Source: a virus
Virus record (IMG/VR): IMGVR_UViG_3300006853_000045
Span: 1-31,546 of that record
Length of the DNA: 31,546 nt
Strand: one strand, 5' to 3'
Shown here: positions 1 to 31,546 of the stretch, one piece after another
Position numbering within the stretch: the stretch's first letter is position 1
Layout of the letters: each line of letters starts with the position of its first letter
Made by a program: the position numbers and the translations under genes
Notes under the pieces: model-generated
The model's input: only the letters and a program-made list of their open reading frames with translations
Databases searched by the model: none
Told to the model about the DNA's origin: nothing

Positions 1-1
1 G

Positions 2-595
2 AAGCCCGTTCGGCATCTGCTCGGCTTGCCGCTCAACGGGGCGGTTGTGCCGATGCTGGCGCCTTCTGGCTATGCCACGGCGCTGTTTATTGGCGATCCC
101 GTCATCAAGATCGCGGCCGGTTCGAATACCGCGGCGATCAAGCGTCCGGGCGTCGGTGAATTCGCCGTCGGCACGCTGCCGCAGATCAACAAGGCGACGG
201 CCGGTGCCACCAACCGCATCACCGGCGTCATCGTCGCCTTTGCAGCCAATCCGGACGCTCTCGGCACCATCCATGGGCCAGCCTCCACCGACCGCATCTG
301 CTTCGTCAACGTCGATCCCTACGTCGTCTGGGAAGTCCAGGCGGACGGCGCGATTCCGGCGGCCGACATGGGGCTGAACGCCAATCTCATCTTCACCCAG
401 TCCGGATCGACCGTCACGGGCCTTTCCGGCGTGGAGCTGAACTCAGCCACTCAGGCGGCGGACGCCACCTTCCAGCTGATCATTCAGCGCGCGGTCAACC
501 GCGTCGACAACGACACCACCCTCACGCGAGCCAAGGTCGAGGTGCTGATCAATCTGCACACCGAGCGCGGCATCTCGTCCGGCCTCGGCATCTAA
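2..595 (+). CDS. Virion protein upstream of major capsid protein (5' partial)
   Basis: The reading frame is open from the first bases of the window, so the true start lies to the left. A TTG at 26 is only an internal codon: the frame upstream reads KPVRHLLG, which fits the N-terminal pattern RPVRHL-x-G-NG...YATALFIGDPV that I recognise from phage proteins encoded just before the major capsid gene. The visible part is about 197 residues, rich in Ala, Thr and Val, with no cysteine cluster or membrane segment. It ends 12 nt before the capsid gene, whose RBS (AAGGGAGA) overlaps its stop. A capsid decoration or head-stabilising role is likely from position alone; no enzymatic motif is visible. Confidence 0.7.
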   Translation, partial: KPVRHLLGLPLNGAVVPMLAPSGYATALFIGDPVIKIAAGSNTAAIKRPGVGEFAVGTLPQINKATAGATNRITGVIVAFAANPDALGTIHGPASTDRICFVNVDPYVVWEVQADGAIPAADMGLNANLIFTQSGSTVTGLSGVELNSATQAADATFQLIIQRAVNRVDNDTTLTRAKVEVLINLHTERGISSGLGI

Positions 596-607
596 GGGAG
601 ATTTCCA

Positions 608-1519
608 ATGCCTGGAGTTATCACGACCGGCAATCACCCGAAGGCGCTCTGGGAAGGCATCCAGCGCTGGTGGGGCCGTGAATATGGACGCCACCCCAAG
701 TTTCATACCGAGATGTTCGAGATGAAGGGGTCGCAGAAATCCTATGAAGAGGATGTGGAGCTGACCGGCTTCGGGCTCGCGCCCGTGAAGCCGGAAGGCG
801 ACGGCATCTCCTTCGACTCGGAAAGCCAGGGCGGCGTCACGCGCTATACGCACGTCGCCTATGCGCTCGGCTATATCTGCACCTATGAAGAGCTGAAAGA
901 CGGTCTGTACGAGGTTGTCTCGCGCCGCCGGTCCACGGCCCTCGCCTTCTCCATGGAGACCACGCGCCAGATCGTCGCCGCGAACTTCTTCAATCGCGGC
1001 TTCAACAGCTCGTATACCTTCGGTGACGGCAAGGAAGCCTTCGCCACCGACCATCCGACCATGGACGGCACGCAGTCCAATGAGCTGAACCCGTCCGCGG
1101 ATTTCAGCGAGGCCTCGCTCGAAGACCTTCTCATCCAGATCATGGATGCGAAGAACTCCCGCGGCCTCAATATCGCGCTGCGCCCCACCGACTTGGCTAT
1201 CCCGAACAACCTCATGTTCGAGGCCATCCGGGTGCTGAAGTCGGAGTTCCAGAACGACACCGCCAACAATGCGGTGAACGCGGTGCGCACCGCCGGCCTG
1301 CTCGGCAAGGCGCCGATCGTCAATCCGTACTTTACGGATCCGGATGCCTGGTTCGTGCGCACCAACTGCCCCGCGGGCTGGACGTTCATCAACCGTGAGG
1401 ACACGTCCTTCGATCAGGACAACGAGTTCAACACGAAGAACGCCAAGGCTGCCAGCTACATGCGGTTCAGTGTCGGCCACACCGACTTCCGCGGCGGCTA
1501 CGCTTCGGCGGGCGCGTAA
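608..1519 (+). CDS. Major capsid protein
   Basis: A 303-aa protein beginning MPGVITTGNHPKALWEGI, an N-terminus I recognise from phage major head subunits of the gpT-like/HK97-fold kind. The next part (WWGREYGRHP, FEMKGSQKSYEEDVE) and the C-terminal region (VNPYFTDPDAWFVRTN, SVGHTDFRGGYASAGA) also fit this family. It would form the icosahedral shell. No protease or separate scaffold gene is visible in the window. The start is fixed by AAGGGAGA seven bases upstream of ATG. The preceding structural protein and following beta-helix and gp4/gp10 genes support the head assignment. Fold assignment is by family resemblance, not by structure. Confidence 0.85.
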   Translation: MPGVITTGNHPKALWEGIQRWWGREYGRHPKFHTEMFEMKGSQKSYEEDVELTGFGLAPVKPEGDGISFDSESQGGVTRYTHVAYALGYICTYEELKDGLYEVVSRRRSTALAFSMETTRQIVAANFFNRGFNSSYTFGDGKEAFATDHPTMDGTQSNELNPSADFSEASLEDLLIQIMDAKNSRGLNIALRPTDLAIPNNLMFEAIRVLKSEFQNDTANNAVNAVRTAGLLGKAPIVNPYFTDPDAWFVRTNCPAGWTFINREDTSFDQDNEFNTKNAKAASYMRFSVGHTDFRGGYASAGA

Positions 1520-1610
1520 GACTTCGGGGCGGTCTTCGGGCCGCCCCGCCTCCATCTCAACCATCACCTTCCTCAACCGGACCGCTCAGCGGTGATACGG
1601 GAGATTTTCC

Positions 1611-2588
1611 ATGCCCATTTCAAACTATCCGAACGGTTTCCCCGACGGCGTCAGCATCCGCGGCGTTCCCATCATCCAGACGCACCCCGGCAAGGTGTTC
1701 TGGGTCTCGAACGTTACGACCGGCCTGCTGCCGGGCCAGAAGGGCGGCTCCGACGCCAATAAGGGCACGTTCAACGCCCCTTTCTCGACCCTCGCGGGCG
1801 CGCTCGCCCAGTGCGTGGCAAACCGCGGCGACGTGGTGCTGATCAAGCCGGGCCATGCCGAGACAATCACCTCCGCGACCGCGCTGCTGTTCAATGTCGC
1901 CGGCGTGGCCATCATCGGCCTTGGCATCGGGACCAATCGCCCGACATTCACCTTCACGACCGCGAACACGGCCAAGATCCCGGTTTCCGCAGCGAACATC
2001 TCCGTTCAGAACTGCATCTTCGTCGGCAATTTCCTCTCCATTGCGACGTGCTTCCTTCTGACCACGGCGCCGGACTTCACCGTTGACCGCTGCGCGTTCC
2101 GCGACACCAGCGCCATTCTCGGCTTCCTGTCGATCGTCACGACGACGGTTTCCGTCAATGCCGACGGCTTGACCTTCACCAACAATGAGGTTCAGTCCGA
2201 CGCGACCACTACGCCTGGCCCCACGATCGTCATTGCCGGCACGATCGACCGCCTCACCATCGTGGGCAACACCATCACGCATTCCACGATCTCGAATAAC
2301 GTGGCGGCGCTTCTCGCCCATGGGGCGCTGGTCGTTTCGCATCTGCTCTGCACCGACAACACCGTGTATTCGGTCAACACCGATACGGCGACGGGCGGCT
2401 TGCTGATCACGACTTCCGCCACCACGGGGTCGGGGATCGTCGCCCGCAATCGGGTGCGGGCGCTGGACACTGCTGCTGCAATTCTCGTCACCGTGACAGC
2501 CGTGCAGTACGGCATGTTCGACAACACCTATTGCGACAGCGGCACGTTCACCTCCGCTTACCTGCTGCCCGCCGTCGGCGCCGACTAA
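1611..2588 (+). CDS. Beta-helix repeat protein of the head module
   Basis: A 325-aa protein with an N-terminal section (residues 1-60) ending in a GTFNAPFSTLAGAL motif, typical of the entry to right-handed parallel beta-helix proteins, then repeated Asn/Thr/Val-rich turns such as NISVQNCIFVGN, FTVDRCAFRDTS, LTFTNNEV and LTIVGNTI. No catalytic motif of pectate lyases is evident. It lies directly between the capsid gene and the head-completion genes rather than with the tailspike, suggesting a capsid-surface fibre or decoration protein; that is inference. RBS GGGAGA precedes the ATG. It could also be a second adhesin. Confidence 0.7.
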   Translation: MPISNYPNGFPDGVSIRGVPIIQTHPGKVFWVSNVTTGLLPGQKGGSDANKGTFNAPFSTLAGALAQCVANRGDVVLIKPGHAETITSATALLFNVAGVAIIGLGIGTNRPTFTFTTANTAKIPVSAANISVQNCIFVGNFLSIATCFLLTTAPDFTVDRCAFRDTSAILGFLSIVTTTVSVNADGLTFTNNEVQSDATTTPGPTIVIAGTIDRLTIVGNTITHSTISNNVAALLAHGALVVSHLLCTDNTVYSVNTDTATGGLLITTSATTGSGIVARNRVRALDTAAAILVTVTAVQYGMFDNTYCDSGTFTSAYLLPAVGAD

Positions 2589-2600
2589 GGGTAAGCCGCT

Positions 2601-2993
2601 ATGGCCAACACCATCACCAAAACCACGCTTAACGATGGGCCGCGCAATCTCATCATGCTCGTGTCCATCCTCGGCGATGGTTCAGGCGACGAAACCAACA
2701 CGCTGCTCGTCGACAGGTCGCTTTTCGTGCCCACCGATGGGCTGGAACTCGTCGTCGAGAGGATAGAGGGGGCTCAAGGTGATTTTCAGATCACCTTGAG
2801 CTTCGATGCCACGACTGATCTGGTTCTGGCCCGCCTGCCGAACCTCACTTGGTATGACCACGACTGGCGCGAGTTCGGCGGTTTGTCTTCCAACAAAGCC
2901 GGGGCCGGGTCGATCGGCGATATCCTGCTGACGACAAGCGGCCTCGGCTCGGGTGAGGTCGGCACGTTCTGCCTGCAGATGCGCAAGACCTGA
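2601..2993 (+). CDS. Hypothetical head-region structural protein
   Basis: A 130-aa protein I do not recognise by name. It has no membrane segment or cysteine motif. It alternates short beta-prone stretches (NLIMLVSILGDGSG, LELVVERIEGAQGDFQITLSF) and ends LGSGEVGTFCLQMRKT. The composition suggests a compact beta-sandwich, as in small head-decoration or virion surface proteins. The GGGTAAG before the ATG is a weak RBS. Its stop overlaps the start of the next gene by one base (TGATG), indicating translational coupling inside the head operon. Confidence 0.65.
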   Translation: MANTITKTTLNDGPRNLIMLVSILGDGSGDETNTLLVDRSLFVPTDGLELVVERIEGAQGDFQITLSFDATTDLVLARLPNLTWYDHDWREFGGLSSNKAGAGSIGDILLTTSGLGSGEVGTFCLQMRKT

Positions 2994-3307
2994 TGCCCAT
3001 CCGCAATACCTTCCGCTCTGGCGACTGGCTCTACGAGTGCCAGCGCTGCGGCTTCACGAAATATGCCTCGGAGATCAAGTTGGAGTGGACGGGCCTGCGT
3101 GTCTGTTCCTCCTGCTGGGAGCCCAGGCACCCCCAGGAATTCGTGCGCGGCAAGACGGATGACCAGACCGTGCCCTATGCCAATCCGGCGGGCGATCCGG
3201 TGTTCCTGCTGCCCAACGAGGTCAGCTACGACGGCGTCCTGGTGCTCGCCGAGGGCGGCGACAGCGTAGTTTCCCCGGACGGCTCTCCCGTGTTGTCGGA
3301 GTTCTGA
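2993..3307 (+). CDS. Small zinc-ribbon protein in head module
   Basis: A 104-aa protein with two CxxC pairs: C16/C19 (ECQRCGF) and C38/C41 (VCSSCWE), followed by H46. This is the usual layout of a treble-clef or zinc-ribbon knuckle. The second half is Asp/Pro/Val-rich (DPVFLLPNEVSYDG, VVSPDGSPVLSEF) and resembles a short beta-rich tail. It starts on the stop of the preceding gene and ends one base before the gp4-like gene. A structural minor head role fits the position; nucleic-acid binding cannot be excluded. Zinc binding is inferred from cysteine spacing only. Confidence 0.7.
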   Translation: MPIRNTFRSGDWLYECQRCGFTKYASEIKLEWTGLRVCSSCWEPRHPQEFVRGKTDDQTVPYANPAGDPVFLLPNEVSYDGVLVLAEGGDSVVSPDGSPVLSEF

Positions 3308-3308
3308 G

Positions 3309-3992
3309 ATGGCGCTGTCCGGTTCGGCCGATTTCTCCCTCAACGCCCGCGAGCTGATCACCAAGACGCTGCGCAAGCTGAATGTGCTGGGTCTGACCCA
3401 GGCACTGGATGCCGACGAAGCCGAAGACTGCCGCGTCGAGTTGAACATGATGCTCAAGGGCTGGCAGCGTTCGGGCCCGCATCTGTGGAAGAAGACCGAG
3501 GGCAGCGTCACGCTGACGAACGCCACGGCCTCCTACGATCTCACGGCCACGCTCAATCCTCTGCGCATCCTGTCCATGCGCTATCGCGACACCGCCGCGC
3601 GCGATCTGCCCATGCGGCTGTTCACGCGGGAGGATTATTTCGATCTGCCGCTGAAGACGTCTTCCGGCATCCCGACCCAGTATTATTTCGATCCCCAGCG
3701 CGGGGCACCCACGCTCTATGTCTGGCCGGTGAAGGCGACCATCACCACGGAAACCCTGCGCGTCACCTACCAGAAGCGCCTCGACGATATCGACGACCTC
3801 TCCAACGACATCGACATCCCGCAGGAGCACTTCGATGTGCTGGAATATGCCTTCGCCGAGCGGCTGCTCGACGAATACGGCATCGAGGGCGAGGTTGCCC
3901 AGCGCATCATGCTGCGCTCGCAGGCGCTCTTGCAGTCCGCCATGGACTGGGAGCGCGAGGACGACACCCTGTATCAGACGGACCGCCGCTGA
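3309..3992 (+). CDS. P22 gp4-like tail accessory / head-completion protein
   Basis: A 227-aa protein of the P22 tail accessory factor gp4 family (P22_Tail-4). The N-terminal helix (ARELITKTLRKLNVLG, then DADEAEDCRVELNMMLKGWQ) has the family pattern of an N-terminal amphipathic helix followed by a Leu-rich helix and W. The central section carries NPLRILSMRYRD and the C-terminus is helical with many Glu/Arg. In P22, gp4 binds below the portal ring and stabilises packaged DNA. The gene begins one base after the previous stop and ends with TGATG overlapping the gp10-like gene, the usual pairing of these two factors. P22 gp4 is smaller (about 166 aa). Confidence 0.8.
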   Translation: MALSGSADFSLNARELITKTLRKLNVLGLTQALDADEAEDCRVELNMMLKGWQRSGPHLWKKTEGSVTLTNATASYDLTATLNPLRILSMRYRDTAARDLPMRLFTREDYFDLPLKTSSGIPTQYYFDPQRGAPTLYVWPVKATITTETLRVTYQKRLDDIDDLSNDIDIPQEHFDVLEYAFAERLLDEYGIEGEVAQRIMLRSQALLQSAMDWEREDDTLYQTDRR

Positions 3993-5437
3993 TGCCCCCG
4001 CTGCCGCTGGTGCTGCCGGCCTCATCGACCATCGGCCGTGACGGCCAGGTCGCCAATGCCCGGCTGATCAACGGCTATCCGGAAGTGTCCGGCGACGATG
4101 GCAAATCGCAGTTCGCGCTCTACGGCGCGCCCGGACTGACGCGCTGGGATAGCGCCTCATATGCCGGGGCCGAGCGCGGCATGATCGAGCTGTCGGCGAA
4201 CGAGCTGATCGCGGTGCTGGGCAATCAGATCGTGTCCTATGATGCCGTCGGCGCGGACACGCTGCTGACCAACATCGTCGGCTCCGGCCGGGTGATCATG
4301 GCGCGCAACCGGGCCTCCCCGCCGCAGATCGGCATCGTCACCTCTGCCGGGCAGTACTACGTGCTGGAGGCCGGAGTTCTCACCCTCAATGCCGATACCG
4401 ATCTGCCGGCCCCCAACAGCATCGACTATCTGAAAGGCAAGTTCCTCTACGGCATCCCGGACGGGCGCATCTTCGCCTCCGCCACCGATGACGGCACCTC
4501 GATCAGCGCGCTTGCCTTCGATGTCGCGGATAGCAATGCAGACGGTCTCGTCCGCGTGTTCGTTAATGCCGGCTTCCTCTATGCATATGGCCCGAAATCG
4601 CTGGAGATCTGGCAGGCCGATCCCTCGCTCGCCGGGCAGCCTTTCCCGTTCTCACCCGTGCAGCAGGACATCGAATATGGGCTGAGCGGCGCGCACACCG
4701 TCGCCAAATTCGAGAAGGCGCTGATCTGGGTGGATCAGAACAACATCGTCCGTTACGGCCGCGACGGCTCGGCGGAGCGGGCCTCGACCCATGCCGTGGA
4801 GCGCTCGATCGAGGCGCTGACCGCGACGCAGAAAGCCGAGATGGTCGGCTCGGTCCACGCTTGGCAGGGCCATGAGACCTATACGCTGAAGGGCGCGAAC
4901 TTCACCTGGTGCCTGGACCTGCCGCTCGCCAAGAAAAGCGGCTTCGAGAAGGCATGGTACGAGCGCGAATCCTACGGCCTCGACCATTGGCGGGTGAATT
5001 CCTCCATCTTGTTCGCCGGGAAATACATCCTGGGCGATGAGGACGACGGCAAGCTCTATAGCCTCGACCCGGCTGCGCAGACCGAGAACGGCGCCGATCA
5101 TGTGCTGGAGATCCATTGCCCGCATTCGCACCGCTTCCCGGAACGGATGATCGTGGATGGCATCGAGATCGATCTGGTCTCCGGCGTCGGGCTGAACACC
5201 ACGGACGACTGGAACGCCGATCCTGAGATCATGGTGGATTTCTCCGAGGATGGCGGCAAGACGTTCCAGTGCGAGCGCCGGGCCAAGATCGGGCGCCAGG
5301 GCGAATACCGGCAGACGGTGCGGCTCAATCGCTGGGGGCGCTGCACGAAGAAGGGGCGCATCTGGCGCATTCGGGCGTCAGCGGCCGTGCTGAAGGCGAT
5401 CAACAGCGCTTCCGTGCATGCGAGGCCGACGCGGTAA
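3992..5437 (+). CDS. P22 gp10-like packaged-DNA stabilisation protein (tail hub)
   Basis: A 481-aa protein, close to P22 gp10 (472 aa). The open frame extends further upstream, but the ATG at 3992 overlaps the preceding stop (TGATG) and gives the family N-terminus with NARLINGYPE, so that start is chosen. Repeated WD/kelch-like segments follow (LYGAPGLTRWD, YLKGKFLYGI, FLYAYGPKSLEIW, FEKALIWVDQNNIVRYG). The C-terminal part ends VDFSEDGGKTFQ and GRIWRIRASA, typical of the family. gp10 closes the portal channel together with gp4 and carries the tail needle or tailspikes. Order gp4-gp10 is as in P22-like phages. Confidence 0.85.
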   Translation: MPPLPLVLPASSTIGRDGQVANARLINGYPEVSGDDGKSQFALYGAPGLTRWDSASYAGAERGMIELSANELIAVLGNQIVSYDAVGADTLLTNIVGSGRVIMARNRASPPQIGIVTSAGQYYVLEAGVLTLNADTDLPAPNSIDYLKGKFLYGIPDGRIFASATDDGTSISALAFDVADSNADGLVRVFVNAGFLYAYGPKSLEIWQADPSLAGQPFPFSPVQQDIEYGLSGAHTVAKFEKALIWVDQNNIVRYGRDGSAERASTHAVERSIEALTATQKAEMVGSVHAWQGHETYTLKGANFTWCLDLPLAKKSGFEKAWYERESYGLDHWRVNSSILFAGKYILGDEDDGKLYSLDPAAQTENGADHVLEIHCPHSHRFPERMIVDGIEIDLVSGVGLNTTDDWNADPEIMVDFSEDGGKTFQCERRAKIGRQGEYRQTVRLNRWGRCTKKGRIWRIRASAAVLKAINSASVHARPTR

Positions 5438-5694
5438 TGGCGCGCCTTCCTGACCGCGAATTGCCCGTCGTCGACAAGGCGACGGCGAAGATGGTGCTCG
5501 AATGGTTCGCCGCGCTCAGGCAGATCGTGAACGAGTTGCCGGCGGTTCGGGTCTTTGCGGGCGAGGGCGCGCCGACGCTCAGCGCGGCGAAGGGCTCGCT
5601 CTATAGCCGCCTCGATGGTTCGACGACCAACGACCGCCTCTACATCAACACCGATGGTGGCACCACGTGGACCGCCGTCATCACGGCAGCATGA
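5437..5694 (+). CDS. 85-aa virion protein with tail-type C-terminal motif
   Basis: The ATG at 5437 overlaps the TAA of the gp10-like gene (TAATG). The first half (ELPVVDKATAKMVLEWFAAL) is helical. The C-terminus, SLYSRLDGSTTNDRLYINTD followed by GGTTWTAVITAA, is a motif I know from short proteins and fibre ends of alphaproteobacterial phages. Function is unknown; between the tail hub and the tailspike it may serve as an adaptor or small fibre. There is no signal peptide or membrane segment. The following gene begins 11 nt later. Confidence 0.65.
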   Translation: MARLPDRELPVVDKATAKMVLEWFAALRQIVNELPAVRVFAGEGAPTLSAAKGSLYSRLDGSTTNDRLYINTDGGTTWTAVITAA

Positions 5695-5705
5695 GCTGAG
5701 ATCCC

Positions 5706-7970
5706 ATGGCAACCAGAACGCTTACCGATACCGCGACGGTTTCGTGGGATGAGGCCACGGCTGGCCAAGTCAAGGCAAATGTCGTCGATGGCTCTATCGC
5801 CACCGACAAGTTGGCTGATGACGCGACCACCAATGATAAACTGGCCGAAATGGTGCAGGCGACCATCAAAGGTCGCGCGGCGGCGGCTGGGACTGGCAAT
5901 CCGACTGACCTGACCGCTGCCCAGGTCGCCGCCATTCTCGGCTTCGGCGTGGGGTCAGGTAACGGGTTCATCGACCTCACGGAGATCGCCGCGCCCTCGA
6001 GCCCGGCATCAAATGTCGCGCGCGCCTATGCTGCCGATGATGGCGCAGGCGTCACCACGCTCGCGATGAAGGATGCGGCCGGCAACGTCGTACCGCTGTC
6101 ACATTTCCTGCAGGCGGGGACTGGAGCCACGACGCGCACACAGCACGGCAAGTTGCGCGACATCCTCAGCGTGAAGGATTTCGGCGCTGTCGGCGACAAC
6201 AACGGCACGCCCGGCAATGGCACGGACGACAGGGCCGCATTCAATGCCGCTTTTACTTATGCCGCCACCGTCGGTGCTCGGGTGCATATACCGGCGGGCA
6301 AGTATCGGATTTCCAACAGCATTTTTCTCACCGAGAACGCCGATGCATCATACTTCGACCCGAGAGCCTCAATCGTAGGCGATGGCGCCCGCTCCACCTA
6401 TCTCGTGTTCGACAATGGCAGTTTCGACGGCCTCACTGTTACTGGCACGAGCGCCAACAACTTCACTGCTGTCTCCGGGGCATCGCTCGAAGGCTTCACA
6501 CTCTACAAGACGGACGGCGCAGGCCGTGGCCTTGTTCTCATCGATCATGCGCATATCCGCACTGAGGATGTTTCCGCCGTCGCGTGGGAATATGGCGGCT
6601 ATTGCGGGGACGTTCAGGAAAGCCTGTTTGAGAACACAAACTTCTACTTCAACCTTTACGGCTTTCGCTCCGCACATGAAAACCTCACGCGACCGAACGT
6701 GCTCACCTTCATCGGCTGCACGATCGGCAACAGCCAGAACTGGGGTCTCGATGTCGAAAACGCCGCATCCCTGAATTACTACGGCGGCAGCATCGAATCG
6801 AATGGCGAGCTGGGAGCGGATTCAACTAAGTTTGGCGTGCGCGTCTTTTGGGATGAGTCGACTGACCCCGAAGGCAACCAGGCCGCGCTTTTCAGCGGCG
6901 TCTATTTCGAGCGCAACGCTGGCAAGGGCGACATCTACATCACGAATTCGTCCGCCTCGCCGCAGACCTATGCCGTTGTGGGTTGCAACTTCAACCGCGG
7001 CGAGGTGGGGTCGGGGACCGGGCTGTTCGGCACGAACTGCGTTCAGATCGAAACCTCGGGCGGCACCAAGAACACCCTATCGTTGATCGGCAACGGCTTT
7101 GGCGGTTTGCCGCGTTCTGGCGGGACGCCGTATGTCCCGAACGCCGCGCGACCCTATATCGGCATCGTCAATCCAACCCAGCCGCTTGCAATCGTGGATG
7201 TCGGAAACCGCTATACCGACAGCGTCGAAACTCCGGTGTGGAGCACGGGGGGCGGCATCAGCGTCGTGCGAACCGAGAGTGTTGCCGAAGCTCAGCACCT
7301 CATGTCGAACAATGCCGACGCCAACCCCGGACCATATAGCGTCCTGTTCAGGGATAGTGCGTCTCCCGCCGCTACGGATTTCGGCGGCGTGGTCGCCTTC
7401 GATTTTAGGAACAGCGCCGCCGCAAAGTTTCGCGGCGCCCAGATCGCCGCACGGATTATCGATCCGACATCCACCAGCGAAGACATCGAGACGGTTTTCT
7501 TCAACTATGTGGCTGGCACGCCTACCCAATCTATGGGCGTTGCGAACGGTTTAGCTGTCGGCAACGCGACCTATGACGGCACGGGGACCATTAAGGCCGA
7601 GAGTTCCATTAAGTCCGCAAGTGCAACGGCGGGCGTTGGATACGCAACAGGCGCCGGCGGCACGGTCACCCAGGCGACGAACAAAACGACCGGCGTCACG
7701 CTGAATAAGGTCTGCGGCCAGATCACGATGGCTGCGGGCACGATCAACGCCGGAGCTGAGGCAACCTTCGCCGTGACGAACAGCGCGGTAGGGACCACAG
7801 ATTGCGTCGTTGTCAATCATGACTCCGTGGGCACGTCGGGCGCCTACGGAGTATTCGCGCATAACATCGGCGCGGGATCGTTCAGCATCACCGTCACCAA
7901 CCTGTCGGCAGGGAATCTCGACGAACAGATCGTGCTCAACTTCGCGGTGATCAAGGCTGTGACGTCGTAA
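5706..7970 (+). CDS. Tailspike with pectate-lyase-type beta-helix
   Basis: A 754-aa protein. Residues 1-60 look like a virion anchor (DEATAGQVKANVVDGSIATD). Residues 155-180 carry SVKDFGAVGD...GTDDRAAFNAAF, the classical entry into the pectate-lyase superfamily beta-helix of phage tailspikes, followed by many short beta turns. The last 112 residues, from GYATGAGGTVTQATNK to VLNFAVIKAV, form a C-terminal domain I recognise from many otherwise unrelated tail fibres, probably for trimerisation. It would bind and perhaps cleave host surface polysaccharide. Its middle part appears less GC-biased than the capsid genes, as expected for frequently exchanged receptor-binding modules. Its end overlaps a minus-strand gene by 20 nt. 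Confidence 0.87.
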   Translation: MATRTLTDTATVSWDEATAGQVKANVVDGSIATDKLADDATTNDKLAEMVQATIKGRAAAAGTGNPTDLTAAQVAAILGFGVGSGNGFIDLTEIAAPSSPASNVARAYAADDGAGVTTLAMKDAAGNVVPLSHFLQAGTGATTRTQHGKLRDILSVKDFGAVGDNNGTPGNGTDDRAAFNAAFTYAATVGARVHIPAGKYRISNSIFLTENADASYFDPRASIVGDGARSTYLVFDNGSFDGLTVTGTSANNFTAVSGASLEGFTLYKTDGAGRGLVLIDHAHIRTEDVSAVAWEYGGYCGDVQESLFENTNFYFNLYGFRSAHENLTRPNVLTFIGCTIGNSQNWGLDVENAASLNYYGGSIESNGELGADSTKFGVRVFWDESTDPEGNQAALFSGVYFERNAGKGDIYITNSSASPQTYAVVGCNFNRGEVGSGTGLFGTNCVQIETSGGTKNTLSLIGNGFGGLPRSGGTPYVPNAARPYIGIVNPTQPLAIVDVGNRYTDSVETPVWSTGGGISVVRTESVAEAQHLMSNNADANPGPYSVLFRDSASPAATDFGGVVAFDFRNSAAAKFRGAQIAARIIDPTSTSEDIETVFFNYVAGTPTQSMGVANGLAVGNATYDGTGTIKAESSIKSASATAGVGYATGAGGTVTQATNKTTGVTLNKVCGQITMAAGTINAGAEATFAVTNSAVGTTDCVVVNHDSVGTSGAYGVFAHNIGAGSFSITVTNLSAGNLDEQIVLNFAVIKAVTS

Positions 7971-8148
7971 TCTTGTGACCGTAAAGCTTCGGGTTCGCCG
8001 CTCTAGGATGAGTGTGGATAGCATCCTCAATTTTCATCCGTTGCCGCTTCGCCTCCCAAGCGGCAACCGTAACGGCGAAAGCATAGAGTGCGGCGCCACA
8101 GAACAGTCCGACAAAGAAACCTCCGAAAGCCACATAGAAAACCAGCAT
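7951..8148 (-). CDS. Small single-pass membrane protein (antisense insert)
   Basis: A 65-aa protein read against the virion genes. The ATG at 8148 is preferred because GAGGG lies eight bases upstream, whereas earlier in-frame starts lack an RBS. Residues 1-31 (MLVFYVAFGGFFVGLFCGAA and onward) form one strongly hydrophobic segment; the remainder is basic and polar (EAKRQRMKIED, ANPKLYGHK), probably cytoplasmic. The 3' end overlaps the tailspike by 20 nt. Function is unknown. A moron or exclusion factor is possible. It could be a chance frame, but the hydrophobic profile plus RBS argue against that. Confidence 0.5.
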   Translation of the reverse strand: MLVFYVAFGGFFVGLFCGAALYAFAVTVAAWEAKRQRMKIEDAIHTHPRAANPKLYGHKITTSQP

Positions 8149-8293
8149 TTCGTTTGCCCTCAATATCGAGATGCGAAGTATCTCCATGAATAAAGTGAAT
8201 AGCTGGAGCTGAGTGCGGCGTCCATGACCAAAATTACAGATTTCGCCGCAATCCAGCAACAATCATGACGCATTCGGCAACGCCGCCGTCCTT

Positions 8294-8725
8294 ATGATCC
8301 GTCCCGCCACGCGCGCCGATATCCCGGACATCGTGGACCTCGGCGTGAGGCATTTGCGGGACAGCCATTACGCCGAGTTCGTCGAGCCTGACCGCGCCCA
8401 TATGGCGGCCTTCGCGCGCATGCTGATCGAGGCGCCCTGCGCCCTGCTGCTGGTCGCGGAGAAGGATGGCCGCCTCATCGGAACCATCGGCATGATGGCG
8501 ACGCCGCATCCGTATTCCGGCCAGTCGGTCCTGTCGGAGATGTTCTGGTATGTCGCCCCGGAAGCGCGGGGGAGCGGCGTCCGTCTCTTGAAAGCCGTTG
8601 AGGCCTGGGGCCGCGAGATCGGCGCCCGTCATATCATCATGATTGCCCCGGACAGCCGGGTTTCCTCGTTCTTCCAGCGCCTGGGCTACGCCCGCCTGGA
8701 GGAGCAGTTCATCAAGGCTCTGTAG
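8294..8725 (+). CDS. GNAT-family N-acetyltransferase
   Basis: A 143-aa protein, full length for a single GNAT domain. Residues 1-20 (MIRPATRADIPDIVDLGVRH) are the usual N-terminal strand-helix. Strands beta2-beta4 include LLLVAEKDGRLIGTIGMM. The acetyl-CoA binding motif A is WYVAPEARGSGVRLLKAVE (about residues 85-103) with the R-G-S-G pyrophosphate loop. The C-terminal SSFFQRLGYARLEEQFIKAL fits motif B. The acceptor substrate is unknown. It is set between tailspike and ejection genes, where such enzymes recur in podoviruses; it may modify a virion or host protein. No clear RBS precedes the ATG. Confidence 0.85.
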   Translation: MIRPATRADIPDIVDLGVRHLRDSHYAEFVEPDRAHMAAFARMLIEAPCALLLVAEKDGRLIGTIGMMATPHPYSGQSVLSEMFWYVAPEARGSGVRLLKAVEAWGREIGARHIIMIAPDSRVSSFFQRLGYARLEEQFIKAL

Positions 8726-8738
8726 GGAATCTCCATCC

Positions 8739-9422
8739 ATGGCTATCGGGACGACGGCGGCCATCATCGGCGCGTCGGTGATCGGCGCCGGGGCGCAGAT
8801 GTATGGCGCCAGCAAAGCCGCCAAGGGCGCGAAGGCGGCGGCCAATGTGCAGGCCAAGCAGTATGCCGAAACCAAGGCGATGCTGTCGCCCTATACCAGC
8901 GCGGGCGAATCGGCCCTTGGCAAATACAACACCGCCGTCGGTCTCAATGGCCGCGAACAGCAGCAGCAGTTCTATGACGAGTTCGAGCACGATCCCGGCT
9001 GGGAAGCGGCGAACAAGGCCGGGGCGGATACCGTCGATGACCGCTACCGGCTGTCCGGGTCATCGGGCGGGAACGTGCGCGCCGCGCTCTACGATTACGG
9101 CCAGCGCAATATGCTCTCAGCCTACAACACGCGGCTGTCTCAGCTTGGCGGTCTTGTCGATACCGGCCGCTCGGCGGCGTCATCCCTTGCCGGCTATGGC
9201 CAGCAATCGGCGCAGGCTCAGGGCAATCTGCTCTCCAATGCCGGCATGCTGCAGGGCCAGGGCATCACCGGGGCGGGCAATGCGATCGCCGGGGGTCTCG
9301 GCAACCTCGCCAACTACAACATGTACCAACAGGGCATGAATGCCGGATACACGCCCGGCACACTGGCGAATGGTGGCTGGTCCACGACCACAGTCAACAA
9401 CGCGAACAGGTATTTCGGCTGA
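8739..9422 (+). CDS. gp7-like DNA transfer (ejection) protein
   Basis: A 227-aa protein, the size of P22 gp7 (229 aa). The start at 8739 follows the GNAT stop by 13 nt, with GGGAATC upstream; it gives the family N-terminus MAIGTTAAIIGASVIGAGAQ, a Gly/Ala-rich hydrophobic helix followed by a Lys/Ala-rich helix (ASKAAKGAKAAANVQAKQYA). The rest is Gln/Gly/Asn-rich (YGQQSAQAQGNLLSNAGMLQ), and SGSSGGNVRAALYDYGQRN matches related phage proteins. Such proteins are packaged in the head and ejected to form a DNA conduit through the envelope. Family assignment is by pattern. Confidence 0.75.
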   Translation: MAIGTTAAIIGASVIGAGAQMYGASKAAKGAKAAANVQAKQYAETKAMLSPYTSAGESALGKYNTAVGLNGREQQQQFYDEFEHDPGWEAANKAGADTVDDRYRLSGSSGGNVRAALYDYGQRNMLSAYNTRLSQLGGLVDTGRSAASSLAGYGQQSAQAQGNLLSNAGMLQGQGITGAGNAIAGGLGNLANYNMYQQGMNAGYTPGTLANGGWSTTTVNNANRYFG

Positions 9423-9432
9423 GGAGCACCCC

Positions 9433-10506
9433 ATGGCAGGACTTCTCGAACCCTACATCCCCGATAGCTCGAAATGGTTCCAGTCCGCGAGCCAGGGCTA
9501 TGCGTTGGGCGATGCGATGCGCAACCGCGATGTGTCGGTGAATGCCGGCGCACTCGCGTCGCAGGGCAATCTGAAGGGCGCTCGCAATGCGCTCTATGCC
9601 GGGGGCAATTTCGACGACGCCGGCAAGGTGGATGACCGGATGATCGCGGCCACGCAGCGGGCGAAGACCGAGGATTTGGCCAAAGCCCAGCGTTTCAATG
9701 AAACCATGGGCAATCTCGCGCTGTCGGCCGACACGCCGGAGAAGTGGGAGAAGGCCATCACCGCCGCGCAGGGACTCGGCCTCAACGTCGGCAAATACCG
9801 GGATTTCTCCGCGCGCGACTTCGTCCTGGCGCAGGGCAAAAAGACTGAAGATCTGCTCAAGAACGAGCTGGAGCGGCGCAAGCTCGACATCCTGGAAGAG
9901 AAGACGGCGGCGAGCGTCGCGGCGCGCAATCAGCCCAAGCCTCGCAATCTGGGTTATGGCGATATCGAGAAGCTGGCCAAGAAGGGCTCCCAGCTTGAAA
10001 ACGTCGATCGCTATGCCACCACCTTCCAGGATCAGAATGCCGGCTATGGACGCCTCGGCGAAACCGCGATGTGGACGGCGCGCAACCTGCCATTCCTCAC
10101 CGGGCCGAAGACCGAGAACGCCGCCACCTGGTGGCAGGATTACGACCGCTACAAGAACCAGGTCCGCAACGAGCTGTTCGGCTCCGCGCTGACATCCGCC
10201 GAACAGGAAGCCTTTGAGAAGTCGGACATCAATCCGAACATGGACCCCCGACAGATCCGGCTCAATCTGGCGCGCCAGCAGGAAGCTGTGAAATCGGCCC
10301 TACGCAAGACCACATCGGGCCTCAAGGCATCGGGTTATCCGGAAGAAGCGGTGGATGCCGCGACTGGCGTCACGGCGGATCAGCTTCAGTCTGTCCCGAC
10401 GCCGGGCGGAACGAACCGCATCGATCTGAACAAGGGCACACAGCAGCCTGGATCAGCCGTCAAACAGATGTCTGACGATGAGCTGAAGAAAGCGCTGGGT
10501 CTCTAA
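9433..10506 (+). CDS. Probable ejection (internal virion) protein
   Basis: A 357-aa protein. The ATG at 9433 has GAGGAG eight bases upstream and is chosen over earlier in-frame codons inside the previous gene. It is mostly helical and charged, with AQRFNETMGNLALSADTPEK, a long Lys/Glu/Leu section (KTEDLLKNELERRKLDILEE) and a C-terminus ending MSDDELKKALGL. Its location between a gp7-like protein and a very large Gly/Ala-rich protein matches the P22 order of ejection proteins (gp7, gp20, gp16). I find no enzymatic motif. Its stop overlaps the next start (TAATG). Confidence 0.65.
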   Translation: MAGLLEPYIPDSSKWFQSASQGYALGDAMRNRDVSVNAGALASQGNLKGARNALYAGGNFDDAGKVDDRMIAATQRAKTEDLAKAQRFNETMGNLALSADTPEKWEKAITAAQGLGLNVGKYRDFSARDFVLAQGKKTEDLLKNELERRKLDILEEKTAASVAARNQPKPRNLGYGDIEKLAKKGSQLENVDRYATTFQDQNAGYGRLGETAMWTARNLPFLTGPKTENAATWWQDYDRYKNQVRNELFGSALTSAEQEAFEKSDINPNMDPRQIRLNLARQQEAVKSALRKTTSGLKASGYPEEAVDAATGVTADQLQSVPTPGGTNRIDLNKGTQQPGSAVKQMSDDELKKALGL

Positions 10507-12758
10507 TGTCGACACCTGAGGAGCTGCTGCTGGAAGCTGAGAGTCGGGGTCTTCTCCCGCCTGAGAAGCAAGAAGCGCTGGACGAACTGCGCCAGCGCGG
10601 CGGCATCATGTCCAAGGAGGAATATGAGGTCCGCAGCGGCATCAATCCGCGTCGCGGCGGATCATTCCTCGGCTCCGAACGCCTGATGCGGCTGTCGGAC
10701 CAGGTCATGGACCCGTTCGGCGTGTTCGACGAGATCACCGGTGCAGGCGCTTTCGCTGGCGAGCTGGTCAAGACCGGCAGCCTGGAGAAGGCCGGCAAGG
10801 CATATACCGCGATGGCGAATCGCATGCGCGCAGAGCGCAAGGTCGCGCGCGAGGAGAATACCATCCTGCCCGACATCGTCGGTGGCTTCGCGGCGGCGCC
10901 GGGGCGTGCATTGCAGGCGGCCGCACCGATCCTTACGCGAGTCGGGCAGGGCGTTCGCGAGGGCGCCGCCTATGGCGCGGCGGCAGGTTTTGCCCAGGGG
11001 GAAGGCGGTGTCGTCAATCGCGCGATCGGCGCGGGCGAAGGCGGTGTGGCTGGCGCGGTTATCGGCCCGCTCGCCTCCGAGGTCGCCATTCCCGCCGCGA
11101 TCCGCACGGGTGTCGGCATCCGCAATGCTGTCCGCTATGGCAATCAGGCCGTTCGCAATGCCCGCAATCCGGAGCAGGCAGCTATCGATCTGGCCGCTGA
11201 CCGCATGGTCGGGGCGAGCGTTGATCCGAACCAAATGCGAGCGCGGGTGCTCGCCGATGAGCGTGGGCGCCCCTTGCTGAGCGCGAACCTGCAAGCGCGT
11301 GGTATCACCGAAGAGGGGCTCGCCGATATGGTGAGCCGGAGCATGCGCGGCGAAGCTGCTGACCAGATCGGTCAGGACTACGGGATCACAGGGCCAACGG
11401 TCCGCGCCTATGTGCAGCGCTATCATGACACCAACCCGACGCCGATGAACCTGATGGACATCGCCAAGGAAATGGCGGGAGAGGGTGGCTCTGCACCCGT
11501 GACGAGGCTCGGGCGCGCCGCATATAGCCTTGCTGGCGATGAGAGCGGCGAGGCCGCGCAGCGGCTGATGGGGCGGCAGGACACGCAGGCCGGGCGCGTC
11601 TCCAACATCGTGCAGCGCTCGGTGGCCGGCGGCGACTTCGAGGCGACGCGCGCGGCAGGGCTGCAGAACCTTCGCGACGAGGCCGATACCGCCTATCGCC
11701 AGTTCTATGCCGAGCCCGATCTGGGCATTGATCAACTTGACGACCTGATGGCCGATCCGCTGTTTCGGCGGGCCAATGTCCAGGCGCAGCGTCAGGCACG
11801 GGTTGAGGCGATCCGGCGCAATCAGGAGGCGCGCCGCTCCGGTCAGCCCCCGGAACCAGTGCCTGAAGTTGATCCCAATAATCAGGTCTTCTCACCTGAG
11901 ATGCTGGACCTCATTCAACGCCAGCTCCGCATCGCTTCGGAGGGCGCTGTCAGCAATCCGAACAATGCGCGCCATGCCCGCAATCTGCGCGAGGTGTTCC
12001 TCGACCGCATCGAGGACCATTACCCGACCTTTCGCGGCATCCGGCGCGACTATGCGACCGCGATGGGCGAATTCGGCGAGGAGGGCGCGCTTGAAGCAGG
12101 CGCAGCGCTGACCACCAAACTCGGCGCGCCGACTCGGGAAGCCCTGCGCGGCTTCGACGATATGACCGTGGCGCAGCAGGAACTGTTCCGCCTCGGCTTT
12201 GCCCGCAAGCTGATGGATGATGCCGCGAACCCGCAGATCGGCGGCGCGGTGGCTAACAAGTTCAATACGCCCGCCGTGCGCGAGATCGTCGAGCGGCTCT
12301 ATCCGCGCAGCAATGCCGCCGCGCATCGGCAAGGCCAGCAATTGCTGCGTGACCTGCGCCGTGAGGCGATCACCACCAGGACCAAGAACGACGTCACGCA
12401 AGGCGCTCGCACGGCCGAACTTGGCTCGGATATGGGCCGGATGATGGAAGGTGCCCAGGCGGCTGCCGATGTGGCGACGGGCCGCTGGACACGGCTGCTG
12501 GAGAACCTTTCCACCCGCCTGTCCACGCAGATCGGCCGGCGCGGCGCGCGCGAGGTGCTCGACCTGCTGACGCAGACCGATCCGGCCCGCCTGCTGCCGC
12601 TGCTCAACCGTCTCGCGCGATCAGCCACCACGACGCAGCAGCGGCAGGCTTATGTGACGGCGCTGCGGGAGATCCGCAGCATCGGCACGCGGCGGCTGTC
12701 GGGTATCGTCGGGCAGAACGTGGGCGGAGAATTGGCTCTCACCGACCGGCGCGATTAG
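10506..12758 (+). CDS. Large internal virion / ejection protein
   Basis: A 750-aa protein. Residues about 120-200 are a Gly/Ala-rich, weakly hydrophobic region (GFAAAPGRALQAAAPILTRV, EGAAYGAAAGFAQGEG, GGVAGAVIGPLASEV) of a kind suited to membrane insertion, like P22 gp16. The rest is helical and rich in Arg, Ala and Gln, with repeated coiled-coil-prone stretches (residues 400-560). I see no lysozyme or transglycosylase catalytic motif. It follows the 357-aa protein with a one-base TAATG overlap and would be the third member of an ejection set. It ends 20 nt inside the 3' end of a minus-strand gene. Confidence 0.7.
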   Translation: MSTPEELLLEAESRGLLPPEKQEALDELRQRGGIMSKEEYEVRSGINPRRGGSFLGSERLMRLSDQVMDPFGVFDEITGAGAFAGELVKTGSLEKAGKAYTAMANRMRAERKVAREENTILPDIVGGFAAAPGRALQAAAPILTRVGQGVREGAAYGAAAGFAQGEGGVVNRAIGAGEGGVAGAVIGPLASEVAIPAAIRTGVGIRNAVRYGNQAVRNARNPEQAAIDLAADRMVGASVDPNQMRARVLADERGRPLLSANLQARGITEEGLADMVSRSMRGEAADQIGQDYGITGPTVRAYVQRYHDTNPTPMNLMDIAKEMAGEGGSAPVTRLGRAAYSLAGDESGEAAQRLMGRQDTQAGRVSNIVQRSVAGGDFEATRAAGLQNLRDEADTAYRQFYAEPDLGIDQLDDLMADPLFRRANVQAQRQARVEAIRRNQEARRSGQPPEPVPEVDPNNQVFSPEMLDLIQRQLRIASEGAVSNPNNARHARNLREVFLDRIEDHYPTFRGIRRDYATAMGEFGEEGALEAGAALTTKLGAPTREALRGFDDMTVAQQELFRLGFARKLMDDAANPQIGGAVANKFNTPAVREIVERLYPRSNAAAHRQGQQLLRDLRREAITTRTKNDVTQGARTAELGSDMGRMMEGAQAAADVATGRWTRLLENLSTRLSTQIGRRGAREVLDLLTQTDPARLLPLLNRLARSATTTQQRQAYVTALREIRSIGTRRLSGIVGQNVGGELALTDRRD

Positions 12759-12993
12759 GATCAATCGGGTAATCCGGCTTGGCACCCTCGTATATCGCGC
12801 AGGATTTCGGGTTATTGCTCAGGATGCAATCTGCTGCGGCCGCACTGATTTCGGGCGGCATCACCTTCGGCTTCTCGCTGAAATCAAGCGCCTGCTGCAC
12901 GAAATAGGATGCGGCGACGGCGAAGACGACAAACAGGAAGCGCCACAGCGCGCCGGGCGAGAAGAAAGGCTGGCCGTTCTTATCGGAGAGCAT
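12739..12993 (-). CDS. Small membrane-anchored protein (antisense insert)
   Basis: An 84-aa protein. The start at 12993 is chosen because it lies two bases after the stop of a 36-aa minus-strand gene, suggesting coupled translation. A polar N-terminus (MLSDKNGQPFFSPGA) is followed by one membrane helix (residues 16-38, LWRFLFVVFAVAASYFVQQA) and a C-terminal domain with two cysteines (C61 and C70, in AADCILSNNPKSCAIYEG) that could form a periplasmic disulphide. The topology is N-in/C-out by the look of it. The 3' end overlaps the large ejection-protein gene by 20 nt. Function is unknown; an envelope-acting exclusion or lysis accessory protein is possible. Confidence 0.5.
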   Translation of the reverse strand: MLSDKNGQPFFSPGALWRFLFVVFAVAASYFVQQALDFSEKPKVMPPEISAAAADCILSNNPKSCAIYEGAKPDYPIDPNRAGR

Positions 12994-12995
12994 GG

Positions 12996-13106
12996 TCAAC
13001 CCGACACCACCCAGCTCAGCGCGGCGAGACTGACCACCGTGATAACTGCATAGATGGCAAGTCCTGGCCATTCGCCATATCGGTCAACGAGCCAATCCAT
13101 CAGCAT
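12996..13106 (-). CDS. 36-aa membrane peptide (antisense insert)
   Basis: A minus-strand frame of 36 residues: a short amphipathic N-terminus (MLMDWLVDRYGEW) and a single membrane helix (GLAIYAVITVVSLAALSWVV) ending SG. It is followed at two bases by the 84-aa membrane protein, so the two form a mini-operon. The region upstream has only a weak purine stretch. Its profile resembles small phage membrane peptides near lysis or moron genes. Support comes from hydrophobicity and tight spacing; a chance frame is possible. Confidence 0.4.
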   Translation of the reverse strand: MLMDWLVDRYGEWPGLAIYAVITVVSLAALSWVVSG

Positions 13107-13168
13107 TATCTTTGCTCTGAGATAAGACATCTTGCCACCCATCAAGTGAAGCGCGGGAGTTTACCATC

Positions 13169-14509
13169 ATGGCGATCAGTGAACAAGAACGCCGCCGGAG
13201 AGCCGCTGCCGCCGAGCGCGCCAGACAGGAGCGGGAACGTCTCCGGCTGGAAGACAAACGCCGCTCCGATGAGTTGGAGGCGAAGCGCCTTGGCGTCCAG
13301 GAGCAGGAGCAGACTCGCCTGTCCGCCGAGCAGAAAAGCCGCGAGGAAGATGCTGATCGCCGCCGTGCGCGCGAGGATTTCGAGAACTCCGCTGGGGGCC
13401 AAACCTATCAGACTGCGAAGACGGTCGTGCCGCCAGCCCTCGGGCTCTATGTCGGGCATCGCCAGGCCGCAGGGATCGAAGCCCGTCAGGCTGGCATGGC
13501 CGCCCGTGGTCAGGCCAGCATGAGTGCAGGAAGGCGATATGCGCCCTATGCCGCACGCTCCATGCTGTTCCTGCCCGAGGGGTATTACCTGCGCAACTCG
13601 GTCGCGCCCACCATCGCGAGTGAAACTGGTCGGGACCTGACATCGGCCGCAGGGACGGGCATGATGCTGGCCGGAGGTGGGTTGCTCGGCGAGGGCGCCG
13701 TGAAAGCACTCACCCCGCAGGATCGCGGCGGGCCGCGTTTGCCCGCGCCACCGACACCCCCGGCTCCTGCCGCACCCGCTGCGGCTGCCGCCGCTCCCGC
13801 CACACCATCTCCTACCGGACCTCGCCCGCATGCCGACCGTCTGATCAGCGCCGCGCGCGCGGCAGGCGCCAAAGGCCCGCTGACCAAGGCAACGGCCGCC
13901 TCCTATCTGGAGACCAATCTCAACCCTGAGAACCGCGCCGCAGCGGCGGCCGAGCTTGGCATCAAGCCGGGCCGGAACTTCGCTTCGCGGATCTCCACCG
14001 CTGTTCGCAACATGGCCAATACGAGGGGCGTCTCGTCGGTTCTGCTACCGGTCGCGGCCGGCGCGATGGCCTATGACGCCGCATCGAGCGAAGCCGAAGC
14101 GGCGGGGGCGACGCCAGCAGAAGCAACTGGGCGCGGCGCATTGGCAGGCGGAGCGGCAGCAGGCACGACTTACGGCATTTCCAAGCTCGCCCCTTATGCG
14201 ATGGATGCCATCAGCAAGACGCCGCTTGGCCGTGTCGCCGCCCGCGCCCTTCCGCCTGCAGCAGCGGCGCTTACCGCCTATGACATCGGCAACATGGCGG
14301 CGGAGGAGAATGCTCGGCCGGACACCATGCTGCATGGCCCGGAGGAAGGCACCATGCCGGCGACACCCGGCAATCCGCAGTTCATGGCACGGCAACAGGC
14401 GCTCGCCCGGCAGACGCGGGGAGGCGATGATTTCGATGCCCAGCTCGCCGCCTTCATCCAGGCGGTGGAGGAGCATAATGCGGGGGCGGGAGAGCCTTAC
14501 GGGCCTTAG
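13169..14509 (+). CDS. Probable internal virion protein with coiled-coil N-terminus
   Basis: A 446-aa protein. Residues 1-72 are an Arg/Glu/Ala coiled coil (EQERRRRAAAAERARQERER). Residues about 195-220 are a Pro/Ala linker (LPAPPTPPAPAAPAAAAAAP). The remainder is Gly/Ala-rich with hydrophobic patches, such as SVLLPVAAGAMAYDAASSEA and GRGALAGGAAAGTTYGIS. The C-terminus is FDAQLAAFIQAVEEHNAGAG. Composition and position after the ejection proteins suggest another virion-internal protein. It is separated from them by the minus-strand membrane genes. The start is the first ATG after the intergenic gap, with GGGAG upstream. It ends with a 4-nt overlap with a convergent gene. Confidence 0.6.
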   Translation: MAISEQERRRRAAAAERARQERERLRLEDKRRSDELEAKRLGVQEQEQTRLSAEQKSREEDADRRRAREDFENSAGGQTYQTAKTVVPPALGLYVGHRQAAGIEARQAGMAARGQASMSAGRRYAPYAARSMLFLPEGYYLRNSVAPTIASETGRDLTSAAGTGMMLAGGGLLGEGAVKALTPQDRGGPRLPAPPTPPAPAAPAAAAAAPATPSPTGPRPHADRLISAARAAGAKGPLTKATAASYLETNLNPENRAAAAAELGIKPGRNFASRISTAVRNMANTRGVSSVLLPVAAGAMAYDAASSEAEAAGATPAEATGRGALAGGAAAGTTYGISKLAPYAMDAISKTPLGRVAARALPPAAAALTAYDIGNMAAEENARPDTMLHGPEEGTMPATPGNPQFMARQQALARQTRGGDDFDAQLAAFIQAVEEHNAGAGEPYGP

Positions 14510-14745
14510 GCCGCGCGGCGCCCGAAGTCATCGGCAGGAAGCGTCTGCCATGCGAGCACGGTCATGGCGTCATCGGGATCGGCATCAAAGCATTCCACGA
14601 TCAGATGGGCCGCCGTGGTGCGCCAATGGCCTGTGATCCAGGCAATGACGTGCTGCTGACGCTCGCCGTCGTTATATTCGCAGAGCGCGAGGATGTGGGT
14701 GCCATCCTTTGGAGCAGTGTTGATGGATAGCCATCCGGACATCAT
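14506..14745 (-). CDS. Small phage protein with TAPKDG motif (DUF551-like)
   Basis: A 79-aa protein starting MMSGWLSINTAPKDGTHILA, the W-x-x-I-x-TAPKDG-x-x-I/V-L pattern of small phage accessory proteins related to DUF551, ending in VLAWQTLPADDFG. Its function is unknown. Its start overlaps the stop of the ribbon-helix-helix gene (ATGA), so the two are co-transcribed leftward and end tail to tail with the plus-strand virion gene (4-nt overlap). A second protein with the same motif is encoded at 25142-25537. Confidence 0.7.
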   Translation of the reverse strand: MMSGWLSINTAPKDGTHILALCEYNDGERQQHVIAWITGHWRTTAAHLIVECFDADPDDAMTVLAWQTLPADDFGRRAA

Positions 14746-14930
14746 GCCTTTTCCTTCTGGCGCTTGCCTTCGGCCTCAAGCTCCTTCCAGTGGAGCGCAA
14801 ACTCGACAAGCTGGCGGATGGCTTCGGAACGTGACGGCACGCCGGGCTCTCTGCCGCGCCATTGATCGATGCGCGCGACCTGCGAAGGCGTGATGACCAT
14901 TTGCAGACGAAGGGATTTCAATTCGCTCAT
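14742..14930 (-). CDS. Ribbon-helix-helix DNA-binding protein
   Basis: A 62-aa protein with a CopG/Arc-type fold: beta strand LKSLRLQMVIT, helix PSQVARIDQWRGRE, turn and second helix PSRSEAIRQLVEFALHW, then a basic tail. The ATG at 14930 is preferred; an upstream in-frame ATG at 14966 would place the start within an operator-like repeat. RHH proteins bind DNA as dimers or tetramers at short repeats; two such repeats lie 23 and 64 bases upstream. It probably represses its own promoter and perhaps the divergent one at 14974-15001. Targets are inferred. Confidence 0.8.
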   Translation of the reverse strand: MSELKSLRLQMVITPSQVARIDQWRGREPGVPSRSEAIRQLVEFALHWKELEAEGKRQKEKA

Positions 14931-14952
14931 GCGGGCGAAGCTAACAAAGTTC

Positions 14953-15007
14953 GGCAAGTTACACAATAAACGCTTGACGGCTTAAGCGAGGAATGTAACT
15001 TACACAA
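14953..15007. promoter_or_regulatory. Operator-like repeats and promoter in divergent intergenic region
   Basis: Two related 14-mers, GGCAAGTTACACAA (14953-14966) and TGTAACTTACACAA (14994-15007), match at 10 of 14 positions in the same orientation. The second contains a perfect palindrome, TGTAA-C-TTACA (14994-15004). Between them a rightward -35 TTGACG (14974-14979) has a weak -10 TAACTT (14996-15001) at a 16-bp spacing, covered by the second repeat. The ribbon-helix-helix gene starts at 14930 facing the other way. This is a typical operator pair of an autoregulated switch; binding is inference. Confidence 0.55.
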
Positions 15008-15078
15008 GTCGGCCTGACAGGGGACTGGAACTCCCCCGCCAAGCCTGACCATAGATCCACCTTCCGAGAGGTATCACC

Positions 15079-15303
15079 ATGGCTCCGGCCCTTATAAATC
15101 AGCCCGTTCTCGCCAGCAATCCGGCGGCGAACTGCAATGCCTACATCCTCGGCCTCGTCACCGAGCTTCGCCAGAAAATCGACGCGATCCCTGTCGTGCC
15201 CGGCCAGACCGTCACCCTGGACAGCAACGCGGTGCATGGACTGCGCGGCGTGTCGAGCGAACTGAGCGTCGCCCTTCGCAACCTGCTCAAATGGGCGGCG
15301 TGA
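15079..15303 (+). CDS. Hypothetical 74-aa protein
   Basis: First gene of a short rightward cluster beyond the divergent control region, preceded by GAGAGG at nine bases. The protein (MAPALINQPVLASNPAANCN, then YILGLVTELRQKIDAI and a C-terminal helix SSELSVALRNLLKW) has no membrane segment and no motif I recognise. Length and helical content suit a small regulatory or structural protein. It is followed 12 nt later by the next small gene. Its expression is probably controlled by the repeats upstream. Confidence 0.55.
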   Translation: MAPALINQPVLASNPAANCNAYILGLVTELRQKIDAIPVVPGQTVTLDSNAVHGLRGVSSELSVALRNLLKWAA

Positions 15304-15314
15304 GGGAGGCAGCG

Positions 15315-15542
15315 ATGAAGAAGCCTCAGGCCAAAATCTTCCTGGTGGAAGACCTGCAAAGGGCGAAGCTGGAACGTGATGAGAAACTCGACAACCTGCT
15401 GAGCGACATCGAAGGCATCAAGCAGGGATTGGACGCCACCGTCGAGGGCATCGGCTTCGAGATGGGACGGGAATTCCTGGTCCGCCAGCTTGAACAGCAT
15501 CTCGTGGTGCTGCGCGCGATCGTCCTGCCGGAGAACGGATGA
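15315..15542 (+). CDS. Hypothetical 75-aa helical protein
   Basis: Starts at MKKPQAKIFLVEDLQRAKLE. The ATG at 15315 is chosen because GGGAGG lies six bases upstream; an earlier in-frame ATG at 15291 falls within the previous gene. Almost fully helical and charged, with a likely coiled coil (LERDEKLDNLLSDIEGIKQG) and C-terminal FLVRQLEQHLVVLRAIVLPENG. No known motif. It ends with a 4-nt ATGA overlap with the next gene, so the three small genes form one unit. Confidence 0.55.
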   Translation: MKKPQAKIFLVEDLQRAKLERDEKLDNLLSDIEGIKQGLDATVEGIGFEMGREFLVRQLEQHLVVLRAIVLPENG

Positions 15543-15727
15543 TGCCAAATCGCGCACGCCGCTGGGCCGATGCCCCTCGCTCCGCCCGCTTCACGCATGT
15601 CCTGGCGCTGGAAAGCGCGCTCGCTTCGGCGATCAACATCATGGATTGCCGGGAGCAGACCGAAACCGGAAAGAAGCGTCTGAAGAGATGGCGGGATCTC
15701 CTGCGCGAGCAGCCGCCCCGCGAATAG
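15539..15727 (+). CDS. Hypothetical 62-aa basic protein
   Basis: Starts at ATGATG (15539 or 15542) overlapping the preceding stop, with GGAG upstream. The sequence is Arg-rich (NRARRWADAPRSARFTH), with a central helix (LALESALASAINIMDC) and a basic end (GKKRLKRWRDLLREQ). I recognise no family. It is the last gene before a strong intrinsic terminator 27 nt downstream. Confidence 0.5.
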   Translation: MMPNRARRWADAPRSARFTHVLALESALASAINIMDCREQTETGKKRLKRWRDLLREQPPRE

Positions 15728-15754
15728 CCGACCAGCATCAGACTTGAAAACTGA

Positions 15755-15777
15755 CCCCGCCCCGAGCGGGGTTTTTT
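15755..15777 (+). terminator. Intrinsic terminator
   Basis: CCCCGC (15755-15760), loop CCCGA, GCGGGG (15766-15771) and six T (15772-15777): a perfect 6-bp GC stem followed by a U-run. It ends the cluster of three small genes. The fibre gene begins only 12 nt later, leaving no space for a separate promoter downstream. Confidence 0.9.
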
Positions 15778-15789
15778 ATTGGGTGAAGA

Positions 15790-17010
15790 ATGTCCACGAT
15801 CCTGTCGTTTCTCTCCGGCCGCCAGATCACCAACAATTCCGGCGTGCCTCAGTCAGGCGCGCGGATCTATCACTACCGGGAGAACACCACCACACCACTG
15901 ACCGTTTGGACCGATGACGGCGCGACGATCGCGCACGCCACCCCCTATGTCACCTGCGATGCCGGCGGCTTCGTGCCTCTGATCTATGTGGACGACACCT
16001 TCGACTGGAGGGTGGTGATCAAGACATCGGCCGATGTCACCCTGCAGACCTATGACAACCTGCCCAAGGCGGTGACGGAGGCATCGTCGGCCGCGTTCGC
16101 GCCGCCGCTCCTGGCCTGGACGCAGGTCACATCATCAGCCTCGCCTGTCGCGCTGACGGTGAACGATGTCGGCAAAGCCTATGAAGCCGATACCACGGGC
16201 GGCAATATCGAGTTCGATCTCCCGGATGCGGCATCAGTGGGCAACGGCAAGGGCTTCGTCTTCAAAAAGACCGCCAGCGCCAATAGCATGATCATCGACC
16301 CGAACGGCTCGCAGACCATCGACGGCGTGTCCACATCGCTTGCGATCATCGAGCACAACCAGGTCATCGCGGTCTATTCCAACGGTGCGCAATGGTATGT
16401 GGCGTGGCGTTACGTGATCGCGGTGACGCCACCCACGGTGCAGCGGTTCACTTCTGGATCGGGGACATATACGCCAGCCGCGCTGGTGCGCTTTATCCGC
16501 GTCCGCATGGTCGGCGGCGGCGGCGGCGGCGCAGCGGCGAACACCAACAACGGCACAGCAGGCGGCACTACAAGTTTTGCATCCTGGACGGCCGTCAATG
16601 GCGCTGGCGGCGTGACCGGCGCGCTTGCCACGTCAGCAGGCGGAACAGGCGGCGTTGATGGCACGGGAACGCTAATTGCGCGGTTTCCCGGCGGTGGCGG
16701 TAGCGGTGGCATAAGCGGCGCGGGCGGCGGCGGCAATGGCGGTTCAAGCGTTTTTGGCGGCGCAGGCACAGGCGGCAATACCGCCGCCGGTGGCGCAGCG
16801 GTGGCCAATACAGGCTCGGGCGGCGGCAGCGGGGCAAACGCCGGCACATCAGGCGGCGGTGGCGGCGCTGGTGAATATGTCGAATTTTTCGTCAGCGCGC
16901 CTACTGCCATATCTTACACCGTAGGAGCGGCTGGAGCAGGCGGCGCAGCAGGCGGCGCAGCAGGCGGCGCGGGCGCGGCGGGCATCATTATCGTTGAGGA
17001 ATATTATTGA
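15790..17010 (+). CDS. Tail fibre with polyglycine-rich receptor-binding domain
   Basis: A 406-aa protein. Residues 1-95 resemble an N-terminal virion-attachment domain: GVPQSGARIYHYRENTTTPL, LTVWTDDGATIAHATPYVTC, then YVDDTFDWRVVIKTSADVT. Residues 120-210 form a beta-rich middle part. From residue 216 (VQRFTSGSGTYTPA) it enters the glycine-rich domain known from many phage adhesins, with G-rich runs to residue 400 and final IIIVEEYY. Polyglycine sandwich domains of this kind bind receptors, as in the S16 gp38 adhesin; similarity is by pattern only. RBS GGTGA precedes ATG. It is the second receptor-binding protein here besides the tailspike. Confidence 0.8.
   Translation: MSTILSFLSGRQITNNSGVPQSGARIYHYRENTTTPLTVWTDDGATIAHATPYVTCDAGGFVPLIYVDDTFDWRVVIKTSADVTLQTYDNLPKAVTEASSAAFAPPLLAWTQVTSSASPVALTVNDVGKAYEADTTGGNIEFDLPDAASVGNGKGFVFKKTASANSMIIDPNGSQTIDGVSTSLAIIEHNQVIAVYSNGAQWYVAWRYVIAVTPPTVQRFTSGSGTYTPAALVRFIRVRMVGGGGGGAAANTNNGTAGGTTSFASWTAVNGAGGVTGALATSAGGTGGVDGTGTLIARFPGGGGSGGISGAGGGGNGGSSVFGGAGTGGNTAAGGAAVANTGSGGGSGANAGTSGGGGGAGEYVEFFVSAPTAISYTVGAAGAGGAAGGAAGGAGAAGIIIVEEYY
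16936..16971 (+). repeat. 12-bp tandem repeat in fibre gene
   Basis: Three adjacent 12-mers GCAGGCGGCGCA (third ends in G) at 16936-16947, 16948-16959 and 16960-16971. The unit is in frame and encodes Ala-Gly-Gly-Ala. Gain or loss of units would change the length of the glycine-rich tip without a frameshift. Confidence 0.75.
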
Positions 17011-17069
17011 TGACCTGGCGCTTAGCCAAATCGCCGGAACCCGTGCGCGCGCAGATCAACGCCGCATAG
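17010..17069 (+). pseudogene. Remnant N-terminus of a lysin or peptidase gene
   Basis: ATG at 17010 overlaps the fibre stop (TGATG) and encodes MTWRLAKSPEPVRAQINAA before an in-frame TAG. This is the start sequence (MTWRLAKSL-x-x-LR-x-QINA) of larger phage proteins that normally continue into a peptidase-type domain. The frame after the stop runs, in phase, to the endolysin ATG at 17133 but reads AARIPAAARATDK, not that family. It looks like a decayed or recombination-truncated gene. Confidence 0.5.
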
Positions 17070-17132
17070 GCGGCCCGGATCCCTGCTGCTGCGCGAGCTA
17101 CGGATAAGACATCAACATCATCCGAGGACATC

Positions 17133-17828
17133 ATGACCGTCACTGACATTCAGCGGCGACTGGCGGAGCTTGGCATCTACGCCGGCGCCGTGGACGGCAT
17201 CAGCGGCAAGACGACCGTCGCCGCGATCCGAGCCTTCCAGCGCGTGCACGGGCTGACGGCGGACGGCATCGCCGGGCCGAAGACGCGGGCGGAGATGTTC
17301 CCCGCGCCGATCCCGGAGCGCGATGTCGATCCGCCGGACGATCCCGGCCGGACACAGCACGAACAGATGTGGCCACGCCAGAAGGACGTGGCCTCTTTTT
17401 TTGGCGAGGTCGGCAAGCACCAGACCATGCTGGAGTTGCCATACCCCATGCGCTTGGCCTGGGATCTGCGCCAGCCGGTGAAGCGGTTCTCCATCCACGA
17501 GAAGGTGCATGACAGCGCGCTGCGGTGCTTCCAGCGCATCGCGGATGCCTATGACGCCGAGGCGCGCCGGCTGACTGGCATCGACCTGTTCGGCGGCTGC
17601 CTCAACGTCCGGAAGATGCGGGGCGGCTCGTCGTGGAGCATGCATAGCTGGGGCATCGCCATCGACTTCGACCCCGCCCGCAATCAGCTTCGCTGGGACC
17701 GCACGAAGGCTCGGCTGGCTTTGCCCGACTGCCGGACGTTCTGGCAGATCTGGGAGAGCGAGGGTTGGGTCAGCTTGGGACGGGCGCGTGACTACGACCA
17801 CATGCATTGCCAGGCGGCGCGGCTGTAG
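17133..17828 (+). CDS. Endolysin: peptidoglycan-binding domain plus M15 peptidase
   Basis: A 231-aa protein. Residues 4-55 are a peptidoglycan-binding 1 domain (DIQRRLAELGIYAGAVDGIS, then AIRAFQRVHGLTADGIAG). Residues about 90-231 form a VanY/M15-type zinc peptidase with SMHSWGIAIDFDP, giving zinc ligands H171 and D178. The C-terminal DYDHMH gives D222 as likely catalytic acid and H225 as third ligand. It would cleave peptide cross-links such as L-Ala-D-Glu in the cell wall. No signal peptide, so release depends on a holin; candidates lie downstream (18306, 18838) with spanin genes. Confidence 0.87.
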   Translation: MTVTDIQRRLAELGIYAGAVDGISGKTTVAAIRAFQRVHGLTADGIAGPKTRAEMFPAPIPERDVDPPDDPGRTQHEQMWPRQKDVASFFGEVGKHQTMLELPYPMRLAWDLRQPVKRFSIHEKVHDSALRCFQRIADAYDAEARRLTGIDLFGGCLNVRKMRGGSSWSMHSWGIAIDFDPARNQLRWDRTKARLALPDCRTFWQIWESEGWVSLGRARDYDHMHCQAARL

Positions 17829-17862
17829 CGCGCTTATTTCCCGATTTTCGCAATTTCGCAAA

Positions 17863-17881
17863 TTCCGTCGCGACGACGGAA
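17863..17881. other. Short perfect inverted repeat after endolysin
   Basis: TTCCGTCG-CGA-CGACGGAA forms an 8-bp perfect stem with a three-base loop in the 93-nt gap between endolysin and gp49-family gene. There is no U-run on the plus side, so it is not a standard terminator. It could be an mRNA stabiliser or processing site. TTTCGCAA occurs twice just upstream. Confidence 0.45.
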
Positions 17882-17921
17882 AACCCGGCCGGATGGCCAC
17901 AATCCCGAAGAGGAAGAAAGC

Positions 17922-18242
17922 ATGACACCGAACGAACAGGCGATCGAGCACGAGATCCAGGCCAAGGGCCTGACCGCTGCACGCATCACCCCGCAGATGA
18001 TCGACGATACGATCGTCACCTGCGACTACCACGTCTTTCCCGGCACGACGCTGACTGTCTGCGCGCTGTCGCTGAAGAACGGCTTCCAGGTGGTGGGTGA
18101 ATCCGCCTGCGCTTCGCCTGAGAATTTCAACGAGGAGATCGGCCGCAAGATCGCCTTCGATAACGCCCGCAACAAGATCTGGGCGCTGGAAGGCTACCGG
18201 CTGCGCTCGGCATTGGCGCAGAACGTCGAGGCGCACGGCTGA
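17922..18242 (+). CDS. Gp49 family phage protein (N4 Gp49 / Sf6 gene 66 type)
   Basis: A 106-aa protein with the characteristic run FPGTTLTVCALSLKNGFQVV then GESACASPENFNEEIGRKIA, FDNARNKIWALEGY. This is the N4 Gp49/Sf6 gene 66 family, a widespread phage family of unknown function, here nearly full length. It starts with GAGGAAGAAAGC upstream. In this genome it lies among lysis genes, which may be a late-operon convenience rather than a lysis role. Confidence 0.85.
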   Translation: MTPNEQAIEHEIQAKGLTAARITPQMIDDTIVTCDYHVFPGTTLTVCALSLKNGFQVVGESACASPENFNEEIGRKIAFDNARNKIWALEGYRLRSALAQNVEAHG

Positions 18243-18305
18243 CCAATTCGGGGGCGGCTTCATTGGCCGCCCTCTCAATCAAAACCTGATGACAAGGAGT
18301 CTCCC

Positions 18306-18500
18306 ATGACCTGGGACACCGTACAGCAGCTCGTGCGCATCATCCTGCAGATTGGCGCCGGCGCCCTCGTGCAGCGTGGCTGGATCACCGAGGACATGGC
18401 CACGACCGTGATTGGCAGCGTGCTGTCGATCGGCGGCGTGATCTGGTGGGCCGCGTGGCAGTCTGGCCGCCCTGCTGATCCGCCCAAGACGGGCGTGTGA
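18306..18500 (+). CDS. Putative holin
   Basis: A 64-aa membrane protein. N-terminus MTWDTVQQLVRIILQIGAGALV, then WITEDMATTVIGSVLSIGGVIWWAAW: two hydrophobic stretches (about residues 8-25 and 34-52), and polar C-terminus. This matches the short phage holins beginning M-x-W-D-x-x-QQLVRI (Pam3 gp28-like). It would form membrane lesions that release the endolysin. Strong RBS AAGGAG at 18295-18300, spacing six bases. Its stop overlaps the spanin gene start (TGATG). Confidence 0.75.
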   Translation: MTWDTVQQLVRIILQIGAGALVQRGWITEDMATTVIGSVLSIGGVIWWAAWQSGRPADPPKTGV

Positions 18501-18718
18501 TGTCCATCCTCAAGGCGTTCTTCGCCGCGGTCTTCTCGGCGGTCCTGGGCTATGTCCGGGACCGCCAGAGGGATGCCGAGATCAAGGCGGCCGGCCGCGC
18601 CGAAGCTACGCTCAAATCCCTGGAGGAGACCAATGCGAGGGTGGACAAGGCTCTTGCCGCTCGCCGCGCCGCTGCTGCTACCAGCATGCGCGACGACGAC
18701 CCCTATCGCCGTGACTGA
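18500..18718 (+). CDS. Rz-like inner-membrane spanin
   Basis: A 72-aa protein: N-terminal membrane helix MSILKAFFAAVFSAVLGYV, then an Arg/Glu/Ala coiled coil (KAAGRAEATLKSLEETNARV, DKALAARRAAAA). This is the layout of a short i-spanin. The ATG at 18500 overlaps the holin-like stop. The gene for the outer-membrane partner starts within it in another frame (18633), the classical Rz/Rz1 nesting. Short for an Rz (lambda 153 aa), but the partner gene supports the call. Confidence 0.75.
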   Translation: MSILKAFFAAVFSAVLGYVRDRQRDAEIKAAGRAEATLKSLEETNARVDKALAARRAAAATSMRDDDPYRRD

Positions 18719-18830
18719 CACGTCCTGCCGGGGGTTTGTCCCCATCCACTACAGCAGGAAAGATACCCCCGGCACCATCCAGCAGGCGCGCGAGCATAAC
18801 GCGGCCTGGGATGCGCTGTGCAAGAAGTGA
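18633..18830 (+). CDS. Rz1-like outer-membrane spanin lipoprotein
   Basis: A 65-aa protein with a type II signal: MRGWTRLLPLAAPLLLPAC, lipobox LLPAC with lipidated Cys 19. The mature part has few Pro and one cysteine pair position (TSCRGF...ALCKK) and continues HYSRKDTPGTIQQAREHNAA. The start at 18633 has GGAGGAG seven bases upstream. It overlaps the Rz gene by 86 nt in a different frame. Together with Rz it would fuse inner and outer membranes at lysis, so the host is Gram-negative. Confidence 0.8.
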   Translation: MRGWTRLLPLAAPLLLPACATTTPIAVTDTSCRGFVPIHYSRKDTPGTIQQAREHNAAWDALCKK

Positions 18831-18837
18831 GGAGGCA

Positions 18838-19014
18838 ATGCATTTGGATCATAAGGCCCTGACAGATACCGCCGTCATCGCGGGCACCGTCTCCTCACCG
18901 GCCTGGGCCTCATGGCTTGGGGATGTGAATCAGGTGCTGACGACGCTGACCCTTGCGGTGGGGCTGGTGCTCGGCGTCGTCAGGCTGGTGGCGTTTCTGA
19001 GGGAGAGGCGGTGA
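18838..19014 (+). CDS. 58-aa membrane protein, possible second holin
   Basis: Starts at 18838 with AGGAGG three to eight bases upstream. Sequence MHLDHKALTDTAVIAGTVSS, then one hydrophobic helix (VLTTLTLAVGLVLGVVRLVA) and a basic end FLRERR. It could be a class III-type holin, antiholin or moderator beside the candidate at 18306. It is the last rightward gene; the following genes are on the minus strand. Confidence 0.65.
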   Translation: MHLDHKALTDTAVIAGTVSSPAWASWLGDVNQVLTTLTLAVGLVLGVVRLVAFLRERR

Positions 19015-19015
19015 G

Positions 19016-19040
19016 GCAATATCGAGATTCTTTATATTGC
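19016..19040. terminator. Weak inverted repeat between convergent operons
   Basis: GCAATAT (19016-19022) and ATATTGC (19034-19040) form a 7-bp AT-rich stem with an 11-nt loop, exactly in the 30-nt gap between the end of the late genes (19014) and the end of the leftward operon (19045). There is no clear U-run on either strand, so terminator function is only suggested by position. Confidence 0.3.
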
Positions 19041-19044
19041 TGGC

Positions 19045-19410
19045 CTAACGCCGACCACGCCAGATTGTTGCAGCGCGTTCGCCCTGCTTGCGGTCCAGCG
19101 TCTGCATAGCCCATGCGCGCCATTCTTGGTTCGGCCGTTCGCCTTCGAGAAGCGCGTCACATCCCATACCAGCTCCGATGATTAGGGCCGCAGCACGAGA
19201 TGCAGTTTCGGCACCATGTTTTGCCACAACGCGAGGGGCATATCGGGCCGGGTTCTGCACGAGACCACAAACGAAGCCTGGGAGCTTCACCTCAAGCGCG
19301 GGGCAATCGCTGCCGGGGCCGAACACAATCTGACCCAGCGGGCATCTGCGATCGACGCAGCAACCGCCGCAATTGTTGCAGGGGCTTCCGTGCGGCGGCT
19401 TCGATAGCAT
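19045..19410 (-). CDS. Cysteine-rich putative metal-binding protein
   Basis: A 121-aa protein. The ATG at 19410 has GGAGGAG upstream. The N-terminus has CNNCGGCC (C11, C14, C17, C18) followed by C23, C36 and C48, a CxxCxxCC-like arrangement seen in zinc- or iron-chelating YkgJ-type proteins. The rest is helical with GAETASRAAALIIGAGMGC and EWRAWAMQTLDRKQGERAA. No enzyme motif. The start overlaps the stop of the upstream gene (TGATG). It is the last gene of the leftward operon. Confidence 0.65.
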   Translation of the reverse strand: MLSKPPHGSPCNNCGGCCVDRRCPLGQIVFGPGSDCPALEVKLPGFVCGLVQNPARYAPRVVAKHGAETASRAAALIIGAGMGCDALLEGERPNQEWRAWAMQTLDRKQGERAATIWRGRR

Positions 19411-19613
19411 CACTCTCCTCCCGTCGCCTTCGGGAAATGGCAGACGTAAGGCCCCCACCCATCCGCCTTCCACTCGCCTTTCGCGTTGATGCAAGCAAGG
19501 TGGAGGTCATTGACGGATGTCGGGCCATCACGCTGGACGGTGCAATATGAGAGCGGCGCGACAACCGCGAAGACAATAAGAGCCACGCCCGCCAGTAATC
19601 CGAAATCGGACAT
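19410..19613 (-). CDS. Small single-pass membrane protein
   Basis: A 67-aa protein: N-terminal hydrophobic segment MSDFGLLAGVALIVFAVVAP (uncleaved anchor or signal), followed by a polar domain with three cysteines (C24, C41 and C58) including LHLACINAKGEWKADGWGPY. GGGGGAGAA precedes the ATG. Outer domain probably periplasmic. Function is unknown; the position in an operon with a glycosyltransferase suggests an envelope role. Confidence 0.6.
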   Translation of the reverse strand: MSDFGLLAGVALIVFAVVAPLSYCTVQRDGPTSVNDLHLACINAKGEWKADGWGPYVCHFPKATGGE

Positions 19614-19615
19614 TC

Positions 19616-19909
19616 CTATTCTCCCCCTCCCGCCCTATTGACGGCCGCCACGGCGAGGCACTCCGGCGCCAGCAGCATCGTCTCGTTGGGCTCTTCGTCT
19701 GCGGGCTGATGCTCGTTCGCATTGCGGCAGATCCTCTCCGCCTCAGCGCGCGTGTAGCGGCCGGCATGCGACAGAATCCAGGTATAGCCCCGGCTGTGCG
19801 GTGCCCAGAAGCGGCAGTGCTCATGAGACCAGATGACGAACATCAGATCTGTCGATTGGCTTTCGGCTTCGCCGGGAAGATCCATCCAGTGTTTCAATCT
19901 GCTCACCAT
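19616..19909 (-). CDS. Conserved phage protein with WAPHSRGYT motif
   Basis: A 97-aa protein. I choose the ATG at 19909, which overlaps the stop of the 31-aa gene (TGATG); an upstream GTG at 19927 is possible. The middle section FVIWSHEHCRFWAPHSRGYT and AGRYTRAEAERICRNANEH fits a small phage family of unknown function in which W-x-x-E/H-x-x-x-FW-x-P-x-x-x-GYT is the signature. C-terminal part is acidic and variable. Confidence 0.65.
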   Translation of the reverse strand: MVSRLKHWMDLPGEAESQSTDLMFVIWSHEHCRFWAPHSRGYTWILSHAGRYTRAEAERICRNANEHQPADEEPNETMLLAPECLAVAAVNRAGGGE

Positions 19910-20004
19910 CACTTCCATCCCAGCCACGCCAGAAATGCACCTCCGGCCGTGATCGCCACCACCAGATAGACCGCGATCCAGAGCTTGTAGTCGTCGTCAT
20001 CCAT
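19909..20004 (-). CDS. 31-aa membrane peptide
   Basis: A tiny frame, MDDDDYKLWIAVYLVVAITA followed by GGAFLAWLGWK: acidic N-terminus, one membrane helix, C-terminal Lys. It overlaps the glycosyltransferase stop by 8 nt and its TGA overlaps the next ATG by one base. Such exact coupling on both sides supports it as a real gene. Function unknown; it might assist membrane association of the neighbouring glycosyltransferase. Confidence 0.5.
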   Translation of the reverse strand: MDDDDYKLWIAVYLVVAITAGGAFLAWLGWK

Positions 20005-20971
20005 GGCGGGTGCCCGTCAGCTTGCGCCAGCGCTTGACGATCGACCGCTTCCAGCGCGTCAACGGCTTGCCCTTCTCCGCTTTGCGGAGCTGGTGATCGG
20101 CGCCATTGGCCTTGATGGCCTCGATCACATCGACAAGGCATCTGCGGCTTTCCTCCGACCCTCCCGGCTTGCGCTTGTTCTGGGTCGATGCCCAGATGCC
20201 ATCGGAGAGCCAGGCGTTGTCGGCATGGGCGACGCGGTAGATGAGAGGCCGGGTAAGGCGCAGCGTGCCGCCGAGCACATGGGCACCCTGGGCGAGGTAT
20301 GAATCCGCCGAGCCCCGATAGCCCAGCTCGCGATGCGGGCGCATGACGTCGAGCGCCGCGCGCCGGAACATCATCGCGCTGGTGGAAGTCCAATGCCAGC
20401 CTTCGACATGGGGCCCGATCCAGAGCGTCTGATGCACGACGGTCGGCGGCACCACCGCGCGGCCGGTGCGCGCGTCCTTCTCCAGGAACTCGATCGGCAG
20501 CGTGCTGTAGACGCCGGTGATCTGGGTGCCGTTATGGACGATCCGCTGCTCGCAGCAGGCGATGGGGGTGAAGACGGCTTCGCCCAGGTGGGCATCGGCC
20601 ATCTCGGCAAGGAAGGTCTCGTCATAGCGGTCGTCGGGGTCCAACAGGCAGACGAACTCGCCGGTGGTGGCGTCGAGCCCGGTGAAGAAGGCTGGGATCT
20701 GTCCGCCGTTCTCCCGGGCGATGAAGCGGATGCGCGGCTCCTTCATCTTCATCACGATGGTTTCTGCTGCCAAGCGATGGCCGTCATCGGAACCGTCATC
20801 GACCACGACGCATTCCCAATTCTGATGGGTCTGGTCGAGCAGCGACAGCAGCGCGTCGGGGAGGTGGTCGGAATAGTCGTGATGCGTGACGACGATGGAG
20901 ATCAGCGGGTTGTGCCACTTGCCTCTGTCAAGGTGCTGCGGGGCAGCGGCGGGGACCATGGTCAATTGCAT
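19997..20971 (-). CDS. Family 2 glycosyltransferase
   Basis: A 324-aa GT-A fold enzyme. Residues 24-63 carry LISIVVTHHDYSDHLPDALL and WECVVVDDGSDD, the nucleotide-sugar binding start of GT2. The metal-binding DXD equivalent is LLDPDDR (residues 109-115). The C-terminus is basic (RWKRSIVKRWRKLTG), with no membrane helix. It would transfer a sugar from a nucleotide donor to an unknown acceptor such as host O-antigen or capsule, or a phage component. AGAGAGG lies seven bases before ATG. Upstream gene is LuxR-type. Placement outside the virion and replication modules fits a lysogenic-conversion gene. Confidence 0.85.
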   Translation of the reverse strand: MQLTMVPAAAPQHLDRGKWHNPLISIVVTHHDYSDHLPDALLSLLDQTHQNWECVVVDDGSDDGHRLAAETIVMKMKEPRIRFIARENGGQIPAFFTGLDATTGEFVCLLDPDDRYDETFLAEMADAHLGEAVFTPIACCEQRIVHNGTQITGVYSTLPIEFLEKDARTGRAVVPPTVVHQTLWIGPHVEGWHWTSTSAMMFRRAALDVMRPHRELGYRGSADSYLAQGAHVLGGTLRLTRPLIYRVAHADNAWLSDGIWASTQNKRKPGGSEESRRCLVDVIEAIKANGADHQLRKAEKGKPLTRWKRSIVKRWRKLTGTRHG

Positions 20972-20992
20972 GACGGCCTCTCTCTTGTGTGA

Positions 20993-21340
20993 TCAGGCTG
21001 CGTTCGCTTCGATCGCCGGAAGTTCCATTCCCGCGGCGACCATGGCGCGCTCGAATTTCAGCACCGCTCCGACGAGCGTTCTGCACCCCATGCGCTCAAT
21101 CAGTGCGCCTCGGTGAATCTCGACGGTCCAGGACGAGAGCCCCATCACACGCGCCGCGCCCTTGTTGGTGTGCTCGCCGTGGAGCAGGATCAGCACCATC
21201 ATCTGCGTCTTCGTGATGCGCAGTTCGTCCTGGACTTGGCGCAACGATGCGACTTTCGCTGTCAGCTCGCGCCATCCCCGCTGCCATTCTTCGGTCTTGT
21301 CGATGGCCAGATAGGGATTGCCGCTATAGGGACCTCGCAT
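20993..21340 (-). CDS. LuxR-type HTH protein
   Basis: A 115-aa protein starting at 21340 with AAGGAGG seven bases upstream. Residues 42-98 form a LuxR/GerE-type HTH: ITKTQMMVLILLHGEHTNKG, then AARVMGLSSWTVEIHRGALI ERMG. There is no receiver or ligand-binding domain. The N-terminal 40 residues are helical with EWQRGWRELTAKVASLRQ. It could control phage or host genes, with the glycosyltransferase 21 nt downstream as the nearest candidate. Comparable stand-alone HTH proteins are common in phages, but targets are unknown. Confidence 0.75.
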   Translation of the reverse strand: MRGPYSGNPYLAIDKTEEWQRGWRELTAKVASLRQVQDELRITKTQMMVLILLHGEHTNKGAARVMGLSSWTVEIHRGALIERMGCRTLVGAVLKFERAMVAAGMELPAIEANAA

Positions 21341-21371
21341 GGCCCAGCCTCCTTGCTCTGAGATCGCCCGA

Positions 21372-21578
21372 TCAGGCGGCGCGGTCGTTATGGCCACTGG
21401 CCCGCGCCGCCGTTTCATCCGCAGGGACATCGGGGTGCCCCTGTTTCCCGCCAGTGGTGTCGGTGAGTTCAGCTTCCATCCGCTTCGCCCATCGCGCCTG
21501 CCGGCAGAAGAACCAGGCGGCCGCAAGGCAGAGCCCGATCCAGAAGATGCCGATGGCGATGAGATCGGCGGAGGTCAT
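21372..21578 (-). CDS. 68-aa membrane protein
   Basis: The ATG at 21578 overlaps the upstream stop by ATGA. Residues 4-23 are hydrophobic (ADLIAIGIFWIGLCLAAAWF), then a basic stretch (CRQARWAKRMEAE) and a polar tail. One membrane helix, N-out/C-in by the positive-inside rule. Function unknown. Confidence 0.6.
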   Translation of the reverse strand: MTSADLIAIGIFWIGLCLAAAWFFCRQARWAKRMEAELTDTTGGKQGHPDVPADETAARASGHNDRAA

Positions 21579-21895
21579 GACGTCGGCGCGTGGGATTTGA
21601 GGGAGCGGATGCCAGCCAACAGGCATTGCCTCGAGGCATTCACGAGGGCGAGCGCCTCCTGCTCCGTGAGCTTGCCTTCAAGGGCCGGGCCAAGGGTGAT
21701 GCCCTTGATCTCGGAGGAGAGATAATGCTCCACCTCCTCGAGGGCGCGAGCGCAAACGGCAGCCGCGCCGGCTTCCCACATTCCTTTGACGCCCGGCAAT
21801 TCGTTCTCCCAGGGCGTGGCGTCTTCGAGATATTCCGAGGCGAGGAAGGTCGATCCGCCCTCGTAGTTGATCTGCCCCAGCGTCTTTTCGCTCAT
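21575..21895 (-). CDS. Hypothetical 106-aa protein
   Basis: The ATG at 21895 has GGAGAGG seven bases upstream and gives MSEKTLGQINYEGGSTFLAS; the longer upstream frame is Pro/Arg-rich and non-coding in look. The protein has EYLEDATPWENELPGVKGMW and a helical second half (CARALEEVEHYLSSEIKGIT, LTEQEALALVNASRQCLLAG). Similar small proteins occur in phage early regions, with no assigned function. ATGA overlap with the next gene. Confidence 0.6.
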   Translation of the reverse strand: MSEKTLGQINYEGGSTFLASEYLEDATPWENELPGVKGMWEAGAAAVCARALEEVEHYLSSEIKGITLGPALEGKLTEQEALALVNASRQCLLAGIRSLKSHAPTS

Positions 21896-21965
21896 GCTGC
21901 CTCTCCAGTAAACCGGGGCGGCGTCAGTCCCCAGATCGGTCCGCCGCCCCTCACCCTCTCTCGGG

Positions 21966-22280
21966 TTATTCAGATCCGCCCTGGGACGCCCCGACAGGCC
22001 CGCCCGTGGGATTGGCGTCCTCGCCATGCGCCCAGCAATAGGCGGTGATGGTGGTCGGGACGACATCGGCATTGCAGCCGCCCGCCTTGGCGACGGCCTC
22101 ATAGCTCGCCTTGCCCGCCGCGTTGTTGGCGCGCACCGTGGCGTCGACCTGGTCCTGCGTGGTGCCCTCCGACACGACGACGGTCGTGCTATGCGGCATC
22201 GGCTGGAACTTCGTCTCAGCGAAGGCGGATACCCCCCCCAGCGCGATGACGACGGATGCGAGAACGATGGATTTCTTCAT
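21966..22280 (-). CDS. Exported 104-aa protein
   Basis: Clear Sec signal peptide MKKSIVLASVVIALGGVSAF with AFA cleavage site (about residue 21). The mature part has two cysteines (GGCNADVVP and TAYCWAHGE) and an acidic Gly-rich end (EDANPTGGPVGASQGGSE). It would be periplasmic, perhaps disulphide-bonded. RBS AGAGGG precedes ATG. It is the first gene of the leftward operon, so its promoter must be within 22281-22457. Function unknown. Confidence 0.65.
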   Translation of the reverse strand: MKKSIVLASVVIALGGVSAFAETKFQPMPHSTTVVVSEGTTQDQVDATVRANNAAGKASYEAVAKAGGCNADVVPTTITAYCWAHGEDANPTGGPVGASQGGSE

Positions 22281-22450
22281 TGGGAAGTCCCTCTAAGTAA
22301 GATTGATGCAAATGCCCTCCCTGATGAGAAGGGCGGCCCAGGCCAGGGAGCAGGTGGCGCTGGACCGCCGAGAGACCCGACCCCGCGATCGCCATGATCG
22401 GCACGGATCTCTCAAATTGCCCGGGGAGCGATCCAATGCCGGGCAAACTC

Positions 22451-22505
22451 AGAAAAAGGGAAGCCCTCGGTGGATAGACGGGGGCGAGGGCTCCGAGGGC
22501 TTCCC
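22451..22505 (-). terminator. Leftward intrinsic terminator
   Basis: A perfect 13-bp inverted repeat, GGGAAGCCCTCGG (22458-22470) and CCGAGGGCTTCCC (22493-22505), encloses a 22-nt loop. On the minus strand the stem is followed by TTTTTCT (plus-strand AGAAAAA, 22451-22457), making an intrinsic terminator for transcription coming from the integrase and crossing attP. On the plus strand there is no U-run. The next leftward operon begins 170 nt further on. Confidence 0.8.
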
Positions 22506-22672
22506 AAGCGGCGCCTTTATGGGGTCGCCGAAGACGAAATCTGTGATTAATCAGGAGAGTTACTTGGTAGTGATGCGCTCAACTCTCTCCCCGTGAAGTG
22601 GACTATAAGTAAACAATTCCGTTTTGAAAAGGGAAAAGTTGACTGTTGCTCCACTTTTGTTCGCGGAGCATT

Positions 22673-22687
22673 GTTCATCGTTTGTTC
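22673..22687 (+). promoter_or_regulatory. LexA (SOS) box, alphaproteobacterial type
   Basis: GTTCATCGTTTGTTC is a perfect match to GTTC-N7-GTTC, the LexA box of Rhizobium, Caulobacter and Rhodobacter. A further GTTC lies 10 bases upstream of it (22659-22662). It is in an AT-rich stretch between the terminator and attP, with no gene directly downstream on the plus strand. LexA binding might repress a leftward promoter or a nearby regulatory transcript. About one such match is expected by chance in 65 kb per strand. Confidence 0.55.
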
Positions 22688-22863
22688 TTATGCCACCATC
22701 CGGCGATGACACGTGATCCCGCCGCGACCTTCTCCGGCCACACGGCCGACATCCCCGCCGATGCCGAAGCGGGGGCCTGAGGCGATGAGGGTCGCGCCGG
22801 AGGGGTGGGAGGAGTGAGGTTTCGGGCCGAAAAATCGCCCAAAAACGGTTTGCACTCGCCTTG

Positions 22864-23009
22864 TAAGTGCTTGATTTTACTGAGGTGGGATAACTGGCGG
22901 TTTGCAGCTAAGCTCTTGATTTGCTTAGCGCTTGCGTCGGTTTAGCAAACCGCCGCCTTCAGCCTCTCGGCCACCGCTCCGTCGTACTTAAGCTACTGAT
23001 TTACTTGCG
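22864..23009 (+). repeat. Three interspersed arm-type direct repeats
   Basis: TAAGTGCTTGATTTTACTGAG (22864-22884, 21 bases), its relative TAAGCTCTTGATTTGCTTAG (22909-22928), and TAAGCTACTGATTTACTTGC (22989-23008). All three face the same way, 45 and 80 bases apart. They flank the tRNA-like core on both sides, as expected of integrase arm-binding or Xis sites. Confidence 0.65.
22937..22980 (-). other. tRNA-Ser(GCU) 5'-half fragment (integration core)
   Basis: On the minus strand from 22980 the sequence reads GGAGCGGTGGCCGAGAGGCT then GAAGGCGGCGGTTTGCTAAA and CCG: acceptor strand, D-arm and anticodon arm of a tRNA-Ser with anticodon GCT (within TTTGCTAAA). The variable arm, T-arm (GTTCGA) and CCA end are absent; the sequence after CCG is phage repeat sequence. 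It is therefore not a working tRNA but the phage copy of the target gene. The anticodon stem-loop, CGGTTTAGCAAACCG on the plus strand, is the natural strand-exchange region. Confidence 0.75.
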
Positions 23010-23066
23010 AGAAAAAATGTTCTCGTTTTGCCCTACTGCCATGGTTTGCAGTTCGGTTTGCAGTTT

Positions 23067-24134
23067 CTAATCGATTGTGCCGATCGACGCAATCCATGAT
23101 CGCTCCATTTTTTCGACGGCCTCGTCATTCAGAGCGCGGGTGCGTGCCATATAGGTATCGATGATTTTCTCGATGTGCTTCATCGAGTGGCCGGTGATGG
23201 AAGCGATCTGCGCATTGGTGCATCCGTTCTCGGCAAGCACCGTGATGGCAGTACCGCGCAGGTCGTGGAAATGCAGGTGCGAAAGGCCGGCGCGGTTCTT
23301 CGTGGCGCTGAACTTCGTGCTGAAATGACTCTCCACCCAGGGCTGGCCTGTGACGGTCGTCAGGATCGGCTCGTCCTTATGCGGGATGCGTCCCAGGGCG
23401 AGTTTGGCGGCGTCGAGTGTCTCTTTCAGCATGCGCGTGCAGCGCGCTGGAAAACGGATTTTGCGACCGCCCTTGCGGTTCGTGACCATGATCCGCTCGC
23501 CGTCGTAATCGGCCCAGGCAATGCGGATGAGGTCGCCTTCGCGGCGGCCGAGGTGGAGCGCCATGATCAGCGCCAGGCGCATCGGCCGGTTCGCCTCCGC
23601 CATGCAGGCGTTCACGTCTTCTATGGTCCAGATCGCGTCGGAGCGATCTGCCTTGTAGGCCTTGGCGAGGCCGAGCAGATAGTTCGCGCTGAGGAGCGAT
23701 GAGTCCACGGCATAGCTGACCACCACGCTCATGGTCGCCCGCGTCAGGTCCGCCTGGCGTGGCCCGATCGTCTCGACGAGCTGGGAGTGCCACTTCTTGA
23801 TGTCGCGCCGGATCAGCTTGTCGTCGAGCGCGGCGAGCGGCAGATCGGCCCAGCCATCCTCGATGGTCTTGCGATGCTTCAGATAGTCTTTCTTGGTCCG
23901 ATCGCCGAGCGATTTGAAGGACTGCGAGCCGAAATACTCGGCGACGGCATCGGCGAACATCTCCGCCTGCGCCTTGGCGCGCTTGGCGGCTTTGTCGTAA
24001 GACACCTGGAATTCGAGCGTGCCCGGCTCGCCCTCGATGCGCTTGCCTGTGAGGCGGTGATAGTAATGGATGCGCCAGGTGCCGTCCGCGAGCTTCTTGC
24101 GGACCTTGTTAACGTGCTTGAGCCGCACTTGCAT
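23067..24134 (-). CDS. int: Tyrosine-recombinase integrase
   Basis: A 355-aa phage integrase. The N-terminal half includes an arm-binding region and SAM-like core-binding domain (EYFGSQSFKSLGDRTKKDYL). The catalytic domain has R198 in ALHLGRREGDLIRIAW, K221 in the beta-hairpin (TNRKGGRKIRF), H290 and R293 in HFHDLRGTAI, H316 in ITGHSM and nucleophile Y328 in IIDTYMA. All expected residues are present, so it should be active. It would recombine attP with a tRNA-Ser gene. It is the last gene of the leftward operon; the attP repeats begin four bases after the stop. The start overlaps the excisionase gene by 26 nt. Confidence 0.93.
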   Translation of the reverse strand: MQVRLKHVNKVRKKLADGTWRIHYYHRLTGKRIEGEPGTLEFQVSYDKAAKRAKAQAEMFADAVAEYFGSQSFKSLGDRTKKDYLKHRKTIEDGWADLPLAALDDKLIRRDIKKWHSQLVETIGPRQADLTRATMSVVVSYAVDSSLLSANYLLGLAKAYKADRSDAIWTIEDVNACMAEANRPMRLALIMALHLGRREGDLIRIAWADYDGERIMVTNRKGGRKIRFPARCTRMLKETLDAAKLALGRIPHKDEPILTTVTGQPWVESHFSTKFSATKNRAGLSHLHFHDLRGTAITVLAENGCTNAQIASITGHSMKHIEKIIDTYMARTRALNDEAVEKMERSWIASIGTID

Positions 24135-24420
24135 CGCGCTTCGCTTTCCACGCCTCGTAGGGCGTCAACTCGCGCTCCGGCACGGCTGGTGCCGACAGCC
24201 CTGTGAGCCGATCAAGCTCGGCATCCAGCTTCTTCAGGTCGTAGCGCGTGGAGCCGGGGATGCGGCATTGCACGCCAGTGCGCTTCAACCAGGACTGAAA
24301 CCCAGAGACCGACATGCCGCAGTGTTCGGCGGCTTCATGAGCCGTCAAGCCCCGTTTAGGTGCTTTCCCCGCTATCCTCTCATAGTGGGCGCGCCTTTCG
24401 GCCGATGCCTGTTCACTCAT
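24109..24420 (-). CDS. xis: Putative excisionase / winged-HTH protein
   Basis: A 103-aa protein with an excisionase-type (MerR-like) DNA-binding section: LTAHEAAEHCGMSVSGFQSW, then LKRTGVQCRIPGSTRYDLKK LDAELDRLTG. The ATG at 24420 is chosen; a GTG twelve bases upstream is also possible. The C-terminal part (LTPYEAWKAKRDA) is basic. Directly upstream of int with overlap, so it is likely the directionality factor, binding the attP repeats. The symbol is by position and fold; a small regulator of int is the alternative. Confidence 0.65.
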   Translation of the reverse strand: MSEQASAERRAHYERIAGKAPKRGLTAHEAAEHCGMSVSGFQSWLKRTGVQCRIPGSTRYDLKKLDAELDRLTGLSAPAVPERELTPYEAWKAKRDASAAQAR

Positions 24421-24432
24421 AGGCTTACTCAC

Positions 24433-25140
24433 TCAACTAACGATCTGAACCATTTCATTCGCGCGCAGATCCTGCGCCCAGCGCTCCAGATCTTCGCGCT
24501 TGATCATGTGGTGGGGCGAACGCTCGCTCAATTTGTAGGTTGGTAGCGCTCCGTTCTTGGCGCGCAGCATGATGGCGTCTTGTTCGACGCCCCAGAACTT
24601 GGCCACCTCCCGGACGCGAAACAGCAACCGTTGCCCATATTCAGCGAGCAGAGCGTCGATGTCCTTTGCCGTGATGCCCTCGAGCATCCGTTGGCGGCCG
24701 AGCGACTGCTCGACGGCATTCACCCGTTTCTGCTGCAACATCTCGGCGGCTGGCCGTCGAACAAAGACCGCAGCTATCTCGCCCCAGGCTTCGAGGTGTC
24801 GCGAAACGAATGCCTCTTCCCACTCGGCCGCCAGCCTGCTGATCACGGGCATCTCGACGTTGAGCACCGGCCGAATGACGCGGCTGAAAGCGAATTCGAC
24901 CATGCCGAGCAATTCTTCAGGCACCTCTACAGCCAGCGCGCGATCGAAGACTTTACGGACCGCGTGCTCGCCGATCCGGCGCACTACGTTCAACGCCTGG
25001 CCGCAATAGACAACCTCGTTGTCGCGGATCAGGAAATACACGCCAGTGAACGTGCGGTAGATGACGACCTCCTGAGGCACCAGGCTTAGCGCCCGGAAGC
25101 GTCTCATGATCGCTGGCGTGTATGTGCCGGTCTGCGTCAT
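24433..25140 (-). CDS. GIY-YIG nuclease-like protein with C-terminal HTH
   Basis: A 235-aa protein starting at 25140 (GAGGG six bases upstream). Residues 27-60 show the GIY-YIG pattern: GVYFL (33-37), VVYCGQ (43-48), then NVVRRIGEH with R54/R55 as the conserved Arg. Later acidic residues such as E82 or E96 could be the metal ligand. Residues about 172-225 are an excisionase-like HTH (LLFRVREVAKFWGVEQDAIM, LPTYKLSERSPHHMIKREDL). The combination suggests a sequence-guided DNA endonuclease or a DNA-binding protein with a co-opted nuclease fold. It is followed 12 nt later by xis and int. No homing insertion is evident. Confidence 0.65.
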   Translation of the reverse strand: MTQTGTYTPAIMRRFRALSLVPQEVVIYRTFTGVYFLIRDNEVVYCGQALNVVRRIGEHAVRKVFDRALAVEVPEELLGMVEFAFSRVIRPVLNVEMPVISRLAAEWEEAFVSRHLEAWGEIAAVFVRRPAAEMLQQKRVNAVEQSLGRQRMLEGITAKDIDALLAEYGQRLLFRVREVAKFWGVEQDAIMLRAKNGALPTYKLSERSPHHMIKREDLERWAQDLRANEMVQIVS

Positions 25141-25141
25141 G

Positions 25142-25537
25142 CTATCCCTCAATCCTCTTCGTCCCACCGTCCATGCTGTCGATGAAGGCGGCGACCTCGG
25201 AGGGGGAGGAGAGCGGAGGCGGCGGAGATGGCAACGGCATCCAGTGGGTGGGCTTGCGCGCAATGAATGCGACTGGATCCTCAAGGCTGGCGCGCCGGGC
25301 ATAAACCCAGTCAACCACTCCGTCTTCCAAGGCTGTCATTTGCGTGGCCACCACCGGCCGTTCCAGGTGAGCGCAATAGACGAGGACGGACATGTCCTTC
25401 GGCGCGCTGTCGATGGGCTGCCAAGCAGGCTCAAGCGCCCTGACGATTTCGCGGATCTCGGCGATGGAGAGGCAGACCTCGAATTGCCCGCTATTGGCGC
25501 GAGCGTGGGTGCGCAGACGGTCGAGAATCGTGGTCAT
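25142..25537 (-). CDS. DUF551-type phage protein
   Basis: A 131-aa protein from ATG 25537. The N-terminal 50 residues are helical (ILDRLRTHARANSGQFEVCL). The second part has PAWQPIDSAPKDMSVLVYCA and VDWVYAR...KPTHWMPLPSPPP, the W-x-PI-x-x-APKD...THWMPLP-x-PP pattern of DUF551 phage proteins. Function unknown. Its stop lies one base before the next ATG. The protein at 14506-14745 shares the N-terminal motif. Confidence 0.75.
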   Translation of the reverse strand: MTTILDRLRTHARANSGQFEVCLSIAEIREIVRALEPAWQPIDSAPKDMSVLVYCAHLERPVVATQMTALEDGVVDWVYARRASLEDPVAFIARKPTHWMPLPSPPPPLSSPSEVAAFIDSMDGGTKRIEG

Positions 25538-25538
25538 G

Positions 25539-25991
25539 TCAGCCCCGGCTCTCTGCGTCCGAGGTTTTGAACCACTCACGGCAGTGCGGGCACTTCGTCA
25601 TCGGGGGCTTCATCACATCCACATGGACGGCAACGCCCTCCTTCATCTCGATGCCCCAGACGTCGCCGACCTCCTCACCCTGGGCGAACATGCCGCCCGT
25701 CAGGGAGAGATCGGGGATCTTCTGCTTGATGGCGTGGAGGACCACGTTCAGCGACGTGATCATGTAGTAGGTTTTCTCGTTGCCATTCCATTTGATGCCG
25801 GTGAAATCTTCGGTCACCTCCAGATCGATCCAACTGTATCGGTCATCAGGTTTCGGCTGATAGCCGGTCGCGGCGGCAAGCTTCTCGGCATCAGTCTCCT
25901 GCCCCAGGATCTCCCTGACGACGCGAAGTTCGTCGATGGTGATCTCGCGGGTGAACTTCAGCTCGCCCGTAAAGCCAGTGCTGTATCCCAT
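25539..25991 (-). CDS. Conserved phage protein with C-terminal CxxC
   Basis: A 150-aa protein. The ATG at 25991 follows GGAGAG at eight bases. N-terminus MGYSTGFTGELKFTREITID is shared by a set of phage early proteins of unknown function; the middle contains RYSWIDLEVTEDFTGIKWNG and an amphipathic strand-helix. The end carries TKCPHCREW (C134, C137), half a zinc knuckle. No catalytic motif. TGATG-type overlap with the upstream gene. Confidence 0.7.
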   Translation of the reverse strand: MGYSTGFTGELKFTREITIDELRVVREILGQETDAEKLAAATGYQPKPDDRYSWIDLEVTEDFTGIKWNGNEKTYYMITSLNVVLHAIKQKIPDLSLTGGMFAQGEEVGDVWGIEMKEGVAVHVDVMKPPMTKCPHCREWFKTSDAESRG

Positions 25992-26434
25992 TATTTTACT
26001 CTCCGAATTGCCTTGCCATTCATCGGCTTCTTCCACTTGCTGGCCTTCCCACATGGCAGCGGGCCGCTTCTGATCGTCCGAACCTTCCGCCCCCTCGCCT
26101 CGCCCTCCGCGATCATCCCCACCTTCGCCGCCACCACGGCGCAATGTGCTGCCTGCGCCTTGGACAGCCGCTTGCCCTTGGCGATGCGGGGCGCGTCGAT
26201 ACGGCGGGTCTTGTCCTCATGTTCCGCGATCAGCCTCATGGTGATCACCGTCGGATGGTTCCCCGCTCCATGGCAGGCGTAGCCGGCATCATGATCGGCG
26301 TGGAACATGGATATGATCTCCCGCGCCGTCATGGATTTGGCTGTCTCCCGGTCTATGGGAGCGCCGCGCAATATCTGGAGATCCAGAAGAGCGGAGGCAC
26401 AGCGTTCCGAGAGGGTGGGGGAGCGGCGGGTCAT
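25991..26434 (-). CDS. HNH-endonuclease-like protein
   Basis: A 147-aa protein from ATG 26434 (overlapping the upstream stop, TGATG). Residues 43-92 read MFHADHDAGYACHGAGNHPT then LIAEHEDKTRRIDAPRIAKG KR, which follows the HNH family ending 'H-x-x-KT-x-x-D-x-x-x-IAK-x-x-R' with H45, D47/H48, N59/H60 and H72 as possible active-site residues. The classical CxxC zinc frame is missing, so activity is uncertain. The basic tail (SKWKKPMNGKAIRRVK) suits DNA binding. Confidence 0.6.
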   Translation of the reverse strand: MTRRSPTLSERCASALLDLQILRGAPIDRETAKSMTAREIISMFHADHDAGYACHGAGNHPTVITMRLIAEHEDKTRRIDAPRIAKGKRLSKAQAAHCAVVAAKVGMIAEGEARGRKVRTIRSGPLPCGKASKWKKPMNGKAIRRVK

Positions 26435-27081
26435 CAGCGGCTCTCGACGCTGAAGCTGATCGCCCAAACCCAGGGGTTGGCGTCCCAGGAATCAGCGCCG
26501 TTGATGTGCGACCAAAGTTCGGCAAACGCCTCCTTGGCGAAATCGTGATAGATGCCGAAACGCACAGCCACCCTTCCGTGCTCAACGGAATAATAGCCGC
26601 GCCCGCTCTTCAACGGCTCCACGCCCTCCGCCTTCGCATCTTCCTCGCTGATGTCCTGGAGGCGCTGAACGCGAACATCGGTGATCAGCAGGCTGATGCG
26701 GGAAAGGCGGCGCGGCATATGGATCGACGGCCGCCAGCGCACTTCGTCAGCCGGCGGGACGTTCTGATATTCGCGCGGCACGCAAGCCGGATAGTTGGCG
26801 CGATAGACAGGCAAGCCAGGATCGCAGCCGCCGACTTCGGCGAAGGTCTCGCGCACCCAGAGTTCGGTTCCAGCCGAGCCATAAGGGCACTTCGCCCAGC
26901 CATGTTGGCGATCACCCAGAAGGTAGCACCACTTCGTGGGCTCAGCCGCGTAAGGAGCGTACCAAGTCCCGTTCTTCAGCACTTTCGGCTGCGGTTTCAT
27001 TATCCGCCGCGTCTGCGTCTTGTTCCCGTCGAGGAGCGCGCGGACCATCGGGCCGGAGAAGAGGATAGGCCGTTCCCTCAC
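26434..27081 (-). CDS. ASCH/PUA-like phage protein
   Basis: A 215-aa protein. The family N-terminus is RERPILFSGPMVRALLDGNK then TQTRRIMKPQ, and a later TELWVRETFAE and RISLLITDVRVQRLQDISEE DAKAEGV. This is the ASCH-domain type of phage protein (small beta-barrel with possible nucleic-acid binding). I choose GTG at 27081, which overlaps the RuvC-like stop by four bases (GTGA); an ATG at 27108 lacks an RBS. Function unknown. Confidence 0.7.
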   Translation of the reverse strand: MRERPILFSGPMVRALLDGNKTQTRRIMKPQPKVLKNGTWYAPYAAEPTKWCYLLGDRQHGWAKCPYGSAGTELWVRETFAEVGGCDPGLPVYRANYPACVPREYQNVPPADEVRWRPSIHMPRRLSRISLLITDVRVQRLQDISEEDAKAEGVEPLKSGRGYYSVEHGRVAVRFGIYHDFAKEAFAELWSHINGADSWDANPWVWAISFSVESR

Positions 27082-27539
27082 GCCGCTTTCCTTTCCCCCA
27101 TCACGCAATGCAGCAAGGCAAGCGCGTCGCTTTCATTGTCGTCCACCGGAGAGAAGCCTTTGGCCTCCATCGCCGCGAACACCTGCGGCTTGCCCGCATT
27201 GCCTTTGCCTGTGGCGTGCTTCTTGATCGTCGCAACCGCGATTCCCTCGTAAGGGATGCCGCGCTTCTCGCACCATGCGGTGAGGTGGGACAGGAAGCCG
27301 CCATAGATGTGCGCGGCATCGGTTCCGATGTGCCGCCGGACGGCTTCAAAGCAGACCTGCTCTATCGGACCGTGCCTGTCGGCCATCTCGTTCAGCCACG
27401 TCCGAAACCGGACCCACATCATGCCGCCGCCCTCGTACTTCTTGACCTTGAAGTCGATGGTCCCGGAGAGAATGTCGCCGGGGCCGAAGGCAACCGCCCA
27501 GCCAAGCTTGGTGCCGAGGTCGAGGGCGAGGAGAGTCAT
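27078..27539 (-). CDS. RuvC-like Holliday-junction resolvase
   Basis: A 153-aa RNase H-fold nuclease. Acidic positions: D7 in LLALDLGTKLGWA, E65 in VCFEAVRRH, and D134/D138 in VDDNESDALALL, with the basic TIKKHATGKGNAGK helix in the right place for RuvC proteins. It would resolve branched DNA formed by phage recombination or at packaging. Its partner in the pathway could be the RecT/Bet-type annealase further upstream in the same operon. ATGA overlap with the upstream gene. Confidence 0.8.
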   Translation of the reverse strand: MTLLALDLGTKLGWAVAFGPGDILSGTIDFKVKKYEGGGMMWVRFRTWLNEMADRHGPIEQVCFEAVRRHIGTDAAHIYGGFLSHLTAWCEKRGIPYEGIAVATIKKHATGKGNAGKPQVFAAMEAKGFSPVDDNESDALALLHCVMGERKAA

Positions 27540-27946
27540 GACTTCTTCGCCTCGTCACGGAGGTTGCTCACGATCCACGCGCGCATGCGCTGGAAGCGTT
27601 CCTCAGGCGTATTGCCCCAACCGCCCTCGTCGTTCTCGTAGACGATCTCGCGGGCGAGCGCCTCGCTGATCCCGAATGTGTCGGCGACCTTGCCGTAGTT
27701 CTCCGGGTCGATCTGGCTCATATCAACGCCGCGCACCCTGCCGACGGAGCCGATGGCGCAAACCTGCCCGTCCATTTCCAATTCATGGGCGACGAGCTTC
27801 TTCTCGGGCATGGCGTCCATGGCGGTGAGCATCTCGCGCAGGAAAGCCTGTCCGCGCTTGCCGCGAATGCCGCTGGCGACAGCACCGCGCCAGCAGATGA
27901 GCTGCCACTGGTCCTCAATCTCGTCGCAGTATCCGGCCCGGCTCAT
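27536..27946 (-). CDS. Conserved phage protein (MSRAGYCDE family)
   Basis: A 136-aa protein from a widespread family of phage early proteins with recognisable sections: MSRAGYCDEIEDQWQLICWR, GAVASGIRGKRGQAFLREML, KLVAHELEMDGQVCAIGSVG and TPEERFQRMRAWI. No function is assigned to the family as far as I know. Sits between the RuvC-like gene and a 199-aa protein with 4-nt overlaps on both sides. Confidence 0.75.
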   Translation of the reverse strand: MSRAGYCDEIEDQWQLICWRGAVASGIRGKRGQAFLREMLTAMDAMPEKKLVAHELEMDGQVCAIGSVGRVRGVDMSQIDPENYGKVADTFGISEALAREIVYENDEGGWGNTPEERFQRMRAWIVSNLRDEAKKS

Positions 27947-28542
27947 GGCCGCACCTCAATAGTGCAGGTGCCGTCGCGCAGAAGCTCCTTCGCTTCCGCT
28001 ACCAGCGCGTCGTGATACTCATCGCGCGCGACGCCTGATGGCATACGCTGGAACAAATCCCCCTGCGCCCGCTTGCCATCCAGGAACGCGGCAACCTCCC
28101 CCTTCAGCCTGTTCAGCGCATCCTGTGCGCCATCGGGCATGACGGGCTGATTGCCATCCTCGGAATATTGGTCGAAGGGCAGATGGGGCGTGGTTCCACA
28201 GAATGGGGATGTGCAGTTCTCCAGATCGACCTGGAAGACGATGCAGGCGCCTTCCACATCCGTGGTGTCGCTGTAGGACCAGGAGACGCCGGTGACGCGG
28301 ATGCGGTCGCGCTCCTGCATCTCGATCTCGTTCCCGAATGCCTCCCAATACAGGCGGCTCGGCCATTCCAGGATTTCCCGGACGCTGGGCGACAGCGCCG
28401 CGAACGCCTCCATCAGCTCGGCATGGAGCTTGTCCTGGGCGCACTTCACGACGGAGTGGCGCTCGGTGTCCTTGTCATGGCCTTCCGTCTCCACGATGAG
28501 CTGGCCGTCTTTCAGCTTGGCTTTGGCAATGCGGGTGGTCAT
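27943..28542 (-). CDS. Hypothetical 199-aa phage protein
   Basis: I do not recognise it by name. It starts MTTRIAKAKLKDGQLIVETE, a beta strand pair, then helices (SVVKCAQDKLHAELMEAFAA) and a section DRIRVTGVSWSYSDTTDVEG that looks like a beta-barrel. The C-terminal part is helical with RLKGEVAAFLDGKRAQGDLF. No cysteine motif. ATGA overlaps both with the preceding and the following gene, so part of the early operon. Confidence 0.65.
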   Translation of the reverse strand: MTTRIAKAKLKDGQLIVETEGHDKDTERHSVVKCAQDKLHAELMEAFAALSPSVREILEWPSRLYWEAFGNEIEMQERDRIRVTGVSWSYSDTTDVEGACIVFQVDLENCTSPFCGTTPHLPFDQYSEDGNQPVMPDGAQDALNRLKGEVAAFLDGKRAQGDLFQRMPSGVARDEYHDALVAEAKELLRDGTCTIEVRP

Positions 28543-28823
28543 TCCACGGCCTCATAGGTCGCGCGGAAGATGTCGTCCTTGCAGGGGTAGATCTCGCCCT
28601 TGATGCCCCGGATGATCCAGTCGCCTTTGTCGGCACGCATCACGCCTTCAAGCGTCTGGATCTCGACGTAGTCCGTCTTGCGGCCTCCGGCATCAAATGT
28701 GCGCCCGATGATGCCATTGCTCGTGAATGCATCTGTGTACCACTGCGGAATACCATCTCCGCAGAATGGCCCCGTGAATTGGAAGGCCTCAATCACCACA
28801 GGCTTCTTGCGATATTTGGCCAT
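28539..28823 (-). CDS. PGDYG-like phage protein
   Basis: A 94-aa protein. The ATG at 28823 overlaps the upstream stop (TGATG). It begins MAKYRKKPVVIEAFQFTG and ends MRADKGDWIIRGIKGEIYPC KDDIFRATYEAVE, which is the full pattern (MAKYRKKPVVIEA...GDWIIRG-x-KGE-x-YPCK-x-DIF-x-x-TYE) of a family found in very many phages and prophages. Function unknown; the fold is probably a small beta-barrel. Confidence 0.8.
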   Translation of the reverse strand: MAKYRKKPVVIEAFQFTGPFCGDGIPQWYTDAFTSNGIIGRTFDAGGRKTDYVEIQTLEGVMRADKGDWIIRGIKGEIYPCKDDIFRATYEAVE

Positions 28824-29218
28824 CACTGCACGTCCAGACGGAAGTCGGGGACGATGGTTTGCGGCCGGAAAATCACCTTGTAATGGTAGGTCGAAACCTT
28901 CGCGTCTTCGATCTGCTCAGCGAAGAACGTCACGTTGTCGGATAGGCCGAGGAAGTGTTTTTTGTAGCTATCGACCCCGGTCTTGCAGGTGACCGTCAGC
29001 TCGCGCGCCTTGTCGAAATTGCCGAGTGAACACAGCCCCTCGACGGTCAGCATGTATGTGTCGGTGACGCCGTTGTAGAAAACGATGCGGCGATTGATTT
29101 GGAAGTTGTCGGCGGCTTGAGAGATATTGCGCGAGGCGACATCCGCTGGCTTCTCGCAGCCGGCAAGCGCGAACGCGCTGATGAGCGCGACAGCCGTGAT
29201 ACGCGTGACGAAATTCAT
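28823..29218 (-). CDS. Phage-encoded lipoprotein
   Basis: A 131-aa protein from ATG 29218, with GGGAC upstream. N-terminal lipoprotein signal MNFVTRITAVALISAFALAG then Cys 21 (LAGC lipobox). The mature part is beta-rich: NFQINRRIVFYNGVTDTYML, then GLCSLGN...TCKTG and TYHYKVIFRPQTIVPDF. I recognise this family from prophage early regions; it has been thought a beta-sandwich lipoprotein. Superinfection exclusion is a reasonable guess, since it would be displayed in the envelope during lysogeny or early infection. Confidence 0.75.
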   Translation of the reverse strand: MNFVTRITAVALISAFALAGCEKPADVASRNISQAADNFQINRRIVFYNGVTDTYMLTVEGLCSLGNFDKARELTVTCKTGVDSYKKHFLGLSDNVTFFAEQIEDAKVSTYHYKVIFRPQTIVPDFRLDVQ

Positions 29219-29249
29219 GCTGCTGTCCCTTTGTTGATGGCGCGAGCGA

Positions 29250-30176
29250 TCACGCTCCAGCCTCCGCTGCAAAGTCCTGATACCCCTGCTCCCACGCCTT
29301 CCTGTAGCTGGTGTACTTCGTGTATTTCGCCGGGATGTCCTTGAAGTCGATGCCGGCTTCACAAGCCTCTCGTCCCGCCTGACGGGCTTCTTCCACGGGG
29401 GACATTTGCTCAGCCTCAGAACTGGGATTGCCCGCATCTCCCGTCGGAGGCGAAGATGCGGGCTCGCCAGCATCGGCCGCTGGCGCTTCAGAGGCGGGTG
29501 AGGCTTGACCCGCCGCGCTGAAGTCGGGGATTTCGTCGTCGATGATGGGTTCGTTGGCGACCAGCTCGACCGTTTGCAACTGCCGCGACGGGGGTCTGCG
29601 CTGCGCAGGCCGCTGCTGATCCGGTTCCGCCTTGAAGCGGTCCGCCTCGTCAGGATCGACGATGCCGGAGAAGCCGAAAGCCGCGCGCGCCGCCTGGATG
29701 GCCGCCTTGTGCCGGAGCATCCGGTAAGGCCATTTCGACCAGGGCTCGGTGCCCTGCTTGCATTCCGCCAGCAATTCCCGCACCGCGATGTGGCGCGAGC
29801 GGTCCTTGCGATAGACGCGGCAGGTGATGGCGACGAGCCTGTCACCGTCGAAATGGTCGTCGAACTCGATGCCGTCGAACTGGGGATGGCTATTCATGAT
29901 GGAGTACCAGCCATCGACGCCGACCACGGGCTGGATGCCGCCGCCTTTCTTCGGGATGGCGTAGATTTCCCGCGTGATCGGGTTGAGGTGGTACTGCTTG
30001 GCCACCAGGATGAAGGCCGCGAACTCCTCGCGGGTGCAGGCTTTCGGCACGATGGTGGCGCGCAGGGTGGCCTCGAAGGCGTCGGCGCGCATGCCATAGT
30101 CGCCAGCCATGGCGGCGATGACGGACAGATTGCGCTGCGGCTGGGTGCTGGGGTCGTGTAGGGCGACTGCGGTCAT
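29250..30176 (-). CDS. RecT/Bet-type single-strand annealing protein
   Basis: A 308-aa protein. Residues 30-185 are the annealase core: LRATIVPKACTREEFAAFIL VAKQYHLNP, REIYAIPKKGGGIQPVVGVD GW and MLRHKAAIQAARAAFGFSGI. The pattern is of the phage recombination protein Bet. It would anneal complementary strands during phage recombination. Residues about 190-258 are an acidic, Pro/Ala/Ser-rich linker. The last 50 (AGREACEAGIDFKDIPAKYT to KAWEQGYQDF) look like a separate small helical module similar to ribosome modulation factor. No 5'-3' exonuclease partner is in the window. RBS GGAG seven bases before ATG. Confidence 0.82.
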   Translation of the reverse strand: MTAVALHDPSTQPQRNLSVIAAMAGDYGMRADAFEATLRATIVPKACTREEFAAFILVAKQYHLNPITREIYAIPKKGGGIQPVVGVDGWYSIMNSHPQFDGIEFDDHFDGDRLVAITCRVYRKDRSRHIAVRELLAECKQGTEPWSKWPYRMLRHKAAIQAARAAFGFSGIVDPDEADRFKAEPDQQRPAQRRPPSRQLQTVELVANEPIIDDEIPDFSAAGQASPASEAPAADAGEPASSPPTGDAGNPSSEAEQMSPVEEARQAGREACEAGIDFKDIPAKYTKYTSYRKAWEQGYQDFAAEAGA

Positions 30177-30616
30177 GGGGTGGCTCCATTCAGGACGCGG
30201 AGGGCGTATTCCAACTTGCGCTCCCAGGTGACGGCGAAGACGCTTTCATCTGGGTTCTCTTCCCGCCACAGAAGGGCGGCGCGGCGCTCCAGATCGGGAT
30301 CGCAGTCGAAGCAGATTGGGGAAGCGTCTGTACGGGGCACTGCGTATTTGTTTCCGCAAGCGCATTTGGATTCCGCCACCAGCGGCTCGAAAAGCGTGTG
30401 CTCCCACTTGTGCAGGTTCGGCCAATAGCCCTCTTGGCCGTAGAGCACGAACACATCGTTCGCCCAGAGCAGGGTGGCCTCGATCCAGGTGTAGCCGTTG
30501 TCGTCGTCGCAGTTCGGCCCCGATACGCGGCACTTCTCGCCGATGGCGGGGCGATACTGAGGGGTGCGGCGCAGGCCCTTCGGAGGGGCCGTCAGCATGT
30601 CGAGAAATTCGCCCAT
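30173..30616 (-). CDS. Hypothetical protein with zinc-ribbon-like centre
   Basis: A 147-aa protein from ATG 30616 (GAGGCTGAG upstream). Residues 26-80 are beta-rich (ATLLWANDVFVLYGQEGYWP). C85/C87 in KCACGNKY and C102/C105 in ICFDCDPD look like a zinc ribbon. The C-terminus is helical. Unknown function; DNA binding is plausible. Stop overlaps the annealase start (ATGA). Confidence 0.65.
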   Translation of the reverse strand: MGEFLDMLTAPPKGLRRTPQYRPAIGEKCRVSGPNCDDDNGYTWIEATLLWANDVFVLYGQEGYWPNLHKWEHTLFEPLVAESKCACGNKYAVPRTDASPICFDCDPDLERRAALLWREENPDESVFAVTWERKLEYALRVLNGATP

Positions 30617-30623
30617 CTCAGCC

Positions 30624-31130
30624 TCACGTTGTCCTGATGGAGATGCTGACGCCGCCATTGCTCAGCTCGGCGCCGGGGATCTTGCGGCCTTCCTTCAGCG
30701 CGGCGAGGAGAGCCTTGCGGTCGATCGTCGGATCGCGCGGGACGAGGAACTCATCCGGGATGCGCTCCTCGCTGGTGACGATGGCCTTCTGCGGCGTGGC
30801 GCGCAGGCTGACGGTGGCGAAGGCGCAGCGCAGGGTCTTCAGCCCCGCCGTCTGCAGCGCGGTGGTCAACGCGCCGCGACGCCGCTCGATACGGGCGTTG
30901 ATGTTCAGCGCCCGCTTGCTCAGCTTGTCGATCTGGATGCGGATCGCTTCGATATGGGCGTCGTCCTCGGCCTCTTCGGCAAGGAGCTGATTGACCACCT
31001 CGACGAGGCTCGTCTGCCCCTCGACCACATCCATGGCGAAGGCTTCATCCTCGCCGATGATGTCCTTGTGTGCGGCCAGAAGATCGCGGGCGGCCTGGGC
31101 TTCGCGGGTGAGCGGGGTGGTGAGAGTCAT
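30624..31130 (-). CDS. Siphovirus Gp157-type protein
   Basis: A 168-aa protein starting at 31130, overlapping the upstream stop (ATGA). The sequence is a long coiled coil (DDAHIEAIRIQIDKLSKRAL NINARIERRR) followed by RCAFATVSLRATPQKAIVTS, IPDEFLVPRDPTIDRKALLA ALKEG and IPGAELSNGGVSISIRT. This is the Gp157 family, first named for resistance of streptococcal hosts to phage, and widely found beside recombination genes. Here next to a RecT/Bet-type gene. Confidence 0.8.
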   Translation of the reverse strand: MTLTTPLTREAQAARDLLAAHKDIIGEDEAFAMDVVEGQTSLVEVVNQLLAEEAEDDAHIEAIRIQIDKLSKRALNINARIERRRGALTTALQTAGLKTLRCAFATVSLRATPQKAIVTSEERIPDEFLVPRDPTIDRKALLAALKEGRKIPGAELSNGGVSISIRTT

Positions 31131-31429
31131 TGCAGGCCACCTTCGCCGCCTCTGCGGTGCTGGGATTGCGCCATGATGTGTCTGGCCAGGGCTTCGCGGC
31201 CTTCGATCCACTTCTCGACCTTCACGAGGCGCTCGCCGTGCTTCTCGGGCATCTCGTCGATGAGGTTGCCCTGGAACTCGGCAATCTGGGCGAGTGCCTG
31301 CATGATGCCTTTGATGTCCCCGCGCATGGAGCCGATCTCCTGGAAGACAGCCCGGAACACCATGAAGGCGACCACGCCGAACGCGATGAGGCAGATGCCT
31401 CCGAAGACGATGAGGGGGGCATCAGTCAT
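31127..31429 (-). CDS. 100-aa membrane protein
   Basis: The ATG at 31429 overlaps the C-terminal end of the upstream gene by 8 nt. Residues 5-27 form a membrane helix (PLIVFGGICLIAFGVVAFMV), followed by a helical cytoplasmic portion with amphipathic SMRGDIKGIMQALAQIAEFQ and a basic tail. Unknown function. Overlaps the Gp157 gene by ATGA. Upstream in-frame codons belong to a shadow of the preceding gene. Confidence 0.6.
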   Translation of the reverse strand: MTDAPLIVFGGICLIAFGVVAFMVFRAVFQEIGSMRGDIKGIMQALAQIAEFQGNLIDEMPEKHGERLVKVEKWIEGREALARHIMAQSQHRRGGEGGLQ

Positions 31430-31546
31430 CGGAGCCCTCGCCTTCACCCTGGTCCGTGCTGATCTTCTCCAGGATGGAGCGGGCAAACTCACCCTTGTCC
31501 GCCTCGGCCTGAGACGGCTTGCCGCTGCGCTTCCACCAGAAGGAGG
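31422..31546 (-). CDS. Partial early gene (C-terminal 40 residues)
   Basis: A frame enters from the right edge of the window: SFWWKRSGKPSQAEADKGEF ARSILEKISTDQGEGEGSDD, then TGA (31424-31422). The acidic Gly-rich tail is like the ends of some nucleic-acid-binding proteins, but the sequence is too short to assign. Its stop overlaps the start of the membrane protein. The competing frame on the same strand has no stop-to-start logic, so this one is preferred. Confidence 0.55.
   Translation of the reverse strand, partial: SFWWKRSGKPSQAEADKGEFARSILEKISTDQGEGEGSDD

What the first reader, a model, noticed from the sequence alone, without database searches (positions are those of the whole stretch)
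7951..13106. Antisense membrane mini-genes inserted between virion genes
Three minus-strand frames (65, 84 and 36 aa), each with one membrane helix, sit in the only gaps of the plus-strand virion operon. Two overlap the 3' end of the adjacent virion gene by exactly 20 nt. Convergent, self-contained genes of this kind are the signature of morons expressed independently of the late operon. Envelope-localised products would suit superinfection exclusion.
Basis: partly seen in the sequence, partly recalled or inferred. Interest (0 to 1): 0.6.

Follow-up and report, generated by a model that had tools for sequence, protein, structure and literature searches.

The report
Antisense membrane mini-genes in sieA slot
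Small membrane-protein genes written backwards between virion genes of an uncultured temperate phage are real, and two of the three lie where phage P22 keeps its gene for shutting out rival phages, so they are probably fast-changing exclusion genes of the same kind.

Summary
In detail: three minus-strand ORFs (65, 84, 36 aa; one hydrophobic segment each) fill the only two gaps over 100 nt in the + strand virion operon.

The pair at 12739-13106 is well supported. Ten related contigs (window included; two found after the pattern was noticed) carry 1-3 antisense ORFs with membrane segments in the same slot, after the last long ejection-type gene: 10/10 slots, against 3.7/10 in shuffles (maximum 7). 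The 36-aa frame has a 54%-identical antisense homologue. The 84-aa protein shares a 33-aa segment with an antisense family "X" (56-71% identical within itself, dN/dS about 0.1-0.3). Most slot proteins are otherwise unrelated, so turnover is fast. In P22 this slot holds sieA, also antisense. In 12 named phages of this gene order, antisense genes there go with an integrase (5/5 with, 1/7 without). Lysis genes lie elsewhere on the + strand.

Best reading: a prophage-expressed inner-membrane mini-operon that blocks DNA entry by related phages, analogous to SieA but not homologous. Genes and slot are shown; expression and exclusion are inferred.

The 65-aa ORF is a window-only insertion: low GC, no relatives. 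The "exactly 20 nt" overlap is coincidental.

The parts
12996..13106 (-). m36: first gene of the antisense mini-operon, 36 aa, one hydrophobic segment
   Evidence: antisense homologue at L029:3181-3306 in the same slot, 54% identity over 33 aa, E 6e-8, mismatches by codon position 13/9/25
12739..12993 (-). m84: second gene, 84 aa, N-terminal hydrophobic segment plus a C-terminal extension with two cysteines; start 2 nt after the stop of m36; overlaps the gp16-like gene by 20 nt
   Evidence: shares a 33-aa segment with antisense family X (hhalign 91%, E 1e-6; blastp E 2e-6)
12759..13168 (.). slot 1: gap after the gp16-like gene, positional equivalent of the P22 sieA slot; GC 56%
7951..8148 (-). 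m65: separate antisense ORF, 65 aa, one hydrophobic segment, GAGGG upstream of ATG; window-specific insertion
   Evidence: no homologue; relatives lack a comparable gap or ORF here; GC 51%
5706..7970 (+). tailspike-like gene, 754 aa
   Evidence: PHROG tail / tail spike matches
8294..8725 (+). GNAT acetyltransferase, conserved at this position in relatives
   Evidence: Pfam PF00583, PHROG 1249
8739..9422 (+). DNA-ejection protein (position of P22 gene 7)
   Evidence: PHROG 598 DNA ejection, E 2.7e-18
9433..10506 (+). gp20-like gene by position
   Evidence: order as in P22; relatives 31-56% identical
10506..12758 (+). gp16-like gene by position (last long ejection-type gene), 750 aa
   Evidence: order as in P22; relatives about 65% identical; no detectable sequence homology to P22 gp16
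13169..14509 (+). 446-aa gene that closes slot 1
   Evidence: homologues in the same place in L018, L022, L039, L041, L042
14742..14930 (-). antisense ribbon-helix-helix regulator in slot 2 (mnt-like position)
   Evidence: Pfam RHH_1 E 0.006, below cut-off; homologues in L018, L040, L054, L055
14506..14745 (-). 79-aa antisense partner of the regulator
   Evidence: overlaps it by 4 nt; weak PHROG 924 match
14956..15007 (.). divergent region with two direct repeats AA[GC]TTACACAA (14956-14966, 14997-15007), possible operators
   Evidence: read from the sequence; inference
15079..15773 (+). small + strand genes facing the regulator, ended by a terminator-like hairpin (15753-15773)
17133..18718 (+). 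lysis cassette: endolysin 17133-17828, holin 18306-18500, possible spanin 18497-18718
   Evidence: Pfam PG_binding_1, Peptidase_M15_4, Phage_holin_10; spanin by appearance only
23067..24134 (-). tyrosine integrase
   Evidence: Pfam PF00589

Best explanation
12739-13106 is a two-gene antisense mini-operon (m36, then m84) in a conserved cargo slot directly after the last ejection-type gene of a temperate P22-order podovirus. Its products are small membrane-anchored proteins, most likely made while the phage is a prophage, when the opposing late operon is silent. The most likely action is to sit in the inner membrane and stop the ejection conduit or DNA of a superinfecting related phage, as SieA does in P22, but with unrelated and quickly replaced protein families. 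The 65-aa ORF at 7951-8148 is a separate, lineage-specific antisense insertion, probably also an envelope moron. Shown: genes, conservation, slot, orientation, association with integrases, separate lysis genes. Inferred: prophage expression, membrane location, exclusion, target.
For: Antisense ORFs with membrane segments in 10/10 slots of the family against 3.7/10 in shuffles. Purifying selection on X and m36 in the antisense frame; m84 related to X. Operon-type junctions. Same slot and strand as P22 sieA and as antisense gene pairs of Pam5 and CBW1004C-Prop1. Antisense cargo in the slot goes with an integrase in named phages, 5/5 against 1/7, Fisher P 0.015; the window has an integrase. Lysis cassette elsewhere. 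SieA blocks DNA injection, sits between genes 16 and 9, is prophage-expressed, and its types are only about 25% identical (PMC10883804).
Against: No expression or phenotype data. No promoter found. The proteins are far smaller than SieA (36-84 against about 162 aa) with one membrane segment against three, and lack its motif. In several family contigs no integrase was found, G005 and G010 among them, though all are fragments or of unknown completeness. MW202785 has an integrase but no slot cargo. The slot could carry morons of any function.
Confidence: 0.5

Rival explanations
1. Prophage-expressed envelope morons with another benefit to the host cell (stress, surface change, modulation of a host membrane complex), not exclusion of phages.
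For: Same anatomy; morons in prophages are diverse; no homology to any known exclusion or defence protein (PADLOC).
Against: The slot directly behind the ejection genes, its correspondence to sieA and the fast turnover of sequence fit exclusion better.
Confidence: 0.27
2. Lysis-timing proteins (antiholin, holin or spanin parts) encoded outside the main cassette.
For: Small single-helix proteins are common in lysis cassettes.
Against: A complete-looking cassette (endolysin, holin) lies on the + strand at 17133-18718, relatives likewise have endolysins on the virion strand; antisense orientation opposes late expression; no match to a lysis family.
Confidence: 0.07
3. Early or entry-stage genes that protect the infected cell during lytic growth (Imm-like), not prophage genes.
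For: Antisense to the late operon, so expression before late transcription is plausible.
Against: Association with integrases; slot lies far from recognised early genes.
Confidence: 0.1
4. Chance antisense ORFs with no product (all or the 65-aa one only).
For: m65 has no homologue at all; in AT-rich slots (L020, L022) shuffles often give such ORFs.
Against: Purifying selection on X and m36 in the antisense frame; 10/10 slots; operon-type junctions; P 0.001-0.006 for the window ORFs.
Confidence: 0.06

Closest known systems
P22 SieA (superinfection exclusion, slot between genes 16 and 9)
   Same: Position directly after the last ejection gene, antisense to the late operon, membrane protein, temperate phage, high sequence diversity between types.
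   Different: SieA is about 162-164 aa with three predicted membrane segments and a conserved motif; here two proteins of 36 and 84 aa with one segment each, no sequence similarity and no motif.
Slot genes of cyanophage Pam5 (Pam5_14, Pam5_15) and prophage CBW1004C-Prop1 (gp54, gp55)
   Same: Two antisense genes in the same slot, before the tail-fibre gene, in integrase-bearing phages; Pam5_14 (45 aa), Pam5_15 (128 aa) and gp54 (89 aa) contain membrane segments.
   Different: No detected sequence similarity to m36, m84 or X; CBW1004C gp55 is annotated as an exported protein, not an obvious membrane protein. Function unknown there too.
P22 immI region (mnt, arc, ant)
   Same: Window slot 2 has an antisense ribbon-helix-helix regulator facing small + strand genes, with possible operators between and a terminator; such regulators recur in four relatives.
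   Different: No antirepressor-like gene was recognised; in most relatives the module lies after the 446-aa gene, not directly after the gp16-like gene.

Membership tests
SieA family | Gene lies between the homologues of P22 genes 16 and 9, antisense to the late operon | tested here: met
   By position: for P22, for the family. The gp16-like protein is not detectably homologous to P22 gp16.
SieA family | About 162 aa with three or four membrane segments | tested here: not met
   36 and 84 aa, one hydrophobic segment each.
SieA family | Motif FxRYPxEAxxFNK | tested here: not met
   At most 3 of 9 fixed positions in m36, m84, m65 and X; 9 of 9 in P22 SieA.
[quoted passage not shown]
   Needs expression and infection assays.
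Moron (independently expressed prophage cargo) | Inserted between genes that adjoin in relatives | tested here: met
   m65: tailspike-like and GNAT genes abut or leave short spacers in relatives. Slot 1 itself is occupied in all ten relatives, so the pair is replaced cargo in a fixed slot.
Moron (independently expressed prophage cargo) | Base composition differs from the surrounding genes | tested here: met
   GC 51.4% and 56.3% against 63.3%.
Moron (independently expressed prophage cargo) | Own promoter and terminator | tested here: inconclusive
   No consensus sigma-70 promoter near the antisense genes; terminator-like hits no more than in shuffles; host unknown.
Moron (independently expressed prophage cargo) | Expressed in the lysogen | not testable with these tools
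   Needs stranded RNA-seq; integrase association is indirect.
Phage lysis proteins (holin, antiholin, spanin) | Match to a lysis family, or position in the lysis cassette | tested here: not met
   No family hit; cassette found at 17133-18718 on the other strand.

The most novel reading that the evidence does not exclude
The slot after the ejection genes is a general arena, outside enterobacteria too, for tiny antisense membrane-protein operons (often a pair) that act as quickly replaced blockers of DNA ejection: a class of superinfection-exclusion systems far smaller than SieA and largely missed because annotation skips short antisense ORFs.
Probability: 0.4. Interest if true: 0.65.

Novelty: new variant of a known kind. 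Interest (0 to 1): 0.5.

Why it matters
If right, a fixed and easily located genome position predicts exclusion genes in uncultured temperate podoviruses, even when the proteins share no sequence. It would give many 35-130 aa candidates that can be synthesised and tested directly, and would test whether a single helix is enough to block a phage ejection conduit. It also argues that small antisense ORFs between virion genes deserve annotation.

Tried and rejected
(1) '20-nt overlap is a signature': rejected; overlaps in relatives are 7, 7, 7 and 12 nt, or over 100 nt. (2) Lysis function: an endolysin and holin lie on the + strand. (3) Membership in Pfam, PHROGs, NCBIfam or PADLOC families: no meaningful hit for m36, m84, m65, X or Y; the phrog_9328 match to m36 (E 0.003) is weak and of unknown function. 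(4) Named-phage homologues of m84 or X by tblastn: none. (5) Host identification through prophages: two genome-contig scans gave no relative. (6) The six-sequence Hc3 alignment was too diverse for a pattern scan. (7) Homology of the gp16-like protein to P22 gp16: not detected, so gene names 16 and 20 are used by position only. (8) The glycosyltransferase at 19997-20971 as GtrB: shares only the general GT2 domain. (9) m65 homologues in relatives: none. (10) PAE2: its long annotated antisense ORFs look poorly supported as genes; it was counted by annotation, and P stays 0.015 without it. Structure prediction was not used: proteins this small with 2-4 homologues would not give informative models.
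Full report
WHAT IS THERE. The window is an IMG/VR record of 31,546 bases. A 47-kb record, IMGVR_UViG_3300050509_000199, was identical over the 3,195 bases compared and all window proteins tested match it at 100%. It is a P22-order podovirus: capsid genes, head closure Hc3 (PHROG 578), a tailspike-like gene, a GNAT acetyltransferase, a DNA-ejection protein (PHROG 598), two further long genes in the positions of P22 genes 20 and 16, a 446-aa gene, a fibre gene (15790-17010), then a + strand lysis cassette. An integrase at 23067-24134 suggests a temperate phage.

ARE THEY MORE THAN CHANCE? In dinucleotide-shuffled gaps an antisense ATG ORF of the same length and hydrophobicity appears in 0.3% (65 aa), 0.6% (84 aa) and 0.1% (36 aa) of trials. 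The gaps are GC-poor relative to the operon. These figures are conditional on the ORFs having been noticed, so conservation is the better test.

CONSERVATION. Scans of viral contigs with the ejection, head-closure and gp16-like proteins gave relatives with the same gene order. In G005 the slot after the gp16-like gene holds one antisense ORF that is a homologue of the 36-aa protein: 54% identity over 33 aa, E 6e-8, with mismatches at codon positions 13/9/25 and pN/pS 0.36. In G010, L040 and L042 the slot holds an antisense family, here called X (66-74 aa...KGEPFLSPxGxxNF... and a C-terminal membrane segment), 56-71% identical with dN 0.23-0.33 and dS 1.2-2.4. G010 and L042 add a second antisense single-helix protein, Y (53 and 51 aa). 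The window's 84-aa protein aligns to the X profile over the 33 residues around the membrane segment (hhalign probability 91%, E 1e-6; blastp E 2e-6) and carries its own C-terminal extension. Relatives whose gp16-like protein was not recognised by similarity (L018, L020, L022) have unrelated antisense membrane ORFs in the slot. Two more relatives fetched after the pattern was noticed, L054 and L055, also have them. In total 10/10 slots carry an antisense ORF with a membrane segment, against 2/10 in the sense direction and 3.7/10 expected from shuffles (maximum 7 in 1000); at a stricter hydrophobicity threshold the figures are 9/10, 0/10 and 2.0 (maximum 6). Two slots (L020, L022) are AT-rich enough that such an ORF is likely by chance in each taken alone.

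ANATOMY. Within the slot the antisense genes are packed like operons: TGA-CC-ATG in the window, TAA directly followed by GTG in L018 and by ATG in L020. The first antisense start codon lies only 11-62 nt from the start codon of the following sense gene in the five slots measured, so the antisense promoter must lie in that short stretch or inside the 5' part of the sense gene, and late transcription runs straight through the antisense genes. No consensus promoter was found, which says little for an unknown host. A second slot, between the 446-aa gene and the fibre gene, holds an antisense ribbon-helix-helix (RHH) regulator plus a partner in the window (14506-14930), facing small + strand genes that end at a terminator. 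RHH homologues occur in L018, L054 and L055 in this second slot, and in L040 inside the first slot, next to family X.

WHAT THE SLOT IS. In P22 the order is Hc3 (gene 10), 26, 14, 7, 20, 16, then antisense sieA, orf59a and mnt, then arc and ant, then tail gene 9. The window's antisense pair is thus in the sieA position and its RHH gene in an mnt-like position. In cyanophage Pam5 and in prophage CBW1004C-Prop1 two antisense genes occupy the same slot before the tail-fibre gene; three of these four encode membrane segments. Among 12 complete named phages of this gene order, those with antisense genes annotated in the slot (P22, Pam5, CBW1004C-Prop1, phiAX1, PAE2) all have an integrase. Of the seven without (DSL-LC05, MW202785, P26218, BA3, MW202557, MW202573, MW202520) only MW202785 does (Fisher P 0.015). 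The phages are not phylogenetically independent, so this is support and not proof.

HOW IT MOST LIKELY WORKS. [quoted passage not shown]). The window's pair shares slot, strand, membrane nature, temperate setting and fast sequence turnover. The best-supported reading is that m36 and m84 are made in the lysogen and interfere with ejection or DNA entry of superinfecting relatives. Gene reality, conservation and position are shown; expression, location and exclusion are inferred. They are not members of the SieA family: size, helix number and motif fail.

THE 65-AA ORF. It has a ribosome-binding-type sequence (GAGGG, 8 nt before ATG), one hydrophobic segment and low-GC surroundings, but no homologue. 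In relatives the tailspike-like and GNAT genes abut or leave short spacers without a comparable membrane ORF. It is a lineage-specific insertion, probably a moron, with lower confidence (my estimate: about 0.7 that it is a real gene).

NOVELTY. Exclusion genes in this slot are a known kind. What is new is that, in a group of uncultured podoviruses, the slot is regularly filled by very small antisense membrane proteins from several unrelated families, one of which (X) shows clear purifying selection. None matches a described family in Pfam, PHROGs, NCBIfam or PADLOC. Full-text searches found SieA described in this slot but no paper describing mini-protein pairs there; the library is partial, so this is not proof of absence.

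Noticed in passing
window 14506-15773; L040 8581-9534; L018 12637-13332; L054 7360-8319; L055 16179-16987: A recurrent module of an antisense ribbon-helix-helix regulator with an antisense partner, facing small + strand genes (several ending in a shared 'RRECxRLFxL' C-terminus), usually between the 446-aa gene and the fibre gene. It resembles the P22 mnt/arc layout.
   Followed up: partly
window 8294-8725; L018, L020, L022, L024, L030, L041, L054: A GNAT acetyltransferase is conserved directly before the ejection protein, in the place of P22 gene 14. Why a phage of this kind needs it is unknown; P22 gp14 itself matches DUF2824.
   Followed up: partly
L031 2216-2356 (+, antisense to the virion genes of G010): A further antisense single-helix ORF (46 aa) directly abutting the 3' end of the fibre gene, before the endolysin gene: a possible third cargo slot.
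   Followed up: no
window 5434-5694 (+): A small + gene (about 85 aa) resembling the N-terminus of tail genes in relatives stands alone before the 754-aa tailspike-like gene, suggesting a split attachment domain.
   Followed up: no
window 19997-20971 (-) and 20993-21526 (-): A family 2 glycosyltransferase next to a LuxR-type regulator, possibly surface-modifying cargo; it lacks the C-terminal membrane segments of P22 GtrB.
   Followed up: partly
Pam5 record ON014757.1, 23729-24154 (-): Pfam finds an integrase in Pam5, whereas the Pam5 paper (PMC9382816) reports none was identified.
   Followed up: no

Follow-up and report, generated by a model that had tools for sequence, protein, structure and literature searches.

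A LuxR-type regulator and a GT2 glycosyltransferase in one phage operon: a candidate cassette for lysogenic conversion of the host surface

What a LuxR-type DNA-binding protein and a glycosyltransferase (GT) do side by side in a phage genome is the question raised by the window studied here, the whole stretch of 31,546 nucleotides taken from IMG/VR record IMGVR_UViG_3300006853_000045. The original prediction placed the two genes in a single phage operon at 19997-21340 and took it for a lysogenic-conversion cassette that modifies host surface sugars and possibly blocks the receptor of the phage's own tailspike or fibre. A lysogenic-conversion (moron) operon, in which the GT2 enzyme alters a host surface polysaccharide under regulation by an HTH-only LuxR protein, is a reading that we judge to have about an even chance of being correct. 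In the cytoplasm the GT2 enzyme would transfer a single sugar from a host nucleotide-sugar to the core or a lipid-linked precursor of host LPS, capsule or EPS, while the HTH-only LuxR protein would control the cassette or host surface genes. The surface of a lysogen expressing the cassette would be changed, and this could protect the cell from related phages; surface glycan change is known to block phage adsorption (PMC11436027). If this is true, lysogenic conversion of surface structures extends to a group of phages, probably infecting Alphaproteobacteria, that has been little studied. The cassette would be a recognisable type of phage cargo, ordinary in kind and moderately interesting in its detail.

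Extent and content of the operon

The predicted operon is present but longer than first drawn, running from about 22280 to 19045 on the minus strand, where about nine small genes follow one another closely in a row. The row starts right beside attP, is co-directional with the integrase (int) and early genes, and is convergent with the lysis genes. Its members, and the endolysin gene beyond it, are as follows.

21966-22280 (-), small exported protein of 104 aa with a signal-peptide-like N-terminus and two Cys
21575-21895 (-), 106-aa protein, function unassigned
21372-21578 (-), 68-aa single-TM protein (hydropathy), its start overlapping the stop of the 106-aa gene
20993-21340 (-), LuxR/GerE HTH-only regulator of 115 aa (PF00196)
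19997-20971 (-), soluble GT2 glycosyltransferase of 324 aa (PF00535; DPD motif, without a TM helix)
19909-20004 (-), 31-aa single-TM peptide overlapping the GT 3' end (translation and hydropathy)
19616-19927 (-), 103-aa protein (phrog_7674) with a counterpart at the same cassette end in the sister phage described below
19410-19613 (-), 67-aa single-TM or exported protein (hydropathy)
19045-19410 (-), 121-aa cysteine-cluster protein (CNNCGGCC; translation), last gene of the cassette
17133-17828, endolysin (lysis genes), on which the cassette converges

The central pair is as predicted: open reading frames and Pfam agree on a receiver-less LuxR-type HTH protein (PF00196) upstream of a GT2 enzyme (PF00535), with ATG starts for both and 21 nt from the LuxR stop to the GT start. 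The small membrane or exported neighbours are likewise found, one protein having a signal-peptide-like N-terminus and three a predicted membrane helix, with hydropathy as the sole basis for helices and signal peptide. Opposite LuxR and GT lie overlapping plus-strand ORFs with a shifted phase pattern. Both minus-strand ORFs are supported as coding by a GC3 (0.85 for GT, 0.77 for LuxR) that matches phage core genes (0.72-0.88) and by the RBS-like purine runs that precede them (AAGGAGG before LuxR). A 47-kb IMG/VR contig (IMGVR_UViG_3300050509_000199) carries a copy of the operon that is 100% identical over the compared stretches.

Family searches assigned no family to the 104-aa exported protein, whose structural model is of too low quality for use (mean pLDDT 47), and gave no match for the 121-aa CNNCGGCC cysteine-cluster protein. 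A search of Rfam returned no family. PADLOC gave one 14-bit match to a defence system, which was taken as chance.

Attachment site and leader region

The integrase and the cassette are separated by a gap of 788 nt that contains the attP core and the following further elements.

23067-24134 (-), tyrosine integrase of 355 aa (phrog_1 integrase, E=1.6e-36)
22938-22980 (-), attP core, the 5' half of tRNA-Ser(GCT) through the anticodon
22602-22630 (-), promoter-like site TTTTCA-17-TATAGT (consensus scan), before the hairpin
22458-22505 (-), 13-bp perfect hairpin (inverted repeat), then TTTTT (T-run read in the sequence)
22300-22440 (-), structured cassette leader with two strong hairpins (alignment and folds)

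The 43-bp segment at 22938-22980 matches, at 97.7% identity, the 5' half of a tRNA-Ser(gct) gene from Azospirillum that ARAGORN confirmed, and is read as attP, with integration at tRNA-Ser(GCT). Because it lies between int and the cassette, the cassette would sit in the prophage at the end opposite the integrase; such a location, next to att and convergent with the lysis genes, is usual for lysogenic-conversion cargo. Together with the plasmid homologues of GT and LuxR, the tRNA match points to an alphaproteobacterium as the probable host.

Lying between the cassette and int/attP, the hairpin is probably an intrinsic terminator or an attenuator; it faces the cassette (22505-22458) and would probably stop transcription arriving from the int side or the host side. 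The promoter-like site ahead of it is weak, one such site being found against 1.5 expected by chance. The leader (22440-22300) is conserved in the sister phage, at L086 4500-4620 (+), where it again lies upstream of an exported-protein gene. Its fold is not clearly more stable than those of shuffled sequences (z -1.2), and apparent compensatory changes in its hairpin were rejected as covariation, since they are an artefact of the pairwise alignment, which is shifted there. Another hairpin, 3' of the exported-protein gene (window ~21950-21910), is conserved in both phages. The position by attP and int, the convergence with the lysis genes and the presence of a leader of its own behind a terminator-like hairpin all argue for a conversion cassette.

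The glycosyltransferase and its regulator

The glycosyltransferase matches PF00535 with E=1.5e-21 (77.5 bits against a cut-off of 23.3) and carries a DXD-type motif within LLDPDDRYD, in columns conserved in homologues. Its predicted structure is confident at about residues 21-130, with the C-terminal half poorly modelled, and Foldseek matches this core to the GT-A cores of heparosan synthase, CgT, SpsA, WrtF and TarP. No TM segment was found by hydropathy. The closest near-full-length homologues found lie on plasmids (34% identical in Gemmobacter and 31% in Paraburkholderia, by alignment), where they adjoin ATP-grasp amidoligase genes and, in Gemmobacter, further GT genes; a genome scan for GT returned distant GT2 enzymes only. 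From the GT2 family and from homologues beside polysaccharide-type genes, glycan modification can fairly be inferred; that it would block the phage's own receptor, as the original prediction suggested, is more conjectural.

Temperate phages carry P22/Sf-type gtrABC clusters, which include a GT2 enzyme, as cargo close to attP. The window enzyme is likewise a temperate-phage GT2 near attP, and its best match in PHROGs is a GtrB-like O-antigen conversion family, but it has none of GtrB's C-terminal membrane helices and stands beside a LuxR HTH gene. GtrA (PF04138), the flippase, is absent from the window, the 47-kb copy and the sister phage, with positive controls, and no second (GtrC-type) glycosyltransferase was found. 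With no membrane anchor and neither of these partners found, the cassette was rejected as a Gtr system, and a better parallel for GT lies in the soluble GT2 enzymes that some prophages encode singly, TarP being one. Encoded by prophages of Staphylococcus aureus, TarP is a single GT-A/GT2 enzyme and acts on a surface polymer, wall teichoic acid (PMC9650247). The window enzyme resembles it as a single prophage-type GT2 with TarP among the Foldseek matches of its core, yet the target of TarP is a Gram-positive wall teichoic acid and only about 112 core residues align. We know of no regulator neighbour of TarP.

A soluble GT-A enzyme, this homologue context and the lack of a GtrA or thymidylate-synthase family gene make transfer of a single sugar onto a host surface glycan the most likely activity. 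Much of the same evidence fits general auxiliary metabolism, in which the changes made by GT to exopolysaccharide or biofilm would serve the fitness of the host and not phage exclusion: the homologues lie in plasmid clusters with polysaccharide-type genes, and the cassette position agrees with it as with conversion. Sequence cannot separate the two, which differ in the benefit alone; we consider the auxiliary role unlikely.

The regulator has a C-terminal GerE HTH (PF00196, E=4e-7, 30 bits against a cut-off of 23.5), and its 115 aa give no Pfam match to a receiver or autoinducer-binding domain at E<=10. Matches on plasmids fall mostly in the HTH region of response regulators from Alphaproteobacteria and of proteins related to these. 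The protein most likely controls the cassette or host surface genes, and it may do so by activating the cassette or by interfering with host regulators of the same type. The LuxR N-terminus was also considered as RMF/CrpP-like for a stretch (NPY..W..GW, window 21331-21266 (-)) that weakly resembles ribosome modulation factor; this reading is weak, at 14 bits for PF04957 against a cut-off of 27.9, over 23 positions, with the motif absent from the sister LuxR. Two other phages encode HTH-only GerE-like proteins of about 90 aa (L100 7851-8123 and L101 9230-9499), both in the terminase/structural region; detached LuxR HTH proteins thus occur in other phages.

LuxR and the small genes might instead resemble the TF-smORF modules and act as a lysis-lysogeny switch, with GT as a passenger. 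Several small ORFs do flank LuxR in the window phage, and in Aeromonas phages LuxR-type receptors and small proteins control induction (PMC10432266, PMC6456758). Those phage receptors, however, bind autoinducers through an N-terminal domain, and in TF-smORF modules the LuxR protein acts with XRE partners on a counter-oriented smORF (PMC6456758, PMC10432266). The window protein shares with them a phage-encoded LuxR-type HTH, but it has neither an autoinducer-binding domain nor an adjoining XRE partner, and the small genes and GT are co-directional with it. Such a switch appears improbable here.

The sister phage and the exchanged gene

A single near relative was found, the sister phage IMGVR_UViG_3300037470_000304, with an endolysin 77% identical to that of the window phage. 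A 127-bp overlap between the two ends of its contig shows that the 58,537-bp map is complete. As in the window phage, the cassette lies between an integrase and convergent lysis genes, and its frame is conserved: an exported protein (L086 4640-4999) is 54% identical to the 104-aa protein, a LuxR homologue (L086 6043-6384) is 31% identical to the window regulator, and the counterpart of the 103-aa protein shows 38% identity (E=2e-12). The 106-aa protein is without a match to the gene at L086 5718-5999, and the window integrase matched nothing in the sister loci then fetched or by integrase scan.

The gene that follows LuxR in the sister phage, in the slot held by GT in the window, encodes an outer-membrane beta-barrel protein (OMP; PF13505, E=1.1e-19), and a search of the whole sister genome found no GT2 gene. 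The OMP gene stands about 150 nt from LuxR and so may be a separate transcription unit. A beta-barrel in the GT slot lends further support to the conversion cassette of the original prediction, and the type of gene swapped, in one sister phage, suggests a cell-surface role. In lambda lom-type morons an outer-membrane protein gene is lysogenic cargo; the sister slot is alike in this, whereas the window phage has GT instead. If lysogenic conversion is the right reading, two ways of altering the surface swap behind one small regulator, which offers a testable design for superinfection exclusion. A more specific proposal, which we make tentatively and rate well below an even chance, is that an HTH-only LuxR protein without a signal domain governs a conserved attP-side slot for an exchangeable surface gene (GT or barrel), perhaps wired to host FixJ/NarL-type regulation, such that surface conversion would track host physiology.

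The exchange also bears on the alternative that the acceptor of GT, in lytic growth, is a phage product, for instance a virion protein (tail fibre, capsid). The acceptors of GT2 enzymes are not predictable from sequence, and the operon is co-directional with early genes, as this would allow; GT nonetheless lies outside the structural genes, and the sister phage, which has no GT2 at all, fills its slot with an outer-membrane protein. Given the GT-to-OMP swap, a surface role is more probable than glycosylation of virion or DNA, and we give the virion alternative a low probability. Some phages glycosylate modified bases, but DNA-base glycosylation, also raised in the original prediction, is highly improbable in this case, as no thymidylate-synthase/dCMP-hydroxymethylase family gene was found in the window, the 47-kb copy or the sister phage.

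Scans for further relatives of LuxR used short peptide patterns, which miss distant relatives. They gave none in genome contigs or phage records and, in IMG/VR, the identical copy and the sister phage only; no other record was found to share both LuxR and GT. Integrase and RecT searches returned the identical copy only. At 64 loci with endolysin relatives, neither GT nor LuxR lies within the fetched flanks, and LuxR is also absent from the 40 whole records tested. Relatives of the 103-aa protein were rejected as further sister phages, being otherwise unrelated phages without synteny.

The sister cassette has two further features. Between the OMP gene and the 103-aa-type gene it encodes a cold-shock domain protein and an XRE-type HTH protein (L086 7447-7725 and 8476-9048). 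An exact 27-nt repeat (L086 5659-5685 and 6003-6029) precedes two consecutive cassette genes, the second of which is LuxR, and may be a duplicated leader or a site at which recombination exchanges genes.
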